64,000 nucleotides of DNA from Edaphobacter modestus (lineage in GTDB: Bacteria > Acidobacteriota > Terriglobia > Terriglobales > Acidobacteriaceae): the NCBI RefSeq assembly GCF_004217555.1, contig NZ_SHKW01000001.1:3224001-3288000 (forward strand), in the 5' to 3' direction. Position 1 is the stretch's first letter. Each line of letters begins with the position of its first letter. This document shows positions 1 to 64,000 of the stretch, in pieces. The notes below the pieces were generated by a model, which saw nothing but the letters and a program-made list of their open reading frames with translations, made no database searches and was not told where the DNA came from. The position numbers were made by a program, and so were the translations under genes.

Positions 1-896
1 CCGGCAGGCACCTGAGTGTCTCCAGGGAGCATGTTCTTCTGGTTATTCTGCAAAGCAGATAGTTGTTGGCGAAGGGCGTCAATCTGGGTTTGCAGTCTCT
101 TGAGATCGGGATTCTCGTCGGTTGCATAGGTTCGCATGGCCTGCAATTCAACTTCGCGGCTTCTCAACTCAGCGCCGGTTTCTGCGATGCTTCGGATGGC
201 CATTGCTGATTGCCCGCTCAGCTCTATGAGGCCGGTTTTCTCTTGAGTTGTTCGAAGGTCGTTTTCAGCAGCCGCGAGAGCGCTCTTTTCTTCCTCAACT
301 TGCCGATCGAAAAATAACCGCCTCTGGCCGGCTTCAGTGATTGCCAGGGTTGAATTCATCTGATACAGCTCATCCACAAATGCATTTGCCATATCACTGG
401 CTAACTTCGGGTTTGGATCTTTCACTGTGATGATGATTAACCCCGACTTGGCAGCGTCGAACTGCGCGTGTTCCTTAAGTATTTTGCGCGTATCCTCCAG
501 TTTTTTCTGTTTCCACAGAGACTCGAGCCGGAATCGATTGATGATGTGGTCCGTGATCGTCCGGCTTTCGAGCATTGCCACGTAAATATCGCTCGGGTTC
601 TTCAGCAAACTTGCAGCCCCACTTGCCCCTAGTCCTGCCAGGGAACCCAGCTGTCCCATCAGGACTGATGCAGTGGACTGCGGGGCTTGGGGAGGGAGAA
701 TTGTCGCAGTCGCAGTAAAGGTGACTTTCATCAAAAATGCAATGGCTGCTCCGATGAGAAGCGAACCGAAGGTAATGATCGCAATGCGCAGTCGGCTTCG
801 AAGCAGAATCAAAAGCATTCTCAGATATCGGGAATCCTCGCTCCCTGAATAGAGATCACCGTTGGCCAGCGGTTCTAGTGTTTGCGCAGCTTTCAT
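1..896 (-). CDS. Wzz/GumC-like chain-length determinant (partial)
   Basis: Reading the minus strand from an ATG at 896 gives an open frame that runs off the left edge of the window, about 298 residues without a stop. It has a cytoplasmic N-terminus, a first membrane segment at about residues 37-56 (RIAIITFGSLLIGAAIAF), a Wzz-type periplasmic start with an ILPPQAPQ motif, then long charged helices with coiled-coil character (residues about 180-290). This is the usual architecture of polysaccharide co-polymerases, which set the length of exported polysaccharide chains at the inner membrane. The second membrane segment and any C-terminal tyrosine kinase lie outside the window. It is the first of two chain-length proteins here; the second is at 25676-26986. 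The family call is firm, the polymer is unknown. Confidence 0.85.
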   Translation of the reverse strand, partial: MKAAQTLEPLANGDLYSGSEDSRYLRMLLILLRSRLRIAIITFGSLLIGAAIAFLMKVTFTATATILPPQAPQSTASVLMGQLGSLAGLGASGAASLLKNPSDIYVAMLESRTITDHIINRFRLESLWKQKKLEDTRKILKEHAQFDAAKSGLIIITVKDPNPKLASDMANAFVDELYQMNSTLAITEAGQRRLFFDRQVEEEKSALAAAENDLRTTQEKTGLIELSGQSAMAIRSIAETGAELRSREVELQAMRTYATDENPDLKRLQTQIDALRQQLSALQNNQKNMLPGDTQVPA

Positions 897-1075
897 TTCC
901 TACAGAATGATATCGCATCCAGTCCCAACTAACGCCGGCAATTAGACTGATGGGGCGGATATCCGGTTTGGAAGAGCACCAGTGCATCGTTCTGGATGGA
1001 TCACGCCCACTATAGCTGACCGATATAATTGATTCTTTAGCATCATTGGTCAATACCGGATCAGGGGCTAACGCT

Positions 1076-1213
1076 GTAAAGATTGCTTTGATTACTGGAG
1101 AAGACGGGGTGTATCTGACAGAGCCTTTTTTGCGCAAAGGATATGAGATTCATGGCATCGAAGGATGCGGTTCCCTGTTCAATACTGGTTGCATCAATCG
1201 CCTTTATCGAAGC
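1076..1213 (+). pseudogene. gmd: GDP-mannose 4,6-dehydratase N-terminal remnant
   Basis: Translated in the frame starting at 1076, this stretch reads KIALITG then [19 protein letters not shown] and SLFNT.CINRLY. It closely follows the Gmd N-terminus (ALITGITGQDGSYLAE, then KGYEVHGI and SLFNT.RIDHLY). The glycine-rich NAD(P)-binding loop has lost about three residues (ITG-EDG instead of ITGxTGQDG), and similarity stops after about 46 residues. It is therefore a dead fragment. It lies just upstream of the flippase. A C-terminal gmd fragment is on the other strand at 3876-4166. The match is from memory of the family and was not searched. Confidence 0.7.
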
Positions 1214-1254
1214 TCGTACGTGGGAAACAGAATTGTTGTCGCGCGAGTCGCTGG

Positions 1255-2682
1255 ATGATCAAGGGAGTAATAGGGAGAATCCGGCTCTGGCTGCTTCCTC
1301 AAGACCCGGAAAGCATGAGCGACGAAACGCGTGGCGCGGAAAGGAACCGTCGCGCGGTGCTTACCGGCAGCGTCGCAACGGTTGCGCGTGTGGTTCAGGT
1401 CGGAAGTTCGTTGATTACCGTACCTCTTACTCTGAATTACCTGGGAAATGAACGTTTTGGACTATGGATGACCATCAGCTCCGTGCTGGCAATGGCCACA
1501 TTTGCTGACTTTGGCATCGGCAATGGCGTTCTGAATACCGTAGCCAAGGCTTTCGGGAAAGACGATAAAGAGGGAATCCGTAAAGCTGTCTCCAGTGGCT
1601 TCGCGGTTCTTAACATGATCGCCACGCTGCTGTTAGTTCTATTTTTTGCTATCTATCGATTCGTCAACTGGGCAGATTTTTTTCGTGTCACTTCTCCGCA
1701 GGCAAGGGCGGAGGCCGGCCCCGCGCTGGCGGTCTTCGCCACCTGTTTCGCGCTCAATATTTCGATGGACGTGGTGCAGAGGGTACAACTCGGTCTACAG
1801 GAAGGGTATCGGTTCAGCCTGTGGCAATTGTGCGGCAGCGTGGTGGGATTTATCGGTGTACTAGCCGGCATCTGGTTTCATGTAAGCCTACCGATACTGG
1901 TAGTAGCTATCGCTGGCGCGCCAATCTTTGCCACTACGCTGAATGTTATTCACTTCTTTGGTTTTGTACGTCCAGACCTGCGCCCAATGCGAAAGCTTGT
2001 GGCGAGCAATGTGATATCCGAGATTGCCAAACTTGGTGGTCTGTTCTTTGTGCTTCAGGTGGTCGTGGCGGTTTCTTACTCGGCCGACAACTTCATCATC
2101 GCCCGAACACTAGGAGCGGTGAATGTGCCGGAGTATTCAATCCCTCAACGCATGTTCGCGGTCATCACGATGATGTCGGGAATGCTGGTTGCCCCTCTTT
2201 GGCCGGCTTATAGTGAGGCTGTCTCCCGAGGACACATGGACTGGGTGCGCCGGACGCTCGGCCGGTCTCTGCTTCTCGTGCTCGCCTTGACTTCGACTGC
2301 TTCGTTGATAATGCTACTTGCGGCTTACAGGCTCATTCACTGGTGGGTAGGCTCACGTATTCATCCCTCGTTCTTGTTACTGCTCGGTCTCACAGTCTGG
2401 ACGGTCATGGGTTGCTGTGGCGACGCCGTAGCTATTTTTCTTAATGGCGCGTCGATTATCAAATTTCAACTGCTGTGCGCTTCCATCTTCGGTGCGGTGT
2501 GCCTTACGGCGAAAATACTATCTATTCGACACTATGGCATCGTTGGTATCCCGTGGGCAGTCATTCTGACGTACGGTCTTGCAGTAGTTTTGCCTTACAG
2601 CTTTTTCGTGCCACGATTTTTTCAATCGTGGCTCCGTCACGCAAGGAAGCCTGATCCTATCGCTGTCGCCCCCAAAATCTGA
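1255..2682 (+). CDS. Polysaccharide flippase (Wzx/MATE-like)
   Basis: A roughly 475-residue polytopic membrane protein with about twelve hydrophobic segments. The motifs [15 protein letters not shown] near the first segment and [19 protein letters not shown] are typical of the polysaccharide biosynthesis/MVF flippase superfamily. Such proteins move undecaprenyl-linked repeat units across the inner membrane. The start is uncertain: ATG 1255 gives a short amphipathic lead (IRLWLLP), ATG 1315 gives [14 protein letters not shown], and neither has a strong ribosome-binding site. It is the only plus-strand gene among minus-strand polysaccharide genes on this side, and gmd debris precedes it. A second flippase is at 24345-25679, so the window serves at least two polymer systems. 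Confidence 0.85.
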
Positions 2683-2746
2683 CGCGGTTTTGAAATTCCA
2701 AAACTGGTTGGAGTTCAGAACGACTGCGGTTTGGAGGCGCGGTCAA

Positions 2747-3730
2747 TCAAAGCGCCGCCCTTGACTCTGCTTGTCTCGACCGAAGCGAAAATTCAGCCTC
2801 TTGCTTTCGTATAAACTCAGCAATCTCGCGATCTTCGTGATGGAAAGCCGCAATGTCCAGATATTCACGCTTCGCTCGGGCAATGAAGTAGTTCTGCACG
2901 TCCGCTAATATGTCCAGATCTCTTTGGAAGTCGACTGAAGTGAGGTAATCGCCGACGTTGTCGTAGAGTATTGCAAATGTGTATCCCGCCTGGGATAAAT
3001 CTTCAAAAATTCGATTCCCATCGTAGGGTTGGTTCTGAAAGAAGAAAGGATCGTATTCAAAGAAGATCATCGGCTTTGTTTTGCGGAGCCAATCCAGTTC
3101 GGCACGAAGAATGCTACAGTCAAATCCATCGGTGTCGATCTTCAGTATCTTCGAATTCCGAAACTGTGGAAAGCTCTCCATAAGTTGACTGAGTTTAATG
3201 GTTTTCAGCACGCCTTCTTGATGACTTTCGAAATGCGCGGTACCTGCAACAGGTGCCAACTGCCCCTTCAACTCACCGGTATAAGTCCCGACGAAAGCGC
3301 GGACTGTCTGAACGGGCTGCAAGTTAGCCCGCCTAAGATTTTCTGAAAGTATATTGAAATAATATTCATCGGCCTCAATGCAGAGAATTGGACATCGACT
3401 TTGCTGACGAATGATCGCTACTGTATCGCCAATATTCGCTCCAATGTCTATAAGGTGCAAATCAGTGTATTTTTTGGACATGTAGCCGCACAAGCGGGCG
3501 ATGTTGCTCGAATAACGAGGAAAAGCAGAGCGGATCAGCGGCAAATCATGCCCGAGCGGTACCAGGATTTCGCTATCCGCTAAATTGAATCGAACATATC
3601 TCTTGCCGGATCGCCCGAGCATCTTCCTCGTCAGAGTAAAAAATCCTCTTCGCAATGGACCGGGGCGCCGGCGTTTGGTATTAGAAACGAGTTGGCGCAT
3701 TACGAACTCGGCAATATAAGACGGTTGCAT
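2747..3730 (-). CDS. FkbM family methyltransferase
   Basis: A 327-residue protein with the SAM-binding motif DIGANIGDT at about residue 94, an acidic loop CIEADEYYFNILSENL about 25 residues later, and the FkbM signature KILKIDTDGFDCSILRG-like (here LRAEL) near residue 195, followed by FFEYDPFF. FkbM enzymes O-methylate sugars or small molecules, and in polysaccharide clusters they usually methylate a glycan hydroxyl. The N-terminus is basic (KRRRPGPLRRG) with no signal peptide, so it is cytoplasmic. It converges with the flippase gene, 64 bp apart, and lies between that gene and the second gmd remnant. Its substrate cannot be read from the sequence. Confidence 0.85.
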   Translation of the reverse strand: MQPSYIAEFVMRQLVSNTKRRRPGPLRRGFFTLTRKMLGRSGKRYVRFNLADSEILVPLGHDLPLIRSAFPRYSSNIARLCGYMSKKYTDLHLIDIGANIGDTVAIIRQQSRCPILCIEADEYYFNILSENLRRANLQPVQTVRAFVGTYTGELKGQLAPVAGTAHFESHQEGVLKTIKLSQLMESFPQFRNSKILKIDTDGFDCSILRAELDWLRKTKPMIFFEYDPFFFQNQPYDGNRIFEDLSQAGYTFAILYDNVGDYLTSVDFQRDLDILADVQNYFIARAKREYLDIAAFHHEDREIAEFIRKQEAEFSLRSRQAESRAAL

Positions 3731-3875
3731 CTGCTCTCTCCAGTGGCGTTTTCGTCATAAGCGGTTTACCAACTCGACTCGGACGCGCAAATTCTTTCCG
3801 GCGGAATTTAGGGCGCTCGCGTTAACTTCTTCGTTGGCTATCCGCTGGAACATTTCACAACCTAAAAAAAACTCA

Positions 3876-4166
3876 CTAAGTTTGCTGCTCCTCACGTAGA
3901 TTCCTCATCTCAGATTCGAGCATCAGGCCTATCACTTCTTTTCATACCATGCTTGGCCTTCCAGCCAAGCCGGCTTGCGGACTTGAAGGGTCAAATGCGC
4001 ATCGATCGTGACATACGCATTCCAATCCTTTGCCAATAAGGTCGAACGCTGTCTCAACGAATTGAGTAAGGGGATAATTTTGACCTGTCGCGATGATGTA
4101 GTCTTCCGCTAAGGGTTGCTCAGGCATCGTCGAGGTCGGAAAGCTGCATCGCTTCAAGCAACGATA
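3876..4166 (-). pseudogene. gmd: GDP-mannose 4,6-dehydratase C-terminal remnant, frameshifted
   Basis: Successive pieces of a Gmd C-terminal domain appear on the minus strand in changing frames. EAMQL is followed by EDYIIATGQNYPLTQFVE (compare EDYVIATGxxxSVREFVE), then WNAYVTID, then RLGWKAKHGM, and finally KEVIGLMLESEMRNLREEQ ending at a natural stop at 3876-3878. The order matches the end of the family, but at least three frame changes and an internal deletion separate the pieces. The remnant abuts the end of the GT4 gene at 4154. Together with the N-terminal piece at 1076-1213 it points to a former GDP-deoxyhexose pathway that has been lost and rearranged. Confidence 0.75.
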
Positions 4167-5413
4167 GCGTCCCTAATGCGATGATCCGGCAAGGCTAATG
4201 AGGCGGTTTTCCGGTAAAGGCTTTGAAAACTGGCAGCGGTCTTGTCCATCGAGTATCGCGACAGGACTAGGGTGCCCTTGTCCACAAGATCCTGTCGCAA
4301 TTCTGGAGAATCCAGAACTGCCTTCATCAGACGCGATAGATCCTCGGCCGAATCGGGACTAAAATAAAGGGCTCCATCTCGGCCCACTTCAGGCAGTGTT
4401 GTGGCATTCGAGGAGATCACAGGTAGTCGGGCCTGAAATGCTTCCAAAATTGGGAGCCCAAACCCTTCAAACTTGCTAGGGAATAGCATGGCCGTCGCCG
4501 TCTTAAATATAGCTTGGAGTTGAGTCGAAGCCACAAACCCTAAAAAATGTATTTGCTCAGATATTCCGAGATTCTGCGCTAGGCCGTCGAGCTTGGAGCG
4601 GCGATCAGTTGACGATCCCGTGAAAAACACATGGGGAGCGATGCCGTGCTCGCGTTTGAGGATATGAAGAGCGCGCAGCACAACTTCATGGTTCTTGTGT
4701 GCCCATGTCTTAGCTGGGTAGAAGAAAAACTGAGATGGAAGAGCGTACCTTTCAACGGCGTCTCGTATCTCTTCATCTGATGGATCTTTGTAGGCATCAA
4801 AGACCGATCCCCATGGAGCCACTACCACCTTTTCATCCGGGATGTTGTAGTGCGTAATAATATCCCTTTTAGTCCACTCAGCCTGCACGCAGACAAATTT
4901 TGCTTGCTCACAGAATGCCCGATACCATTTTTCTCGCAGCACGAAATCGTTCTTTGAGAAGAATTCCGGGTAGTGCAAGTGCTGGAGGTCGCAAGGTTGA
5001 AAGATCGCTGGGCACGTTGTTGAATACGCCGTCGGCGATACGAAATGAACCAAGTCAAATCCATTTGATTCGATAAATCCATCTGAAGCCGGAACGTCTG
5101 CGAACTGGACTCTCAGCCGACGCCATAAATTACGAACGGGCGCTACTCCCCGCAGAATGCGTTTAAGCTGCGAGGGTTGGGGCTTTGGAATAGCTGCCAG
5201 ATGACAGGGACCGAATATATGAGGTTCAAGCCAATTCCTCGTGGCCTCATGCACGATGAACGTATATTCCTGATCTTCAATGGATGATCCAGACAATGCA
5301 TGTGCAAGCCATAGCATAGAGGAACCGACGCCTGAATTGGGATCATCGATCCTGCACTCGACGGCAATACGAAGCTTGCGATTGGAGATCATCTGCGCAT
5401 GTTGTTTTATCAT
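4154..5413 (-). CDS. Glycosyltransferase family 4 (GT-B fold)
   Basis: About 419 residues with two Rossmann-like halves. Near residue 270 the sequence HFLGFV opens the nucleotide-sugar-binding half, and AMLFPSKFEGFGLPILEAF near residue 310 is the conserved E(x7)E motif of GT4 retaining transferases. A central YPAKTWAHKNH element corresponds to the usual YPxxxxxHKN donor-site segment. It probably adds one sugar to a lipid-linked repeat unit on the cytoplasmic face. Start: ATG 5413, preceded by GGTGG, is preferred; a GTG at 5431 would add six residues. Its stop touches the gmd remnant and a DUF268 methyltransferase lies 30 bp upstream on the same strand, so the two are likely co-transcribed. 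Confidence 0.85.
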   Translation of the reverse strand: MIKQHAQMISNRKLRIAVECRIDDPNSGVGSSMLWLAHALSGSSIEDQEYTFIVHEATRNWLEPHIFGPCHLAAIPKPQPSQLKRILRGVAPVRNLWRRLRVQFADVPASDGFIESNGFDLVHFVSPTAYSTTCPAIFQPCDLQHLHYPEFFSKNDFVLREKWYRAFCEQAKFVCVQAEWTKRDIITHYNIPDEKVVVAPWGSVFDAYKDPSDEEIRDAVERYALPSQFFFYPAKTWAHKNHEVVLRALHILKREHGIAPHVFFTGSSTDRRSKLDGLAQNLGISEQIHFLGFVASTQLQAIFKTATAMLFPSKFEGFGLPILEAFQARLPVISSNATTLPEVGRDGALYFSPDSAEDLSRLMKAVLDSPELRQDLVDKGTLVLSRYSMDKTAASFQSLYRKTASLALPDHRIRDAIVA

Positions 5414-5443
5414 ACTAACCACCGACAGCACTCTACAGCCTGC

Positions 5444-6226
5444 CTACTTAGTGAATTCAAATAGTCCACAGGCCAGCTCACTCTCTGGAATTTTCAGAGC
5501 ATCTACCTCTTCGTAAATCTGCCCGTCATCTCCAACAAAGGAGAACGATACTAGACGGAGAGAGGAAAAACTATCGAGAATGGTCTTCGGTGCAAAGACC
5601 CGATGCGCGTTGAATTCAACTCGTTCACGGCCGATTGGAACCGAGAAATAGAGCCGTCCGCCTGGAGCCAGCACTCGCTGCAGCGCGTTAATGAACTTGA
5701 AGCAAGCCATCGGGTCAATCGGGTCAGAATATCGCCCCAGTCCAAAATGTTCTGCGGCGTGAAGCGTAGATATCGAATCGACACTGTTGTCTGCCATACT
5801 GCTCAATTCCGTCGCGTCATCTTGCAAAAAACGAAGCCCTGTCAGATTACTTTCCAATCGCCGTATATCTACTACCGTGACGGGCATGAACACTAGCAAA
5901 TGGGCCACGAAGCCGTCTAAGCGCGAACCAATATCAATGTGTTGCGAAGGATGTCGCTCAAATATTTTTCTGGCGGCCCATAAATCCTGATGGAAGTAAT
6001 GGCCACTGGCGACGCCAGCATTGTCTTTCCGGTCGGAAAGAATTGGGAACATGTCCAAAAAGTTCAACCGGAAGGTGGAAGAGGTATTCATCGCTCGGTA
6101 CTTGTACAGATCAATCAGGAAGGATGGCACCCCAAAGAGACTCCGAAAAAATATTCTTGGGTGGAATCCTGTTATGTAGGATTGCCTCTTGAAAAATTGG
6201 CTAAGCATCAAAGGTAATGCTGACAT
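5444..6226 (-). CDS. DUF268-type SAM methyltransferase
   Basis: About 260 residues. SGHYFHQDLWAARKIF followed by HIDIGSRLDGFVAHLL forms the SAM-binding front. VVDIRRLESN is the acidic loop, and STLHAAEHFGLGRYSDPIDP with ALQRVLAPGGRLYFSVP completes a class I methyltransferase core. The HAAEHFGLGRYGDPIDP-like block is the hallmark of DUF268, which is found in polysaccharide clusters. An open frame continues upstream to 6529, but that part is cysteine-rich and unlike a protein. ATG 6226 with GGCAGAG just upstream is the likely start, and ATG 6208 is possible. Its precise role is unknown; methylation of a glycan or lipid-linked intermediate is inferred from context. Confidence 0.75.
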   Translation of the reverse strand: MSALPLMLSQFFKRQSYITGFHPRIFFRSLFGVPSFLIDLYKYRAMNTSSTFRLNFLDMFPILSDRKDNAGVASGHYFHQDLWAARKIFERHPSQHIDIGSRLDGFVAHLLVFMPVTVVDIRRLESNLTGLRFLQDDATELSSMADNSVDSISTLHAAEHFGLGRYSDPIDPMACFKFINALQRVLAPGGRLYFSVPIGRERVEFNAHRVFAPKTILDSFSSLRLVSFSFVGDDGQIYEEVDALKIPESELACGLFEFTK

Positions 6227-6323
6227 ATCTCTGCCGTTGAGGCAACGGCAACATGAGAGATGTGCCATTTGCAAGCATTGAAATACGATTGCGTCGCTGT
6301 AATTAGATCTCCTAATTGGACAC

Positions 6324-6354
6324 CCTCTCGAGACCGAAAGCTGGTCTCGAGAGG
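6324..6354. other. Strong inverted repeat (12-bp arms)
   Basis: CTCTCGAGACC at 6325-6335 and GGTCTCGAGAG at 6343-6353 are exact reverse complements separated by 7 nt, and one more C-G pair extends the stem outward. It lies in the 370-bp space between the divergent DUF268 and GT9 genes. Neither side has a T-run, so it is not a standard terminator. It could be a leader hairpin or a protein-binding site. Confidence 0.6.
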
Positions 6355-6574
6355 TCATAGCGCCTCTGACGCAGTCGCGGGTTTTATGATGGAAAAATTC
6401 GTAGGCCTGTTGGTCACATTGCAAAAAAACGAGCCGGAAATAATGCTCAGGAGAGGAACCGCCCTGTAGGCGTAGGATACGAGGGAAGTACCGCAAGGCG
6501 GCAGCCGGTAGGGCTGAACTATGGTTCATATACCTGACAGGACAAGGCTTAAACGGCCTGTGTAGTGGTAGGCT

Positions 6575-6580
6575 TATAAT
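6575..6580 (+). promoter_or_regulatory. Candidate -10 box for the GT9 gene
   Basis: An exact TATAAT lies 24 bp before the preferred GT9 start at 6604. No convincing -35 box is seen at 17 bp (the region reads ACGGCC), so this is only a candidate. Confidence 0.35.
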
Positions 6581-6603
6581 AGCGCACCCTACTAAGGATG
6601 GCG

Positions 6604-7689
6604 ATGACAGAGCAACGTAGAATTCTTATACTGCAGGCACACAATTTAGGGGATGCGGTGATCAGCACCGCACTGATTGAAACGATTGCGCGTGGCCTTC
6701 CCTCTGCACAAATTGACGTTCTGACCAGACCAGAGATTCATTCGATATTTGCACACAACCCATCCGTGAATTGTGTCCATACAGGGCGTTTCCCGATGGG
6801 TTCTGTTCGTGACTTTGGACTAAGGGAGATGTCCGCTCTCCCTCGTTTGATCGGCAGGTTACGCCACCGAGAATATACCGACATTGTCAATCTCGCGGGC
6901 GATTTTCGTGAGGAATTTCTGGGAAAATTGATTTCGCACCGGGACAATTGGAGTCCTGCGTGGTCAGCTGACCATGCCTGCGGTCAAGTAATTCGGCGCT
7001 CAGCCATCCCCTTTGCCAATCGACCGATATTCATACCTGCGAACAAGCCCAACATCTATGACGCGGCATCCATCGTGGGAAGTGCGGTGAGCGGTGCGGA
7101 GGGGCGGAAATCTGCCCTTTACTCGCCTGCAAAGAAGAGGATCGTCTGGAATCCTCTAGAGAACGTTGTAGGCATTCATCCTATGGCAAGTCAGCCTTGG
7201 AGAAGATGGGAGATGGAGAAATGGCAATCTCTTGCTCGACACTTGGTCGCCCGAGACATGGATGTGCACGTATTCGGCTCCCCTTCGGAGAAGGAAGAGC
7301 TAGTTAGATACTTCGGCACCTTGGATAGTTCGAGAATAAGAATAGTGACAGGTGGTCTTTCCGATTGTTTCGTAGCGATCTCGAGACTGCGCGTGTTGCT
7401 TTGCCATGATAGTTTTGCCTCGCACGTAGCCTACGCTCTGGGCGTTCCTACAATCCTTTTGAATGGAGCCAACGATGCAGCAGCCTGGGCTCCGCCCGGA
7501 GCCGTGGTTCTCGCTGCTGGACCGAGCCTGACATGCTACCCATGCTACAACCGCCCCACGTGTTTCGGCGGGTCCAATGAGTATGCTTGTATTCGGCACA
7601 TTGAAATCGTTTCAGTAATAGAGGCAGTTTGCGACCTACTGAGAATTACTTCCAGTGATCGGCACATTGTTCCCCTACTCCAGGTGTGA
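6604..7689 (+). CDS. Glycosyltransferase family 9 (heptosyltransferase-like)
   Basis: About 361 residues. RRILILQAHNLGDAVISTALI at the N-terminus is the GT9 signature (ILxxxxxGDxxxxxP), VVGIHPMASQPWRRWEMEKW in the middle is the donor-binding GxxPxxxxxxKxW region, and LLCHDSFASHVAYALGVPTI is the conserved D-S-x-x-x-H-x-A-A motif. ATG 6604 sits 6 nt after AAGG and is preferred to ATG 6598. GT9 enzymes transfer heptose or related sugars from ADP- or nucleotide-activated donors in LPS or exopolysaccharide assembly. The natural end is probably near DLLRIT; the last ten or so residues (about 7655-7689) are encoded by the abutting IS110 remnant, so its stop codon comes from the insertion scar. Confidence 0.82.
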   Translation: MTEQRRILILQAHNLGDAVISTALIETIARGLPSAQIDVLTRPEIHSIFAHNPSVNCVHTGRFPMGSVRDFGLREMSALPRLIGRLRHREYTDIVNLAGDFREEFLGKLISHRDNWSPAWSADHACGQVIRRSAIPFANRPIFIPANKPNIYDAASIVGSAVSGAEGRKSALYSPAKKRIVWNPLENVVGIHPMASQPWRRWEMEKWQSLARHLVARDMDVHVFGSPSEKEELVRYFGTLDSSRIRIVTGGLSDCFVAISRLRVLLCHDSFASHVAYALGVPTILLNGANDAAAWAPPGAVVLAAGPSLTCYPCYNRPTCFGGSNEYACIRHIEIVSVIEAVCDLLRITSSDRHIVPLLQV

Positions 7690-8158
7690 GGCTGCGGAAG
7701 ATGCCGTAGATGGCGTGCAGCAGTTTTCCTGCGACGGCGATGAGCGGTTGGAGTTTGGCCTTGTGGCGGCTCTGCAGCAGCTCGTAGATGGCCTTCATGT
7801 GCCTGTCGCGTTGTGCGGCCACCAGCGCGGGCATGCCTCGTGCGCCGGATCCAGCCCGCCATGCGCGACCCACTGCCGCACCGACATCTCCTCCGACAGC
7901 GGAGACAGACTCGACCAGCGCTGGGCATCCGCCTTGTCGGTCTTCGAGCGCCGGATCGCCTGCGCGAACCGGTTCACGGCCTTCCGGTTCAGCACCGCAA
8001 CCTCGATGCCTGCGGCGAACGCCAGCGCCAGACCCAGCGAGTAGATGCCCGTCGCTTCCAGCGCCACACGTAGATTCCTGTGATCGAAGAGAACTACCTC
8101 CATCACATTTTGCCGCAATGACTGGCGCATATTCCAAGTGCAAGAGCGGTACACTCAT
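7655..8158 (-). mobile_element. IS110-family transposase remnant
   Basis: Minus-strand fragments of one IS110 transposase lie in three frames. RQNVMEVVLFDHRNLRVALEATGIYSLGL leads into EVAVLNRKAVNRFAQA and RRSKTDKADAQ, the DEDD RuvC-like domain with its linker, on 8130-7960. Then come VRQWVAHGGLDP and, in another frame, NRHxKAIYELLQSRHK-like and AGKLLHAIYGIFRSL, the C-terminal end (7800-7665). The middle of the protein (coiled coil and most of the catalytic-serine domain) is deleted and at least two frameshifts remain, so it is inactive. The first 80 bp of the frame belong to repeat R1. The remnant's 3' end runs into the GT9 gene. Confidence 0.75.
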
Positions 8159-8286
8159 CAGCTTTTCCCTGTTTCGATAATTGCTCTAAATTACGGTCGC
8201 TTAGCTACTTAGGGCTACACTCAATTACGCCAGTATTTCTTTTATTTTCATAGACTTACATCGTTTAGTCAAAACTCATAATCCCT
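8074..8286. repeat. Dispersed repeat R1 (IS110 5' end)
   Basis: 213 bp that recur at 32629-32840 (R3) at roughly 90% identity by eye, in the same orientation; part also recurs at 10051-10159 (R2). The left 80 bp encode the start of the IS110 transposase on the minus strand, and the right 130 bp are non-coding. It ends in AAAACTCATAATCCCT, whose last twelve bases match a CAT anticodon loop and the 3' side of its stem. IS110 elements carry bridge RNA in such a non-coding end, so this stretch may have encoded one; that is inference. Confidence 0.7.
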
Positions 8287-8360
8287 GAATTGCGCTCAAC
8301 TCCCGTTGAGTACGGTCCATTACTCTAAACTTCCGCGAAGCATTGCCGGAGATTCACTAA

Positions 8361-8437
8361 GGGCCCATAGCTCAATTGGTTAGAGCAGAGTGCTCATAAC
8401 GCTTTGGTTCCAGGTTCAAGTCCTGGCGGGCCCTCCA
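8361..8437 (+). tRNA. tRNA with CAT anticodon (Met or Ile2)
   Basis: A full cloverleaf can be drawn. The acceptor GGGCCCA pairs with CGGGCCC (one A-C mismatch at the base), the D arm is GCTC...GAGC, the anticodon stem GAGTG/CGCTT encloses the loop CTCATAA, the variable loop is TGGTT, and the T arm is CCAGG TTCAAGT CCTGG. The encoded end is TCCA. It could be elongator tRNA-Met or the lysidine-modified tRNA-Ile; sequence alone does not decide. It lies 75 bp to the right of repeat R1, next to the toxin-antitoxin pair, a typical neighbourhood for integrated elements. Confidence 0.88.
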
Positions 8438-8491
8438 GCTTCTCTAGAACACGGAGGTGCTCGTACGGTACAGTGTCGAATCCCCTCGCGT

Positions 8492-8510
8492 GCACTATAC
8501 TGCATAGTGC
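8492..8510. promoter_or_regulatory. Palindrome upstream of the toxin-antitoxin pair
   Basis: GCACTAT and ATAGTGC are exact inverted 7-bp arms around ACTGC. It lies 67 bp before the antitoxin start and just after the tRNA. This is the position expected for an autoregulatory operator bound by the HTH antitoxin; that role is inference. Confidence 0.5.
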
Positions 8511-8513
8511 GTT

Positions 8514-8549
8514 TTCGAATACTTCGCTTGCTTTCGTTTGCTTCGAATA
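8514..8549 (+). promoter_or_regulatory. Direct repeats TTCGAATA in the antitoxin promoter region
   Basis: TTCGAATA occurs at 8514-8521 and 8542-8549, start to start 28 bp. A TACAAT at 8554-8559, 18 bp before the ATG, could be a -10 box. Possible second operator of the toxin-antitoxin promoter. Confidence 0.35.
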
Positions 8550-8576
8550 TACGTACAATGAAAGCAGAGGTGAACC

Positions 8577-9029
8577 ATGTCTCCTACCGCTGTCCTCACG
8601 CCCGAGATTCCTTCAGAAGCCGAAGCTGTGCTCGCCAAGCAGACCAAGGAGATCCTCGCCCCGCGCATAGGAAAGAATGCGTCGCTCGATCTGCGCGCTA
8701 TGAATTTCGCATCGGAGCCAACGGTGAAAATACCAGCTTCAGCGGCGCGTCTTCTGGTCCAGATCCTGGATGAAATGAGCCGTGGCAACGCTGTCAAAAT
8801 CGTGCCGGTTCATGCGGAACTTACGACACAGGAGGCAGCGGACCTGCTGAACGTATCGCGTCCAACTCTGATCCAGATGCTTGACCAAGGGCATATCCCG
8901 TTCCGAAAGGTGGGAACGCATCGGCGCATCTCATTTGCGAAGGCTATGGAGTACAAGAGAAAGCTCGAATCAGACCGAAAGGCCGCACTCGCCGAATTGG
9001 TGGCCTACGATCAGGAGATCGGCCTCTGA
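8577..9029 (+). CDS. HTH (excisionase-family) antitoxin
   Basis: 150 residues. Residues about 82-110 carry LTTQEAADLLNVSRPTLIQMLDQGHIPFRKVGTHRRI-like sequence, a MerR/excisionase-type helix-turn-helix (HTH_17) with its wing. The N-terminal half is a charged dimerisation or toxin-contact region without a known fold. The PIN-domain gene begins 3 bp after the stop, the arrangement of HTH/PIN toxin-antitoxin modules in which this protein represses the operon and neutralises the nuclease. AGAGGTGAACC gives a good ribosome-binding site before ATG 8577. The pair lies between the tRNA and repeat R2 and may stabilise the region. Confidence 0.8.
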   Translation: MSPTAVLTPEIPSEAEAVLAKQTKEILAPRIGKNASLDLRAMNFASEPTVKIPASAARLLVQILDEMSRGNAVKIVPVHAELTTQEAADLLNVSRPTLIQMLDQGHIPFRKVGTHRRISFAKAMEYKRKLESDRKAALAELVAYDQEIGL

Positions 9030-9032
9030 TCC

Positions 9033-9563
9033 ATGCCGCCATTCACTGCCTTTCTTGATGCCAACATTCTCTATCCCGCCGAACTCCGGAGCTTTTTGAT
9101 GTTCCTGGCAGTGCCGGGGATCTTTCGCGCCCGATGGTCTGACGATGTTCATGAGGAGTGGATCTCGAACCTGCTCGAGAGGCGTCCGGACCTAACTAGA
9201 AGTCAGCTCGAACGCACACGGCAACTGATGGACAAGCACGCTCCCGATGCCCTAGTTACCGGATACCGGCAATTAGTGTCGGCTCTGAATCTACCCGACC
9301 CCGATGACCGACATGTCCTGGCTGCTGTCGTCCGCGGCGGTGCTAGCGTGATTGTCACCAACAATACCAAGGACTTTCCTGCCGAGGCGCTTGAGGAGTT
9401 CGAGATTGAAGCGCAAACTCCAGACGAGTTCATTCACCACCTTATCGACTTGTACCCCGGCGAGATACTACAAGCCGCCGAGACCCATCGAGCGAGTCTT
9501 TCGCAATCCGCCGAAGACTCGCGAAGAATACTTAAGCACACTCGAAAGACAGGGGCTGATTGA
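9033..9563 (+). CDS. PIN-domain toxin with C-terminal frameshift
   Basis: 176 residues as encoded. FLDANILYP near the N-terminus supplies the first PIN aspartate, DPDDRHVLAAVVRGGAS the second acidic cluster, and IVTNNTKDFP the third, so the ribonuclease core looks intact. The last 29 residues are abnormal. From about 9499, the +1 frame reads FRNPPKTREEYLSTLERQGL and continues to a stop at 9604-9606, the tail normally found in this toxin group. Removing one T from CTTT at 9498-9501 restores a 190-residue protein. Either the toxin is damaged, or this is a sequencing or slippage site. The tail is outside the catalytic core, so residual activity is possible. Confidence 0.75.
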   Translation: MPPFTAFLDANILYPAELRSFLMFLAVPGIFRARWSDDVHEEWISNLLERRPDLTRSQLERTRQLMDKHAPDALVTGYRQLVSALNLPDPDDRHVLAAVVRGGASVIVTNNTKDFPAEALEEFEIEAQTPDEFIHHLIDLYPGEILQAAETHRASLSQSAEDSRRILKHTRKTGAD

Positions 9564-9606
9564 ATCTGTGAAGGCGCTTAGGGCTGTTTGGACTGCAGAG
9601 GCGTAA

Positions 9607-10050
9607 GTCGCCTTAAGCTCATCAGGGGAAGCGCTCGGAAATCTAGAAAGCTCCCTCAAGAATTGCGCGGAATCATTGCCGCTAATAGGGGCTCGCAGCG
9701 CGCAACGCCAGAAGTAAGCTCGCTTTGATCGAAGAACCCTCATCTAACCAGATTTCGCGAACAAAGGGAGGGAGCCTCTCTGGATCTCGTTGGGGTAGGT
9801 CTTGTCCAAAACGTAGGACACATGGACACTATTGAGATCTATCAGCCAGCGACTGATGGGGGAATCAGAAAGGCATGTTTTCACAATATTGGTTGATGAT
9901 CATATTAGCGGTCGCGCGGCTTCGATCACGCTCATCAGTCACGGACGGCATTATCGCGCAGAGTTCGTGGTATAACCCATTGAGAAGTGAGGTATCTCGT
10001 GACTGCATAATCTCACACCTTATGCGGTTCATTCGTGCCTTGAGTAGCTA
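9607..10050. other. Non-coding scar region
   Basis: No convincing gene in either direction. Short frames here have poor composition and no recognisable motif. The region separates the toxin gene from repeat R2 and probably consists of decayed sequence. Confidence 0.5.
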
Positions 10051-10159
10051 CACACGTCAGCTGTTTCGCTTAAACAGAACTGCCCTAAATTACCCTCCCT
10101 CGGCTACTTAGGATTACGCCCGATTGCGGTCACATTTCTTGTATTATCATAGACTTACA
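10051..10159. repeat. Dispersed repeat R2 (diverged partial copy)
   Basis: About 109 bp, alignable with the non-coding right part of R1 and R3. Shared blocks include CTGTTTCG, CTAAATTAC, GGCTACTTAGG (AGCTACTTAGG in R1) and CATAGACTTACA. It lacks both the transposase-coding left part and the tRNA-like right end, and it is clearly older or more diverged than R1 and R3. Same orientation as the other two. Confidence 0.55.
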
Positions 10160-10738
10160 GGGATATCCGGAAAGTCATTTGAACCAGGGCGTCGAGCTTA
10201 GCCGTTGCCGCCTTGCTTTTCTTCAAGCGCTTGAGTTCATCTTCGAGGTCAACCACAACCGCCTTTATTTCAGCTACTTCATCCAGCAAGGGTTGCATTT
10301 TCTTGCGAGGCCGCGACACGGCGGGTAGCAAAATCGATCGACCACGAGTAACGGCTGTCACCTTCTGGCGTTCCACATTGTTTGAGCATTCGGGCGTAGC
10401 TAGACGCGGAGCTAATTTTCGGAATCGTTGAGTCCGATCGGAGTTGATTACCGTTCGTGAGCGCTAAATACACTCGCGTTTTGCGTTCCGCCAAGTCCCA
10501 CCTTGGCGTGCCCGGCCAGCTTAGAAGAAAATAACGCTAAAGTCATTGCGCAGACGTGAATATCAAGCATCGCAGTCTTTGCGGTGACACTCATGCGTAC
10601 AAATGACTGGCGTTCATGTGGATGCTCTCCGACAATACACGCCCTATCCCCTATATCCAATCAAGCCACCCTTATCTTCGTTTGGCACAGATGTCCATAA
10701 AATGGTCTTACTACGCGCCGAGTACGGAGAGGAGACTC
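10160..10738. other. Intergenic, no supported gene
   Basis: A 73-codon minus-strand frame (10155-10376) has a lysine-rich heptad pattern but no homologue I know and overlaps R2. Nothing else is convincing. GCCAAGTCCCACCTTGGC near 10490 is a short imperfect palindrome. A purine-rich ribosome-binding site (GGAGAGGAG) for the next gene closes the region. Confidence 0.4.
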
Positions 10739-12172
10739 ATGAACTCTGGGACCAACCGGAAAGATTTCTGCAAACAGTTAGCATTGTCTTCACTTGCCGT
10801 GATAGGACATTCCATGCCCAAGCCGCCCGCCGCTCACGGCAGCGACAATCAAATCAACTGGGCTGGTTCCGTATCTCTCGCTGAACAATCTTTCGTTAGA
10901 TCAAACTCAATTCCCAATCAAAATCTAGTGATAAGCGTCAAAGATTATGGCGCAAAGGGTGACGGTATTACCGATGATACGGAACATATCCAACTCGCCA
11001 TGCAGTCTAATGCTCTCATCTTTTTCCCGTCCGGAAATTATCTCGTATCGAAGACGATTTACTTGCAGTCTCTCAAAAACGTTCATATTTGGGCAACTGG
11101 TGCGATTCTTACCAACACGACTCTAACCAAACATTTCTTCCAGATCGATCAATGTGAATTCGTGACAATTACTGGAGGCAAATACACGCGATCCGGTGTT
11201 CCCAGTGCTTCTTGGCCTACCGATCGACATTGTTTTTATTTCCTCAATTGCATGGACGTCGTTGTTCAGAATATTTTCATCGACGGCTCTCCGGGTATGG
11301 GGATTTGTATCGCGAATGGCATCAACGTCAAAATAGTCGATAACATCATCAAGAACACGACACGCGATGGCGTCTATAGCCACTATTCAGTAAATGTTCT
11401 TTACAGCGGAAACTATCTGGAGAACATCACGGACGACGCTCTAAGCATGCATGATTATGGATTCAACGCCGCCAAACATCGTATCCAAGCCCTTGGGTAT
11501 TCACAGGCTGGTAACAGTATTATCGCCAACAACAGAATCAAAAATACAATGCGCGGGATAGCATCGATCGGTTTGCAGTCGCTGATAATCACAGGCAATG
11601 TAATCGAACACGTTGTCAATTGTGGCATTGAGGTATTCAACACCCTTGAAAGTTTTGAAGGACCCGATGCACAGGTCCAGGATGTCGTGATCTCCGACAA
11701 TCTCGTTTCCTACGCATGCCTTAAGAGCCACAAAATCCTCGGGAAATTGCAAGGGGATAACAACCAAGGCGGGGCAGGAAAGGCCGCGATTACCGTAGGC
11801 TCTTTTGGAGCAGACTATCAATATGAAGTTGAAAACAAACGGCTCTCAAATATCTCCTTAACAGGAAATATGGTCAACCATTCGGCCGCCGATGCCTACT
11901 TTCTCAATAATATTGACGGCTTGGTCTTTAATAACAATACGGCGCGAAATTGCAACACTTCCCCGTTTCCGCCGTACACCGGCTATATCGTTGAGTGCTG
12001 GTCTTGTACTGACCTTTGCGGCTTCAACAATAACGTGATCGACAGCAATTCGCCTTCAAACGCCATCGCTGGATATCGAGTGCGAAATACAACTGGATCC
12101 ATAGGTGGCTGGATGGGGTCGAAGTATGTTGTATATCCCGGCTCTACAACAACACCCAAGGTTCTGTATTGA
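10739..12172 (+). CDS. Secreted right-handed beta-helix (pectate lyase-like) protein
   Basis: 477 residues from ATG 10739, which follows GGAGAGGAG at 5 nt. The N-terminus NRKDFCKQLALSSLAVIG resembles a degenerate twin-arginine signal (R-K-D-F), so export is likely. SVKDYGAKGDGITDDTEHIQLA at residues about 62-83 is the Pectate_lyase_3 entry motif shared by GH28, PL1-like and phage tail-spike beta helices. After it come many short NxI/NNxI strands typical of parallel beta-helix coils (for example VKIVDNIIKNT and IIANNRIKNTM). Such proteins cut or epimerise acidic polysaccharides. Lying beside an exopolysaccharide locus it could trim that polymer. The exact enzyme class is unknown. This gene is noticeably more AT-rich than the core genes to the right. 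Confidence 0.8.
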   Translation: MNSGTNRKDFCKQLALSSLAVIGHSMPKPPAAHGSDNQINWAGSVSLAEQSFVRSNSIPNQNLVISVKDYGAKGDGITDDTEHIQLAMQSNALIFFPSGNYLVSKTIYLQSLKNVHIWATGAILTNTTLTKHFFQIDQCEFVTITGGKYTRSGVPSASWPTDRHCFYFLNCMDVVVQNIFIDGSPGMGICIANGINVKIVDNIIKNTTRDGVYSHYSVNVLYSGNYLENITDDALSMHDYGFNAAKHRIQALGYSQAGNSIIANNRIKNTMRGIASIGLQSLIITGNVIEHVVNCGIEVFNTLESFEGPDAQVQDVVISDNLVSYACLKSHKILGKLQGDNNQGGAGKAAITVGSFGADYQYEVENKRLSNISLTGNMVNHSAADAYFLNNIDGLVFNNNTARNCNTSPFPPYTGYIVECWSCTDLCGFNNNVIDSNSPSNAIAGYRVRNTTGSIGGWMGSKYVVYPGSTTTPKVLY

Positions 12173-12254
12173 AGTTAGAAAGTGCTGCGTCCGGACATAT
12201 GAGGCTCACCCGCTCAATCGGACGGTAAACTAACCGAACAATTTCCAAACATCC

Positions 12255-12287
12255 CAAACAAGGTAATTCCGCGAATCACCTTGTTTG
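12255..12287. other. Inverted repeat CAAACAAGGT / ACCTTGTTTG
   Basis: Exact 10-bp arms at 12255-12264 and 12278-12287 with a 13-nt loop, between the beta-helix gene and the small membrane protein. It ends 6 bp before the next start. Lacking a T-run, it may be an operator or a translation-controlling hairpin rather than a terminator. Confidence 0.5.
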
Positions 12288-12292
12288 GTGTG

Positions 12293-12742
12293 ATGAGCCT
12301 CATTAGCTTGGCGCTATGGGCATCGGCGCTGGCATTCGGATATCTCTGTACGGCTGTCGGCTCAAGGTGTCCAGGACGTCGTAAACGCTTTGCGCGGGTG
12401 CGCCAAGAGGCGAGGACGACGGGTGTTGAAACCTCTGCCATCTTCGTCGCATTCGCGGTTGGTTTCTTAGTGACTACCGTGCTGACGTTGGTATTACTCC
12501 TCGGTTCTGCATATTGGGATGTCGTAAGGAGTACCGTTCAGTTGTGGAAAGCCTCAAATTTATGCCTAAGCGAAATGGCCCCTGCAAGGCCCAAGCAGAT
12601 AAGCTACAAAAAAACCGTCGCTCCAGTAAGAGCGGATCCCCAAGGGGAAAATCTGCTTAGTCTGCTGACTCCACCGCACGTAGTCGAGTCATCGGCGCCA
12701 CACGCTTCTCCAATGCGAAGACGGGTGCTACGCCATAGGTAA
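12293..12742 (+). CDS. Small hypothetical membrane protein
   Basis: About 149 residues from ATG 12293; GTG 12290 or TTG 12281 are alternatives. Two hydrophobic segments are seen (SLISLALWASALAFGYL at the N-terminus and FVAFAVGFLVTTVLTLVLLL near residues 55-75) around a strongly basic loop (RRKRFARVRQEAR). A polar tail ends in MRRRVLRHR. I do not recognise the family. A strong inverted repeat lies at its start. It sits between two secreted proteins, and no function can be inferred beyond membrane location. Confidence 0.45.
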   Translation: MSLISLALWASALAFGYLCTAVGSRCPGRRKRFARVRQEARTTGVETSAIFVAFAVGFLVTTVLTLVLLLGSAYWDVVRSTVQLWKASNLCLSEMAPARPKQISYKKTVAPVRADPQGENLLSLLTPPHVVESSAPHASPMRRRVLRHR

Positions 12743-12954
12743 TCACGAAGCTTATGGCAATAAGCGACTCCGCAATGCTGAAGGTCATATCTTGTGCCGA
12801 GACAAGCTCACAAGCCAAGGCGATAGGTGGAGAGAGCGTTCGTCCACGGGAAAAGGTTATCGGTAACTATCGGAGTGGGCTCAATTTAGCTGGTCGAACT
12901 AGGTGCCTCGTGATATTGCTAAAGTGCCTTTACAAAAGTATCCGAGGGTTATCC

Positions 12955-15900
12955 ATGACAAATAGCAAGACTTGTTTTTCTTTCTGCCGTCGAAACTCCA
13001 TATGCTTTTTAAACATTTTGTTGGCGATCGTCATTACCGCAGTCTTAGGATCAGTCCTCGGTTGCGCTAGTAGTGGAGCGAGCAGCACATCCCAAGCCAC
13101 ATCCCCCGCCAAAGTCGTCTATCCCCAGACGACGATCACAGCAGCGGTAGGACAAGCGATCACAGCCGACACCCCAACTGTTACGGGAACGGCTACATCC
13201 TATGCCGTCAGTCCGGCGCTTCCCGCAGGCTTGAGCCTGAACACTTCCACAGGAGCAATCTCCGGAACCCCAACCGCCGTCGCTACTCAGGCAACTTACA
13301 CCATCACCGCGAGTAACTCGGCCGGATCCACCTCCGCGACTATCCAGGTTACCGTCAACTCTGCAGTTGTACCTCCTTCCAACCTTGTCTATCCCCAGAC
13401 GACGATCACAGCAGCGGTAGGACAAGCGATCACAGCCGACACCCCAACTGTTACGGGAACGGCTACATCCTATGCCGTCAGTCCGGCGCTTCCCGCAGGC
13501 TTGAGCCTGAACACTTCCACAGGAGCAATCTCCGGCATGCCAACCGCCGCCGCTGCCCAGGCAACTTACACCATCACCGCGAGTAACTCGGCCGGATCCA
13601 CCTCCGCGACTATCCAGATTACAGTCAGCTCTGCAGTTGTACCTCCTTCCAGCCTGGTCTATCCCCAGACGACGATCACAGCAACGGTAGGACAAGCGAT
13701 CACAGCCGACACCCCCACTCTTACGGGAACGGTTACATCCTATGCCGTCAGTCCGGCGCTTCCCGCCGGCTTGAGCCTGAGCACTTCCACAGGAGTAATC
13801 TCCGGAACGCCCACTACTATTGCTGTCCAGGCGCCTTATACCGTCACCGCGAGTAACTCGGCCGGATCTACCTCAACGACTATCCAGATCGCCGTGAACG
13901 CGGCACTCGCCCTCCCTTCTAATCTGACCTATCCCCAGACGACGATTATTGCGACGGTTGGGCAGGCAATTATCTCTGACATTCCCGGCGTTACGGGAAC
14001 AGTGACGTCCTATGCTGCCACTCCGGCACTTCCCGCAGGCTTGAGCCTGAGCAGTTCCACGGGCGCCATCTCTGGAACGCCTACTGCCGTTACTGCTCAA
14101 GCAGCCTATACGGTTACCGCATCAAACTCGGCGGGAAGCACGACGGCAGTTGTGACGATAGCGGTAAACAAAGCCTTGGCGACTCTGCTCGACCTGGGTC
14201 ACTCTGCTCAAATCAAACTGCTGCGAACCACGACAACTCGTGTCCTCAGTCAGGACAACTCTGGTCACTGGGCACTGTGGGACTACACTTCGGGTACGGA
14301 ACTTGCCAGTGGCGATCAATATTTCCCCGGCCCCTCTGGGGCCCATACCTACCCATTTTACTGGCCAGTAGACATGGCTGGACAGACTGTCGCAATCGGA
14401 CAGACAAATGGGTTAGAGGTTCGTTCCTCATCCGACGGTCATCTTCTCTCCACCATCATCTCCCCCGCAATGATCGACCCAACTGATTCCACTGTGGGAA
14501 ATGCCTGGTGGAAGTTGGCTTCGGATGGCAGCTACATATGCGCTGGCTCCCAGGCAGGTCTCTCCGTCTGGGCACCCACCGGCCAACTCCTCGTCTCCCG
14601 TCAAGGAGACTACTCCGCCGCGAATACCTTTGCCGCGCCGGGCGAAGTGCGTGTTGCAGATGGGGCTGCGGGCGAGAACGTCGTCGAGACTATCTCAACT
14701 TCAACCGGAACATCTTCTATCGGTCCGGCATTCTCCGGGCAGTTCAACTCCTGGTTCCTCGATGGAGAGCGCTTCCTGACAAACACGGGCACCGCCGTCT
14801 GGACATATTCGAAATCCAGCGTCCAAGAGGCTATCGTTTCGTTCCCAACGGTCGAAAACCTGACCGGACAAGGAAACTGGGTTTGGACCTACGCGTCAAA
14901 CACCACCGGATCTCCGTTGGCAATCTATCCGGTCGGCGGAAACTCTCCTGCTGCAACCTACAACCTGAGCGCTTCCGCCGCAGTCATCCCTTCAGGAACG
15001 ACCATCGGTGTGCTTTCTTACGGAACTGCGGCGAGTAGCGTGATCGATCTGTCGGGTTCGACGCTGTCGAAGGCAGACTACACTCTACCCGTCGCGTTTC
15101 TGTCCGCGTATGCTGCAACCTCTACCTCTCAGTGGCTTGCGGGAAATACTCATGGAGTTGTCCTCGACGGATCAAGCTTGTCGACTACACCTCGCTACCT
15201 TGGACTGGGTATAGCCTGGAGCATCTCCGGTGCTGCAGGTAGGGCGGCAGTCGCCACCGCGAGCGGCAAAATCCTCTACTTCGATCCGGCCCTGAGCACG
15301 CCACAGGGAGCCATCAGCTTCTCGAGTTCGAAGATAGTGCTCTCATCGGACGGGACCGTGCTTGCCTCCGCGGCCAATGCAACCGATGCCCAATATGAGA
15401 CCGATCGAACTCTCAACTTCTACTCACTTCCGGCAAATACCCTAACCACTAGCATCCCCTACCAGTTTTTGCAGGGCACGCCGAATCTGTATGATTTCTC
15501 TCTCTCCAGTTCCGGCACGATGCTCGGTCAAGTTCTGGGAACATACAACGGGACAACATCAACCTATGTTCGGCAGGTCGCGCCGGTCAGCGGCGGACCC
15601 ACAGTATGGTCGGATAACCCACCCGATCCCAACAATGCAATCCAACTCTCGCCGGACGGTACCCTGATCGCCGTCTCAAGTGGCTCCGGTAGCTCAACTT
15701 CCGGTACGAACATCTTAAAAAACGGTCTGTTAGTCACGGCGGTTCCAGGTTGGGTAGTCGGCTGGATCGACGACAATCGAGTCCTCGTAAACAACTATGC
15801 AGCCTATACCAACGCCTATTCGAACTCTGCAATCTATGACGCCACAGGCACGAAACTTGCCACCACAACCCTCCCGGAGCTGCTGCGAATTCAGCCGGTT

Positions 15901-16062
15901 ACATCTGATCAGGTCTACTCTCCGGACCGCAACGCGATCTACTCTCTATCCACCGGGTTATCGACATGGACAGCAGCCGATAAATCGACAGGGATTGGAG
16001 CCGTGGCAGGCAGTTATGTGGTATTCGCCTCAGGGAGCCGAGTGTTGGTAGATAGCTTTTGA
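12955..16062 (+). CDS. Lipoprotein with four Ig-like repeats and a propeller-like domain
   Basis: 1035 residues from ATG 12955, with GAGGG at 5 nt; the open frame extends upstream but looks non-coding. A basic, cysteine-containing N-terminus is followed by a hydrophobic core and the lipobox VLGC, so it is a lipoprotein. Residues about 55-405 hold four 90-residue putative-Ig (He_PIG/cadherin-like) repeats, each with the signature LPAGLSLNTSTGAISGTPTA. The remaining 630 residues contain repeated short beta-rich units with LSPDGTLIAVSSG- and ILSSDGTVLAS-like blades, compatible with a WD40/quinoprotein-like propeller. It is probably an outer-surface protein that binds or displays on the envelope. 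The C-terminal fold is inferred, not proven. A stem-loop follows 60 bp after the stop. Confidence 0.8.
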   Translation: MTNSKTCFSFCRRNSICFLNILLAIVITAVLGSVLGCASSGASSTSQATSPAKVVYPQTTITAAVGQAITADTPTVTGTATSYAVSPALPAGLSLNTSTGAISGTPTAVATQATYTITASNSAGSTSATIQVTVNSAVVPPSNLVYPQTTITAAVGQAITADTPTVTGTATSYAVSPALPAGLSLNTSTGAISGMPTAAAAQATYTITASNSAGSTSATIQITVSSAVVPPSSLVYPQTTITATVGQAITADTPTLTGTVTSYAVSPALPAGLSLSTSTGVISGTPTTIAVQAPYTVTASNSAGSTSTTIQIAVNAALALPSNLTYPQTTIIATVGQAIISDIPGVTGTVTSYAATPALPAGLSLSSSTGAISGTPTAVTAQAAYTVTASNSAGSTTAVVTIAVNKALATLLDLGHSAQIKLLRTTTTRVLSQDNSGHWALWDYTSGTELASGDQYFPGPSGAHTYPFYWPVDMAGQTVAIGQTNGLEVRSSSDGHLLSTIISPAMIDPTDSTVGNAWWKLASDGSYICAGSQAGLSVWAPTGQLLVSRQGDYSAANTFAAPGEVRVADGAAGENVVETISTSTGTSSIGPAFSGQFNSWFLDGERFLTNTGTAVWTYSKSSVQEAIVSFPTVENLTGQGNWVWTYASNTTGSPLAIYPVGGNSPAATYNLSASAAVIPSGTTIGVLSYGTAASSVIDLSGSTLSKADYTLPVAFLSAYAATSTSQWLAGNTHGVVLDGSSLSTTPRYLGLGIAWSISGAAGRAAVATASGKILYFDPALSTPQGAISFSSSKIVLSSDGTVLASAANATDAQYETDRTLNFYSLPANTLTTSIPYQFLQGTPNLYDFSLSSSGTMLGQVLGTYNGTTSTYVRQVAPVSGGPTVWSDNPPDPNNAIQLSPDGTLIAVSSGSGSSTSGTNILKNGLLVTAVPGWVVGWIDDNRVLVNNYAAYTNAYSNSAIYDATGTKLATTTLPELLRIQPVTSDQVYSPDRNAIYSLSTGLSTWTAADKSTGIGAVAGSYVVFASGSRVLVDSF
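13117..14172 (+). repeat. Four tandem 270-bp coding repeats
   Basis: Units begin at 13117, 13387, 13657 and 13927, each starting with (T/C)CTATCCCCAGACGACGAT. Units 1 and 2 are nearly identical at DNA level, unit 3 differs at scattered sites, and unit 4 is most diverged. The in-frame period is 90 codons, so unequal crossing-over would change domain number without breaking the gene. This gradient suggests recent duplication at the N-terminal side. Confidence 0.9.
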
Positions 16063-16121
16063 TCCCGTGAAAGCCATTATTGACTACTGCTCGAACAAAA
16101 GCTGCTCCAACCATCAAAAGG

Positions 16122-16156
16122 GAACTGCCTGGAGAGTCAACCCTCCCAGGCGGTTC
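16122..16156 (+). terminator. Stem-loop after the Ig-repeat lipoprotein
   Basis: GAACTGCCTGG at 16122-16132 pairs with CCAGGCGGTTC at 16146-16156 (11 bp, one G-U). It lies 60 bp downstream of the lipoprotein stop. The following bases (GCTTCATC) are only weakly T-rich, so termination is likely but not certain. Confidence 0.5.
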
Positions 16157-16162
16157 GCTTCA

Positions 16163-16700
16163 TCAACGCAGCATGGTTGAAATCCATAACGCTTCTTACT
16201 TCTTCTCATCCGCCAACAAAGCACCAGCAGCCCAAAGCACCGGAGCTTGCCCATGGAAGTCTCCGTTCCGCCGCTTGCGGGCATAGTAGTAAGCGACATC
16301 ATCCTTCTTCCTGGTACCTGCGCATAATCCATATGCACCGAAAGCGTAACCCGCAGCGCACAAGGTCCACTCCGCGCATCTGGCCTTCACATTACTGTCC
16401 GAGCCGAAAATGGGCATAGGTCGCAGCGTCCAACATCATTTCAGCTTTGCGGAAGCGATTGGCGAGCGCCCTATATGTCTTCCAGTGCATCCCCTTGGGC
16501 CTAGGTGGAAGACCATCAGATACGGCTCCGGACCCGCCGAGTCGAACATGTAGCGTGTCTTTGCTACCCCACTTCCGCCCACTGCCCCAGCCGCCCATGA
16601 ACAACTCACTGTGAGATTTTCCGAAATCATTCTAGGCACGCCAGCGAAGCCCTGTTTTCGTCGACTGCGATTCGAAGCTGCTGAAACGAGACTCATCAGG
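16163..16700 (-). pseudogene. Decayed gene fragments
   Basis: Minus-strand frames contain short protein-like pieces that do not make a gene. One ends in KRRNGDFHGQAPVLWAAGALL (16196-16290), which looks like the C-terminal tail of an unidentified enzyme. Another (16392-16604) joins MGGWGSGRKWGSKDT, the start of a common uncharacterised bacterial protein (GGWGSGRRWG...), to LPPRPKGMHWKTYRALANRF from a different small protein. The chimeric join and early stops indicate deletion scars. Family identities are from memory and weak. Confidence 0.35.
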
Positions 16701-16796
16701 TATTAGCTTTACACTCCGAATCGGATGGAAGTTGGGGGAGGCACGACTGATGTAAGGGTACCTGTCGTTTGCCTCGCCGGATTGCGTCAAGCAAAA

Positions 16797-17576
16797 TTAC
16801 GGCTCTTTCACCACGCAGTATTGTTTGCCGACATAACCGGACGTGGGCGCCTGTGGTAAATAAACAAGTTTGCCGTTGAAATCCTTTGCCGCCGTGTTCG
16901 TGAATTGAATATCCGCCACTCTGGCAGAGCCGAGTGCGCGTCGGACAGCGCGTTCGGGCAGACAGTGCATTTGCATATGACGCTGCCCAAGACCCAGTGC
17001 ATCTTGAATTCTGGAACGGATACGAAGGATGTGGCGGACTCGAATCATTTGTGATGAGATATCCGGCGCCGCGAAAGAATCTTGAACTCCGAACACGAGT
17101 ACACCACCCGGCGCGAGCACTCTTACGAAGTCGCGGAGATACGGCTCCGAAAAGCCCCGAGGCACATGCTGGAGAACGATATTGCTGTAGATGAATGAGA
17201 AGCTTTCCTCAGCGAATGGCAGCCGTACGTCGGAGTGAACCACATACTGGCAGTGTGCGTATTGGTTGAAAGAGTCTGCTTTTTCGATCATCCGCCGCGA
17301 GATATCCATGCCTACACAAGAGGCAAAACGTCGCCCCAGAGCCTGCGTTAGGCGGCCAACACCGCACCCAAAATCCAACGCCGCACAGTCGAAATTGGGA
17401 ACGCAGCCGATGCCAGCCAGATGGCTCATGACGATCCCAATTTCGGCTTCTCCGGTGGCCATGAACTCCGAGTTATCCCACCTGCCATCGCCTCTGGAGG
17501 GATCGGTGAGAATGGCGCCGAACGCATCGCGCTCGGCGAGAGATTCCCAATCGTTCTTGAGCTTGTCGAGATTCAT
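16797..17576 (-). CDS. Class I SAM-dependent methyltransferase
   Basis: 259 residues. DFGCGVGRLTQALGRRF is motif I of a class I methyltransferase, VGMDISRRMIEKA the acidic loop, and IYSNIVLQHVPRGF with RVLAPGGVLVFGVQ the later motifs (Methyltransf_11/25 type). No signal or membrane segment is present, so it is cytosolic. It is the last gene of the minus-strand polysaccharide locus, 189 bp downstream of the epimerase-like gene. In that setting it probably methylates a sugar or caps the glycan. ATG 17576 fits the family length. The substrate is unknown. Confidence 0.82.
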   Translation of the reverse strand: MNLDKLKNDWESLAERDAFGAILTDPSRGDGRWDNSEFMATGEAEIGIVMSHLAGIGCVPNFDCAALDFGCGVGRLTQALGRRFASCVGMDISRRMIEKADSFNQYAHCQYVVHSDVRLPFAEESFSFIYSNIVLQHVPRGFSEPYLRDFVRVLAPGGVLVFGVQDSFAAPDISSQMIRVRHILRIRSRIQDALGLGQRHMQMHCLPERAVRRALGSARVADIQFTNTAAKDFNGKLVYLPQAPTSGYVGKQYCVVKEP

Positions 17577-17765
17577 CAGTTTCCAGTCACAATTCTCACT
17601 GATAGTGCCGTCCTTGGTCTATTTCGGAAATCAAACCTTGCGCCTCATCAAATTCCTCCGGACCTGCAGCTCGTTGGAGTTTTACGGCCCATCCGAGATG
17701 GATTTTCGGCGAACATGATGCCAGTTACACTTGGATCTAAGCGACTGAGTGAGTCGCATTTAGAT

Positions 17766-18758
17766 TCAAATTGCGCCATCACTCAAGGCAATCTGGCTCT
17801 CGATCCAGCGATAGGTTTTCTCTATACCGTCACGGAGTCGAATCGACGGCTCCCATCGCAATCGATCGAGGATCATCGTATTGTCGCTGTTGCGGCCATT
17901 TACTCCTTTCGGAGCCTTCAAATCATATGTTCTCTTGAGCCGGATGCCCGCTATCTCCTCAACAATATCCACCAGTTGATTAATGCAAACCATCTCGCTG
18001 GAGCCAAGATTAATGGGTTCGTCGATATTGCTGTTCATGATCATTTGGGTCCCTTGAACACAGTCATCGATAAACATGAAGCTGCGCGTCTGATGTCCAT
18101 CTCCCCAAATATTGATCTCATGACGTCCGGACCTCTTGGCTTCTATGATCTTGCGGCAGATGGCAGCAGGCACTTTCTCCCGTCCCCCTCTCCACGTACC
18201 GTATGGCCCATAGACATTGTGGTATCGCGCAATGCGACAAGTCAGGCCGAAGTCCTCCTCGAAATTCTGGCACATCCTTTCACTGAATAGCTTCTCCCAT
18301 CCGTATCCATTTTCAGGCATGGCGGGATAGGCATCACACTCCTTGAGAGCAACTACGTCCGGTCGGGTCTGACGGGTCTCGTTGTAGACGCATGCAGATG
18401 ACGCGTAGAAGAGCCTCTTAACACCAGTTTCGCAGGCTGCTAACAGCATATTCGTGTTTGTGAGCACGTTGAGCATACAAAGAGCCTTGTTTTTCTCAAT
18501 AAACCCCATGCCCCCCATGTCTGCGGCAAGTTGATAGACGTGGTCTGCTCCTTCCGTTGCCGTCAGACAATGCTCTTTTTCTTTGAGGTCGAGGGAGAGA
18601 TTCTCAACACCATCCGCTATCTGGTGCCACTCTTCCATTCGCTTGATATCGATAGCTCGGATGACTCGAATGCCCTGGGCAATTAGGCTTTTTACAAGAT
18701 GACCTCCGATAAACCCGCCTGCCCCGCAAACAACTGCCGTTGGTGACGCGATATCCAA
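17766..18758 (-). CDS. GDP-mannose 3,5-epimerase-like SDR
   Basis: 330 residues of extended short-chain dehydrogenase fold. VVCGAGGFIGGHLVKSL binds NAD. YASSACVYNETRQ carries the catalytic cysteine and serine, and NGYGWEKLFSERMC supplies Tyr and Lys of the YxxxK motif. RYHNVYGPYGTWRGGREKVPAA contains the family-specific REKxPAA lysine. This combination matches plant and bacterial GDP-mannose 3,5-epimerases, which make GDP-L-galactose and GDP-L-gulose. TTG 18758 is chosen because AAAGGAG lies 7 nt upstream and the Rossmann motif then begins near residue 7; GTG 18794 would add twelve residues but lacks a ribosome-binding site. It supplies a sugar donor for the locus. Exact product specificity needs an assay. 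Confidence 0.82.
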   Translation of the reverse strand: MDIASPTAVVCGAGGFIGGHLVKSLIAQGIRVIRAIDIKRMEEWHQIADGVENLSLDLKEKEHCLTATEGADHVYQLAADMGGMGFIEKNKALCMLNVLTNTNMLLAACETGVKRLFYASSACVYNETRQTRPDVVALKECDAYPAMPENGYGWEKLFSERMCQNFEEDFGLTCRIARYHNVYGPYGTWRGGREKVPAAICRKIIEAKRSGRHEINIWGDGHQTRSFMFIDDCVQGTQMIMNSNIDEPINLGSSEMVCINQLVDIVEEIAGIRLKRTYDLKAPKGVNGRNSDNTMILDRLRWEPSIRLRDGIEKTYRWIESQIALSDGAI

Positions 18759-18994
18759 TCCGCAACTCCTTTCCCTTTTGCTATCGAGAAACACTCAGGT
18801 GAGTTCATCGGCAAGTCCTTCTTCAACCGGCACGCCGCTAATCATCGCCCTAAGAGGCAATCTATGAGTGCACGGACAGAAAGTTGTCAGAACACTGTCA
18901 ATTTGTTGTCGCAGAACTGAGAGCACTTCTCGTTTGCGCGTTCCGCTCGTCCGCGGAAAAACAGGCTGAACGCAGAACATCGCAGCATCGGATT

Positions 18995-20212
18995 TCAATT
19001 ATGTTTAGGGGAGCCATTAGGACGCTCCAACAAGAGACTGAACATGATAATCGCCCATAGCGGAAGCGATAAGTCATACACCTCCGTATCGGCCAGCCCA
19101 CGTATCAAGATAAAAAGCAACAAGGCACAGTAGAAGGTTCTTTGTGAACCGGTAGCGAAACGCCGCACATGTAGATAGAAACTTCCGTAAAGGCCCACCA
19201 TGATGCAGACTCCAGCGGCACCATATAAATAGAACTGCTGGATGATTTCATTGTGGGCATGGCGAGCTTCAAAATCACCGAACGGGGGAATTACCTTCCA
19301 CACGGAATAAAACCCGTGTCCGACCCATGGCTGCTTCACTGCTTCGCCTAGGATGACTGCCCAAATACCGAGGCGCCCAGACAGAGTCTCCGGGCTATTT
19401 CCTGCATTGGAATAGGTATCGAAATACGAAGTCAGAAGTCCCGAAAATACAGTAGTGATCAGAGCGGCAACAAAGATCATCCCAAGCTTTGTTTTCCTGC
19501 TCATGGATTTGTCTCTCATGAGCAGGAATCCCTCCGCAACTATGAAAGCAATGATCGTTGTCTTACTGAGACTCCTCAGAAGTGTCACACCGAGCACGAT
19601 TGCCGCCCCCCCCCACTTCCCTAGCTTCTGTGTCATAAGGTACTGAGCGAAGAAGAAGGCAAATCCGCACAAATATCCAACTTGATTGGTGCCCAGCAAT
19701 TCCTCGTCGCCAAGCCGAAGGTCCGATTGTGCAGGCATGAGCCATGCGATGAGGGCAATGGCACAAGCGCCCCATACATATCCCTTCATCATGGAATGAA
19801 TAGACTCTGTCAGGGGCTCCACACGCAGCAGCAACGCCACGATCGCGACGTCGGCCGCCATTGCACACCAGTAGGTGATGGCAGCGACCAAGGATGCTGC
19901 ACTACTCCACAACAGACTGCAGCCCGAGAAGACCAGAAATAACAGCACCCATCGGATGCTTGGGAGCTTTAACATGCTCCTGAAAGTGCGGTCGCAGGCC
20001 CCAAGGGCATAAAAGGCAACGACAATTAGAAGCAGAAAGTTCAGCGCAAGGTTGATCTCAGTTCCTGTCTGTGGATCAGTACCCAGAAGACGCACGGAAA
20101 GAAGCATGATAAAAAGCCGGAATGAGAAATATAGCCCGACGATGAAGGACATTCCCGTGTCAGTGGGCAGTGCACCGATCTTCCCGCCGACATAACTATT
20201 ACTTGAGTTCAT
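18995..20212 (-). CDS. O-antigen ligase/polymerase (Wzy_C family)
   Basis: 405 residues with about eleven membrane helices. The long periplasmic loop contains SGRLGIWAVILGEAVKQPWVGHGFYSVW and RHAHNEIIQQFYLYG; the H-x-H-N motif is the catalytic signature of the O-antigen ligase/polymerase family. In a locus with Wzx, Wzz and an initiating transferase the likely role is polymerising the flipped repeat unit, though ligases look the same by sequence. ATG 20212 is used. The next gene (epimerase) starts 236 bp downstream and 479 bp separate it from the WecG-like gene upstream, so it may have its own promoter. Confidence 0.85.
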   Translation of the reverse strand: MNSSNSYVGGKIGALPTDTGMSFIVGLYFSFRLFIMLLSVRLLGTDPQTGTEINLALNFLLLIVVAFYALGACDRTFRSMLKLPSIRWVLLFLVFSGCSLLWSSAASLVAAITYWCAMAADVAIVALLLRVEPLTESIHSMMKGYVWGACAIALIAWLMPAQSDLRLGDEELLGTNQVGYLCGFAFFFAQYLMTQKLGKWGGAAIVLGVTLLRSLSKTTIIAFIVAEGFLLMRDKSMSRKTKLGMIFVAALITTVFSGLLTSYFDTYSNAGNSPETLSGRLGIWAVILGEAVKQPWVGHGFYSVWKVIPPFGDFEARHAHNEIIQQFYLYGAAGVCIMVGLYGSFYLHVRRFATGSQRTFYCALLLFILIRGLADTEVYDLSLPLWAIIMFSLLLERPNGSPKHN

Positions 20213-20691
20213 CGACGTTTCTCAATTTAAGTGCTTGTACACCTCTAGAACGTTCTGGCTGCCCACAGGGGCAAATAACGCATAAGGATGACGATCGACC
20301 ACAGTTCATCATCACTCAGCGTTCCTTTGCAGTCGGGCATTCCCGACGGCTAAATTCCGTTGTCCAAGATCCATTTGAGTCTGTCCGTCCGTATAACGTC
20401 GCACATCCTCCGAAATCCACCACAGGAATGGTCAGCATCACCCCAGCACACCCTGAACCGCAGAATACGGAACAATGACCACAAAATCTCCTGTCTTGTC
20501 GGGTGTGAACTGGAGTCTGCTGAGCCGCCTTTGCTGATCTTCGCATTCAGGTTGAGTTCCCGAAACCGCAGACCCTAATGAACGAGTATTGATGATCCAT
20601 ACGCGGTCGTTTCCCCATATAACAGAGCAATCTGGGGTCCCGCTGATCCTGAAGCATACCTCTTGCATACTCCGGGGACGTGTCGTGTAAG
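20213..20691. other. 479-bp gap inside the polysaccharide locus
   Basis: No clear gene. A minus-strand frame of 96 codons (20438-20728) begins inside the WecG-like gene and has no recognised motif. The gap may hold decayed sequence or a promoter for the O-antigen ligase gene. Confidence 0.4.
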
Positions 20692-21651
20692 TCATGAGGA
20701 AGAGTCGCGGTTGCAATTCGGCTGACACAGACTGGCATCAAAGACGCCCTCTGCGTTCGACTGTGTCGTGGGGCAGGAGCGTTCGACATCTCTAGGATAA
20801 CGACGCAGCTTCAGCATCTGAAGACTAATGTTCCAGATAAATGCAGGATTGTTGCTGAGATAGCGACGCCACAACCGCCTGGGATCCTGCAGCAATCGAT
20901 GCAGCCACTGTAGACCAGCGCGCTTAATCCAGTTTGAACAATCGCGGATACGGCCGGTGTGATAATCAAAAGCTGCTCCCACTCCTACCAGCAGAGGCAC
21001 CTGTAGACGGTCGACATACTGCGCCATAAATCGTTCCTGCTTTGGAGTGCTCATCCCTACCCACAGAATGTGCGGCTTCGAATCGCGCAATTGGGCGAAC
21101 AATGTCTCTTCCTCCTGCTCGTTAAGCGTTCGGAACGGGGGCGTATACGTTCCTACCACCTGGAGGCCGGGTAGCCTCACCTCCAGCGCTTCTTTCAACT
21201 TCTCTGCCACGCCAGGCCGGCCACCATAAAGAAAGTGGCGATACCCCCGATCCAGCGACAGTTCACACATCTTCAACATAAAGTCTGGCCCGAAAACACG
21301 ATCCATATTGCTAACCCCCTGTACTTGACCGACCCATGTCATGGGCATGCCATCCGGGGTGTTGATTACAGCATGGTTCAGAATTTCCAGAAGTCCGGGG
21401 TCCTTCTGGGCTTCCATCACACCATGCACGCCCGTTACGCAAATGTATCCAGCACGTCCGCCCATGACCCATTGATCGGCTAATTCAACGGCTCGGACCA
21501 TATTCACCGCCGACACCTTTACACCGAGGACGTCGACATGCTCGTGGTCAACGGCAGAGTCTGATATAGGGGCACCACAACCATCGTGCGAATAGAGAAT
21601 TTGCGAGTTTGATCCATTTGAAATAGACATGGTTTGAGAATGCTCCGTCAT
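20692..21651 (-). CDS. WecG/TagA/CpsF-type glycosyltransferase (GT26)
   Basis: 319 residues from ATG 21651, which overlaps the upstream stop (ATGA) and has GGAGGAGT before it. Recognisable GT26 blocks are VHGVMEAQKDPGLLEILNHA, NTPDGMPMTWVG, FLYGGRPGVAEKLKEAL and ILWVGMSTPKQERFMA, then GVGAAFDYHTGRI. The family adds N-acetyl-mannosaminuronic acid or a related sugar as the second residue on undecaprenyl-PP-linked acceptors. It works on the cytoplasmic face of the inner membrane and often carries an amphipathic C-terminus, here RRLWRRYLSNNPAFIW. Translation is coupled to the initiating transferase just upstream, consistent with acting next in the pathway. The serine- and cysteine-rich last 30 residues are unusual. 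Confidence 0.9.
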   Translation of the reverse strand: MTEHSQTMSISNGSNSQILYSHDGCGAPISDSAVDHEHVDVLGVKVSAVNMVRAVELADQWVMGGRAGYICVTGVHGVMEAQKDPGLLEILNHAVINTPDGMPMTWVGQVQGVSNMDRVFGPDFMLKMCELSLDRGYRHFLYGGRPGVAEKLKEALEVRLPGLQVVGTYTPPFRTLNEQEEETLFAQLRDSKPHILWVGMSTPKQERFMAQYVDRLQVPLLVGVGAAFDYHTGRIRDCSNWIKRAGLQWLHRLLQDPRRLWRRYLSNNPAFIWNISLQMLKLRRYPRDVERSCPTTQSNAEGVFDASLCQPNCNRDSSS

Positions 21652-23111
21652 ACTCCTCCACACATTGAAAAGAACAGTGTGTGGATGAGAATCGCCAGAT
21701 CCATGCATAGGGTCCGGTTCCTGATGTAGGAGAGATCGTGATGGAGATTCTCGTGGATGGGGAAAGCTCTGTCCTGGCTCAGTTGCCATAGACCGGTGAT
21801 TCCAGGAGTAACCTGAAGTCTTTGCCGCTGGTACTCGCTATAGCGACGCACAATGAAAGGCATCTCAGGCCTAGGTCCGACCAACGACATTTGCCCAAGG
21901 AAGACATTCATCAACTGAGGGAGTTCGTCCAGACTGGTCAGCCTGAGAAACCTGCCGACTCTTGTGATTCTTGGGTCGCTGGATATCTTCGGAGAGCACT
22001 CGTACTTTCTTGCTCTGGAAGACATCGAACGAAATTTATACATATTAAAGAGCTTGCCAGCGTGCCCCACTCTCCTCTGCACGAAGAGTGCAGGCCCAGG
22101 TGAGGTCAAGCGGATGAGAAGCACAATCACAATGAACGCAGGTGAAAGCACCACTAAGAGGATGGAGGAAGCTGCAATGTCGAGCACCCGTTTGGTGAAA
22201 GCATAATTCCAAGCGACATCCGCCGGCTCCTCGTGAATCAGCGATAGCCCACCGATTTCAATCGATTCTCGTGGCCCGCCTTCCGGTACAAGAGGATCTG
22301 ACAGATGTGCGACAGGGATTCCCACCTGCCGCACTACAGCTCTGAGCTCGTTTCCCTCTTTCAAAGGGAGGTTCGGCACCCCCAGGATTACCAGATCGCA
22401 CTGGAGCGACTCCAGCAGGCTCGCCGTAATCGAAGCGCACTGCACCGGAATCGTGTGCCCCCCATAGGCAAGCTCTAACCTGCATTCATCGATCGAACCG
22501 GGGTCCTCATGGATCACGGCTACGGGACGTAGCCCCAAAAGGGGTGACGATAAGAGTCCCGATGCGATACGCCGCCCTGCTTCACATGCTCCGTAGATAA
22601 CAACTCGTTCCATAACGGAGTACCTGCTGTGCAGTCTTTGGACTAGGAAAGCGGTCATATACTTCTGGAGCGCCAGCAGAGGGGGCATTAGCAAGAAGCC
22701 CATAACAATTGCACTCCGTGGGACCTCCAACTTCAATAGGAAACTGCCCAGCAAAATGAAGAGCAGGGCTTGTAAGGACATCCGAACCGCACCCGCAGTC
22801 TCCCAGACCGGATGGAGGTGAGCCCATTTGCTGTCCGTTCCCTTTCGCTGTAACAGAAGTACAGCTAACAGGCCACAAACGACGCTGATCCCTAACAACT
22901 GGTGAAACGAATATTGGGCTGAGTCCGTGAAGCGCACTTGCAGTACGGAAACGACAAATATCGATGCGGCACATGTGACAAAATCCGCGACGAGCTCGCA
23001 GGCTGTCGTGATCTGCAGAAACAGCTTTCTTGAAATCGCATCCCGACGCTTGCCGGACGCCGCAACTTCATCAGTACTTAATTTCGAAACAAAGGATTCA
23101 GATGCGATCAC
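21648..23111 (-). CDS. Polyprenyl-phosphate hexose-1-phosphate transferase
   Basis: 487 residues. The N-terminal half has four to five membrane helices, followed by a CoA-binding-like Rossmann part (VVIYGACEAGRRIASGLL). The C-terminal third is the catalytic bacterial sugar transferase domain: FTKRVLDIAASSILLVVLSP re-entrant helix, FVQRRVGHAGKLFNMYKFRSM, LDELPQLMNVFLGQMSLVGP and RPEMPFI. It links hexose-1-phosphate to undecaprenyl phosphate and so starts repeat-unit synthesis (WbaP/EpsE/CpsE type). It begins with GTG and overlaps the GT4 gene by 14 bp, so translation is coupled. Glucose or galactose specificity cannot be read from the sequence. Confidence 0.92.
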   Translation of the reverse strand: MIASESFVSKLSTDEVAASGKRRDAISRKLFLQITTACELVADFVTCAASIFVVSVLQVRFTDSAQYSFHQLLGISVVCGLLAVLLLQRKGTDSKWAHLHPVWETAGAVRMSLQALLFILLGSFLLKLEVPRSAIVMGFLLMPPLLALQKYMTAFLVQRLHSRYSVMERVVIYGACEAGRRIASGLLSSPLLGLRPVAVIHEDPGSIDECRLELAYGGHTIPVQCASITASLLESLQCDLVILGVPNLPLKEGNELRAVVRQVGIPVAHLSDPLVPEGGPRESIEIGGLSLIHEEPADVAWNYAFTKRVLDIAASSILLVVLSPAFIVIVLLIRLTSPGPALFVQRRVGHAGKLFNMYKFRSMSSRARKYECSPKISSDPRITRVGRFLRLTSLDELPQLMNVFLGQMSLVGPRPEMPFIVRRYSEYQRQRLQVTPGITGLWQLSQDRAFPIHENLHHDLSYIRNRTLCMDLAILIHTLFFSMCGGV

Positions 23112-24342
23112 TCTCGCTCACCTTTCCCTGCGATTCGGGGCTGAATCTCTCCGTTATAGCGACTGCCTTTCGGCGCAGTCGCTGAACCGAAGTGGCGTGT
23201 GCAGCACTCCCCAAGCTGGACACCGATGACAGGAGTCCACGGTAGAGGTTTGCATATTGAGTTCCTAATACCTCGGAAGAGAATTGTGGAAGAGAGATCT
23301 GAGTCATTGGAGGTTCCTGGAGACTGGCAAGAATTGCGTCCGCAAACCTCTCCTCTGCTCCAGGGCCCAATGCGACAAAACGGCAGTGCCCTTTGTCTAT
23401 CTCTCGAAAAGCAGGAATATCGGAGCAGACAATATGGCATCCTGCGAGCATAGCCTCTGCCACGGGTAGGCCGAAGCCTTCTGTTTCCGATGGAGCGACA
23501 AGGACTTTGCAGTGGGTGTAGCACCACTGCAGCACGGGTTCAGGGAGCCCCTGCAGAAAAACCACCCTCTGATCAAGCCGTAGATCAGATACGAGTTGAT
23601 GAATGCGTGCAGTCTCTGGACCTGTGATGCCAATCACGAACAACTTCATTTCCGGATCAACTGAACCCTCACGAAGCAGCCGATGAAAGACCCGAATGAG
23701 AAGTTGAACGTTCTTATTCTTTCGGTGCTGCGAAACAGAGAGCAGGAAAGGCTCACCTTGCCATCCGGGCAGAGGCGAGTATTGTGTATAGCGCTCCTCA
23801 GTCTCGACGCAGTTATATATTCGAATGGCCTTTCTCCAGGTGCCCCTCGGGACATACTGCTTCATCCGAAGCACCGTAGTATCGGACACGCATGCGATCG
23901 CGTCGACGTTGCGCAAACATTGTTGCAAGATAACGCGATTGAAGATCACCTTTGGAAAGCCGAAGTTTTCCGGGATCTCGTAAGGATAGAGATCATGCAG
24001 TGTCAGCACAATGGGACAAGAGATTGCCGATGCATTTACAGGAACCGGATACGACAGGTGAACGACGTCGGGCCGAATCAGAGCAGCCAGCTCTGGCAGC
24101 CTGCGGTAGTACCAAAGATTCCGACTCGACAAGCTTTGATCCATCTCGACAACGTGAGTCGTAACACGATCCATCGACGAGAGGCTGGCGGCCTGCACTA
24201 GTTCCTGCTGCCAGGGAGCGAGTGCAAAATGCACTGCCGAGATGCTAGATTGCGTAAGAAGACAGCGCACGATATTTAGCGCGTGTCGTTGCACTCCGGA
24301 AATGCTGGATGAGAACTGAGCTGCGGTGATCAGCACCTTCAT
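23098..24342 (-). CDS. Glycosyltransferase family 4
   Basis: 414 residues from ATG 24342, which has GGGAGGAG upstream and lies 2 bp after the flippase stop. The N-terminus MKVLITAAQFSSSISGVQRH is a GT4 acceptor-domain start with the glycine loop. LLSVSQHRKNKN is the donor-site phosphate-binding turn, and VLVAPSETEGFGLPVAEAM is the E(x7)E motif. It is presumed to extend the lipid-linked unit after the initiating transferase. The open frame continues 42 codons upstream but overlaps the flippase. The last 14 bp overlap the next gene. Donor and linkage are unknown. Confidence 0.88.
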   Translation of the reverse strand: MKVLITAAQFSSSISGVQRHALNIVRCLLTQSSISAVHFALAPWQQELVQAASLSSMDRVTTHVVEMDQSLSSRNLWYYRRLPELAALIRPDVVHLSYPVPVNASAISCPIVLTLHDLYPYEIPENFGFPKVIFNRVILQQCLRNVDAIACVSDTTVLRMKQYVPRGTWRKAIRIYNCVETEERYTQYSPLPGWQGEPFLLSVSQHRKNKNVQLLIRVFHRLLREGSVDPEMKLFVIGITGPETARIHQLVSDLRLDQRVVFLQGLPEPVLQWCYTHCKVLVAPSETEGFGLPVAEAMLAGCHIVCSDIPAFREIDKGHCRFVALGPGAEERFADAILASLQEPPMTQISLPQFSSEVLGTQYANLYRGLLSSVSSLGSAAHATSVQRLRRKAVAITERFSPESQGKVSESDRI

Positions 24343-24344
24343 CG

Positions 24345-25679
24345 TCACGCTCCTCCCTGAAGTTCCGTGATGATGGGCCTGGAAGGAATGGAGCTGCTGG
24401 ACTTCTTGGAAAGTCCAAGCTGTCGAATTAGGGGTAGATACACTAACAGTCCGGCCACTCCATAACACACACGTGCAATCGCAAGTCCCTGCAAACCGCG
24501 GTGGTGAAGTAGATAGAGCATCATCAGCAACAAAACGCTTTTGCTGCCCAAGCTGATGTACGCTACGGTACGGAACATACCGAGCGCCTGCATCGCGTAG
24601 ATTCCGGTGACGCTGAGTCCGGAGAGGGCAGAACCCACAATAATCAGTGGAAGAATCTTTGCGGCACTATGCGCAACTGCAGGACCAGCCCAGATCCGAA
24701 GAAAAGGATTCCCAACGAGAAGTAAAATCCCCCCCCCACATGCGACCAGAAGCAAATTACAGAGAAAGACGTTCAGAACAGTGTGCCTCAGCGCCGCACT
24801 CGAGAGCGTGGTCACGCGACTGGAGAGGTAAGGAAAGAAGAAGAAGAGACCGGAAGCCGTCAGTCCGAACAGTGGCTCGGCAAGTTGGATACTGACCGAA
24901 TAGGGCGCGACCACCGCCGCTCCAAGTGAAATGCCCAACAGGATCCGGTCAGACTGCCGAAATAGCACACTACCAAGCGCCTGAAACCACACGAAGATTC
25001 CCGACCCTAATAGATTGCGCGTCTCTTGAGCCTGAAACATTGGCCAGAGCGACGTTGTATCCAGGAACTTTCCAAGATGTCGAAACTGAAGCCAGGTACC
25101 GACGGCGAAAAGAACTGCAGTGGCAATCATGATGCTTTCCGTCCGCTTGCCCAACAAAGCAAGAACGCCGGCGGACCCCAGCGTAAGAAGCCGGATGGCC
25201 GTACTGATCTGTACCGTTCCTCGATACTCTTCAAACGCGCGTTGTACGGCGACACTGACAGTTTCGATTGCGCGCATGAGGATCATAACGCTGGCGATAC
25301 GAAGGCAAATCACACACTCCCGCTCCGAGGTCAGGCGCGGGGCGGCTATGTGCCGAGCCGCATACGGTGCGGCTACCCAGGCCACCAGTGCAATCACCAA
25401 CCCGAGCGCAAGATTGATTGCAAGCATGGTACGTACGGCCTCTACCATTGCTATGGGTTTATTCTCCCCACGCAGCCTCGCTACACGCTGTATTCCGACA
25501 TCGGAAAAACCGGAGGCAATGATGCCACCAGCACTGACAACAGCTGTAGCTACCATCCACAGCCCGTACTCCGCCGCACCCGCATTACGCAGAACTACCG
25601 GAGCCACCACAAGCATGCCCAGCGGATAGGAAGCGTAATCCAGTACGCCATATCCGGCATTTGTGATGTATTTTCTCAT
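24345..25679 (-). CDS. Polysaccharide flippase (Wzx-like)
   Basis: 444 residues with about twelve to fourteen hydrophobic segments. The opening NAGYGVLDYASYPLGMLVVAP and AAEYGLWMVATAVVSAG, then FSDVGIQRVARLRGEN, are typical of polysaccharide-export flippases. It moves the completed undecaprenyl-linked repeat to the periplasm. ATG 25679 overlaps the stop of the chain-length gene by 4 bp, and the GT4 gene starts 2 bp after its end. It is only loosely like the flippase at 1255-2682, so the two are not recent duplicates. Confidence 0.88.
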   Translation of the reverse strand: MRKYITNAGYGVLDYASYPLGMLVVAPVVLRNAGAAEYGLWMVATAVVSAGGIIASGFSDVGIQRVARLRGENKPIAMVEAVRTMLAINLALGLVIALVAWVAAPYAARHIAAPRLTSERECVICLRIASVMILMRAIETVSVAVQRAFEEYRGTVQISTAIRLLTLGSAGVLALLGKRTESIMIATAVLFAVGTWLQFRHLGKFLDTTSLWPMFQAQETRNLLGSGIFVWFQALGSVLFRQSDRILLGISLGAAVVAPYSVSIQLAEPLFGLTASGLFFFFPYLSSRVTTLSSAALRHTVLNVFLCNLLLVACGGGILLLVGNPFLRIWAGPAVAHSAAKILPLIIVGSALSGLSVTGIYAMQALGMFRTVAYISLGSKSVLLLMMLYLLHHRGLQGLAIARVCYGVAGLLVYLPLIRQLGLSKKSSSSIPSRPIITELQGGA

Positions 25680-26986
25680 GCAATCCCCTTGCCTCGTGAA
25701 GCGATCGCATGAAATCGTCTGCGAAGAACAGGAAGAACTTCAGAAGCAAGTTGCCTCCGCGGGTCGTCTGGGCTAAGCCTTGTCCACGCTTCGCGGAGCA
25801 AAATCCACGCGGACACGGTTGCACAGGAGAGGAAGGTCAATAGCAGCGTAACGATGAGGCGTGGTGGAAACGACTTCTTCTCCGGAACCCCTGGAATATC
25901 GATCACACTGATGACAGGGACGTCCTTTGCCTCCTCGATGCGGGCCATCTCGTATTGCTGTGTGAGCAGCTCGAAAACGGTCTCCTGCACTTTCACGCGG
26001 CGATAGAGGTCAGCATATGGAACTGCAAGGCGAGGCATCTGACGTAATGGTGGGTAAAGCGCCCCATTGTCATCGGGGCCTCTCACGGCTCCTCCAGAAT
26101 CGGAGGTTTCCGAACTTAACGGAGCCGATGACCCGGTCATCTGCGCTAGATCTCGACGAAGCGCCGCAATGCGTGCTTCGGTTCCTTTTACGCGCACATT
26201 GTTATCACCATAGATCTGCCGCAAAGACTGAAGGCCAGACTGCTCAACAAGCAGTTCCCCCTGCACACGTGCGCCGGTCTCGACCATCGCACGCGTCTGC
26301 TCTTTAATATCGATAGTGCTGTTCTTACTGGAAAACTCACTTAGGTCGAGTTGCGCACGCTCGAGATCGCCCTCCACAGCGTGGAGTCGGTTCTCGATAA
26401 AAATGCGCTCCTGGCGCGCAGCCGAGGTGCTGGTCTTCGTAACAAGATTGTTCAGCTCTTCAAGATAGGCCTTCGCCATATCGCGAGCTCGTACAGGATC
26501 CGTATCCTCTACTTCGATCGTGATCACTCCGCTCTTCTTGTCATCGGTGACCTTGGTCTGTCGGGCAAGGCGCTTGGCAGCGGTGAACCGATAGCGTGAG
26601 TGGTAGACCCGCTGAAGATCGAAACGATCAATCAGATGTCCACGCACCGTTCCGCTCTGCAGGAGATTGACGAACAATACCGAGGTCGTGTGTCCGCCGA
26701 AGAGTCCACTGGCAACGCTGCCGAGCGCTCCCAGTCCTCCGCGGCCTGCTAGCGCCGCCAGCATCATCGCGCCAGAGTTCTGTTGGTCCGGCGGCATAAT
26801 GCTGGCTGTGGATTTGTACTGTTTCGGAAGGAGGAAAGCTATTCCGAGACTCACCACGAGCGAGATTGAGGCGACACGAGCCAGCAGCCTTCGATGCTGC
26901 CACAGTAATGCTGCGCGAACCGCCCAGTTCGCGGGAATCCGTTCGCTGCTTTCTTCAGTCGAAATGGCGGAAGTGATGGTGTTCAT
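25676..26986 (-). CDS. Wzz/GumC-like chain-length determinant
   Basis: 436 residues. A first membrane segment lies near residues 37-55 (ASISLVVSLGIAFLL), followed by the Wzz entry KQYKSTASIMPPDQQ, a glycine- and alanine-rich loop, and the periplasmic helices with charged coiled-coil (about 190-280). The G-N-V-R region is represented by GDNNVRVKGTEARIAALR. The PxxP-type second membrane region starts at IPGVPEKKSFPPRLIVTLLL. No tyrosine-kinase domain is fused. It sets polymer length with the Wzy protein. Overlaps both neighbours by 4 bp (ATGA), so it is translationally coupled to the Wzi-like and flippase genes. Confidence 0.9.
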   Translation of the reverse strand: MNTITSAISTEESSERIPANWAVRAALLWQHRRLLARVASISLVVSLGIAFLLPKQYKSTASIMPPDQQNSGAMMLAALAGRGGLGALGSVASGLFGGHTTSVLFVNLLQSGTVRGHLIDRFDLQRVYHSRYRFTAAKRLARQTKVTDDKKSGVITIEVEDTDPVRARDMAKAYLEELNNLVTKTSTSAARQERIFIENRLHAVEGDLERAQLDLSEFSSKNSTIDIKEQTRAMVETGARVQGELLVEQSGLQSLRQIYGDNNVRVKGTEARIAALRRDLAQMTGSSAPLSSETSDSGGAVRGPDDNGALYPPLRQMPRLAVPYADLYRRVKVQETVFELLTQQYEMARIEEAKDVPVISVIDIPGVPEKKSFPPRLIVTLLLTFLSCATVSAWILLREAWTRLSPDDPRRQLASEVLPVLRRRFHAIASRGKGIA

Positions 26987-28683
26987 TTCGTCCTCCCCAT
27001 CGGCTTGTAGGAAAGCTGAAGAGTAAGTTCGTTATTGCGTTGCGGCTGCGGAGACAACAGCGGGAAGCGCCACCACTCTGCCTGGTCTTCGAGGCGTAGT
27101 TGCCATTCGGAACTGAGGGCGATATCGGCGGTTGCACGAAAATCGCGTACGTAGCCCCCATGCAGGAACTCACTGCTGGAGTTCATACTGCGTCCACTCA
27201 CCTCGAGTGAGGAACGCGGCGAAACCTGCCAAGTCGCCCACATTTGCTCCCCATAACCTTCCCTACCGATCCAGCTACCAATCAACTGGCGGTTATTCGT
27301 GTAGCCGCTCAGGTAATGGACATTGAAGTAGTAGTAGCCTGGAAACTCGTCTCGATGCGGGGAAACAAGGCCTTCTGCGCGGATTGTCAGATGGGGTACC
27401 CTCGGAACACATCGAAGAGCAAACCCTGAGATCCATACACTCCGCTTCGCATAGTTCAATGGAAAGGGTTCATCTTCTGTGAAGGTATCTATGTATCCCG
27501 TCAGGCATTCGCGGAGACCAGGAATCCGATACTCGGCATCGAAGGCAACGCGCCGGTCGCCCGGGTCATTTTCTTCGTCTCCAGTCCCAACGGAAAAGAC
27601 GCTCCGCAGAAATGTCGAAGTGGTCACAGGCGCTCCTTGGCCGCCAAAGAGCACTGTACGCGAGACACCGAACTGGAAATTCGGCGTTGGCTCAAACGTA
27701 ACCTTTTCTCCATGAATCCATGGCTGGTTGCCAAGAGCCACCCCGGGGGTTCCGAACGTCTGGTGATCTGTGTGAATATACTGCGCACCATCGAGGCGGC
27801 CTACCAGCAGCTGCGCCCGAATCGGGCCTAGCAAATTCAGGAATCCCGGCAACTTAAACGGCCGCACGCGATCGTAGCGAAGCATTGTGATTGGCTCTGC
27901 ATTGTTGCTGAAAAGAGTAGAGCCACTTCTCGCCGGTCCCCACCAAAGAGTCTGCTTGCCAAAGGTAAGCTGATTGTTGGCGAAGGCGTATGAGATATTC
28001 GCGTCGAGCAATCGTCCACGAAGAAAGTTCGATGGCAGCCCGGATGCCGCAGCTGGCGTGAAGTCAGCAGCGGCAATCTGCTGCTGAGCGGAAGCGTTCG
28101 GAACAGGCGCCGATGGCACACGCTGGATCTCGCCTCTGACGTAAGCAGCGAAAGGCCCGGCGGTCGCTCGGACTGACATCCCCGAATAAAGGTTTACGCC
28201 CTGACCGAACGGACGGCCGTAATCATCCACATGCGATTCCGCGAAGTGGTAACCGTCCGTCAACGGCCTGCCAGAGATCGACGTGATGCGCTGATCTATC
28301 GACTCAATCCTGAACTCTACATTTCGACCACCAGCACGGCGCCGAAGCTCTGAGGCGAATTCCAGCCTCAGAGCTCGCAATGTCTTGGCGACATCGTCGC
28401 TGACGGGCTCGTCTGCCGTTAGATCATCGGCCTCTTCCAACAAACGGGCGCAGTCAAGGCGCGTCCAGGGACGCAGATTGAAGAATGCGCTTTGAACATA
28501 GCCTTTCGCCGCCAGCAATTCGAAGGCTGGATAGATCCAGCTCTCCACGGGAACATAAGGCGATGCCATGTTCGCGGCGTTGCTCTGGGATCGGTCACCC
28601 GGTCCGGAGAAGCCTGCGGCTTGTCGATTCGCATTGAACATAAGACTCATGAGAATCACCGTAAACGTGCGAGACGCCAACAT
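26983..28683 (-). CDS. Capsule assembly protein, Wzi family
   Basis: 566 residues from ATG 28683, 5 bp after the SLBB gene ends. A hydrophobic signal (SRTFTVILMSLMFNA) leads into a helical segment, YVPVESWIYPAFELLAAKGYV, the usual Wzi front end, and then many amphipathic beta strands. NNQLTFGKQTLWWGPARSGSTLFSNNAEPI is the strongly conserved Wzi core, and the C-terminus ends as an outer-membrane strand (LTLQLSYKP). Wzi is an outer-membrane barrel lectin that anchors group 1 capsule; many Acidobacteriota loci have a larger relative beside the SLBB exporter, as here. The open frame extends 57 codons further upstream inside the SLBB gene and is not used. Confidence 0.88.
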   Translation of the reverse strand: MLASRTFTVILMSLMFNANRQAAGFSGPGDRSQSNAANMASPYVPVESWIYPAFELLAAKGYVQSAFFNLRPWTRLDCARLLEEADDLTADEPVSDDVAKTLRALRLEFASELRRRAGGRNVEFRIESIDQRITSISGRPLTDGYHFAESHVDDYGRPFGQGVNLYSGMSVRATAGPFAAYVRGEIQRVPSAPVPNASAQQQIAAADFTPAAASGLPSNFLRGRLLDANISYAFANNQLTFGKQTLWWGPARSGSTLFSNNAEPITMLRYDRVRPFKLPGFLNLLGPIRAQLLVGRLDGAQYIHTDHQTFGTPGVALGNQPWIHGEKVTFEPTPNFQFGVSRTVLFGGQGAPVTTSTFLRSVFSVGTGDEENDPGDRRVAFDAEYRIPGLRECLTGYIDTFTEDEPFPLNYAKRSVWISGFALRCVPRVPHLTIRAEGLVSPHRDEFPGYYYFNVHYLSGYTNNRQLIGSWIGREGYGEQMWATWQVSPRSSLEVSGRSMNSSSEFLHGGYVRDFRATADIALSSEWQLRLEDQAEWWRFPLLSPQPQRNNELTLQLSYKPMGRTK

Positions 28684-28688
28684 GGGAC

Positions 28689-31679
28689 CTAGAGGGCCGC
28701 CACCGCAATTCCAGCGGTAATGGCGATGGAAGACGCAAGCTGCGCCGTAGTCAGAAGATTCCGCCAGAGGAGCGAGTTTCCGATGATCTTCTGCGGCACC
28801 ACGACAACATCGCCAGGACTCAGCCTGGTCGAGAGCACATCTGGATCGAACCATCCACCTGAGTGCCGGCCGACGACCGAACCGTTTGCGCGGATGATGA
28901 AGATCTCCTTACGATTTGCGGTTGAGTTCGTCCCTCCTGCATGGCTCAGGTACCAGGCGGCCGTCTTTCCCGGAGCGAACGTGAGCGCCGTGGCGTTGTA
29001 GACCTGCCCCGACACAAGCACGAAGCCCGGACGTTTCGGAATTGTCAGCACATCACCTCTCCGCAACTCGATGTCTGCGGGAGTATTGGCCCAGCTATCG
29101 ATATCGGCGCTGATATGAATCACCATGCGCCCAGTAGCGGGATGGCTCTTAAGTTGCGTAACCGCCTGCTCCTGCTGCGCCTTGATCAGCTGCAGGGTGC
29201 CCCCCGTATCACCACTCCCGACAGCCGGTCCAAGTCGCGCGGCCGCGGAGTTTGTGTCGATCTGACGAATAAGTTCCTGACGGCTTTTCTCCTCGAGATC
29301 ACGCACCTGCTCACGGATCAATACGGCGCCTTCCGGGTATGCGGTATCGCGCATTCCGCCGGCACGGCGAAGGACAGAACTGAGGCGCTCGCCTTCCTGA
29401 AAGCCATAGTTGCCAGGAAATTTGACCTGCCCCTGAATCGTGACGGATTCGCCAATCTCGTTCCATCCGGTGATCTGGTGGATCGTAAGGATGTCGCCGG
29501 GCTTGAGCGGAACATCCGCATTCGGTTCGCTTCCAGAAACAGCAGCGCCAATTTGGAGAGTGGAGACCCTCCCCGCAACACGGCTGCCGCCTTCGACACT
29601 GTAGCTCGTCAGGTCGGCACTATTCAGCAAAGCGTCGCGCTTGAACCCGCCTGCCATCCGCACAAGCTGGGCGGCCGTCATGCCGTTCGACAGCGGATAG
29701 GTTCCTGGCCGTAGCACCTCACCATGAACTATGACCTTCGGCGTATCCACCTCATATCGTCCAAAGATGCGGATCGTATCGAAGGGCTGAAGAGTGAGAT
29801 TTTCATTACCAATCAACACCTCAGAAACATTGAAGGCGATGGTCTCTGCGTGGAGATCAGGGGGAACGAGACGTACAATCTCGCCGTGGGCCGCCGGCTC
29901 GGGCAACATATCCTGATAACTGTGCAGCACATCGTTGAGCCGCATGCCGTCGGTATAGGACAAGCGACCCGGGCGAACGACGTGGCCTTGAAGATAGATC
30001 GCTCGCTCGCTGTAAGGAAGAATCGGAGCGATATGGATGCGGTCTCCGTCCTTGACCACAAACGTCTCGATTGCAGCTCGGTCCGTCTGCAAATCCTGTC
30101 CACTGACGCCCTTCAGCGTTACCGTTTCCCGCTGACGATTGGCATCGATGCGCTCGATCGTGATGTGCCCCAGGGAGGCTGCGGCCGTTAGACCGCCAGC
30201 ATCCTCGAGCACCGAAGCAAGAGTCGATTCGCCGGGCTTCAGTTCATAGATGGCTGGCCGCTTTATTGCACCAGAAATAGCGACCTGCGAACCCGCCGGA
30301 GGTACCTGAAGCGTGTCTCCGCTTTCGAAACGGGCGCTGCCCTTTCGAATTCCGTGGAGGAGGAAATCATAGAGATCGATATCCTCGATCAATGCCTGTC
30401 CACGGTAGTGCCGGACAATGCGAAGAGAGCCAACCGAGGTGGGTCCGCCAGCGGCATAGAGCGCACTCAGAGGGGTCGACAAGGAGCTAATGTCATACCC
30501 CCCCGGCCGTTGCACATCTCCAACAACATAGACACGCACCGAACGCAACCGAGAGATCGTGACGGCGACCCGAACATTCCGATATTGCTGCTTGAGTGCG
30601 CCTTCGATCAGGCTCTCTGCCCTTTGAAGCGGCAGGCCGGCAACTTGGAGCGAGCCCGCGTCGGGTAACAGAATATGACCGTCCCGGTCGATCACCCGGC
30701 TGATGCTTTGCGTGACTCCGCCCCACAGGCTAATGGCGAGGGTATCGCCCGGACCGACGACATAATCTGGACCCAAAGGGATATCAAGCGGAGTGTCTCT
30801 CGTGGACACACCGCGTCCCATAGAGGGGAACTCCCGACTCACGAAGACCTCTGAGCCAAACCGCTTCAAAGGAGCTGCATGCTCTGGAACCTGTGTGTAT
30901 AAATCACGCATGGAGCGTAAGTTGTAGGGAGTGGGCAGGCGCAGCACCTTCGGTACATCGGTCGAGGCGTTTGTCTCTTCCTTCCCACGGTTTTCCATCT
31001 TGTCCCGGCTGTTTCCTGCAGGGAGAGTCGTGCGCGGTTGGCCGTCTCCACCGCTCTCAAGATTAGAGAACCCCGTATCTCCCCCTGTACTCATGCCAGA
31101 CGGGCTCGTGCTCTGGCCATCGGATGACGGTAAACCAAACTGCGAATCGTTCTGCGCGGGCCCGGCACCGGCACTCTGGAGTCCCCCTTGGGGAACATAC
31201 CCACGTGCCCTCAAATAGGTCGTAACATTTGCGCGCACACTGGCATTCGTCGCGATCTGGTTGTAAAGCATCTCGTCGGTGATGTCGGTCGCCTCAATCT
31301 GCGTGCCCTGCTGTTGCAGACGATCGGCAACCTGCGATTTCACGTCCATCAGCAGATTTTCGTTTTGCTGTAAAATCCGGATAATTTGATCGGCGGGCAG
31401 CGACGCTACGGGCGCATCCAGATTGCTTGAAGTTGTGACGGCGCTGCGATCGTCCGCAGAATCCGAGCTGCCGCCAAACGCCAGCGTGGCTGCACTCGGA
31501 TCATCGTTCGTCGGGGTTTGCGACGTATCCTGCGTCGAACCAGAACCGAGCACTCCCTGAGCCCTTGCATTGCCTGCCAGGAGAAACAACGATCCCACAG
31601 CGGATGCCAGTGCCAAGAGAATCACGCGTGAAGTGCGAGCGAAACAGGTATGCGGATACGCGTGTTGCCTTAGAGTCAT
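28689..31679 (-). CDS. Wza-like polysaccharide export protein with several SLBB domains
   Basis: 996 residues from ATG 31679 (GTG 31691 possible). A signal peptide (VILLALASAVGSLFLLAGNARA) precedes a low-complexity S/G/T/Q-rich region to about residue 240. The Poly_export domain starts at YVVGPGDTLAISLWGG, and a series of SLBB modules follows with repeated V-x-G-x-V-x-x-P-G-x-Y/L motifs (VYVVGDVQRPGGYD, IYLQGHVVRPGRL, VIVHGEVLRPGTYP, VTIQGQVKFPGNYG, VLVSGQVYNATAL). The C-terminus has a hydrophobic helix (LASSIAITAGIAVAAL), as in Wza, where it crosses the outer membrane. It forms the export channel. First gene of the compact operon; the region 31.7-32.6 kb should hold its promoter. Confidence 0.93.
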   Translation of the reverse strand: MTLRQHAYPHTCFARTSRVILLALASAVGSLFLLAGNARAQGVLGSGSTQDTSQTPTNDDPSAATLAFGGSSDSADDRSAVTTSSNLDAPVASLPADQIIRILQQNENLLMDVKSQVADRLQQQGTQIEATDITDEMLYNQIATNASVRANVTTYLRARGYVPQGGLQSAGAGPAQNDSQFGLPSSDGQSTSPSGMSTGGDTGFSNLESGGDGQPRTTLPAGNSRDKMENRGKEETNASTDVPKVLRLPTPYNLRSMRDLYTQVPEHAAPLKRFGSEVFVSREFPSMGRGVSTRDTPLDIPLGPDYVVGPGDTLAISLWGGVTQSISRVIDRDGHILLPDAGSLQVAGLPLQRAESLIEGALKQQYRNVRVAVTISRLRSVRVYVVGDVQRPGGYDISSLSTPLSALYAAGGPTSVGSLRIVRHYRGQALIEDIDLYDFLLHGIRKGSARFESGDTLQVPPAGSQVAISGAIKRPAIYELKPGESTLASVLEDAGGLTAAASLGHITIERIDANRQRETVTLKGVSGQDLQTDRAAIETFVVKDGDRIHIAPILPYSERAIYLQGHVVRPGRLSYTDGMRLNDVLHSYQDMLPEPAAHGEIVRLVPPDLHAETIAFNVSEVLIGNENLTLQPFDTIRIFGRYEVDTPKVIVHGEVLRPGTYPLSNGMTAAQLVRMAGGFKRDALLNSADLTSYSVEGGSRVAGRVSTLQIGAAVSGSEPNADVPLKPGDILTIHQITGWNEIGESVTIQGQVKFPGNYGFQEGERLSSVLRRAGGMRDTAYPEGAVLIREQVRDLEEKSRQELIRQIDTNSAAARLGPAVGSGDTGGTLQLIKAQQEQAVTQLKSHPATGRMVIHISADIDSWANTPADIELRRGDVLTIPKRPGFVLVSGQVYNATALTFAPGKTAAWYLSHAGGTNSTANRKEIFIIRANGSVVGRHSGGWFDPDVLSTRLSPGDVVVVPQKIIGNSLLWRNLLTTAQLASSIAITAGIAVAAL

Positions 31680-31691
31680 AAAGGGGGTCAC

Positions 31692-32628
31692 ACCAATGAA
31701 AGCAGCACCTGCTTGAGTTGCCGACTTCTCCTATCTCCTTATCGACCCTAGAGAACGGACACATCCGCAGTGTCATGGGTACATCAGTGAATTGTCATTT
31801 CTTCGTTGCCTCCAATTTAGAGCCCCGATAACGCCCGGTTGTGCGCAGCAGCATCCCGGATAACTCCACACGAGAGGAGTGACATCAATTGACAAAGAAC
31901 AGATGATCCGGGGGACAAATATGCCGCGTTCGATTCAACTCCGTGTGCTCTACAGGTGGTCGTGCGAGCCTCTATCTTTCCGGACAGCCACCTGGACGTT
32001 GGCTTGTCTTAATCAGTCGATTGTTGCAAGGAGGCGAGAGAACTTCTATGGGACGCATATATGGTCGGAACCGAAGACACAGCGTTCCGGCTGCGCTCTG
32101 AGTCCCCTCGTGGTCATCACGCGCAGGGAGACTGGACTGAGGGGACTATCGGACTCAGGCATTCGGCGGATCAGAACTCATCAATCCCAACAGTCCTATG
32201 ACAACTGCTTGACTGTGAGTTGACAACTGTTTCTGTAAGCCACTCTATCCTTACTACAATACGGGACTGTATACGCGACTCTGGTGAATGCGCGCTGTAG
32301 AGCCAACGCAGAGAGGTGGCATTCACTTGTCCGTATTCGATAGCAAAGGAATTTCGGAAGGAACTCAACTTCGCGACCTGTCCAAACCCTCGGCTGCTGG
32401 TAGCCCTCCCTCAGAGGGGCAGTCGCCAGCCCAAGAATCAATCCTGATCAACAGGAAAGTAATGTCCCATATAAATCGAGAGCAGCGAATCCGTGAGGCT
32501 GTGCTGTGGCGAAGGTGAAGATGCTCTCTGTCAGAGGACGAGCTTCTCAGACAGAGAGTGACTCTCGACATCCAGAGCTATTTGGATGTAAAGTTTCGTC
32601 CTTCCGAACGTCTCACGGATGAAAGTAC
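31692..32628. other. Long non-coding region upstream of the export operon
   Basis: About 940 bp without a supported gene. It should contain the promoter and regulatory sites for the minus-strand export operon. Two copies of TGACAACTG (32199-32207 and 32221-32229), 22 bp apart start to start, are spaced two helical turns apart and could be an activator or repressor site. CTCTCTGTC at 32524-32532 and GACAGAGAG at 32550-32558 form a 9-bp stem-loop. Confidence 0.45.
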
Positions 32629-32840
32629 ATTCCTGTTATCGAAGAGAACATGCCTCCATCACATTTTGGGCACTGACTGGCGCATATCCGAGTGCAATAG
32701 CGGTACACTCACCAGCTTTTCCCTGTTTCGATAAATTGCTCTAAATTACGGTCGCTCAGCTACTTAGGGCTATACTCAATTACGCCGGCATTTCTTTTAT
32801 TTCATAGACTTACATCGTTGGGTCAAAACTCATAATCCCT
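32629..32840. repeat. Dispersed repeat R3 (solo IS110 5' end)
   Basis: 212 bp, roughly 90% identical by eye to R1 (8074-8286) and in the same orientation. The left part corresponds to the first codons of the IS110 transposase on the minus strand (MRQSV...), but no transposase body follows. The right part is non-coding and ends in AAAACTCATAATCCCT. From the next base the sequence continues as a tRNA 3' half, unlike R1. Confidence 0.75.
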
Positions 32841-32872
32841 TGGTTGGGGGTTCAAATCCCTCCGGCCCACCA
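32830..32872 (+). pseudogene. 3' half of a CAT-anticodon tRNA
   Basis: The sequence from CTCATAA runs through TCCCT (3' anticodon stem), TGGTT (variable loop), GGGGG TTCAAAT CCCTC (T arm) to CGGCCCACCA, an acceptor 3' strand with encoded CCA that is one base short. The acceptor 5' strand, the D arm and the 5' anticodon stem (expected AGGGA) are missing and replaced by repeat R3. It is a tRNA interrupted in the anticodon loop, a common attachment point for integrating elements. Its T arm differs from that of the intact tRNA at 8361-8437, so it came from another gene. Confidence 0.75.
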
Positions 32873-33025
32873 AAATCCAAGTTCACAAACCAAATAAGGC
32901 ACGCAGGCGGAACCGCGCCTCATCGTTTCGGGGCCCTCATCATTTCGCAATGGTGAGTTACTCGAGACGGCTTCGAATAGGTGCGAGACTGGAAGGTGAA
33001 ATATCCAGGAAGGAGTCCGAGCGGC

Positions 33026-33976
33026 TTGATTATCAGGAATTTTGAATATTTGCTGGCATTGAATAAGGAAAGACACTTCGCGCGGGCCGCTGCTGCCTGC
33101 AGGGTATCGCAACCCACCCTGTCCGCGGGGATCAAGCAGCTGGAAGAGGATATGGACGTGCTGATCGTGAAACGCGGCCAACGGTTTGAGGGCTTCACGC
33201 GCGAGGGCGAACGCGTGCTGGCGTGGGCGCAGCAGATGCTCGAAGACTGCACGCGGTTGAAGCAGGAGCTGCACGTGCTGCGCGATCATGCCATGCAGGG
33301 TCCATTTCGTCTGGGGATGTTGGCAGCAACCTCAGCACTGGCCTCCGTGCTGAGCGTGGCGTTCGCGGAAAAATTTCCGGAGTTGCAAATCTCGATGGAG
33401 ACAGGTGACCCGGAGCGCCTGTTGCAGAGGGTGCGGCAGGGCGAGATGGATGTGGCGCTGATGTATCTGGACGAGCCAGTGAGCGAGGGGCTGGATGGAT
33501 ATGCACTCTATCGGGAGCGTCTGTTTCTCGTGACAACGGGGGACGCAGGCAACGGTCGTCGCGTGTCATGGGAGGAGGTGGCGACATTACCGCTGTGCCT
33601 GTTGCGGTCGGCTGTCCCACGCACTGCGGAGACACAACTGAATAAAGCCCCCAAGGTGATCCATACGGATTCGGCAGCAGTGATGGCCGCGCATGTGGGG
33701 ACGGGACGGTGGTCCACGGTGCTTCCTCAGTCGCTCGTAACGATGTTGGCGAAGACGCCTGCTCTGCGGGCGATCGCGATTGCAAAGCCCGGCGAGCAGG
33801 TGAATGTGGGATTTGTGACGGTGAAGAGCGACCCATTGCCTGCTGCCGTGCATGCCCTCATGGAGATGGCGCACACCCCGGAGCTGGTCGATGCAATACG
33901 CGCGATGCTCGAGACCTATAAGAACTATCAGCCAAAGGATTCCCGCAGGGTCAGTGCGCCGAAGCAGCAGTCCTGA
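33026..33976 (+). CDS. LysR-family transcriptional regulator
   Basis: 316 residues from TTG 33026, which has AGGAAGGAG 10 nt upstream and gives the usual LysR length; GTG 32981 would add fifteen residues. FEYLLALNKERHFARAAAACRVSQPTLSAGIKQLEEDM is the winged helix-turn-helix, and the substrate-binding domain starts near PFRLGMLAATSALASVL. It precedes hxlB and hxlA on the same strand, so it probably controls that pair in response to a metabolite such as formaldehyde or a sugar phosphate. The effector is inferred from position only. Note KxLxRxGQxF-like VKRGQRFEGFT in place of the more common RxxRxVxLT. Confidence 0.85.
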   Translation: MIIRNFEYLLALNKERHFARAAAACRVSQPTLSAGIKQLEEDMDVLIVKRGQRFEGFTREGERVLAWAQQMLEDCTRLKQELHVLRDHAMQGPFRLGMLAATSALASVLSVAFAEKFPELQISMETGDPERLLQRVRQGEMDVALMYLDEPVSEGLDGYALYRERLFLVTTGDAGNGRRVSWEEVATLPLCLLRSAVPRTAETQLNKAPKVIHTDSAAVMAAHVGTGRWSTVLPQSLVTMLAKTPALRAIAIAKPGEQVNVGFVTVKSDPLPAAVHALMEMAHTPELVDAIRAMLETYKNYQPKDSRRVSAPKQQS

Positions 33977-34100
33977 ATTCTCTGCATCGACCCTGAGCTG
34001 CTCCATCGATTGAAAAAAAACTATCGATTGAAAAAAGCTATCAGCAGATTTGAATTTCCTGTTTGATCGGCGCAAACCGCGATGCGACTCTGAATGAGTG

Positions 34101-34679
34101 ATGTTCAACCATTGTGTCGAAATACCGAGTTATTCGTCTTCCCAGGTACTCCTGCTGAAAGAACTGGACCGCACTCTTGCCGCGGTGAATGAAGCAGAGA
34201 TCGCTGTTGCGCGCGAGATGATTCTTCTGGCCAGGCGCGTCTTCGTGACTGGCGCCGGGCGCAGCGGACTGGCGCTGAAGATGGCTGCCATGCGCCTCAT
34301 GCATCTGGGGCTGGTCGTGCATGTAGCTGGTGAGGTGACGGCCCCGGCCATCGGTCAGGGAGATCTGCTACTCGTGGCCTCGGGATCGGGCACCACGGCA
34401 GGCGCAGTGCATGCGGCTGAAGTGGCACGAAACGTTCAAGCACAGGTCCTCGTGCTCACCGCCGCGCCCGCATCGAAGCTCGGCCAACTGGCGCAAGGCT
34501 TGATCGTGATTCCGGCAGCCACCAAGCAGGACCACGGCGGAGTGAGGTCCGAGCAGTATTCGGGAGCGTTGTTTGAGCAAAGTGTGCTGCTGGTGATGGA
34601 CGCACTATTTCAGGTGATGTGGCACGAACGCGGAGAGAGCGCGGAGCAGCTGTGGAAGCGCCACGCGAATCTGGAATAA
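34101..34679 (+). CDS. hxlB: 6-phospho-3-hexuloisomerase
   Basis: 192 residues of single SIS-domain fold. VFVTGAGRSGLALKMAAMRLMHLG is the conserved phosphosugar-binding entry, LLLVASGSGTTAGAVHAAEVA the second SIS motif, and SEQYSGALFEQSVLLVMDAL the C-terminal helix of HxlB/PHI proteins. It converts D-arabino-3-hexulose 6-phosphate to fructose 6-phosphate, the second step of the ribulose monophosphate pathway. ATG 34101 is preferred to GTG 34098. It lies 124 bp after the LysR gene and 91 bp before hxlA. In methylotrophs the order is often hxlA-hxlB or a fusion; here they are separate and reversed. Confidence 0.9.
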   Translation: MFNHCVEIPSYSSSQVLLLKELDRTLAAVNEAEIAVAREMILLARRVFVTGAGRSGLALKMAAMRLMHLGLVVHVAGEVTAPAIGQGDLLLVASGSGTTAGAVHAAEVARNVQAQVLVLTAAPASKLGQLAQGLIVIPAATKQDHGGVRSEQYSGALFEQSVLLVMDALFQVMWHERGESAEQLWKRHANLE

Positions 34680-34770
34680 CGTCTTCCCCTTTGGCAGACC
34701 CTTCGCGGGCTTATCTCGGCTAGTTGGTATCATCGCTGATTTTTTCAATACTTAGAAACGGAGTACAAAA

Positions 34771-35403
34771 ATGAAACTGCAGGTTGCAATAGATCTACTC
34801 TCGACGGCGGATGCGCTGGCGTTGCTTAACAAGGTTGCGGAACACGTAGATGTGATCGAGCTGGGAACCCCTCTTATCAAACAGCAGGGACTGAGCGTCG
34901 TTACAAATGTGAAGGCGGCGTATCCTGACAAGCTGGTGTTTGCAGACATGAAGACCATGGATGCGGGCGAGCTCGAAGCCGACCTCGCGTTCAAGGCAGG
35001 GGCGGATATTATGACCGTGCTGGCTACAGCGGCTGACAGCACCATTGCCGGCGCGGTGAAGGCAGGCAAAGCGCACGGCAAGGCAGTCGTGGCCGACATG
35101 ATCGGTGTAGCGGATAAGGCTGCGCGGCTTCACGAGCTGAAGGCCATGGGCGTGAGCTGGGTTGAACTGCATGCGGGGCTCGATGAGCAGGCGCAGGCAG
35201 GCTATTCGATTGAGAAACTGCTCGAGGTCGGGCGCAGTGCCGACATGCCATTCTCGGTTGCCGGCGGCATCAACGCAGAGCGCATCGGAGGGGTCGAATC
35301 TGCAGGTGCAACCATTGCGGTTGCCGGTGCCGCGATCTATGGCGCAAAAGATCCCGGAGCCGCAGCTGCAGGTCTTCGGAAGAAGATCAAGCAACTGGGA
35401 TAA
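34771..35403 (+). CDS. hxlA: 3-hexulose-6-phosphate synthase
   Basis: 210 residues, the full length of the family. LQVAIDLLSTADALAL and VIELGTPLIKQQG are beta-1/beta-2 of the orotidine-decarboxylase-like barrel, and FADMKTMDAGELEADLAFKAGAD has the D-x-K-x-x-D catalytic motif. VELHAGLDEQ and FSVAGGINAERI complete the phosphate site. It condenses formaldehyde with ribulose 5-phosphate; in non-methylotrophs it detoxifies formaldehyde or, in reverse, makes pentose phosphates. GGAGTACAAAA gives a clear ribosome-binding site before ATG 34771. KGPDC in ascorbate use is a close relative, but the neighbouring hxlB favours the synthase. Confidence 0.92.
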   Translation: MKLQVAIDLLSTADALALLNKVAEHVDVIELGTPLIKQQGLSVVTNVKAAYPDKLVFADMKTMDAGELEADLAFKAGADIMTVLATAADSTIAGAVKAGKAHGKAVVADMIGVADKAARLHELKAMGVSWVELHAGLDEQAQAGYSIEKLLEVGRSADMPFSVAGGINAERIGGVESAGATIAVAGAAIYGAKDPGAAAAGLRKKIKQLG

Positions 35404-35488
35404 GCAGGAGCATCCATCCGAGAGGAGATGGCGCTCCATCGCGCTGTCTCCTCTTTTTCATTCGAGCGACCAGGTGGATGGCTTCGCG

Positions 35489-36817
35489 CTAATCCCGCCC
35501 AATCGCGTGTTGCATCTTCTCAAGTGAGATCCGCGCTGTCTCCGGATAGTAAAACCAGACCAGAAACAGATCCAGCACCATCATGCTCGCGAAGAAGAAA
35601 AAAGGAACCGCCCCCGACGACTTCGCCAGCAACGGAAAGACTAGCGAGATGATCGCATTCGTGATCCAGTGCGAGGAGCTGCCCAGGCTCTGCCCTTTAG
35701 CGCGCATCCGTGTCGGAAAGACTTCGCTGATATAAACCCAGACCACGGCCCCGTGAGAGATCGCGAAGAATGCGATGTACAGCATCAGGAACCAGACAAT
35801 CAAATTTAGATGCTGGTGCGTGTAGAACATGTAACCGATCGCTGAAAGACATCCGACCAGGCCAACCGTTCCGGTAAGCAGCAGCTTCTTTCGTCCCAGG
35901 CGATCGATGACCGACATTGCAATCAGCGTGGCCACCAGGTTGGTAGCGCCTACCGCAACCGCCTGCAGATTACCGGAGACCTTCGTCGCCCCGGCCAGCG
36001 TGAAGATGTCGTTGAGATAGTAAAGAACCGCATTGATCCCGGTAAGCTGACAGAACATTCCCACCGTAATCGCGAGGAACACAGGAAGTCGGAACTTCCG
36101 CGCTGTCAGCGATTCGCGTCCTCCCTGCCCCTCTTCGCGCAGCGATTGAACAATTTCCTCCAGCTCTCGCGTGGGATCTTCCACTCCCGTAAGGCGCAGG
36201 ATATCCAAAGCCTCGCTGTTCCTTGACTGCGTCAAAAGCCAGCGTGGACTTCGCGGTATGAAGAAGAGGGCGATGAGAAAAAGAGCTGCGGGAAGCGCGG
36301 CAATTCCAAGCTGCCATCTCCACTCCGCTGCGCCGAGGGATAAAGTTCCCAAAAGATAGTTGGAGATGTAAGCCAGCAGAATACCGACAACTACGTTCAC
36401 CTGAAAAAATCCCACCAGCCGGCCCCGCCAATGTGCCGGCGCAATCTCGGCGATATACATGGGACCAAGTACCGACGAACCGCCAATCCCCAATCCTCCG
36501 ATGAAGCGAAAGAAGATGAGCGACGACAGGTTCCACGCAAGGGCACAGCCGATCGCAGAGATGACATAAAAGGCTGCCATCGCTCGCAGGCTGTCTCGTC
36601 GGCCGTATCTCTGACCGGGAATACCCGCAAAGATCGCGCCGATCACGGTACCCCAGAGCGCACTCGCCACGGTAAAGCCGAGCGCGGCTTCAGACAAATG
36701 AAACTGCTGGGTCAGCGCGGCCGTCGTTCCGGAGATCACTGCGGTATCGAACCCGAAGAGAAGCCCGCCAAGGGCTCCGACGATCGTGCTCTTGATGACG
36801 TGAGACGACAACTTCAT
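35489..36817 (-). CDS. Sugar porter family MFS transporter
   Basis: 442 residues from ATG 36817 with AGGAG 5 nt upstream; the frame is open 61 codons further but lacks transporter sequence there. Twelve membrane helices. Diagnostic sugar-porter motifs are GFDTAVISGT in helix 1, GQRYGRRDSLR in loop 2-3, PMYIAEIAPAHWRGRLVGFFQ in helix 4, PRSPRWLL before the central loop, QLTGINAVLYYLNDIF in helix 7, DRLGRKKLLL, and PETAR near the end. It is a proton-coupled or facilitative hexose/pentose uptake protein of the XylE/GalP type. It converges with hxlA and may import the sugar feeding the pentose phosphate pool; the substrate is unknown. Confidence 0.92.
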   Translation of the reverse strand: MKLSSHVIKSTIVGALGGLLFGFDTAVISGTTAALTQQFHLSEAALGFTVASALWGTVIGAIFAGIPGQRYGRRDSLRAMAAFYVISAIGCALAWNLSSLIFFRFIGGLGIGGSSVLGPMYIAEIAPAHWRGRLVGFFQVNVVVGILLAYISNYLLGTLSLGAAEWRWQLGIAALPAALFLIALFFIPRSPRWLLTQSRNSEALDILRLTGVEDPTRELEEIVQSLREEGQGGRESLTARKFRLPVFLAITVGMFCQLTGINAVLYYLNDIFTLAGATKVSGNLQAVAVGATNLVATLIAMSVIDRLGRKKLLLTGTVGLVGCLSAIGYMFYTHQHLNLIVWFLMLYIAFFAISHGAVVWVYISEVFPTRMRAKGQSLGSSSHWITNAIISLVFPLLAKSSGAVPFFFFASMMVLDLFLVWFYYPETARISLEKMQHAIGRD

Positions 36818-36914
36818 AGCATCTCCTGAAACACTCAAACCCACCACGACACGGCACTGGCGGAAATACGATCCAACCGGCTCTCCGTCTGAATGACGAA
36901 CCACAAGCCGCGAA

Positions 36915-38054
36915 TCAACGCGGTTGAGGATCGCCCTCTTTCTGTGGCTGCTTGGCATTGCCGGGGCCACCCACAGCCTGCAAGGCAGGAATGCGCTCAC
37001 TCATCTCCGTCAACGGTGGAAAAGGCATATGGGGTTCGGCCTGATACCAGTACGCGACGGAGTAGAAGTTGTCCGAGCGAGCATTACCATGTCCATGCTC
37101 GATGCTTGCCTTCATGGACTTCGTAAACGGGATCGGGGAATCGAGATGAAACCGATACACGCTTGACCGCGATCCTGCGAGTTCCTGCCCCACAACCGGT
37201 GAACCATGCAGCGGGAAGCTTTGCGAGCCGCCGAAGTCCCATGCACCTAAAAAATAGTCCTCCGACCCCGTCCCGACCATCGTCGGAACCGCCCCGTCAT
37301 CCACTTCGAACCGGTCGTTTCCCTCGCCCCACCACCCATCCTGATTCTGCAGTACCGACATGGTCACGCCAATGAACTGTCCGTGCCCCTTTGCCTCAAA
37401 CCAGGTGTAGTTGTCCTTGCCATCCGGATTGCGCCGGTAGTTCACTCGCGGGTCGCCATTGTCATACCAGTCTGAAACCCACCCATGATTCGGCTGGGCC
37501 TGCCTGTACTGCGCATGAAAATACAGCGTCCCGACAGGCAAAGGCTTCGTATCCTGCCGATAGTCGATATTCCAGTACAGATTGCTCAGCGATTGCTTGC
37601 CTTCATTGGTCACCGTGATGCGAGCATGTTTTGCATACGGCATCTGGAAGTAGCTGTTGAGCGAACGATCGCTCCCGGCCGACAGCACCGGCGAGGACCA
37701 GAAGTAATACTGCCCCGTGCCTAAACCGAAGAAGTCGCCGATCGGCGTCTCCACGCTGGGCGTGTCTTCTCCATCCCAGTACATCCGCAGCACAATTCGT
37801 TTCAGGTGGTAGCTCTCCGGAGAGTTCAGCGTGAACCAGATATGCGAGATCCTTCCAGGACCATCGACATCGAGAATGGTCAACGTCTGACCCGGCGTGA
37901 GCGTGCGAAAATCTGCGTTCGCTCCCGTCGCCTCACGGCTTGAGGACCGATGCATCGTATAAGTCTGTTGCACGGTGGGGTCAGGAAATCCCTCCATGCC
38001 CTGACCGTGGGCAAAGCACGACACCAGAACGACGGATAGGGCAAGCAGCTTCAT
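36915..38054 (-). CDS. GH172-type (DUF2961) secreted protein
   Basis: 379 residues from ATG 38054 with GGAGGT upstream. A signal peptide (KLLALSVVLVSCFAHGQG) is followed by the double jelly-roll family now called GH172. DVDGPGRISHIWFTL, VLRMYWDGEDTPSVETPIGDFFG, WFEAKGHGQFIGVT, EGNDRFEVDDG and GTGSEDYFLGAWDFGG are its conserved blocks, with the acidic residues near the last two proposed as catalytic. Known members act on difructose dianhydride, arabinofuranosides or fructofuranosides. It is 97 bp upstream of the sugar porter on the same strand, so a degrade-and-import unit is likely. The periplasm or cell surface is the expected site. Confidence 0.87.
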   Translation of the reverse strand: MKLLALSVVLVSCFAHGQGMEGFPDPTVQQTYTMHRSSSREATGANADFRTLTPGQTLTILDVDGPGRISHIWFTLNSPESYHLKRIVLRMYWDGEDTPSVETPIGDFFGLGTGQYYFWSSPVLSAGSDRSLNSYFQMPYAKHARITVTNEGKQSLSNLYWNIDYRQDTKPLPVGTLYFHAQYRQAQPNHGWVSDWYDNGDPRVNYRRNPDGKDNYTWFEAKGHGQFIGVTMSVLQNQDGWWGEGNDRFEVDDGAVPTMVGTGSEDYFLGAWDFGGSQSFPLHGSPVVGQELAGSRSSVYRFHLDSPIPFTKSMKASIEHGHGNARSDNFYSVAYWYQAEPHMPFPPLTEMSERIPALQAVGGPGNAKQPQKEGDPQPR

Positions 38055-38196
38055 GCGGGACCAACCTCCGATAGTTTCCACCCGTAATATTGCCTATCGA
38101 GGTGCCGCCGCGACAACAAGAAGTGCTGCAAGCTCCATCTTTTTAAGGTTGTGCCGAACCTGAGAAGTCATCCATTGCTCGTCTCCGCAACAGATG

Positions 38197-38685
38197 TCAG
38201 TTGTACCCCAGCTCATGAGGAGCAGGATAGGTCAGCGTGCGGTCTTTCTTCTCGTACCACATAAACAGCTTGTGATCGCCATTCACCCGCACTGCGACGA
38301 TGATCCCCGTTCCAAACGTCCCCGTCCCATCCGTCTTTGAAATATCCACGTGATGCGACTTGATCGGCCCCACCGGGCTCGCCGTCGTCCAGTCTTCCGT
38401 GAATCGCTGCAGCGTATAGTCGTACTTCTGCGGGTGCTTCTGCCAGTCCGGATCGCTCATCCACAGCGCATACGCCTGGTTATAGTCCTTCGCCTCCAGC
38501 GCCTGAAAAAACTTATCTACTTTATGCTCCGCCGGAAGGTTGGTGTAGAACCACCCATGTCCCGTCAGATATCCACCCACTCCCACCACAGCGGCGATCA
38601 GAATCAGTGCGATCCCCCCAATCACCAGGCCTGTCTTGCGCCGCTCCCGGCCCGCATCGTACGTCGGTGCATTCAGCAGAGTCAT
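38197..38685 (-). CDS. Membrane-anchored hypothetical protein
   Basis: 162 residues. A cytoplasmic basic start (GRERRKTG) leads into one membrane helix (LVIGGIALILIAAVVGVGGYL), then a small extracytoplasmic domain beginning HKVDKFFQALEAKDYNQAYALW and ending in VRVNGDHKLFMWYEKKDRTLTY. The helical pair followed by a beta sheet suggests an NTF2/DUF4878-like fold, but I do not recognise a named family with certainty. It sits 143 bp upstream of the GH172 gene on the same strand. Function unknown. Confidence 0.7.
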   Translation of the reverse strand: MTLLNAPTYDAGRERRKTGLVIGGIALILIAAVVGVGGYLTGHGWFYTNLPAEHKVDKFFQALEAKDYNQAYALWMSDPDWQKHPQKYDYTLQRFTEDWTTASPVGPIKSHHVDISKTDGTGTFGTGIIVAVRVNGDHKLFMWYEKKDRTLTYPAPHELGYN

Positions 38686-38788
38686 CGATCCCCCTCACAT
38701 CTTCACTCGCCTATATTAGACCGTCGCACCGGCTTCAAATGTTCCCACCTCCCGCCCCTCAGACGTAAACCTTGTCGACCCAAGCCCC

Positions 38789-39310
38789 TCATGCGATCGC
38801 CACCGCGCCCATCACACCCTCCACCTGCGGTACCGGCTCCAACGGAAGAATCCGAAGCGACTCCAGCAGCGCCTCCAGAAACTGCACCTTGCGCAGCCTC
38901 TCCACAATCAGCCCATACTGCCGGATGTAGAACTGAAAGATCAGCGAGAAGCCCACGATCATCGGCTGCAGTCTCTGCGCGCTCGCCACAATCTCGCTAT
39001 AAAAATCCGGACGCGATCGACGCGCGGAGCACCTCTGCCCTGCAGCCGCCAGCGCAGCTCCTCACGCTCGTCGATCGCCTCTCGGCTCTTTCAACGCTGT
39101 CCCAACGCGTCGGCCAGCTTATCCAATCCCTCGGCCTGCGTCTTTAGCATCGCAGTCTGGGTCTCAAGACTCACCGCCACCAGCTGACGTTGCGCGACAT
39201 CGTTGATGTTTTTCGAAGATCTCCATGTCGATGGGATCTCACCACCAGTGGCGATGAAAGATCAGTCCCGGGGAGAGATGCTTGGAGAGTAGGTTCTTGA
39301 GGCTGGGCAT
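38789..39310 (-). pseudogene. Frameshifted small gene
   Basis: An ATG at 39310 has AAGGAG 7 nt upstream and begins MPSLKNLLSKHLSPGLIFHRHWW before a stop. Other frames continue with MEIFEK, then NINDVAQRQLVAVSLETQTA and KTQAEGLDKLADALGQR, and finally SAQRLQPMIVGFSLIFQFYIRQYGLIVERL to a stop at 38789. Each piece is protein-like (amphipathic helices, then a hydrophobic segment), and together they would make about 170 residues. At least three frame changes prevent translation. The family is not recognised. Sequencing errors are an alternative explanation. Confidence 0.5.
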
Positions 39311-39520
39311 AGATAGACTCCTTCGAGAAGGAACACGAGGGCCCGGGGAAGATCCGCAGGATTCAGGTCACACCCACCATTGATGGATCCTGATATGCGC
39401 AGTGATACTGCGCTCGTGCTTCCCCCTTGTCAAGAAACTTTGCTCCGCTCCCACACTTTTTGCGACTCCCTGCTATATCTTTGGTGCGAATCCGCCCGTC
39501 CGCGCTCTATTCTGGATCGC

Positions 39521-40024
39521 ATGGCGCTCCCAGCCCCAACCTCCACCGCGCGAAGAAGACCCACACGCCTCTGGATCGATGCCCAGGCATGGGCCATCCG
39601 CCGTCTTCACGCCCTGCACCGCGATGGCACCGCCGCTCATCTTCAAACCGGAGCCCTCGGCGAGCGCGAAGCCCTCTTCCATCTCCGCCGCTCCGGATAC
39701 ACCGTCGTCGCTCGTCGCTGGAAGTCCTCGAAGTTTCGCGGCGATCTCGACCTCGTCGCCTGGCACGGCAACGTCCTCTGCTTCATCGAGGTCAAGACCC
39801 GCAGTCATCGCGACGCCTTCGCGGCCGAGTTCGCCGTCGACTCCGAAAAGCAGCGCGTCCTCCGCCGCCTCGCCCGCGTCTACCTGCGCCGCCTGCCAGA
39901 GTCCGCACGTCCCGCAACCGCACGCTTCGATGTCCTCTCCATTTATCTCGCCTCTCTAGAAGAGACAATGCAACCCGGCGAACCCCAGTTCGTCCTCAAC
40001 CAGGGAGCCTTCGAATGGGCATAA
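39521..40024 (+). CDS. YraN family endonuclease-like protein (UPF0102)
   Basis: 167 residues from ATG 39521; the open frame reaches back to 39380, but that part is poor. TGALGEREALFHLRRSGYTVVARRWKSSKFRGDLDLVAWHGNVLCFIEVKTRSH contains the family pattern G-E-x-x-A, the G-(E/D)-x-D-L-(I/V) acidic residue and (F/V)-x-E-V-K, which is the restriction-endonuclease-like PD-(D/E)xK core. The cellular role is not settled; members are linked to DNA processing. The N-terminus is longer and more basic than in E. coli YraN. The DinB gene starts inside its last codons. Confidence 0.85.
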   Translation: MALPAPTSTARRRPTRLWIDAQAWAIRRLHALHRDGTAAHLQTGALGEREALFHLRRSGYTVVARRWKSSKFRGDLDLVAWHGNVLCFIEVKTRSHRDAFAAEFAVDSEKQRVLRRLARVYLRRLPESARPATARFDVLSIYLASLEETMQPGEPQFVLNQGAFEWA

Positions 40025-40542
40025 CCTACACCCAGGGAACCGATCCCGCCCGCCTCGATTCCGTCGAGCTCAGCGAGCGCCTCTCCGCAACCATCCGGGC
40101 CGCCGTCCCGTGGCTCGTCACCCTCTCCGACGCCGATGCCGGCACCCCCGAAGCAGAAGGCAAGTGGTCCGCCAAGGAGATCCTCGGTCATCTCACCGAC
40201 TCGGCCATCAACAACCTCAGCCGAATCGTTCGCATGCAGATCGGCTCCGAACGCATGCCCGGCTACGACCAGCAGTCCTGGGTCGCGCTCCAGCACTACC
40301 GCGACCGCGAATGGGCCCAGGTCCTCGCCCTCTGGTTTGCCCTCAACGAGCATCTCGTCTGGGTCATCCGCCACATCGACCTCTCCCGCCTCTCCAACCA
40401 GGGCGTCGTCGCCGATTCTCCCCTCACCCTCGGCTTTCTCATCGAGGACTACATCGCACATATGGAACATCACTTCCACGCCCTCCGCAGATGGGAAAAA
40501 CCGGGGAAATCCACGGTCCAGAACTCGGGACTGATTTCATAG
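40015..40542 (+). CDS. DinB-family protein
   Basis: 175 residues from ATG 40015, overlapping the YraN stop by 10 bp with AGGGAG upstream. The four-helix DinB bundle shows GKWSAKEILGHLTDSAINNLSRIV (first metal histidine in GHLTDS) and IEDYIAHMEHHFHALRRW at the end with the H-x-x-H pair. These bind a divalent metal in DinB/YfiT proteins, a group that includes thiol-dependent transferases for bacillithiol or mycothiol analogues. Translation is coupled with yraN, but no functional link is known. The substrate is unknown. Confidence 0.85.
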   Translation: MGITYTQGTDPARLDSVELSERLSATIRAAVPWLVTLSDADAGTPEAEGKWSAKEILGHLTDSAINNLSRIVRMQIGSERMPGYDQQSWVALQHYRDREWAQVLALWFALNEHLVWVIRHIDLSRLSNQGVVADSPLTLGFLIEDYIAHMEHHFHALRRWEKPGKSTVQNSGLIS

Positions 40543-40566
40543 ATAAAACAGAAATCTCTTTTGAAA

Positions 40567-40609
40567 CTGTCATTGACATACTACTGCCTCGATGACAGAA
40601 TACTGTCAT
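40567..40609 (+). promoter_or_regulatory. Operator candidate at the TetR gene start
   Basis: CTGTCAT occurs at 40567-40573 and 40603-40609, with its inverse ATGACAG at 40592-40598. The last two form a 7-4-7 palindrome that covers the TetR start codon at 40608. This is the expected layout for autorepression by the TetR protein; unproven. Confidence 0.55.
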
Positions 40610-41228
40610 GAGCGAGGCAGTTCTCACCCTGAGGGACCGGCAGACCGCCGCCACCCGCGAGCAGATCCTTGAGATCGCCATGCATCAGCTCGGCCAGGGC
40701 CCACGCGGAACCTTCTCCCACGAGAGCATCGCGGAGGCTGCGGGACTCGGCGCACGCACCGTCTATCGCTACTTCCCCGATCGGGCATCCCTGCTTCAGG
40801 CTCTCTGGATAAGGCTGCGCGAAGCCACCAAAACCCGCTTCCCCGAGACCGAAGAGGAGATCCTTCCCCTCGCCCGCTCCGTCTTTGAGGAGTTCGAGGC
40901 CAACGAGCCTCTCGTGAGGGCCGTCATCACCTCGCCGGCCGGAACCGAGGTTCGCGAGCGCGGAGGAACCGAGGGACGCGCCGCCTTCTCCAAAAGCCTC
41001 TCCTCCGCCCTCGAAGGTCTGCCCGAGACGGAGAAGGACCGCATCATCGCCGTCTTCGTCTCCATCTACAGCGCGCCCTTCTGGCAGTTGCTCCGCGATC
41101 GCGGCCTGCTCTCCGGGGCCGACGCGCAGGAGGCTGTCGCCTGGACTCTCGAAGCCCTCATCCAGGCCGCAAAAAACATTCCTAAAACAGAGCAGCAACA
41201 TAAAAGCAGGAAAGTGAAAGACCAATGA
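40608..41228 (+). CDS. TetR-family transcriptional regulator
   Basis: 206 residues. RQTAATREQILEIAMHQL opens the N-terminal DNA-binding domain, and FSHESIAEAAGLGARTVYRYFPDRASLLQALW is the helix-turn-helix with the typical TVYRYFP recognition helix. The ligand domain is helical with no recognised subfamily. It is translationally coupled (ATGA) to the cupin gene at 41225, which it probably regulates along with itself through the palindrome overlapping its start. The inducer is unknown. Confidence 0.9.
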   Translation: MSEAVLTLRDRQTAATREQILEIAMHQLGQGPRGTFSHESIAEAAGLGARTVYRYFPDRASLLQALWIRLREATKTRFPETEEEILPLARSVFEEFEANEPLVRAVITSPAGTEVRERGGTEGRAAFSKSLSSALEGLPETEKDRIIAVFVSIYSAPFWQLLRDRGLLSGADAQEAVAWTLEALIQAAKNIPKTEQQHKSRKVKDQ

Positions 41229-41776
41229 ACAAATCCGAGAAGGTAGAACTCTTAGGCGTCGAACTCGAGTGGAAGCTCACCGACGCAGAAACCAACAACC
41301 AGTACTGTGTGCTCCAGGCCACCATTCCCCCCGGTGTCATGGTGCCCCCTCACCGCCATCCCGATCAGGAGGCCTTCCTCGTACTCGAAGGCGCACCCGA
41401 GTTCGCGCTCGAATCGCCCTCCGGTCTCGAGTGGTGCTTTGCCGTCCCCGGCGAGATGATCAACATCCCTTCCATGAAGCTCCATGGCTTCCGCAACCCC
41501 ACCACCTCCGACGTCCGCGTGCTCATCACCTGCACCCCCAACCTCGGGCGGTTCTTCGAAGACGCGGGCCTTCCCTTCGTTCGCGAAAGCCCCTACCGTC
41601 ACAAGATCCCCTCCGCCGCACAGATCCAGCGCGTCATGGACATCAGCGAGCGCTACGGACACGTCTACTCCACCGAAAAACCCGGTGCTTGCAAGCGCGG
41701 CACCGGTCGGTTCGCCGTCGAAAAGCTGCTGACCCACCCAACCCTGTCAAGTGTCAATCGGGCCTATCTGTTTTAG
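41225..41776 (+). CDS. Cupin-domain protein
   Basis: 183 residues. The cupin core has PPGVMVPPHRHPDQEAFLVLEG, with the H-x-H(x3-4)E metal ligands of motif 1, and IPSMKLHGFRNP, with the motif 2 histidine. The C-terminal 70 residues are helical and end near LLTHPTLSS. Such small cupins are often dioxygenases or sugar-binding enzymes; this one resembles the quercetinase-like group in length, but no assignment is secure. It shares an operon with the TetR regulator (4-bp overlap). A terminator follows 66 bp after the stop. Confidence 0.85.
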   Translation: MNKSEKVELLGVELEWKLTDAETNNQYCVLQATIPPGVMVPPHRHPDQEAFLVLEGAPEFALESPSGLEWCFAVPGEMINIPSMKLHGFRNPTTSDVRVLITCTPNLGRFFEDAGLPFVRESPYRHKIPSAAQIQRVMDISERYGHVYSTEKPGACKRGTGRFAVEKLLTHPTLSSVNRAYLF

Positions 41777-41842
41777 ATACTGTAAGATATACAGTGCCGA
41801 TGAGTTAGCCGAACATTGTTACACTTGAACTATGAAGGAATA

Positions 41843-41873
41843 AAGACCTGGCCGTCCGGCCGGGTCTTTCTGC
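41843..41873 (+). terminator. Rho-independent terminator of the TetR-cupin operon
   Basis: AAGACCTGGCC at 41843-41853 pairs with GGCCGGGTCTT at 41858-41868 over a 4-nt loop (11 pairs, one G-T), followed by TCTGCTT. The AAGA/TCTT ends make it usable in both directions. Confidence 0.8.
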
Positions 41874-41919
41874 TTAATTCCATGGAATCCGCTTGCGGAT
41901 TTCATGGGGTCATGCAATA

Positions 41920-41936
41920 ACTACGTCATGCGTAGT
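41920..41936. promoter_or_regulatory. Palindrome ACTACG-N5-CGTAGT at the PadR start
   Basis: Exact 6-bp inverted arms overlap the ATG at 41928; a further ACGTAGT half lies at 41944-41950. Likely autoregulatory operator for the PadR protein, inferred from position and symmetry. Confidence 0.5.
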
Positions 41937-42257
41937 ACGCGGAACGTAGTAAAAACGGAAAACGAACAGTACTCCGATCCACCTCTGCTTGTCTTGGCCA
42001 GCCTTGCCAACGGGCCGAAGCATGGCCACGCCATGATTGAGGACATTGTGTTCCTCTGTGGAGCCCGTCTAGGCCCTGGAACCCTTTACGGAGCCATTGC
42101 CCGGCTCGAGCAACAGCATTTAATTGAGCCTCTACCGCCTGAAGAGCGGAGACGGCCTTATCGCATCACCGCCGAAGGAATACGCGTCCTTCGCGCAAAA
42201 CTGAAGACATTGCATCAGTTCTCGAAAGCCGGACTCCAGAGACTGGAGTTGGTATGA
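41928..42257 (+). CDS. PadR-family transcriptional regulator
   Basis: 109 residues from ATG 41928 (ATG 41904 adds eight). PPLLVLASLANGPKHGHAMIEDI and LGPGTLYGAIARLEQQHLIE form the PadR winged helix; the GTLYxxxxRLExxGLI pattern is diagnostic. RRPYRITAEGIRVLRAKL is the wing and start of the dimer helix. It is coupled by a 4-bp overlap to a membrane-protein gene, an arrangement repeated in many Acidobacteriota in which PadR controls a membrane partner. The palindrome at 41920-41936 fits autoregulation. Confidence 0.88.
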   Translation: MRSTRNVVKTENEQYSDPPLLVLASLANGPKHGHAMIEDIVFLCGARLGPGTLYGAIARLEQQHLIEPLPPEERRRPYRITAEGIRVLRAKLKTLHQFSKAGLQRLELV

Positions 42258-42739
42258 ACGTCAGGCTTGCACGTCTGCTCATGCGCTTCTATCCACGCCG
42301 CTGGCGTGAGCGCTATGGTGCGGAATTTGAGGCGCTGCTGCAATGCGGACCCGCCAGCCTTCGCACGATCGCAGACATTATGCTCTCCGGATTTTGCGAG
42401 CATATCGTTCCAACGTTAGGAGCCGACATGAGTCACCAGACATATCCCTTTGGCCTCATCATCCGGCAGCCGACTGCCTTTGTTCCTATCGCAATGTCGC
42501 TGGCTGCTCTGACGCTCGTCCTCGTGACCATAACCGTCTTCGGGGTCGCCCATCAACCTTCCGATGAGGGAACTTCGGCGCACATCTGGCAATTGCTTAT
42601 GGCTGGACAATTACCGCTGCTCGCACTCTTTGCGATCCGGTGGCTACCCCGAGCTCCAAAGCAGACTCTTTACGTGCTTGCTCTACAAGCCGGAGCCGTA
42701 CTCGCCTCGATGGCACCTGTCCTATTTCTGGGGCTATAG
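42254..42739 (+). CDS. Membrane protein paired with PadR
   Basis: 161 residues. The N-terminus LARLLMRFYPRRWRERYGAEFEALL is the MRxYPxxWRxRYGxE motif widely found in small proteins encoded next to PadR regulators. Three hydrophobic segments follow (AFVPIAMSLAALTLVLVTITVFG, a second near residue 115, and LQAGAVLASMAPVLFL at the end). It is probably an inner-membrane sensor or a target of the PadR protein. The function is not known for the family. Overlaps padR by ATGA. Confidence 0.8.
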   Translation: MNVRLARLLMRFYPRRWRERYGAEFEALLQCGPASLRTIADIMLSGFCEHIVPTLGADMSHQTYPFGLIIRQPTAFVPIAMSLAALTLVLVTITVFGVAHQPSDEGTSAHIWQLLMAGQLPLLALFAIRWLPRAPKQTLYVLALQAGAVLASMAPVLFLGL

Positions 42740-42809
42740 ATTTTTGTGGGCCGGTCCAAAGCTAAACGATTTGGATTGAAGATTTTGCACAATATTGTAG
42801 GGAGGGGTA

Positions 42810-42850
42810 GACCAACCCTCATGGAGAAACACCCTCCACAAGGGTTGGTC
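42810..42850. terminator. Long hairpin between convergent genes
   Basis: GACCAACCCT at 42810-42819 and AGGGTTGGTC at 42841-42850 are exact arms, with an inner TGGAG/CTCCA stem. It lies just after the end of the PQQ dehydrogenase gene (minus strand) and 70 bp past the PadR operon, so it can serve as a shared bidirectional terminator. Confidence 0.6.
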
Positions 42851-42858
42851 GAGAGCTC

Positions 42859-44508
42859 TTACTTTCCCGTGTAGCTGACGCGCCAGACCGAGTTCGATCC
42901 ATCGTCCGTCACCAGCAGTGAGCCATCCTTCGCCGTGGTCACGCCCACCGGTCGGCCCCAGACATCGCCGCTCGGAAGCACGAACCCGGTCAGGAAGTCC
43001 TCGTACTCGCCCGTCGCATGGCCGGTCTGGTGCAGCGGAACGCGGATGACCTCGTATCCGACGCGGGCCGACCGGTTCCACGAGCCGTGCTCGCTGGCAA
43101 AGATATCTCCCGAATACTCCGCGGGAAACTGCTTGCCGTTGTAGAACGTAATCTGAAGCGACGCGTTGTGAGGATTCAGCAGGACGTCCGGCACGATCGC
43201 CTTGTCCTTCAGCTCCGGATGCTTGCCCGCATGCCGAGGATCCTGGTGCGCTCCCATGTACCACCACGGCCAGCCGTAGAAACCGCCCGGCTTCACGCTG
43301 GTGATGTAGTCCGGAACAAGGTTGTCGCCCAGCGCATCGCGCTCGTTCACCGAGCACCACAGCTCGCCGGTAATCGGGTTCACCTCTTCGCCTACGCAGT
43401 TACGAATGCCGTAGGCGTAGATGTGCATGCCGCTTCCGTCCGGGTTGAACTCCAGAACATCGGCGCGGTTCTTCTCCGCCGGATTCGTGTCCGGATCGTC
43501 CACGTTCGATCCCGATCCGACCGAAACCCACATCTTCTTGCCGTCGAGCGAGAAGCGAACGTCGCGCGTAGTGTGGCCGCGGCCGCCAGGGATATCGGCA
43601 ATATGCTCCGGTTCGGCGCTCGCCTTCACGTCGCCGTTCTTATAAGGAAAGCGCACCACCGAATCCAGGTTGCCGATGTAAATCCACTTCGGATTCGGAC
43701 CCTGAGGATAGAACGCAATTCCGAAGGGCTTGTTGAGCCCGGTGGCGAAGACGCTCGTCATCTCCGGCTTGCCATCGGCCGTAATGCCGCGGAAGACGCG
43801 AATCTGTCCTTTCGCTGTCTCGGCCACGAAGGCGTCGCCGTTCGGCGCGGTGCGGATCAGACGCGGATTCTCGAGCCCGGTCGCATATTGTTCGACCTTG
43901 AACCCTGGCAGTGCCTTCGGCCACACGCCCTCGGGACGCGGAACCAGCTTGGGCGGATTGCCCGCTGACTCCGTCGCATACGGCTGAGGAAGATCGGCCA
44001 CGGTAATCTTGCGGGTCTTGCCCGGATCCTCATAGCGGAAGTCGGTGAACGGAGGTTTTGGCGCAGGGGCTTCGAACTTCGCGGTACTCGCGGTCGCTTC
44101 GCTCGGCGCGGGAGTCAACGCCTTGGCATTCGGTCCGCCTAGGTACTTCAGGTAGCTCACCACCTGCCAGCGCTGCTCTTCGGGGAGCGTCGCCCACGAC
44201 GGCATGCCGTTCGCGAGATCGCCGCGCGTGATGTACCAGAAGACCTCACCGGCCTTGGCGGACTGGGTTGCTCCAGTGGCCAGCGCAGGAATGTTTCCCG
44301 CTCCCTTGGCTGTGGGCCCGTGGCAGGCTGCACACTTTTGTTGGTAGACGGTTCCGCCAGCCTCGGCGTCCGCTTGTGCGGTGTGCGGATTTTCGACCGT
44401 GACCGAAGAGGCTGGCGCGTTATGAAAGTTGGCATCCTGTGCCGACAGGGAGGTCACCGTCGCAAAAACAGCGAAAGCTAGTGTGGAGATTGATTTTCGT
44501 GAGTTCAA
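42859..44508 (-). CDS. PQQ-type sugar dehydrogenase with N-terminal cytochrome c
   Basis: 549 residues from TTG 44508, preceded by GAGGG and followed at once by a signal peptide (ISTLAFAVFATVTSLSAQ); no ATG is suitable. A cytochrome c domain comes first, with the heme motif CAACH in GTVYQQKCAACHGPTAKGAG, and MPSW as the probable Met ligand. After a proline-rich linker the soluble glucose/sorbosone dehydrogenase six-bladed propeller starts at LPGFKVEQYATGLENPRLI. GRGHTTRDVRFSLDGKKMWVSVGSG and GGFYGWPWWYMG are its conserved segments. It oxidises sugars in the periplasm and passes electrons through its own heme. No PQQ synthesis genes are nearby. The electron-acceptor fusion is unusual compared with free enzymes. 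Confidence 0.88.
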   Translation of the reverse strand: MNSRKSISTLAFAVFATVTSLSAQDANFHNAPASSVTVENPHTAQADAEAGGTVYQQKCAACHGPTAKGAGNIPALATGATQSAKAGEVFWYITRGDLANGMPSWATLPEEQRWQVVSYLKYLGGPNAKALTPAPSEATASTAKFEAPAPKPPFTDFRYEDPGKTRKITVADLPQPYATESAGNPPKLVPRPEGVWPKALPGFKVEQYATGLENPRLIRTAPNGDAFVAETAKGQIRVFRGITADGKPEMTSVFATGLNKPFGIAFYPQGPNPKWIYIGNLDSVVRFPYKNGDVKASAEPEHIADIPGGRGHTTRDVRFSLDGKKMWVSVGSGSNVDDPDTNPAEKNRADVLEFNPDGSGMHIYAYGIRNCVGEEVNPITGELWCSVNERDALGDNLVPDYITSVKPGGFYGWPWWYMGAHQDPRHAGKHPELKDKAIVPDVLLNPHNASLQITFYNGKQFPAEYSGDIFASEHGSWNRSARVGYEVIRVPLHQTGHATGEYEDFLTGFVLPSGDVWGRPVGVTTAKDGSLLVTDDGSNSVWRVSYTGK

Positions 44509-44625
44509 GCGTCCCTCTTCATCGTGAAATCGCAACCTGCAGATTGAGTTGATGGCTGTCTTAATGTCAGACCATTCAGGTAAACCAAATGTCACCGAAA
44601 CGTCTCTTTTTACTTTACCAAGTAA

Positions 44626-46461
<1,836 letters not shown>

Positions 46462-46724
46462 AGTGGCCCAATTGGGTACTGATGCCCAAAGTTTTTGTGC
46501 GCAAATATTTGCATGATCTCGACCTAAAAGCCGGTTAGTCTTTCCCCATTTGGGACTGACCGACTGTTCAACCCTCTTTAGCCGCAATTTTGTGCGGATT
46601 GAGACGGGTTTGTGCATTCTTTTGCGCATTTCGCGGAAGCATCTTTCCCGTTGACTGCCTCGTAAGTGTAGTAGCACCTTACAGATACCTTGAAATTACA
46701 GGGATCTGAAAAGGGGCCCTTCTA

Positions 46725-47249
46725 ATGCGCAAAATTCTCTCTGCACTGGTTCTCGCACTTGGTTTAGCTGCTGCTCCTATGGCGGCTCATGCTTCGCCCG
46801 TAACGTACGATTTAACCCTCGTCAATATATTCGGGAACGTCGCCGGAGGTACCGGCTCATTCACCGTGGATGACAACCCAAACTTTCTCGCAGATGCCTT
46901 CTTCCAGAATGGTTCTGCCGGAAGCGATTTGACCGACCTGTCTCTGACGATCGGCGGCAACACCTTCACCCTCGCCGACTCCGAGTCTCCGGCTTCCGTC
47001 TTCTTCTTTCTTGGAAGCGTAAGCAGCATCAATTACGACGGAGCTCTGGGGAACGGCTTCTTCAAGATCACGCTGGATTCCGCCGGGCTGGGATACGTCT
47101 ATACCAACATCCTTGGCGGGCAGGGCTCAGCGGGACTGATCCTGGCCACTCCGAGCACTGCGGCGACTCCAGAGCCTTCCTCCCTGCTTCTCTTCGGGAC
47201 AGGAGCTCTTGGCATCGTGGCCTTTGGCGCTCGTAAATTTGTAGCCTGA
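46725..47249 (+). CDS. PEP-CTERM sorting-domain protein
   Basis: 174 residues. The signal peptide (KILSALVLALGLAAAPMAAHA) is followed by a Thr/Gly/Ser-rich beta domain, and the C-terminus reads TPEPSSLLLFGTGALGIVAFGARKF: a PEP motif, a membrane helix and a basic end. Exosortase cleaves such tails, so the protein is probably exported and released or attached to exopolysaccharide. No exosortase gene is in the window, so it must be encoded elsewhere. AAAAGGGGCC precedes ATG 46725. A perfect terminator follows the gene. The central domain resembles short PEP-CTERM proteins without known function. Confidence 0.9.
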   Translation: MRKILSALVLALGLAAAPMAAHASPVTYDLTLVNIFGNVAGGTGSFTVDDNPNFLADAFFQNGSAGSDLTDLSLTIGGNTFTLADSESPASVFFFLGSVSSINYDGALGNGFFKITLDSAGLGYVYTNILGGQGSAGLILATPSTAATPEPSSLLLFGTGALGIVAFGARKFVA

Positions 47250-47267
47250 AGAAAGCAACTCCGCTCC

Positions 47268-47304
47268 TTCCGGGGGAACTCGATTGTTCCCCCGGAATCT
47301 TTGT
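47268..47304 (+). terminator. Terminator after the PEP-CTERM gene
   Basis: TTCCGGGGGAAC at 47268-47279 and GTTCCCCCGGAA at 47286-47297 form a 12-bp perfect stem around TCGATT, followed by TCTTTGTTT. Confidence 0.85.
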
Positions 47305-47373
47305 TTCTGCTGACTTTCCGGCTAAGGGACTTTCCATCCATCGGTATAGCTGTGCGGTACCATCCAAACCAGG

Positions 47374-48030
47374 ATGACAACTCAATACAACACCGGCCGA
47401 AGCTCGTCGGGACCATTCCTTGCCTTTCTGCTCGCATTGCTGCTCGGAGCAGCCGCCCTGGCTCTCTTCCTCCGCCAAGCGACCGGCGGCTACATGGCTC
47501 GCATAGCGGATCGTATCGCAGGACGTAGTACAACCTTCGATACCTCGGTTCTAGCCATAGTTCAGCGTATTCAGCGGCTCAACCGCCTTGAAACCGTGGT
47601 TTATTCGATGGACACCATCGTCGAAGGTTCCAGGTCCAGCGCCGTACTTCCGGATCTGCTGGCCGGAGACCGTATTCTGCTGGTCGTTCATGGCCAGGCG
47701 ATCGCGGGGATCGACCTTTCCAATCTCAAGCCGGAAGATATCCGCATTACGGAGAACAACGGTGTGCGCGGCATCCATGTCACGCTACCGGCTTCGCAGC
47801 TGTTTGCTACCACGCTCGATAACCAGCACACCCGCGTCTACGCGCGGTCGACCGGCATTCTTGTGCCTGTTGATCAAAATCTCGAATCGGAGACGCGAGC
47901 GAGAGCCGAGCAGCAGCTACAGAAGACGGCGCTATCAGACGGAATTCTGGATGCCGCCCGAAAAAACGCCCGCGCCACGGTGGCTACACTGCTTTACAGC
48001 CTGGGTTTCCAGCAGGTGGACGTCAGCTGA
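47374..48030 (+). CDS. DUF4230-domain membrane protein
   Basis: 218 residues. One membrane helix (LAFLLALLLGAAALALFL) is followed by an extracytoplasmic domain: VQRIQRLNRLETVVYSMDTIVEG, then ILLVVHGQAIAGIDLSNLKPEDI and VTLPASQLFATTLDNQHTRVY, which match DUF4230. The C-terminal helix is amphipathic and ends in LGFQQVDV. The family's role is unknown; it occurs anchored at the membrane in many phyla. A small membrane-protein gene follows 90 bp later on the same strand. Confidence 0.85.
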   Translation: MTTQYNTGRSSSGPFLAFLLALLLGAAALALFLRQATGGYMARIADRIAGRSTTFDTSVLAIVQRIQRLNRLETVVYSMDTIVEGSRSSAVLPDLLAGDRILLVVHGQAIAGIDLSNLKPEDIRITENNGVRGIHVTLPASQLFATTLDNQHTRVYARSTGILVPVDQNLESETRARAEQQLQKTALSDGILDAARKNARATVATLLYSLGFQQVDVS

Positions 48031-48120
48031 GGATGGGCAGAGCCCAGAAGGGTTCCTTTCGTTCAGAAAACCGGTTGTGTGCCCCTGCCAGCCTTCTGCA
48101 ACCTGCGCTATCATCCTTGC

Positions 48121-48378
48121 ATGAAGTCCGCTTGCAGTGAGGATTCCGTGGCCTCTGCCTTGAATACGCTGAATACGCTCCCATTTCCTGAAGGAGAGGA
48201 AGAGTCGACCCTTGTCAAGACGATCGGCTGGGTTTCGGCCGGTCTGGGAGCGGTCGCGCTTGGGCTATTTATTGGCCGCGAGCTTCGCCAGCGTTACAAG
48301 TTCAACCGCCGGACACCCTATGACTTCTATTCGCACTCCGGAGACGAGCAGGACGTCGACTTCGGGCTGGGCGTTTAA
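48121..48378 (+). CDS. Small single-helix membrane protein
   Basis: 85 residues from ATG 48121. After an acidic N-terminal part (EGEEES), one membrane helix (TIGWVSAGLGAVALGLFIG) leads into a basic segment (RELRQRYKFNRRTPYDFY) and an acidic tail. Topology is probably periplasmic-out and cytoplasmic-in by the positive-inside rule. I do not recognise the family. It sits downstream of the DUF4230 gene and may be co-transcribed. Confidence 0.6.
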   Translation: MKSACSEDSVASALNTLNTLPFPEGEEESTLVKTIGWVSAGLGAVALGLFIGRELRQRYKFNRRTPYDFYSHSGDEQDVDFGLGV

Positions 48379-48596
48379 TAATTCCGCTGACTGTCGAACG
48401 CAATTTTTTCTTTCTTCCGGGATTCGTCAGGCGCAGCGTTCTTCCACCGCTAAATCGCGATCTATTGGAAGATAGATATCCCGCAGCGGATTCGACTTGA
48501 TACATTAAAAAAGACACACCCGGGCCCCTCCCCAAAACTTATCTCGGCCGAACCAGCCACTTGCTGATTCCGGTCCGGACCCAAGGTGTTGCGCAG

Positions 48597-51500
48597 GTGA
48601 CTCCGTTGAGCAGGCAACCTGAACGCAAACCTACTCCCCTGCCTCCGAGGTTGCCATCGGTCGGTGGAAGCTCGATCCTGCATCTCACCCTTGCTGTATT
48701 TGTCTTCATTTCGGGAATCACAAACTCCGTTGCCCAGCAGTTCAGTTTTGCCCATTATGGCCAGGACGAAGGTCTCCGGAACCTGGACGTCTTCGGACTG
48801 GTGGAGGACGACGAGGGTCTGCTGTGGCTTGCCACGGAGAACGGCCTGTTCCGTTACGATGGCGCACAGTTCCATCGCTTTGGACCCAAAGACGGAATCG
48901 GCGAAACCCTTGTGCTGGGACTGCACAAGGACGCTTCCGGGCGTATCTGGGTAGCAACGAACGATCATCTGTACTTCTTCGATGGGAGCCGTTTTCTTCC
49001 TGCTCCCCTGGGGAGCTCTACGGTGCAATTCGGGGTCGAGGAACCGATCAACTCCATCGATCCTGCGCACATTCTCTTTCTCGATCATGGTTCCCTGATG
49101 CTTGTTACGCAGAGGGGAACGGGCAAGGGCGCTGCTGGCTGGACCACAGCGCCGTTCTTCCGTCTTCCTGAGGTGGATGCGAATCCCGCTCTGGGAAAGC
49201 TTCACAGCATCTTCGTCTCGAAAGATCGACTCTCCGGATACGATCTATGGCTGGGATGCGGTCAGGCCGTCTGCCGTATCCGCGGGTCTTTGAAGACACA
49301 AGAGCCACAGCATGTGGACGTCTTCTCCGACGCTCAAGGCATTCCGGCGGATTCATGGACCTGCTTCTTCAGGGATCGCGAGGGAACCCTGTGGGCGCGC
49401 AGCCGCCGCTATGTCCGGGTGCTCGCCCGTGGCGAAGCGGTCTTCCGTTCGCGGGATATTCCTTCGTCCGATGGACTGCCTGCCTATCGAGGTTCGGGCA
49501 TTCTCACCATAGCTGAGGATCCCCAGGGAGCCGTCCTCACGCAAACCAACCGCGGGCTGGCCCGGTGGGAGGGATCTTCCTGGAGGATCTTCGACTCATC
49601 CAATGGCGTCGACTTCAAGGATGTCAGCTCCATTTTGTTTGATCGCCATGGGGCTCCATGGTTTTCCACGCGAGGACAAGGTGTCGTACGGTGGAGGGGC
49701 TACCGTGAGGCGGAAAACTGGACCATCGCTCAAGGGTTGCACGATGACGTCGTCTGGCCCATCTTTCGAGATAGCCATCATGATCTTTGGATTGCGGATC
49801 AGTTCCAGATCAATCGCCTGAACAAAAGAGGCGAGCGGCTCGCCACACCCAGGACCTTTCAAAATGCACCGATCCTTCATGGCACCAGCTTCGCGGAGTC
49901 GCCGGACGGATCGCTCTGGATCTTTACCTTGGATGGCGAGGTCTATCGCACCGATGCGGCGATCAGACGGATCGTGTTTCGATCCAAGCTTCCCAGCCTC
50001 GCCCGTGCGTTTACGGATTCGTCGCATCGAATCTGGATCCTGTCGCGGAACGGCCTTTACGTGGTTCGCAATCCGGATCAACCCTTTATCGAGAAGATCG
50101 CCGCTTCCCTGATCTCTCGAGACGCATTTGCGGATGCGGCCGAGAGTCCCGACCACGATCTCTGGTTCCTGGCTGACAATCACCTCTACCGGCTGTCGTC
50201 CAAGAGTGGGCGATTCAGCAAAGTCGAGCTGGACCCTGACGAAACCCGTGGCCAGATGCGAAACATTGCCGCCGCCGCGGACGGCACGTTATGGATCGGT
50301 GGCGGAATCCCCGCACTGCTTCATCTGCGTGTTGCGGGCGATCGCGCCACGATGGTGAATAGAGTCACCTCCCCCGACCTTGCCTCAAGCGACGTTCAGA
50401 TCGTGCGGATCGACGGACGGGGCTGGCTCTGGATCGGCACCGACCTTGGCGTGAATGTCTTTGACGGCAGGCAGTGGCGTCTGCTGACACGTCGCGATGG
50501 CCTCATCTCGAACGACACCGATGAGGGAGCCTTTCTAGCCGATACCGATGGCTCGGTCTGGATTGGCGCAAACGGCGGAGCCATTCATCTGCTTCAACCC
50601 GAGCATCTCTTCTCTTCCGCGCCTCTCGATGTACGCTTCACCTCCGCCGATCTGGGGACGCAACCGCTCTCTCTCACCTCGACGACACTGACCCCCTGGC
50701 AGGACGCACCGCTCGATCTTGCGTTCAGCTCGCTGAACTTCGCGCGCGAAGGCTCCGTGCATTTTCGCTATCGCCTGACGGGAATGGAGTTTGACTGGAG
50801 CGAGACCACGTCGCATGTCTTGCACTATCCGGCCATCGCACCTGGGGATTATCGTTTTGAACTTCAGGCGGTCGATCCAGATCAGCAGAAACAGTCGGCT
50901 ATCCTCTCGCTGCGTTTCACGATAAGGCCGCCCTGGTGGCGAACCCGGGCCATGTACCTGCTGCTTGGGATTCTCTCCTTCGTGGCATCCATCCTGGTGT
51001 GGCACTGGCGGGAGCGGCGACTCCTGCATCGTCAGCACATGCTGCGGCAGCTGGTCGCGCAAAGGACCCGGGAACTTGAAGCCGAGAAGGCGGAGCTGGT
51101 CGCCGCGCGAGAGGCACTGAGCCACCAGGCGACGCGCGATGCACTCACGGGGATATGGAACCGTGCGGCGATCTTCGACATTCTGACCCGCGAGATGGAC
51201 CGATCACGGCGCACGGGGGTCATGTTCGCAGTTGTCCTGGCCGACATCGACCATTTCAAGCAGATCAACGACACGCTGGGACACCTTGCCGGCGACTCCA
51301 TTTTGCGCGACGCCAGCAGACGCATGCTTCACAACATCCGGCCTTATGACTTTATCGGACGCTATGGCGGTGAGGAGTTTCTCATCGTTCTGCCGGGCCT
51401 GCCGCTGCTCGATCCCCACATGCGCCTCAACCAGCTGCTGCAGTCGATCTCCCGCGAGCCCTTCGAGGTCGAGAATCGTTCCGTGCACGTAACTTCGAGC

Positions 51501-51641
51501 TTCGGCGTTGCATGGTCCCACCCCAGTATCGTCGTGGCGGAAGACCTGATCCGCCGCGCAGACGAGGCCCTTTACCGCGCAAAAGCCCGGGGCCGCAACT
51601 GCATCGTCTTCCATGAGGAACAGCAGGGGCGATTGATCTGA
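48597..51641 (+). CDS. Diguanylate cyclase with ligand-binding propeller (GGDEF)
   Basis: 1014 residues from GTG 48597 (TTG 48561 is an alternative; neither is strongly supported). After a signal/anchor segment (LHLTLAVFVFISGITNSVA) comes a two-component-regulator propeller with many W(I/L)xTxxGLxRxDG-like units (LLWLATENGLFRYDG, PWFSTRGQGVVRW, WLWIGTDLGVNVFDG). A Y_Y_Y domain (FRYRLTGMEFDW) is next, then a membrane helix (MYLLLGILSFVASILVW), a coiled coil and the GGDEF domain. The signature is RYGGEEF (GGEEF at about 924-928), with RPYD five residues before as an RxxD inhibitory site. It makes cyclic di-GMP in response to a periplasmic signal. Cyclic di-GMP often controls exopolysaccharide, but a link to the locus here is speculation. 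Confidence 0.9.
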   Translation: MTPLSRQPERKPTPLPPRLPSVGGSSILHLTLAVFVFISGITNSVAQQFSFAHYGQDEGLRNLDVFGLVEDDEGLLWLATENGLFRYDGAQFHRFGPKDGIGETLVLGLHKDASGRIWVATNDHLYFFDGSRFLPAPLGSSTVQFGVEEPINSIDPAHILFLDHGSLMLVTQRGTGKGAAGWTTAPFFRLPEVDANPALGKLHSIFVSKDRLSGYDLWLGCGQAVCRIRGSLKTQEPQHVDVFSDAQGIPADSWTCFFRDREGTLWARSRRYVRVLARGEAVFRSRDIPSSDGLPAYRGSGILTIAEDPQGAVLTQTNRGLARWEGSSWRIFDSSNGVDFKDVSSILFDRHGAPWFSTRGQGVVRWRGYREAENWTIAQGLHDDVVWPIFRDSHHDLWIADQFQINRLNKRGERLATPRTFQNAPILHGTSFAESPDGSLWIFTLDGEVYRTDAAIRRIVFRSKLPSLARAFTDSSHRIWILSRNGLYVVRNPDQPFIEKIAASLISRDAFADAAESPDHDLWFLADNHLYRLSSKSGRFSKVELDPDETRGQMRNIAAAADGTLWIGGGIPALLHLRVAGDRATMVNRVTSPDLASSDVQIVRIDGRGWLWIGTDLGVNVFDGRQWRLLTRRDGLISNDTDEGAFLADTDGSVWIGANGGAIHLLQPEHLFSSAPLDVRFTSADLGTQPLSLTSTTLTPWQDAPLDLAFSSLNFAREGSVHFRYRLTGMEFDWSETTSHVLHYPAIAPGDYRFELQAVDPDQQKQSAILSLRFTIRPPWWRTRAMYLLLGILSFVASILVWHWRERRLLHRQHMLRQLVAQRTRELEAEKAELVAAREALSHQATRDALTGIWNRAAIFDILTREMDRSRRTGVMFAVVLADIDHFKQINDTLGHLAGDSILRDASRRMLHNIRPYDFIGRYGGEEFLIVLPGLPLLDPHMRLNQLLQSISREPFEVENRSVHVTSSFGVAWSHPSIVVAEDLIRRADEALYRAKARGRNCIVFHEEQQGRLI

Positions 51642-51798
51642 TCCTGCACTTCAAGGGCCGGACCGCCGCCAGAAGAAAGAGGGCAAGCTCCTGCAGCATT
51701 CGATAAGCTTCCAGATCTCCACGAATGCGTGGTTTTGCAGAGCAGGGTTCGATGGAGACGCCCACACGAGAACGCGGCGCTGGTCATTTACGATAGTC

Positions 51799-52872
51799 AT
51801 GATGAAACCAGTTTTTCTCTTTCCTGGCCAGGGCTCGCAATCGGTTGGCATGGGGCGTGATCTCTACGAGACCTTTCCCTCCGCCCGTTCCGTCTTTGAA
51901 GAGGCCGATGCGGCACTTGGATTCCCGCTTTCGAAGCTGATCTTCGAAGGTCCGGAGGACCAGCTGAAGCTCACCGAGCACACACAGCCTGCCATCCTTA
52001 CGGTGTCGGTCGCGGTCACGCGCCTGCTCTCCGAACGCGGCATTACGGCGACGCTGGCTGCCGGCCACTCGCTTGGCGAATACTCCGCCCACGTCGCAGG
52101 AGGTACCTTCAGCTTCGCGGATGCGGTTCGCACGGTTCGTGCACGCGGACGGTATATGCAGCAGGCGGTTCCCGCGGGCCAGGGGGCGATGGCCGCGATC
52201 CTTGGGCTGCCCGCAGCGCGGATTACGGAGCTCTGCGCGCAGGCCTCCGATGAAAACACAGCCCCGCCGCCACCTCCGATTAATCCTGACGCACCGAATC
52301 CTGAAAAAGCCGTTGCTGCGAGCGCAGGGACACCCTCGGCTGCGGGCGCTACCGATCCAGAGGCCACGCGAGCCGCCATGGCTCGATCGATTGTCGCCCC
52401 CGCAAATCTCAATTCGCCGGACCAGACGGTTATCTCCGGCTCGGCCGCGGCAGTGCAAAGGGCAGCGGATCTGTGCAAAGAGGCAGGAGCCAAGCGAACT
52501 GTGATGCTGCAGGTCAGCGCTCCCTTCCATTGCGCGCTGATGCAGCCCGCACAGGATCTGCTCGCAATCGATCTTGAGGGCATTCCGTTCAACGATCCCG
52601 CATTTCCCATTGCGGCGAACGTCGATGCCCGCCTGATTACCCGCGGGACGGACGCGAGAGACTGTCTCATTCGCCAGGTCACGGGCTCGGTGCGCTGGGT
52701 GGAGTGCATTCAACTGCTCGCCGCGCAGGGAGCAACCCACTTTATCGAGGTTGGCCCAGGAAAGGTCCTGACCGGCCTGAACCGCCAGATTCTGGGCAGG
52801 GATTCCGCCATCGCCTCTCTCAACGTCGAGGATGCGGCTTCGCTTGAGAAGGTGATAACGGCTCTTAACTAA
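51799..52872 (+). CDS. fabD: Malonyl-CoA:ACP transacylase with an extra loop
   Basis: 357 residues. VFLFPGQGSQSVGMGRDL is the FabD N-terminus, AAGHSLGEYSAHVAGG holds the active-site serine, and APFHCALM the catalytic histidine; HFIEVGPGKVLTGLNRQI is the C-terminal block. Typical length is about 310. The extra comes from an insertion of roughly 45 residues (about 150-197) between the LGL-x-x-x-x-I and VAPANLNSPDQTVISG regions, rich in Pro and Ala, beginning NTAPPPPPINPDAPN. It makes malonyl-ACP for fatty acid synthesis. ATG 51799 and 51802 are both possible. No other fab genes are adjacent. Confidence 0.93.
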   Translation: MMKPVFLFPGQGSQSVGMGRDLYETFPSARSVFEEADAALGFPLSKLIFEGPEDQLKLTEHTQPAILTVSVAVTRLLSERGITATLAAGHSLGEYSAHVAGGTFSFADAVRTVRARGRYMQQAVPAGQGAMAAILGLPAARITELCAQASDENTAPPPPPINPDAPNPEKAVAASAGTPSAAGATDPEATRAAMARSIVAPANLNSPDQTVISGSAAAVQRAADLCKEAGAKRTVMLQVSAPFHCALMQPAQDLLAIDLEGIPFNDPAFPIAANVDARLITRGTDARDCLIRQVTGSVRWVECIQLLAAQGATHFIEVGPGKVLTGLNRQILGRDSAIASLNVEDAASLEKVITALN

Positions 52873-52890
52873 CGCAGGAGCCTTCAATCG

Positions 52891-53700
52891 ATGTCAGCGA
52901 TGAAACATCTGCTCCATGCAGCCCGCGGTCTGGCCCTGATTGCCACGCTCTTCGTAGCGGACCGCGCAGTTGCGGCTCCCGTTGCCGGCTACAGGGTCGT
53001 GGCGAAGTATCCGCACGCTACCTCTAGCTATACGGAGGGGTTTTTCTACCTGGGCGGATTGTTTTACGAAGGCACCGGACTCGAAGGACGCTCAAAGGTT
53101 GTGGTTACCAGGCCCCAGACGGGCGAGGCGGTTCAACAGCTCCAGCTGCCGCCGCAATACTTCGGCGAAGGAATCGTCGACTGGGGACCGAATCTCTATG
53201 AGTGGACCTGGCAGTCCCACATCTGTTTCGTCTACGACCGCTTCAGCCTGCGACCGATCCGACAGTTCCGCTATACGGGGGAAGGCTGGGGCATGACCCG
53301 TACCGATCGAGAGCTGATCACCAGCGACGGTACTGCAACGTTGCGGTTTCGCGATCCTGAGACCTTCAAGGAGACGCATCATGTCATCGTCAAGGACGGA
53401 TCGCAACCGATCCTGCAACTCAACGAGCTGGAGTACGTCAAGGGCGAGATCTATGCGAATGTCTGGCACTCGGACCGCATCGCCCGCATCTCTCCCCGGG
53501 ACGGGCACGTTATCGGCTGGATCGATCTCACCGGGATTCTTGCTGAGGATCAGAAGGCCGATGCCGAATCGGTGCTGAACGGCATAGCTTACGATGCACA
53601 GCAGGACCGGCTGTTTGTTACCGGAAAACAATGGCCCACGATCTTCGAGATTAAAATAGTCACACGGCCAGCGATGCTTCTGAAGTCGATGCCCCGCTAA
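52891..53700 (+). CDS. Glutaminyl-peptide cyclotransferase, bacterial type
   Basis: 269 residues. A signal peptide (MKHLLHAARGLALIATLFVADRAVA-like) precedes a five-bladed propeller. YTEGFFYLGGLFYEGTGLEGRS, FGEGIVDWGPNLYEWTWQ, TGEGWGMTRTDRELITSDG, LNELEYVKGEIYANVWHSDRI and VLNGIAYDAQQDRLFVTGKQWP are the conserved blades of the plant/bacterial glutamine cyclotransferase (COG3823). It turns N-terminal glutamine into pyroglutamate in the periplasm. It starts 18 bp after fabD on the same strand, probably by chance rather than function. Confidence 0.9.
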   Translation: MSAMKHLLHAARGLALIATLFVADRAVAAPVAGYRVVAKYPHATSSYTEGFFYLGGLFYEGTGLEGRSKVVVTRPQTGEAVQQLQLPPQYFGEGIVDWGPNLYEWTWQSHICFVYDRFSLRPIRQFRYTGEGWGMTRTDRELITSDGTATLRFRDPETFKETHHVIVKDGSQPILQLNELEYVKGEIYANVWHSDRIARISPRDGHVIGWIDLTGILAEDQKADAESVLNGIAYDAQQDRLFVTGKQWPTIFEIKIVTRPAMLLKSMPR

Positions 53701-53727
53701 GCTGGCCACAACTGAGAGGATTGAACA

Positions 53728-54204
53728 ATGAAACCCGACGAGCTCGTAGAAGACTTTACCCTTCAGAATCAGGACGGCAAAGACGTCTCCCTCTCCGACT
53801 TCAAGGATTCACCCGTGGTGCTTTTCTTCTACCCGCGCGCCGATACGCCGGGCTGCACCATCGAGTCCTGCGGATTTCGGGACGCCTTCAAGAAGTTTCA
53901 GAAGGAAGGCATTGTGGTGCTGGGCATCTCGCGCGACACCGTCGCGGCGCAGAAGAAGTTCAAAGAGAAGTACAAGCTTCCCTACGACCTGCTCGCAGAC
54001 CCGGAGATGGTCCTCATCAACCGCTACGACCTCATCAAGCCGAAGAACATGTACGGCAAGCTGGTGAAAGGGGTCAAGCGGACAACCTACCTTATCAGCC
54101 CGGATACCGGAAAGGGACAGCGGCTGATCCACGTCTTCGAAGAGGTGAAACCCGAGGGACACGCGGAAGAGGTTCTGGGACTGTTGAAGCAACAGAAGAG
54201 TTAG
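53728..54204 (+). CDS. bcp: Peroxiredoxin, Bcp/PrxQ type
   Basis: 158 residues. VVLFFYPRADTPGCTIESCGFRD carries the peroxidatic cysteine in TPGC and a second cysteine five residues later, the pattern of atypical 2-Cys Bcp proteins whose disulfide forms within helix 2. LGISRDTVAAQKKFKEKY and LLADPEMVLINRYDL match the rest of the fold. It reduces peroxides using thioredoxin in the cytosol. PRADT replaces the commoner PKADT. Starts 27 bp after the cyclotransferase and converges with the next gene, leaving 4 bp. Confidence 0.95.
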   Translation: MKPDELVEDFTLQNQDGKDVSLSDFKDSPVVLFFYPRADTPGCTIESCGFRDAFKKFQKEGIVVLGISRDTVAAQKKFKEKYKLPYDLLADPEMVLINRYDLIKPKNMYGKLVKGVKRTTYLISPDTGKGQRLIHVFEEVKPEGHAEEVLGLLKQQKS

Positions 54205-54208
54205 CTTC

Positions 54209-55699
54209 TCAATAGTCCAGCTCGTCCATGGAGGTGGCCCAGCCGAGATCGCGCTCCGAGGTAATTCGCCACTTGCCTTCCAGCCGGTTCAGTTGAAGCT
54301 GGGATGGAATGAACCACTCCGAGGTGAGTCTGCCGTCCTGTCGCACCGCGAAGTGTTTTATAAGGCGAACCTTCGCGATTGCGTCATCCGGGCGAGTCAC
54401 CTTTACCTGTTCCATCTTCACGGCCCATGTCCCGTGTCGCCTGTCGATCGCAGCCTGCTTGTCGGCAACAACCTGATCTTTGCTGACGTTGTGGCGAAGA
54501 AAGTACCGCTCGACGGGGTCAGCATAGAAGGCGGCCTGGGCCGCGGCGTCGCTCGAGCCCATTGCCGCCTCCCACTCCTGCACGACCTCAGCCAGATCGT
54601 CCCTGAGCCCAGGCTCCTTCGGAGCGGGTGGGGCGGGTGGAACCGGGGCTTGCTGCGAGACAGGGATGGGAGCTTGCTGGGAGATGGGAACCGGAGACTG
54701 CTGCCTTTGGGGCGGCGGAGTCCTGGTCTCCGAGTGACTTGGAAGAAACAGCCAGGCTGCAGGCGCGATGACCAGAACAACAATTGCGGCCGCCCAGGCG
54801 CTCCACTGCAATCGCCTGGACTTCTTCTCGTCTTGTTCATCGGAGACCGCTTCATCGAGTAGCAGTCTCGGAGCGGTTACTGCTGCCTCCAAAGGTTCTT
54901 CTTCGAGCATCGTGGCGATGGCGCCACTGGACGGTCTTTTTGCGGAGATACTCGACCGCGACCGCGTCATGACCTCCGCAACTCGCGGCTCGAACCTCCG
55001 CGGTCTCTCTGTCGCAGATTCGTAGCCGATCGCCGATGATGCCGCTCGCGCAGGTTCAGGCGCCGTTGTTTCCGGTTCTAACTTCGTGTTCGCAGCCGCT
55101 GCTTCGGTCTCCAGATCGGTCGTCAGGATCACGATCTCGGTCACAGGCACGGTTTCGACCGGCGGTTGCTCACGGGGTTTAGGCGACTTCTCAGAGAGCA
55201 GCGCGGGCGATGTGGAGGACGGCGCGTCCGGCTGAACGATGGGAAGTACCACAATCTCTTCCGCGGGCACGATGTCTTCCGGAGGAGGAACTTCAAGTGG
55301 AGTTTCCCAACTCGTAGCAGCAGCTGGCACGTCGGCGATGGAGGGTTCCGGATGAGAGGATGCCTCAAATTGATCCAGCCCGAGCTGGATCCTCATCTGG
55401 TCAAAGACACGGTCAAGCTTCTCCTGTACCACGACATCCTGCGGGGTGTTGCCCAGGAAGGCCGACGCCTGAAAGCTCACATCCGCGCCGATCGTGGTTA
55501 CGCCTTCCTCGGCATCGACGTCGATCACAGTGGTGTCCCGGCGATTGATGGCGCGGGGCGAGGGGCCAAGCCCAAAGAATGTAATCCGTCTGCCCTCCCG
55601 CACAATCTCGGTGGATACCGAGCGAAGGCAATCTTCCAGTACTCCCAAAACCCTTTCAGGATCCTGCCCTGGGATCCGCTTCATGATTTGAAATTTCAA
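54209..55699 (-). CDS. Membrane-anchored protein with C-terminal NTF2-like domain
   Basis: About 496 residues from TTG 55699 (GAGGG 4 nt upstream); ATG 55684 is an alternative. The N-terminal ~100 residues are soluble (VLGVLEDCLRSVSTEIVREG and GVTTIGADVSFQASAFLGNTP), then a long disordered proline/glutamate-rich stretch with repeated EIVxLxxxx phrases. A single membrane helix follows (AWAAAIVVLVIAPAAWLFL), then a proline-rich linker, and a C-terminal domain starting LRDDLAEVVQEWEAAMGSSDAAAQAAFYADPVERYF that resembles SnoaL/DUF4440. The domain order suggests a transmembrane protein with a cytoplasmic sensor part. No named family is recognised. The gene converges with bcp. Confidence 0.65.
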   Translation of the reverse strand: MKFQIMKRIPGQDPERVLGVLEDCLRSVSTEIVREGRRITFFGLGPSPRAINRRDTTVIDVDAEEGVTTIGADVSFQASAFLGNTPQDVVVQEKLDRVFDQMRIQLGLDQFEASSHPEPSIADVPAAATSWETPLEVPPPEDIVPAEEIVVLPIVQPDAPSSTSPALLSEKSPKPREQPPVETVPVTEIVILTTDLETEAAAANTKLEPETTAPEPARAASSAIGYESATERPRRFEPRVAEVMTRSRSSISAKRPSSGAIATMLEEEPLEAAVTAPRLLLDEAVSDEQDEKKSRRLQWSAWAAAIVVLVIAPAAWLFLPSHSETRTPPPQRQQSPVPISQQAPIPVSQQAPVPPAPPAPKEPGLRDDLAEVVQEWEAAMGSSDAAAQAAFYADPVERYFLRHNVSKDQVVADKQAAIDRRHGTWAVKMEQVKVTRPDDAIAKVRLIKHFAVRQDGRLTSEWFIPSQLQLNRLEGKWRITSERDLGWATSMDELDY

Positions 55700-56062
55700 G
55701 TGGCCCTCTTTCAACAAGACAGAATGTGTTCGAACAGCAGAAATCAGGCGTGCATGAACAATAAATCGCTTTGGCGAATCCTCTGCAAAGGCAACCGGAC
55801 GTCGACGATAAAAAACGAGATCGCGTCCGTGTCCGGCGCTAAACGACGTGAAGATCGGGCCATCTCTATGGTGCATCGATCGGCCCTCGTCCTCATCACA
55901 CCAGAAAATGATCTGTATTTCTATGGTGCTTTCAAGCCATACTCACGAGTCTAAATCTGTGGGGTTCCTGCCATTACCCAATCGGGACAGGTTAACCAAC
56001 AACTCACAGGTTTGTGATCTGTCTGCACTTTGAGTGCCGTGAAAGTATGACAGCATAGAATT
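55700..56062. other. Intergenic between divergent genes
   Basis: 363 bp with no supported gene. It must hold the promoters of the NTF2-like gene (minus) and the MFS gene (plus). No clear repeats or hairpins are seen. Confidence 0.5.
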
Positions 56063-57391
56063 ATGGCTGACGGGGAGAGTCGAACGCCCGCGAGAGCGGG
56101 GGCTGCCTTTCGCTCGCGTAATTTCCGGCTGTATCAAAGCGCGAGACTGATGGTGATTATAGGGGCGGAGGCGCAGTCGGTCGCCGTCGCCTGGCAGGTG
56201 TACCAGATTACCCACTCGGCGCTTGACCTTGGGCTCACAGGGCTCGCCCTCTTTCTTCCTGGCCTGATCTTCATGCTCGCCGCCGGACACGTGGCGGACC
56301 GCTACGACCGCCGCAGAATTATTCTGCTGTGTTACGGGCTTCAGGCCCTCTGTACCGCCATTCTGCTGTGGCTGTCGCTTAACCCCTGGACCCTTGCCGG
56401 GCGGCGCATCTGGCCCATCTATGCTGTCCTGGTCCTTATCGGCATGGGCAGGGCTTTCAGCGGACCCGCCTCCAGCGCCCTGCTCCCCAGCCTGGTTCCC
56501 AAGGATCACTTCGTCAATGCCGTGACGTGGGGAGCCACTATTTACCAGATAGCTAACATGTCCGGTCCTGCCATCGGTGGCTTGCTCTTCACGCTTCCAT
56601 TGTCGGGAGCCTTGGAGCCCTTACGCGGAGCCGCCGTTGTCTACTCTCTTACCCTTCTGATGCTTATCGGCTTCATCGTCTTCATCAGCATGATCCGCCC
56701 CGAACCGGTCGAGAGGAAGGCGACCGCTTTCAGTATCAGGACTGTACTTGCGGGTCTCGAGTATGTCTGGCAAACGAAGCTTCTGCTCGGCTCCATCTCC
56801 CTCGACCTGTTCGCCGTCATGCTCGGGGGGGCGGTCGCCCTGCTGCCTATCTTCGCGACCGAGATCCTGCACGCCGGTCCTCGCGGCCTTGGTCTGCTGC
56901 GCGCCATGCCGAGCGTAGGCGCGCTGATCGTCTCCCTGATTCTGGTCGTGAGGCCAATCAAACGCCGCGCAGGAGTTACGATGTTGACCTGCGTAGGCAT
57001 CTACGGCGTGGCGACGATCGTATTCGGCCTCTCACGCAATCTATGGCTTAGCCTGGCTGCGCTACTCGTGACAGGAGCCAGCGACATGGTCAGCGTAGTG
57101 GTTCGGTCCAGCATCCTGCAGCTTGCCACCCCGCCTGAGATGCGAGGACGCGTCAGCGCCGTGAACTGGCTGTTTATCGGGGCTTCCAATGAATTCGGCG
57201 AGTTTGAGAGCGGTCTAACTGCAAGCTGGTGGGGGGCCGTGCCGGCAGTTATTGTCGGAGGGATTGGCTCGCTCCTCGTCACCGGCTCCGCTGCGGCTCT
57301 CTTTCCCAACCTTCGCCACGCGGATGCTTTGACTCCCGAGTCGCTGATGGAAGCCAATCGGGAGTTGAGCACAGCGGAGCCAATCGACTAA
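56063..57391 (+). CDS. MFS transporter (MFS_3/enterobactin-exporter-like)
   Basis: 442 residues with about twelve membrane helices. FRSRNFRLYQSARLMVIIGAEAQSVAVAWQVYQITHSALDLGLTG is the characteristic start of MFS_3/DHA3 exporters, and AGHVADRYDRRRIILL is loop 2-3 with the D-R-x-D-R-R motif. FSGPASSALLPSLVPKDHFVNA and PEMRGRVSAVNWLFIGASNEFGEFESG support it. It exports drugs, siderophores or metabolites using the proton gradient. The substrate is unknown. A membrane-anchored protein gene follows 44 bp later. Confidence 0.9.
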   Translation: MADGESRTPARAGAAFRSRNFRLYQSARLMVIIGAEAQSVAVAWQVYQITHSALDLGLTGLALFLPGLIFMLAAGHVADRYDRRRIILLCYGLQALCTAILLWLSLNPWTLAGRRIWPIYAVLVLIGMGRAFSGPASSALLPSLVPKDHFVNAVTWGATIYQIANMSGPAIGGLLFTLPLSGALEPLRGAAVVYSLTLLMLIGFIVFISMIRPEPVERKATAFSIRTVLAGLEYVWQTKLLLGSISLDLFAVMLGGAVALLPIFATEILHAGPRGLGLLRAMPSVGALIVSLILVVRPIKRRAGVTMLTCVGIYGVATIVFGLSRNLWLSLAALLVTGASDMVSVVVRSSILQLATPPEMRGRVSAVNWLFIGASNEFGEFESGLTASWWGAVPAVIVGGIGSLLVTGSAAALFPNLRHADALTPESLMEANRELSTAEPID

Positions 57392-57435
57392 AGTACACCC
57401 GAGCTCACGTATAAAAGATTTCCGGAGGGAAGACG

Positions 57436-58179
57436 ATGCAGAGCGGTGCCAAATGGGCTATCGGCGGGACCCTGGTGTTTCTGGCAGTGGTGGGGGCTCG
57501 AGTGGGAATGATCTACCGCGAGCGCAATGCACCGGAAAAACCTGTCGCCGCACCTGCTCGCCCAAAGATTGCCGACGACGACCTGGTGTTTCTGAAGAAG
57601 AAACGCCAGTCTTCGATGGCCGACGCCAAAGAGCTCAACGGCTCAGCGATATGGGTCTCCGCAGGGGGGCAGATGGAGTTCTACCCGGCCGCAGGGAAGC
57701 GCGTCGACTATGCCAAAGTCACCGGTACGCTGCTCGGGGCCCAGAAGCTCGAGGTGAAAGACTTCGTCGAGCAGACTGCTCCCAAGTCCGCCACTCATCG
57801 TGTTCCGGGCGGCGACCGCCAGGTTCTGATGCTGTTCACCCTGCCGGCCTCAGAGAATCCGGCGAAACAATATGGCGTGCCGGTCGGCTACCATGAGTCG
57901 GGCCAGTACACCTTTTATCTCGACGAGATCTTTTTCTACGACGATCCACACGAACTGTACAAGCACTGGGGCTCGGAGATCTGGAAGGCAGTCGATTCGC
58001 ACGTCGTGATCCTGGGAATGAGCGAGCGCGAGACGCAGCTTGCCCTGGGCCAGGTCAGCAAAAGCCTCAGCAATGATTACGGCAATCGTCTCGTGGTTTA
58101 TGCGAACTTAGGCAAGCCTATCGCCGTAACGTTTATTAAGAACAAGGCGACGGCCTTCCGACCCGACCAGGGCTTCTAA
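57436..58179 (+). CDS. Membrane-anchored hypothetical protein
   Basis: 247 residues with GGAGGGAAG before ATG 57436. One N-terminal helix (WAIGGTLVFLAVVGARVGMIY) anchors a periplasmic domain. Its features are KKKRQSSMADAKELNGSAIWVSAGGQMEFYP, an SH3-like strand region, LMLFTLPASENPAKQYGVPVG, and FYLDEIFFYDDPHELYKHWG. The conserved-looking ...KHWGxExWxAVxxHxVxxGMSExQTxLALG pattern recalls proteins that contain a SmpA/OmlA-like end, but I cannot name the family. It may be an envelope assembly factor. It lies between the MFS and DUF2306 genes on the same strand. Confidence 0.7.
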   Translation: MQSGAKWAIGGTLVFLAVVGARVGMIYRERNAPEKPVAAPARPKIADDDLVFLKKKRQSSMADAKELNGSAIWVSAGGQMEFYPAAGKRVDYAKVTGTLLGAQKLEVKDFVEQTAPKSATHRVPGGDRQVLMLFTLPASENPAKQYGVPVGYHESGQYTFYLDEIFFYDDPHELYKHWGSEIWKAVDSHVVILGMSERETQLALGQVSKSLSNDYGNRLVVYANLGKPIAVTFIKNKATAFRPDQGF

Positions 58180-58231
58180 CTGAGCGGGCCGATTCCCGAG
58201 GACGGTTGCGCCGGTTCCGAAGGAGTTCGAG

Positions 58232-58888
58232 ATGGCGACAAGTGCAGTCCGGCAGTCCGCGTGGATGCGGCCGGTCCTCTATGTGCTTTGTTTTATTGCC
58301 GCGGCAGCCGCCCTCCGCCGGATGGTTGCGTTGCTGCTGGTAGAGACCTCGGCGCGCGCAGGACAGTTCGGTGAGCTCGACGCGGCGTTTGCGGCACGCA
58401 AAGCTCTCACCCTCACGCATATCGTTCCGGCGCTGATCTTCGTCCTTCTGCTGCCTCTCTGGTTTTCAGCGCGTCTTCGTAGCAAAGAGACACTGCACCG
58501 GCGTATCAGCTGGGCGTTGTTCGTCCTTGGCTTCATCATCGGCATCACGGCAATTCCACTGGTCGCTACGCCTGTGGGCGGCGCCACGGAGCTCTCCGCC
58601 ATCATCGTCTTCGATGGGCTCTTCCTCTTCTCGCTGCTGCGAGCGCTGACGCTCTTCCTCCGGCGCCAGCCCCGTTATCGCGAATGGATGATGCGTGCTA
58701 TCGCCGTTCTGCTGGGGATTGCGACCACGCGACCGGTGATGGGAGTCTTCTTCGTTACAGCGCGTCTCACGCATCTGGAACCACAGCAGTTCTTCGGAAT
58801 CGCGTTCTGGATTGGCTTCGCCGCCACCTATGCCGCCGGAGAGTGGTATCTGCATCGTTATCCGGCGGAGCGGAACGCTGCCGCCTGA
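58232..58888 (+). CDS. DUF2306 membrane protein
   Basis: 218 residues with six or so membrane helices. FAARKALTLTHIVPALIFVLLLPLWFSARLRSKETLHRRISW has the histidines (THIVPA and LHRRI) characteristic of DUF2306, and REWMMRAIAVLLGIATTRPVMGVFF closes the core. These conserved histidines suggest heme or metal binding, as in related cytochrome-like membrane proteins, but no reaction is known. Starts 53 bp after the previous gene and converges with ppc. Confidence 0.8.
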   Translation: MATSAVRQSAWMRPVLYVLCFIAAAAALRRMVALLLVETSARAGQFGELDAAFAARKALTLTHIVPALIFVLLLPLWFSARLRSKETLHRRISWALFVLGFIIGITAIPLVATPVGGATELSAIIVFDGLFLFSLLRALTLFLRRQPRYREWMMRAIAVLLGIATTRPVMGVFFVTARLTHLEPQQFFGIAFWIGFAATYAAGEWYLHRYPAERNAAA

Positions 58889-58890
58889 TC

Positions 58891-61734
58891 TCAGCCCGTA
58901 TTCCGCAATCCCGCGCTGATGCCATTGATCGTCGCGGAGATTGCCCGGTTCAGCTCCGTCGATTCCGGCTCGCCGTTCGCGGCTGCCGCGCGCTTGCGGC
59001 GAATCAGTTCCACCTGGATCAGGCTCATCGGATCGACATAAGGATTTCTAAGCCGGATCGAACGTTCGAGGACCGGGTTGGTCTCCAGCAGCCGTTGTTG
59101 CCCCGTCACGGCGAGCAACATCTTCTGGGTCAGATCGAACTCCGCCTTCAGCATCGTATAGACACGGTCTCGCAGCTTCTCGTCTTCCACAAGCGAGGCG
59201 TACAGCTGCGCGATGCCAAAGTCCGACTTGGCCAGCGCCATCTCCACGTTGCGAATGATGTCGACGAACAGCGGGAAGTCCCGGGCCATCGACCGCAGTT
59301 GCTCAAGGCCGTTGGGATTCTCGCGGACAAATAAGTCCAGGGCGTGACCGACGCCGAACCACGCGGGAACAAGCTGCCGCGACTGCATCCATCCGAAGAC
59401 CCATGGAATCGCGCGAAGGTCAGCCATCGTCCTCTTGCCTGTCCGCTTGGCCGGCCGCGATCCGATTCGCGCATTCTCCAGCTCCGCCACCGGCGTAGCC
59501 TGCTCGAAATAGGTAAACGTTTCAGGATTCTCGATGATGTGGAGGCGATAGAAAGAGTACGACGTCTCGGAGAGACGTTCCATCGCGGCTTCCCACGCCG
59601 GAGTTATCTCACCGGTCAAATGCGGGGTGGCCGCGCCTCTCTGCAGCAGCGCGTCCGGCCTTGCCAGCGCATCCAGCGATGCCGCGATCATCAGCTCCAG
59701 GTTGCGCTCCGCAAGCACGACATCGGAATACTTCCAGTTGAGAACCTCTCCCTGCTCCGTCAGCCTCAGCTCGCCCGAGAAGCTGTCGACCGGCTGCGCG
59801 AAGATCGCGCGATGCGTCGGTCCGCCTCCGCGTCCCACCGTTCCCCCGCGACCATGGAAGAGCCGAAGCGTCACGCCGCATTCCGCCGCAACGCGATGCA
59901 GCTCGCGATGGGCCTTCCAGATCTGCCACGTGCTCGTAATCATGCCTCCGTCCTTGTTGGAGTCCGAATAGCCGAGCATGATCTCCTGCCGATACCCCCA
60001 GGATTTCAACAAAGGCTGAAAGGCCTCGCTCGACCACAGACGACGCATACTGTCCGGCGCATTTTCAAGATCTTCGATCGATTCGAACAGGGGCACAGGC
60101 TGTAACCCCGGATCGTCGCCCTCCGTCTCCACGCGAACGCCGCCCAATCTGGCGAGCCACAGCACATGCAACACATCTTCAGCGGTCGTCGCGCCACTGA
60201 TGACGTATTGCTGAATCGCTTCAGGAGGATACTTACGCTTCAACTCCGCGATCGTCCGAAACGTCTCCAGCACCTCGGCGGTCTGCGCCGAAAGCGCTGC
60301 GGGCAGTCGCAGCGCCGACGAGTCTGCGCTGCTCTCCGCGCAGCCCGCAATCTCCGCCACGGCCGCCGCATGAACTCGCGCATGCTGGCGGATGTCGAGC
60401 GTCTGCAGATGCAGACCGTACGTCCGCACCTCGATCAGCAGCGGATCGATCAGCATCTCGGCAAGCCTCTCGCCGCGGTTCTCCATCAGGCTGTTCCGCA
60501 GCACCGTAAGATCCGCCAGCAGATCCGCGGCTTTGGTGTACGGAGCGAGCGCCGGATTCGGGGGCAACGGCACCGAGCTCTGCGGCGTCGATCCCAGCCG
60601 CATGAGGATGCAGGCGATCAGGAGCCGCAGATATTCAAAGTGGAAGCGCTCCTCGAGGGTCGTCTGGCCCGCCGCGCGAAGCTGCGCAAGGTAGTGGTCC
60701 AGCAACGCCTGCAGCTCTGCCGAGACCGGCACCTGCTGGGTGGAGCTTCCCAACTGCTCGAAGAGGTTCTGCAGCCTGCGGCGGTAATGATTGAGCAACA
60801 GCGAGTGCGCCATTGCGAGAGATTCGCCGGTGGTTTGCGGAGTGACGAAGGGATTTCCGTCCCGGTCGCCGCCGATCCACGAGCCAAAGCGAATGAGCTG
60901 CGGAAGCTCCGCGATGGGAATCTTCGCGCCGGGAAATTCGTCGTCGATTGCAGCCGCAACCTCCGTGTAGAGGACAGGCAGGGTATCGAAGAGCGACGCC
61001 TCGTAATAATCCAGCGCCATACGGATCTCATCGCGCACCATAGGCCGGGCGCTGCGGACATCGTCGGTCTGCCATAGCGCCGTAATCTCGCCCGTCACTT
61101 CGCGTTCGAGCGATTCAAGCTCTTCTTCGGGAACGGCGATCCTGTCCAATCGTTCCAGCAGATCGGAGATGCGCCTGCGCTTGAACATCACCGAGCGGCG
61201 TGCCACTTCGGTGGGGTGCGCGGTGAAGACGGGTGTAATCGAGATGCGCTCCAGCATCGCCACGACCCGCTTTGCATCAAAGCCTGCCTCGCGCAGCCTG
61301 CGCAGGGTACCGCGAAGGTCGCCGCGCTGAGGCGGAGCATCGTTCAACCGGCTGGAGCGTCGTCTCCGCTTGCGGTGATTGGTCTCGGCCAGATTGATCA
61401 GCTCGAAGTAGAAGCTGAAAGCGCGTGCGAGCTGATAGACGCGGGTGAGATCGTCGGCATGGCTATGAACCCTCCCCAGAGATTGCTCGAGGTGCGAGAC
61501 TGCGGCAACAGCATCCCCCGTGGCGTCGGCTTCGCGCCGGGCGATCGCAGTACGGCGAAGCTCTTCCACGGCGTTGTAGAGAGACTCGCCAGACTGTTCC
61601 TTGAGGACCTCGCCCAACAGCATGCCCAGGGAACGTACATCGCGCCGCAGCGGAGATTCTTTCAGCTCGCCTGCGGAAGCAAGCAGTTCGGAGAGACGTT
61701 GCGGCCAGTTTGAAGGACTCCAGAGCGACGGCAT
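58891..61734 (-). CDS. ppc: Phosphoenolpyruvate carboxylase
   Basis: 947 residues from ATG 61734 (GTG 61749 would add five; neither has a clear ribosome-binding site). VFTAHPTEVARRSV holds the catalytic histidine, FGSWIGGDRDGNPFVTPQTT the R-D-G-N-P segment, LGYSDSNKDGGMITSTWQIW the second signature, LFHGRGGTVGRGGGPTHRAI the mobile loop, and RAIPWVFGWMQSRQLVPAWFG the C-terminal core. The chain ends in the invariant NTG. It fixes bicarbonate on PEP to give oxaloacetate, replenishing the TCA cycle. A small gene lies 42 bp upstream on the same strand. Complete and apparently functional. Confidence 0.97.
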   Translation of the reverse strand: MPSLWSPSNWPQRLSELLASAGELKESPLRRDVRSLGMLLGEVLKEQSGESLYNAVEELRRTAIARREADATGDAVAAVSHLEQSLGRVHSHADDLTRVYQLARAFSFYFELINLAETNHRKRRRRSSRLNDAPPQRGDLRGTLRRLREAGFDAKRVVAMLERISITPVFTAHPTEVARRSVMFKRRRISDLLERLDRIAVPEEELESLEREVTGEITALWQTDDVRSARPMVRDEIRMALDYYEASLFDTLPVLYTEVAAAIDDEFPGAKIPIAELPQLIRFGSWIGGDRDGNPFVTPQTTGESLAMAHSLLLNHYRRRLQNLFEQLGSSTQQVPVSAELQALLDHYLAQLRAAGQTTLEERFHFEYLRLLIACILMRLGSTPQSSVPLPPNPALAPYTKAADLLADLTVLRNSLMENRGERLAEMLIDPLLIEVRTYGLHLQTLDIRQHARVHAAAVAEIAGCAESSADSSALRLPAALSAQTAEVLETFRTIAELKRKYPPEAIQQYVISGATTAEDVLHVLWLARLGGVRVETEGDDPGLQPVPLFESIEDLENAPDSMRRLWSSEAFQPLLKSWGYRQEIMLGYSDSNKDGGMITSTWQIWKAHRELHRVAAECGVTLRLFHGRGGTVGRGGGPTHRAIFAQPVDSFSGELRLTEQGEVLNWKYSDVVLAERNLELMIAASLDALARPDALLQRGAATPHLTGEITPAWEAAMERLSETSYSFYRLHIIENPETFTYFEQATPVAELENARIGSRPAKRTGKRTMADLRAIPWVFGWMQSRQLVPAWFGVGHALDLFVRENPNGLEQLRSMARDFPLFVDIIRNVEMALAKSDFGIAQLYASLVEDEKLRDRVYTMLKAEFDLTQKMLLAVTGQQRLLETNPVLERSIRLRNPYVDPMSLIQVELIRRKRAAAANGEPESTELNRAISATINGISAGLRNTG

Positions 61735-61776
61735 CTTTTGATTATGCACTGCAAGCGAGGAGCTTCGCTCACCGAG

Positions 61777-62025
61777 CTACATGACTAAGGCCAGGCGCTC
61801 GAACTCTTCCTGCATCCGGTCCATCGGGTACCCCGCGGACTCCAGTCGAGAGGCCGTCGAGCGCGCCGCGGGAGCGGATACACCATACCCTCGCGTCGCC
61901 AGGTAATGGCTGATGACGTCGGCAGCCTGCCAGGAGTCGAGATGAGCGTGCAGCAACTCTTCGCGCAAACCCGCAAGATCGGCCGCTGAGAATTTCTCGA
62001 TTCCATTTGTTCCAGCAGTGGTCAT
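61777..62025 (-). CDS. Small hypothetical protein upstream of ppc
   Basis: 82 residues, soluble and mostly helical (ADLAGLREELLHAHLDSWQAADVISHYLATRGYG, then STASRLESAGYPMDRMQEEFERLALVM). ATG 62025 has CGGGCC upstream. It precedes ppc by 42 bp in the same direction, so co-transcription is likely. I do not recognise a family. Good composition and a clear reading frame favour a real gene. Confidence 0.6.
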   Translation of the reverse strand: MTTAGTNGIEKFSAADLAGLREELLHAHLDSWQAADVISHYLATRGYGVSAPAARSTASRLESAGYPMDRMQEEFERLALVM

Positions 62026-62290
62026 GGCCCGTTACCCCTCGCAGTGCCGCTCATCACACCGCTGAATATTAGACGCGAATCCATGTCGAAGGATGCGTCC
62101 TGCATGACAAGGTACGCAGGAGGTATCAGAAAATGTTCCGGCATTTTGCAATTGTCATAGTTCTGTCACGTTTCGGTCGCAGCCTTGACGGAATCAGAAG
62201 GGGGCCTGCCCAATCGCGGGCTTCACGGAAGGATGCAGACCGATTCGCAAGGGCGGCGGCAAGCTCCCGGTCGCGATACCATGAAGAGGT

Positions 62291-63226
62291 ATGAATCGTC
62301 CTCAAGTGTTGGATGGAGTCGCAATCGCCTCTGAGATTAAAGCCGAGGTCGGCCGCGAGGTTGCCGAGCTCTCCTCCCATGGCGTCCGCCCTGGTCTCGC
62401 CGTCATCCTCGTCGGCGAGGTTCCCGCTTCACAGATCTATGTGCGCAGCAAGGTCAAGACCTGCGGCGAGCTTGGCATCTACAGCGAGATGCTCACTCCG
62501 CCCGAAAGCATCACCACCGAGGAGATGCTCGCTCTTGTAGCCAACCTCAACGCTCGCGACGATATCGACGGCATCCTGATACAGCTTCCCCTGCCGAAGC
62601 ATGTGGACACCAAGCGACTGCTCGAGGCGGTATCGCCCGACAAGGACGTCGACGGCTTCCACCCGGTGAACGCCGGCCGCCTGCAGAGCGGCCAGCCCGG
62701 TCTGGCTCCGTGCACACCTGCGGGAATCATAGAGATCCTCCGCCGCAGCGGCCTTCCCATCGCCGGCCAGAACGCTGTCGTCGTCGGACGCTCCGACATC
62801 GTCGGCAAACCCGCGGCCCTGATGCTTCTAAACGAGTCCGCCACTGTCACCGTGTGCCACAGCAAGACTCGCGATCTCCCTGCCGTCACCCGGAGCGCCG
62901 ACATTCTTGTCGCGGCTATCGGAAGACCCGGCTATGTCGCGGCCGATATGGTGAAACCCGGCGTTACGCTGATCGATGTCGGCATTAACCGCCTTACCGA
63001 TGCCGCAGATGTGCAGCGCTTCTTTCCCGGCGACGCCGAGCGAGCGGCTACCTTCGCCAAACGCCGCTCCGTCATCGTGGGTGACATCGATCCAGCGGCC
63101 TTTGCTGTTTCTGGCGCCTATACCCCCGTCCCCGGTGGTGTTGGAGCCCTTACGATCGCCATGCTGATGCACAACACGGTCAAGGCGGCGAAGCTCCGCC
63201 GCGGCCTCGCTACGGGAAAGAGCTGA
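62291..63226 (+). CDS. folD: Methylenetetrahydrofolate dehydrogenase/cyclohydrolase
   Basis: 311 residues from ATG 62291 with AGAGG upstream. LAVILVGEVPASQIYVRSKVKTCGELGI carries the catalytic Tyr and Lys (YVRSKVK), DGILIQLPLPKH the second motif, and NAVVVGRSDIVGKPAALMLL binds NADP. PGGVGALTIAMLMHNTVKAA is the C-terminal signature. It interconverts methylene- and formyl-tetrahydrofolate for one-carbon metabolism. Coupled with coaE 3 bp later. The C-terminus is slightly longer than in E. coli. Confidence 0.96.
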   Translation: MNRPQVLDGVAIASEIKAEVGREVAELSSHGVRPGLAVILVGEVPASQIYVRSKVKTCGELGIYSEMLTPPESITTEEMLALVANLNARDDIDGILIQLPLPKHVDTKRLLEAVSPDKDVDGFHPVNAGRLQSGQPGLAPCTPAGIIEILRRSGLPIAGQNAVVVGRSDIVGKPAALMLLNESATVTVCHSKTRDLPAVTRSADILVAAIGRPGYVAADMVKPGVTLIDVGINRLTDAADVQRFFPGDAERAATFAKRRSVIVGDIDPAAFAVSGAYTPVPGGVGALTIAMLMHNTVKAAKLRRGLATGKS

Positions 63227-63229
63227 TTT

Positions 63230-63934
63230 ATGCTTCGCGTTGGACTTACGGGCGGCCTTGGAAGCGGAAAATCCACTGCGGCCCGTTTCTTCGCACAACG
63301 CGGCGCTCATATTATTGAAGCGGATTCCATTGCCCGCGAGATGATGCAGCCCGGGGGAGCCGTCTACACCGCCATCATCGAGCACTTCGGCCCGACAGTT
63401 CTGCTACCCGATAAACAGCTCGATCGCGGCGCGCTTGCTCGCATCTCTTTCGGGGAGGGCCGGGTAGAGGAACTGAATAACATCGTCCATCCGGTCGTGA
63501 TTGCGCAGCAGGCAACACTTGCTCAGCAGATCTTCGAGCGCGATTTGAATGCAGTGGTGATCGTCGAATCGGCACTGCTCTTTGAGACGAAGCACAACGG
63601 CACAAAACACGACAAGACAGGGCAGAACGAAGAGCCACCGTCGGCTCCCTGGCGAGCTCGCTTCGACTGCATCATCCTTGTAACCGCGCCTGAAGAGCTA
63701 AAGATCGAGCGCTATCTGCAGCGTATTGCCGGTTCGCCGCTTTCTCCTGAGCGCCGTGCCGAGCTTACAGCGGATGCGCGCCGCCGGCTTGCGCAACAGA
63801 TGCCCGACGAACGCAAAGCCCCGCTCTGCGACTTCGTCATTCACAACGATGGCCCCATCGCGGAACTTGAGTGGCAAGTCGATGAGCTTTGGCCCTTGCT
63901 CCAGTTCTCTTCCGCGCTTAACCACAAGCATTAG
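63230..63934 (+). CDS. coaE: Dephospho-CoA kinase with an extra loop
   Basis: 234 residues. RVGLTGGLGSGKSTAARFFAQRGAHIIEADSIAREMM has the P-loop (GGLGSGKST) and the D-x-D-like IEADS segment. IVHPVV and ESALLFET are further CoaE motifs, and VTAPEELKIERYLQR closes the fold. It phosphorylates dephospho-CoA, the last step of CoA synthesis. Family length is about 200. After ESALLFET there is an insertion of roughly 20 residues rich in Lys, Thr, His and Asn (KHNGTKHDKTGQNEE) before the next strand (DCIILVTAP). ATG 63230 lies 3 bp after folD, so the two are one operon. Confidence 0.95.
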   Translation: MLRVGLTGGLGSGKSTAARFFAQRGAHIIEADSIAREMMQPGGAVYTAIIEHFGPTVLLPDKQLDRGALARISFGEGRVEELNNIVHPVVIAQQATLAQQIFERDLNAVVIVESALLFETKHNGTKHDKTGQNEEPPSAPWRARFDCIILVTAPEELKIERYLQRIAGSPLSPERRAELTADARRRLAQQMPDERKAPLCDFVIHNDGPIAELEWQVDELWPLLQFSSALNHKH

Positions 63935-64000
63935 CGCAGATTATCGACCGACCTGTTGCAGTCCTCCTGACAGGGAATGCCGAACCGAGCGAGAAAGGCT

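Follow-up and report, generated by a model that had tools for sequence, protein, structure and literature searches.

A probable pair of tandem islands in the anticodon loop of a tRNA-Ile2 gene of Edaphobacter modestus, the second carrying a complete tRNA

Islands and phages in tRNA genes

Integrase-less islands can be mobilised in trans when their ends are recognised by the integrase of a relative (hitchers or CIMEs), and none of them is known to carry a complete replacement tRNA. In the Islander model, as the accessible text describes it, islands lie in tRNA genes together with a tyrosine integrase, tandem islands are known too, and the search requires an integrase and a tRNA-gene fragment for each island (PMC4383910). 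Another strategy, tRNA-dependent lysogeny, is known from actinobacteriophages, whose targets, according to the available part of the source, include tRNA-Ile2-CAT and tRNA-Leu-CAA; its authors state there that the spread of this strategy beyond actinobacteriophages needs study, and they cite the Lactobacillus prophage Lj965 as a tRNA-replacing example (PMC10865867). In the accessible text on prophage-related sequences of Sinorhizobium meliloti, integration inactivates a host tRNA and a carried-in one takes its place (PMC11476347), a replacement reported as not seen in phiLM21-like prophages in the corresponding part of PMC12429752. In the titles and abstracts covered, with most subscription journals outside their scope, no integrase-less non-phage islands with tRNA replacement were described.

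The locus of E. modestus considered here most probably (about 0.85) holds two tandem islands in the anticodon loop of a tRNA-Ile2(CAT) gene, of which island 1 is conventional and island 2 carries a complete tRNA, the repeat R3 being the right attachment junction (attR) of the second. Island 1 corresponds to the Islander model as available (PMC4383910), with a restored intact tRNA, an adjacent integrase, a displaced 3' fragment and a crossover in the anticodon region, whereas in island 2 the tRNA is not restored and no integrase was detected. The left boundary of island 2 would presumably escape the Islander search, since each island must show both an integrase and a tRNA fragment to be recognised there. 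From the available text, the nearest known kind to island 2 is the tRNA-dependent lysogeny of phages (PMC10865867, mBio 2024), with which it has in common a short core, a tRNA that is not rebuilt and a cognate tRNA carried along. The short core without tRNA rebuilding is seen for elements of the island 2 type at the left junctions of the genomes G073, G145 and, decayed, G057; in E. modestus (genome G000) the host 5' half is now part of the island 1 junction. Unlike island 2, in which no integrase or phage families were found among the proteins scanned, the phages of PMC10865867 as described in its available part have their own integrase. Island 2 differs from them also in sharing a tandem array with a conventional island that uses the same site, in its occurrence in Acidobacteriota, and in that its tRNA gene lies 74 bp past the core and has a non-matching anticodon stem. 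The S. meliloti and Lj965 cases are prophage-related, and the accessible texts describe for them neither integrase-less islands nor tandem arrays, both of which apply to island 2.

Junctions and islands of the E. modestus locus

The whole stretch of DNA analysed (the window) comprises 64,000 nucleotides (G000:C1:3224001-3288000). The 12-bp core CTCATAATCCCT, searched for with at most one mismatch permitted and a chance expectation of 0.15 per shuffle, is present in two exact copies on the forward strand, at 8275-8286 (island 1/island 2 junction) and 32829-32840. The first follows R1 (8137-8274, forward), the right arm of the island 1 attachment site, and the second R3 (32691-32828, forward; arm motif at 32691-32710), the right arm of the island 2 site. 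R1 and R3 are 91% alike across positions 26-241 of the query, their homology starts at about 8070 on the R1 side and 32625 on the R3 side, and comparison of the window with itself gave a weaker copy, R2. The 44 nt at 32829-32872 (forward) are the 3' half of a tRNA, from the anticodon loop and its stem through the variable loop and T arm to CCA, and share 96% identity (E 4.8e-14) with the 3' half of an intact tRNA gene at C1:3207472-3207546; the acceptor stem is short of one G (CGGCCC vs CGGGCCC in the gene). R1 has the core without the tRNA tail, which agrees with the first-pass annotation, where the shared 12-base end had been pointed out. When the host 5' half and the R3 tail are joined, ARAGORN reads a tRNA, one base below the usual sequence, and neither ARAGORN nor Rfam calls a tRNA at R3 itself because only half a gene is present. 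The match of the tail to the 3' half of the intact gene, and the fact that in genome G044 the tRNA is the only match of the R3 query, show that R3 is the attR of an integrated island, formed by the core and the displaced tRNA-Ile2 3' half.

The intact gene, with anticodon CAT, lies outside the window, 49.3 kb upstream of R3 and on the same strand, so that the simple interruption of a tRNA gene proposed in the first-pass annotation is rejected. It is labelled Met by ARAGORN and is a tRNA-Ile2 gene on the basis of its own sequence features, which we take to be those of this class, and of two other CAT genes that fit the elongator and initiator tRNA-Met (an assignment made from 30 of 50 tRNA matches). 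A tyrosine integrase gene (L070 1598-2800; PF00589, E 7.8e-31) directly follows it, in line with the earlier suggestion that a crossover in the anticodon loop pointed to such an enzyme. Island 1 extends from C1:3207503 to 3232274 (24.8 kb), with its right-hand part at window positions 1-8274 (forward) and its integrase and intact tRNA outside the window. It restores the tRNA 3' half at its own left end, and the displaced tRNA fragment (C1:3256829-3256872, same orientation as the gene) is reached past island 2, the two being in tandem. By its gene order island 1 appears to be a conventional integrase island at a tRNA gene, presumably mobile. The restored tRNA-Ile2 ends in CCG (G000:C1:3207544-3207547), whereas the displaced half and most of the listed relatives read CCA. 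An IS110-family transposase piece (7795-8154, reverse strand; PF01548, E 1e-9) adjoins and overlaps R1 and was not counted within the attachment site.

Island 2 covers window positions 8275-32828 (C1:3232275 to 3256828, 24.6 kb). It starts at the R1 core, shares the 12-bp core with the target and restores no tRNA. Its left end runs from the core (8287-8360, forward) to a carried complete tRNA-Ile2(CAT)-like gene at 8361-8437 (forward; ARAGORN, Rfam 60.3 bits), whose Ile2 class was judged by elimination and likeness. This unit is shared with G073, G057, G145 (three copies) and G161, and with G073 and G145 copies as references the G000 left end reaches a score of 58, compared with at most 22 for shuffles. 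As the unit is conserved elsewhere after host 5' halves or right arms, R1-core-8287 is the tandem junction of two islands, a layout resembling the attP of an excised circle. The idea that R1 and R3 are both att-type junctions is thereby borne out, with R1 as the tandem junction and R3 as the attR.

A paired arm-type motif (8456-8475, forward) follows the carried tRNA, and then genes for an HTH_17 and a PIN_3 protein, an antitoxin/toxin-like pair (8577-9563, forward). The cargo (10616-31691) consists of exopolysaccharide genes according to Pfam, with pectate-lyase-like, Ig-repeat protein, methyltransferase, epimerase, Wzy_C and WecG families, as well as sugar transferase, GT4, Polysacc_synt_3, Wzz, Wzi and Poly_export/SLBB. 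Pfam gave no recombinase among the 15 scanned ORFs of at least 140 aa between 8577 and 31691. Four direct repeats with 270-bp spacing (13117-14226) lie in a 1102-aa He_PIG Ig-like domain protein. R2 (10049-10186, forward), a degraded right-arm copy with no arm motif and no readable core, most resembles the Leu-type arms; it lies 1.8 kb inside island 2 and may be another boundary. A small unit with the carried tRNA could in fact end there on the right, and 8275-32828 would then be composite. Beyond R3, genes for LysR, SIS-domain and hexulose-phosphate-synthase-like proteins (32874-38200) possibly represent a further insertion, with no counterpart in the compared stretches of the same locus in G044 and G057.

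Left ends, integrases and right arms in related genomes

The conserved left-end unit consists of the core, about 75 nt and a complete tRNA-Ile2. In G073 it comes directly after the intact host 5' half where contig C24 ends, and the first 127 bp of contig C97 are identical; this genome is a draft whose left junction rests on the 127-bp contig-end overlap, so that more than one path may have been open to the assembler there. A right arm, core and host 3' half follow 52.5 kb further on C97, and the two halves of the cut host tRNA, when joined, give a readable tRNA with small changes, as in G000. The overlap between C24 and C97 starts at the core, which would fit a second arrangement (an excised circle or a tandem copy). 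In G057 the chromosomal locus is that of G000, and the 5' half ahead of the left end has decayed. In G145 the first copy comes after a 5' half, the second 34.0 kb on, after a right arm and core, and the third about 21.6 kb past the second, after a right arm with a decayed core; in G161 the left end comes after a right arm. No right end was found for the elements of G057 and G161 and the last one of G145 in the stretches examined. An intact tRNA-Ile2 followed by the arm motif also occurs in G161 (C1:1071273-1074161), and the next right arm lies just 2.7 kb on. No integrase was found in this interval, which is perhaps a gutted conventional island ahead of the tRNA-carrying one.

The first-pass annotation had looked to close relatives for an intact tRNA lacking the repeat. 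G044 has the left-flank methyltransferase of G000 followed by an intact tRNA-Ile2, which agrees with this proposal in part; no exact empty site was found, and about 14 kb of other DNA separates the G044 tRNA from the conserved right flank. LysR was rejected as an empty-site marker: it matched in five of 62 genomes of the genus including G000, and in the other four it lies on a different contig from the tRNA or 147 kb off. Among phage and plasmid records none matched the R1-core-left-end unit over 80% of the query, and the matches listed (20 of 158 phage and 20 of 30 plasmid records) cover the tRNA plus at most about 10 adjacent bases. An exact 28-base pattern for the left end, one that would also miss the copy in G000, was found in no viral contig. 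In five genomes (G006:C30:30430, G054:C1:1094907, G047:C1:2865586, G077:C5:341895, and G145 near C1:5633390) an intact copy of tRNA-Ile2 and a separate 5' half lie some kb apart, with integrase genes or remnants nearby in some, and there islands seem to enter the same anticodon loop from the 5' side.

Searches by profile, motif scan (with a relaxed pattern that found known integrases) and tblastn detected no integrase in G000 island 2, the G073 element and the G145 tRNA-carrying elements; the same searches recovered the known integrases of G000 island 1, of G062, which is of the same genus as G000, and of G064. The integrase remnant of G145 lies outside the tRNA-carrying elements, immediately ahead of the 5' half to which the first of them is joined. 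By Pfam, G000 island 2 (15 of 15 listed ORFs) contains polysaccharide synthesis and export genes, the G073 element (30 of 32 ORFs) chiefly catabolic genes, for sugars and other compounds, along with IS110 genes, and the G145 elements (9 of 27 ORFs) varied metabolism and transport, with no match to phage families in any of these sets. An integrase may once have been present in island 2 and been lost, and the island could represent a once-autonomous tRNA-carrying element that involves no mobilisation in trans. Islands do decay, erosion is visible in R2 and the IS110 piece, and phages of the known kind carry their own integrase as far as the available text goes (PMC10865867). We nevertheless regard such a loss as the less likely case, given that no integrase was found in G000 island 2, in the 52.5-kb G073 element or in two elements of G145, 34.0 and about 21.6 kb long, all of these differing in cargo.

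The right arm was aligned in 16 copies from 11 genomes of four genera, leaving aside the arm pieces R2, G000:C1:2114189 (28 bases), G049:C1:2875910, G073:C47:35378 and two short G042 matches. At the end of all 16, AAA or AGA precedes CTCA[T/A]A[A/C]TC. After the arm comes a tRNA-Ile2 3' half in four copies (G000 R3, G073, G062 degenerate, G089), a tRNA-Leu(CAA)-like 3' half, in some cases degenerate, in eight, and a left end with carried tRNA in the remaining four (G000 R1, G145 twice, G161). The junction of R3 with a tRNA at other positions, named earlier as a refutation, thus does occur (12 of 16 arms lead into a tRNA half at its anticodon loop), and is what an attachment site predicts. ARAGORN found no whole tRNA in the five Leu(CAA)-like loci given to it. 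The anticodon loops of the tRNA-Ile2 and tRNA-Leu(CAA)-like targets differ at one base, and in G161 the host tRNA stem is TCCGT and the core likewise has TCCGT in place of TCCCT. Two right-arm remnants of G000 (C1:115638-115781, L071, and C3:192222-192345, L072) are joined to tRNA-Leu(CAA)-like 3' halves and are probably relics of sister islands at another tRNA.

The paired arm-type motif RGTRCN5CGGTACASTS occurs exactly three times in the window, as against none in 100 shuffles: in the R1 arm (8137-8156, forward), the island 2 left end and the R3 arm, and hence at both ends of island 2. Integrase relatives were taken as the best 80 of 273 in genomes with names. Of these 80 loci, 49 have the motif at most 300 nt ahead of the integrase gene, and the 934,796 bases covered contain no copy at any other position; it is absent at 31 of the 80, eight of which are without a looser form too. 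The strict form is present in 7 of the 16 right arms and three of the seven carried-tRNA left ends, the loose form in 13 and five, respectively. Upstream of these best 80 of 273 integrases the tRNA is CAT in 41 cases (Met or Ile2, not told apart), Leu CAA in 26, Leu TAA in two and Lys in two, with a half that has the core only in five and none in four. These 80 relatives (L138-L217) are 68-83% identical and belong to Acidobacteriota and Beta- and Gammaproteobacteria.

A single ordinary 49.3-kb integrase island in tRNA-Ile2, with R1 as an internal right-arm duplication and the tRNA at 8361 as chance cargo, would require nothing beyond an intact tRNA, an integrase and a displaced 3' half, of which one each is present. 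It is improbable given that the left end with its carried tRNA is conserved after the R1 core in G073, G057, G145 and G161, that it directly follows a host 5' half in three genomes (decayed in G057), and that arm motifs flank the R1 core on both sides. A transposon end of the IS110 type, with tRNA sequence as its target or as part of itself, as the first-pass annotation considered for R3, has in its favour the transposase piece abutting R1 and the IS110 genes inside the G073 element, but is very hard to reconcile with an arm that recurs at 16 places with a tRNA-type core at every end and bears the motif found beside tyrosine integrases, as expected of an integrase attachment site. As a candidate it is disfavoured: no transposase with ends at the junction was found, only a fragment at R1 and a tRNA-type core after the conserved arm.

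The carried tRNA and its possible role

Seven carried tRNAs, defined by a significant left end among 75 upstream regions tested (three of the seven served as references), have the anticodon stems GAGCA/TGCTT (four), GAGTG/CGCTT (two) and GGGTG/CGCCT (one). None has the TCC stem that follows the loop in the core, as against 55 of 68 others (Fisher p 4e-5, with related genes treated as independent and with 75 sequences that may repeat one gene with different flanks). The changed stem might protect the carried tRNA from the integrase. Alternatively, the carried tRNA derives from a lineage with such stems, because five tRNA-Ile2 genes with no significant left end (G111, G084, G226, G225, G158) share GAGCA; those of G084 and G225 have a 5' half 112-114 nt upstream.

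An exact pattern for tRNA-Ile2, which altered copies escape, has one match in 57 of the 62 genus genomes, two in G000 and none in four, so by this count the host tRNA that is disrupted normally exists in a single copy. The exact-pattern matches of G057, G073 and G021 are of the carried type only, with Rfam scores of 73.4, 70.3 and 69.5 bits, respectively; the left end of G021 is not significant. In G000 the restored gene scores 72.8 bits, versus 60.3 for the carried tRNA, which has an A7-C66 mismatch and U73, is the lowest of eight tRNAs compared (a ninth, chimaeric match being set aside) and seems to be decaying. G161 also keeps an intact host gene, and its carried tRNA scores 63.6 bits. The low scores in G000 and G161, two cases, fit relaxed selection.

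We infer from these sequences that a tyrosine integrase of the island 1 family may act in trans on the arm motifs at both ends of island 2, with strand exchange inside the 12-bp core. The carried tRNA would then substitute for the destroyed host tRNA, and its altered anticodon stem would keep it from becoming the next target. It is conceivable, at a little less than even chances, that integrase-less cargo islands of this type form a family that spreads with an integrase borrowed from conventional islands in that tRNA gene, destroys a single-copy host tRNA and makes itself indispensable by bringing a replacement with an integrase-proof recoded stem; loss of the island would be lethal, and the host gene could be permanently replaced, as may have happened in G057, G073 and G021.

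If true, the strategy of tRNA replacement known in phages would extend to non-phage cargo islands and to another phylum, and finders that seek a tRNA fragment and an integrase would probably overlook such islands. The tRNA-Ile2 is the tRNA that reads AUA, and an island retained as the holder of the only such gene suggests a form of addiction without toxin, as well as a reason for the build-up of tandem arrays at one tRNA. It would also provide a concrete route for the turnover of a supposedly essential tRNA gene by horizontal transfer.
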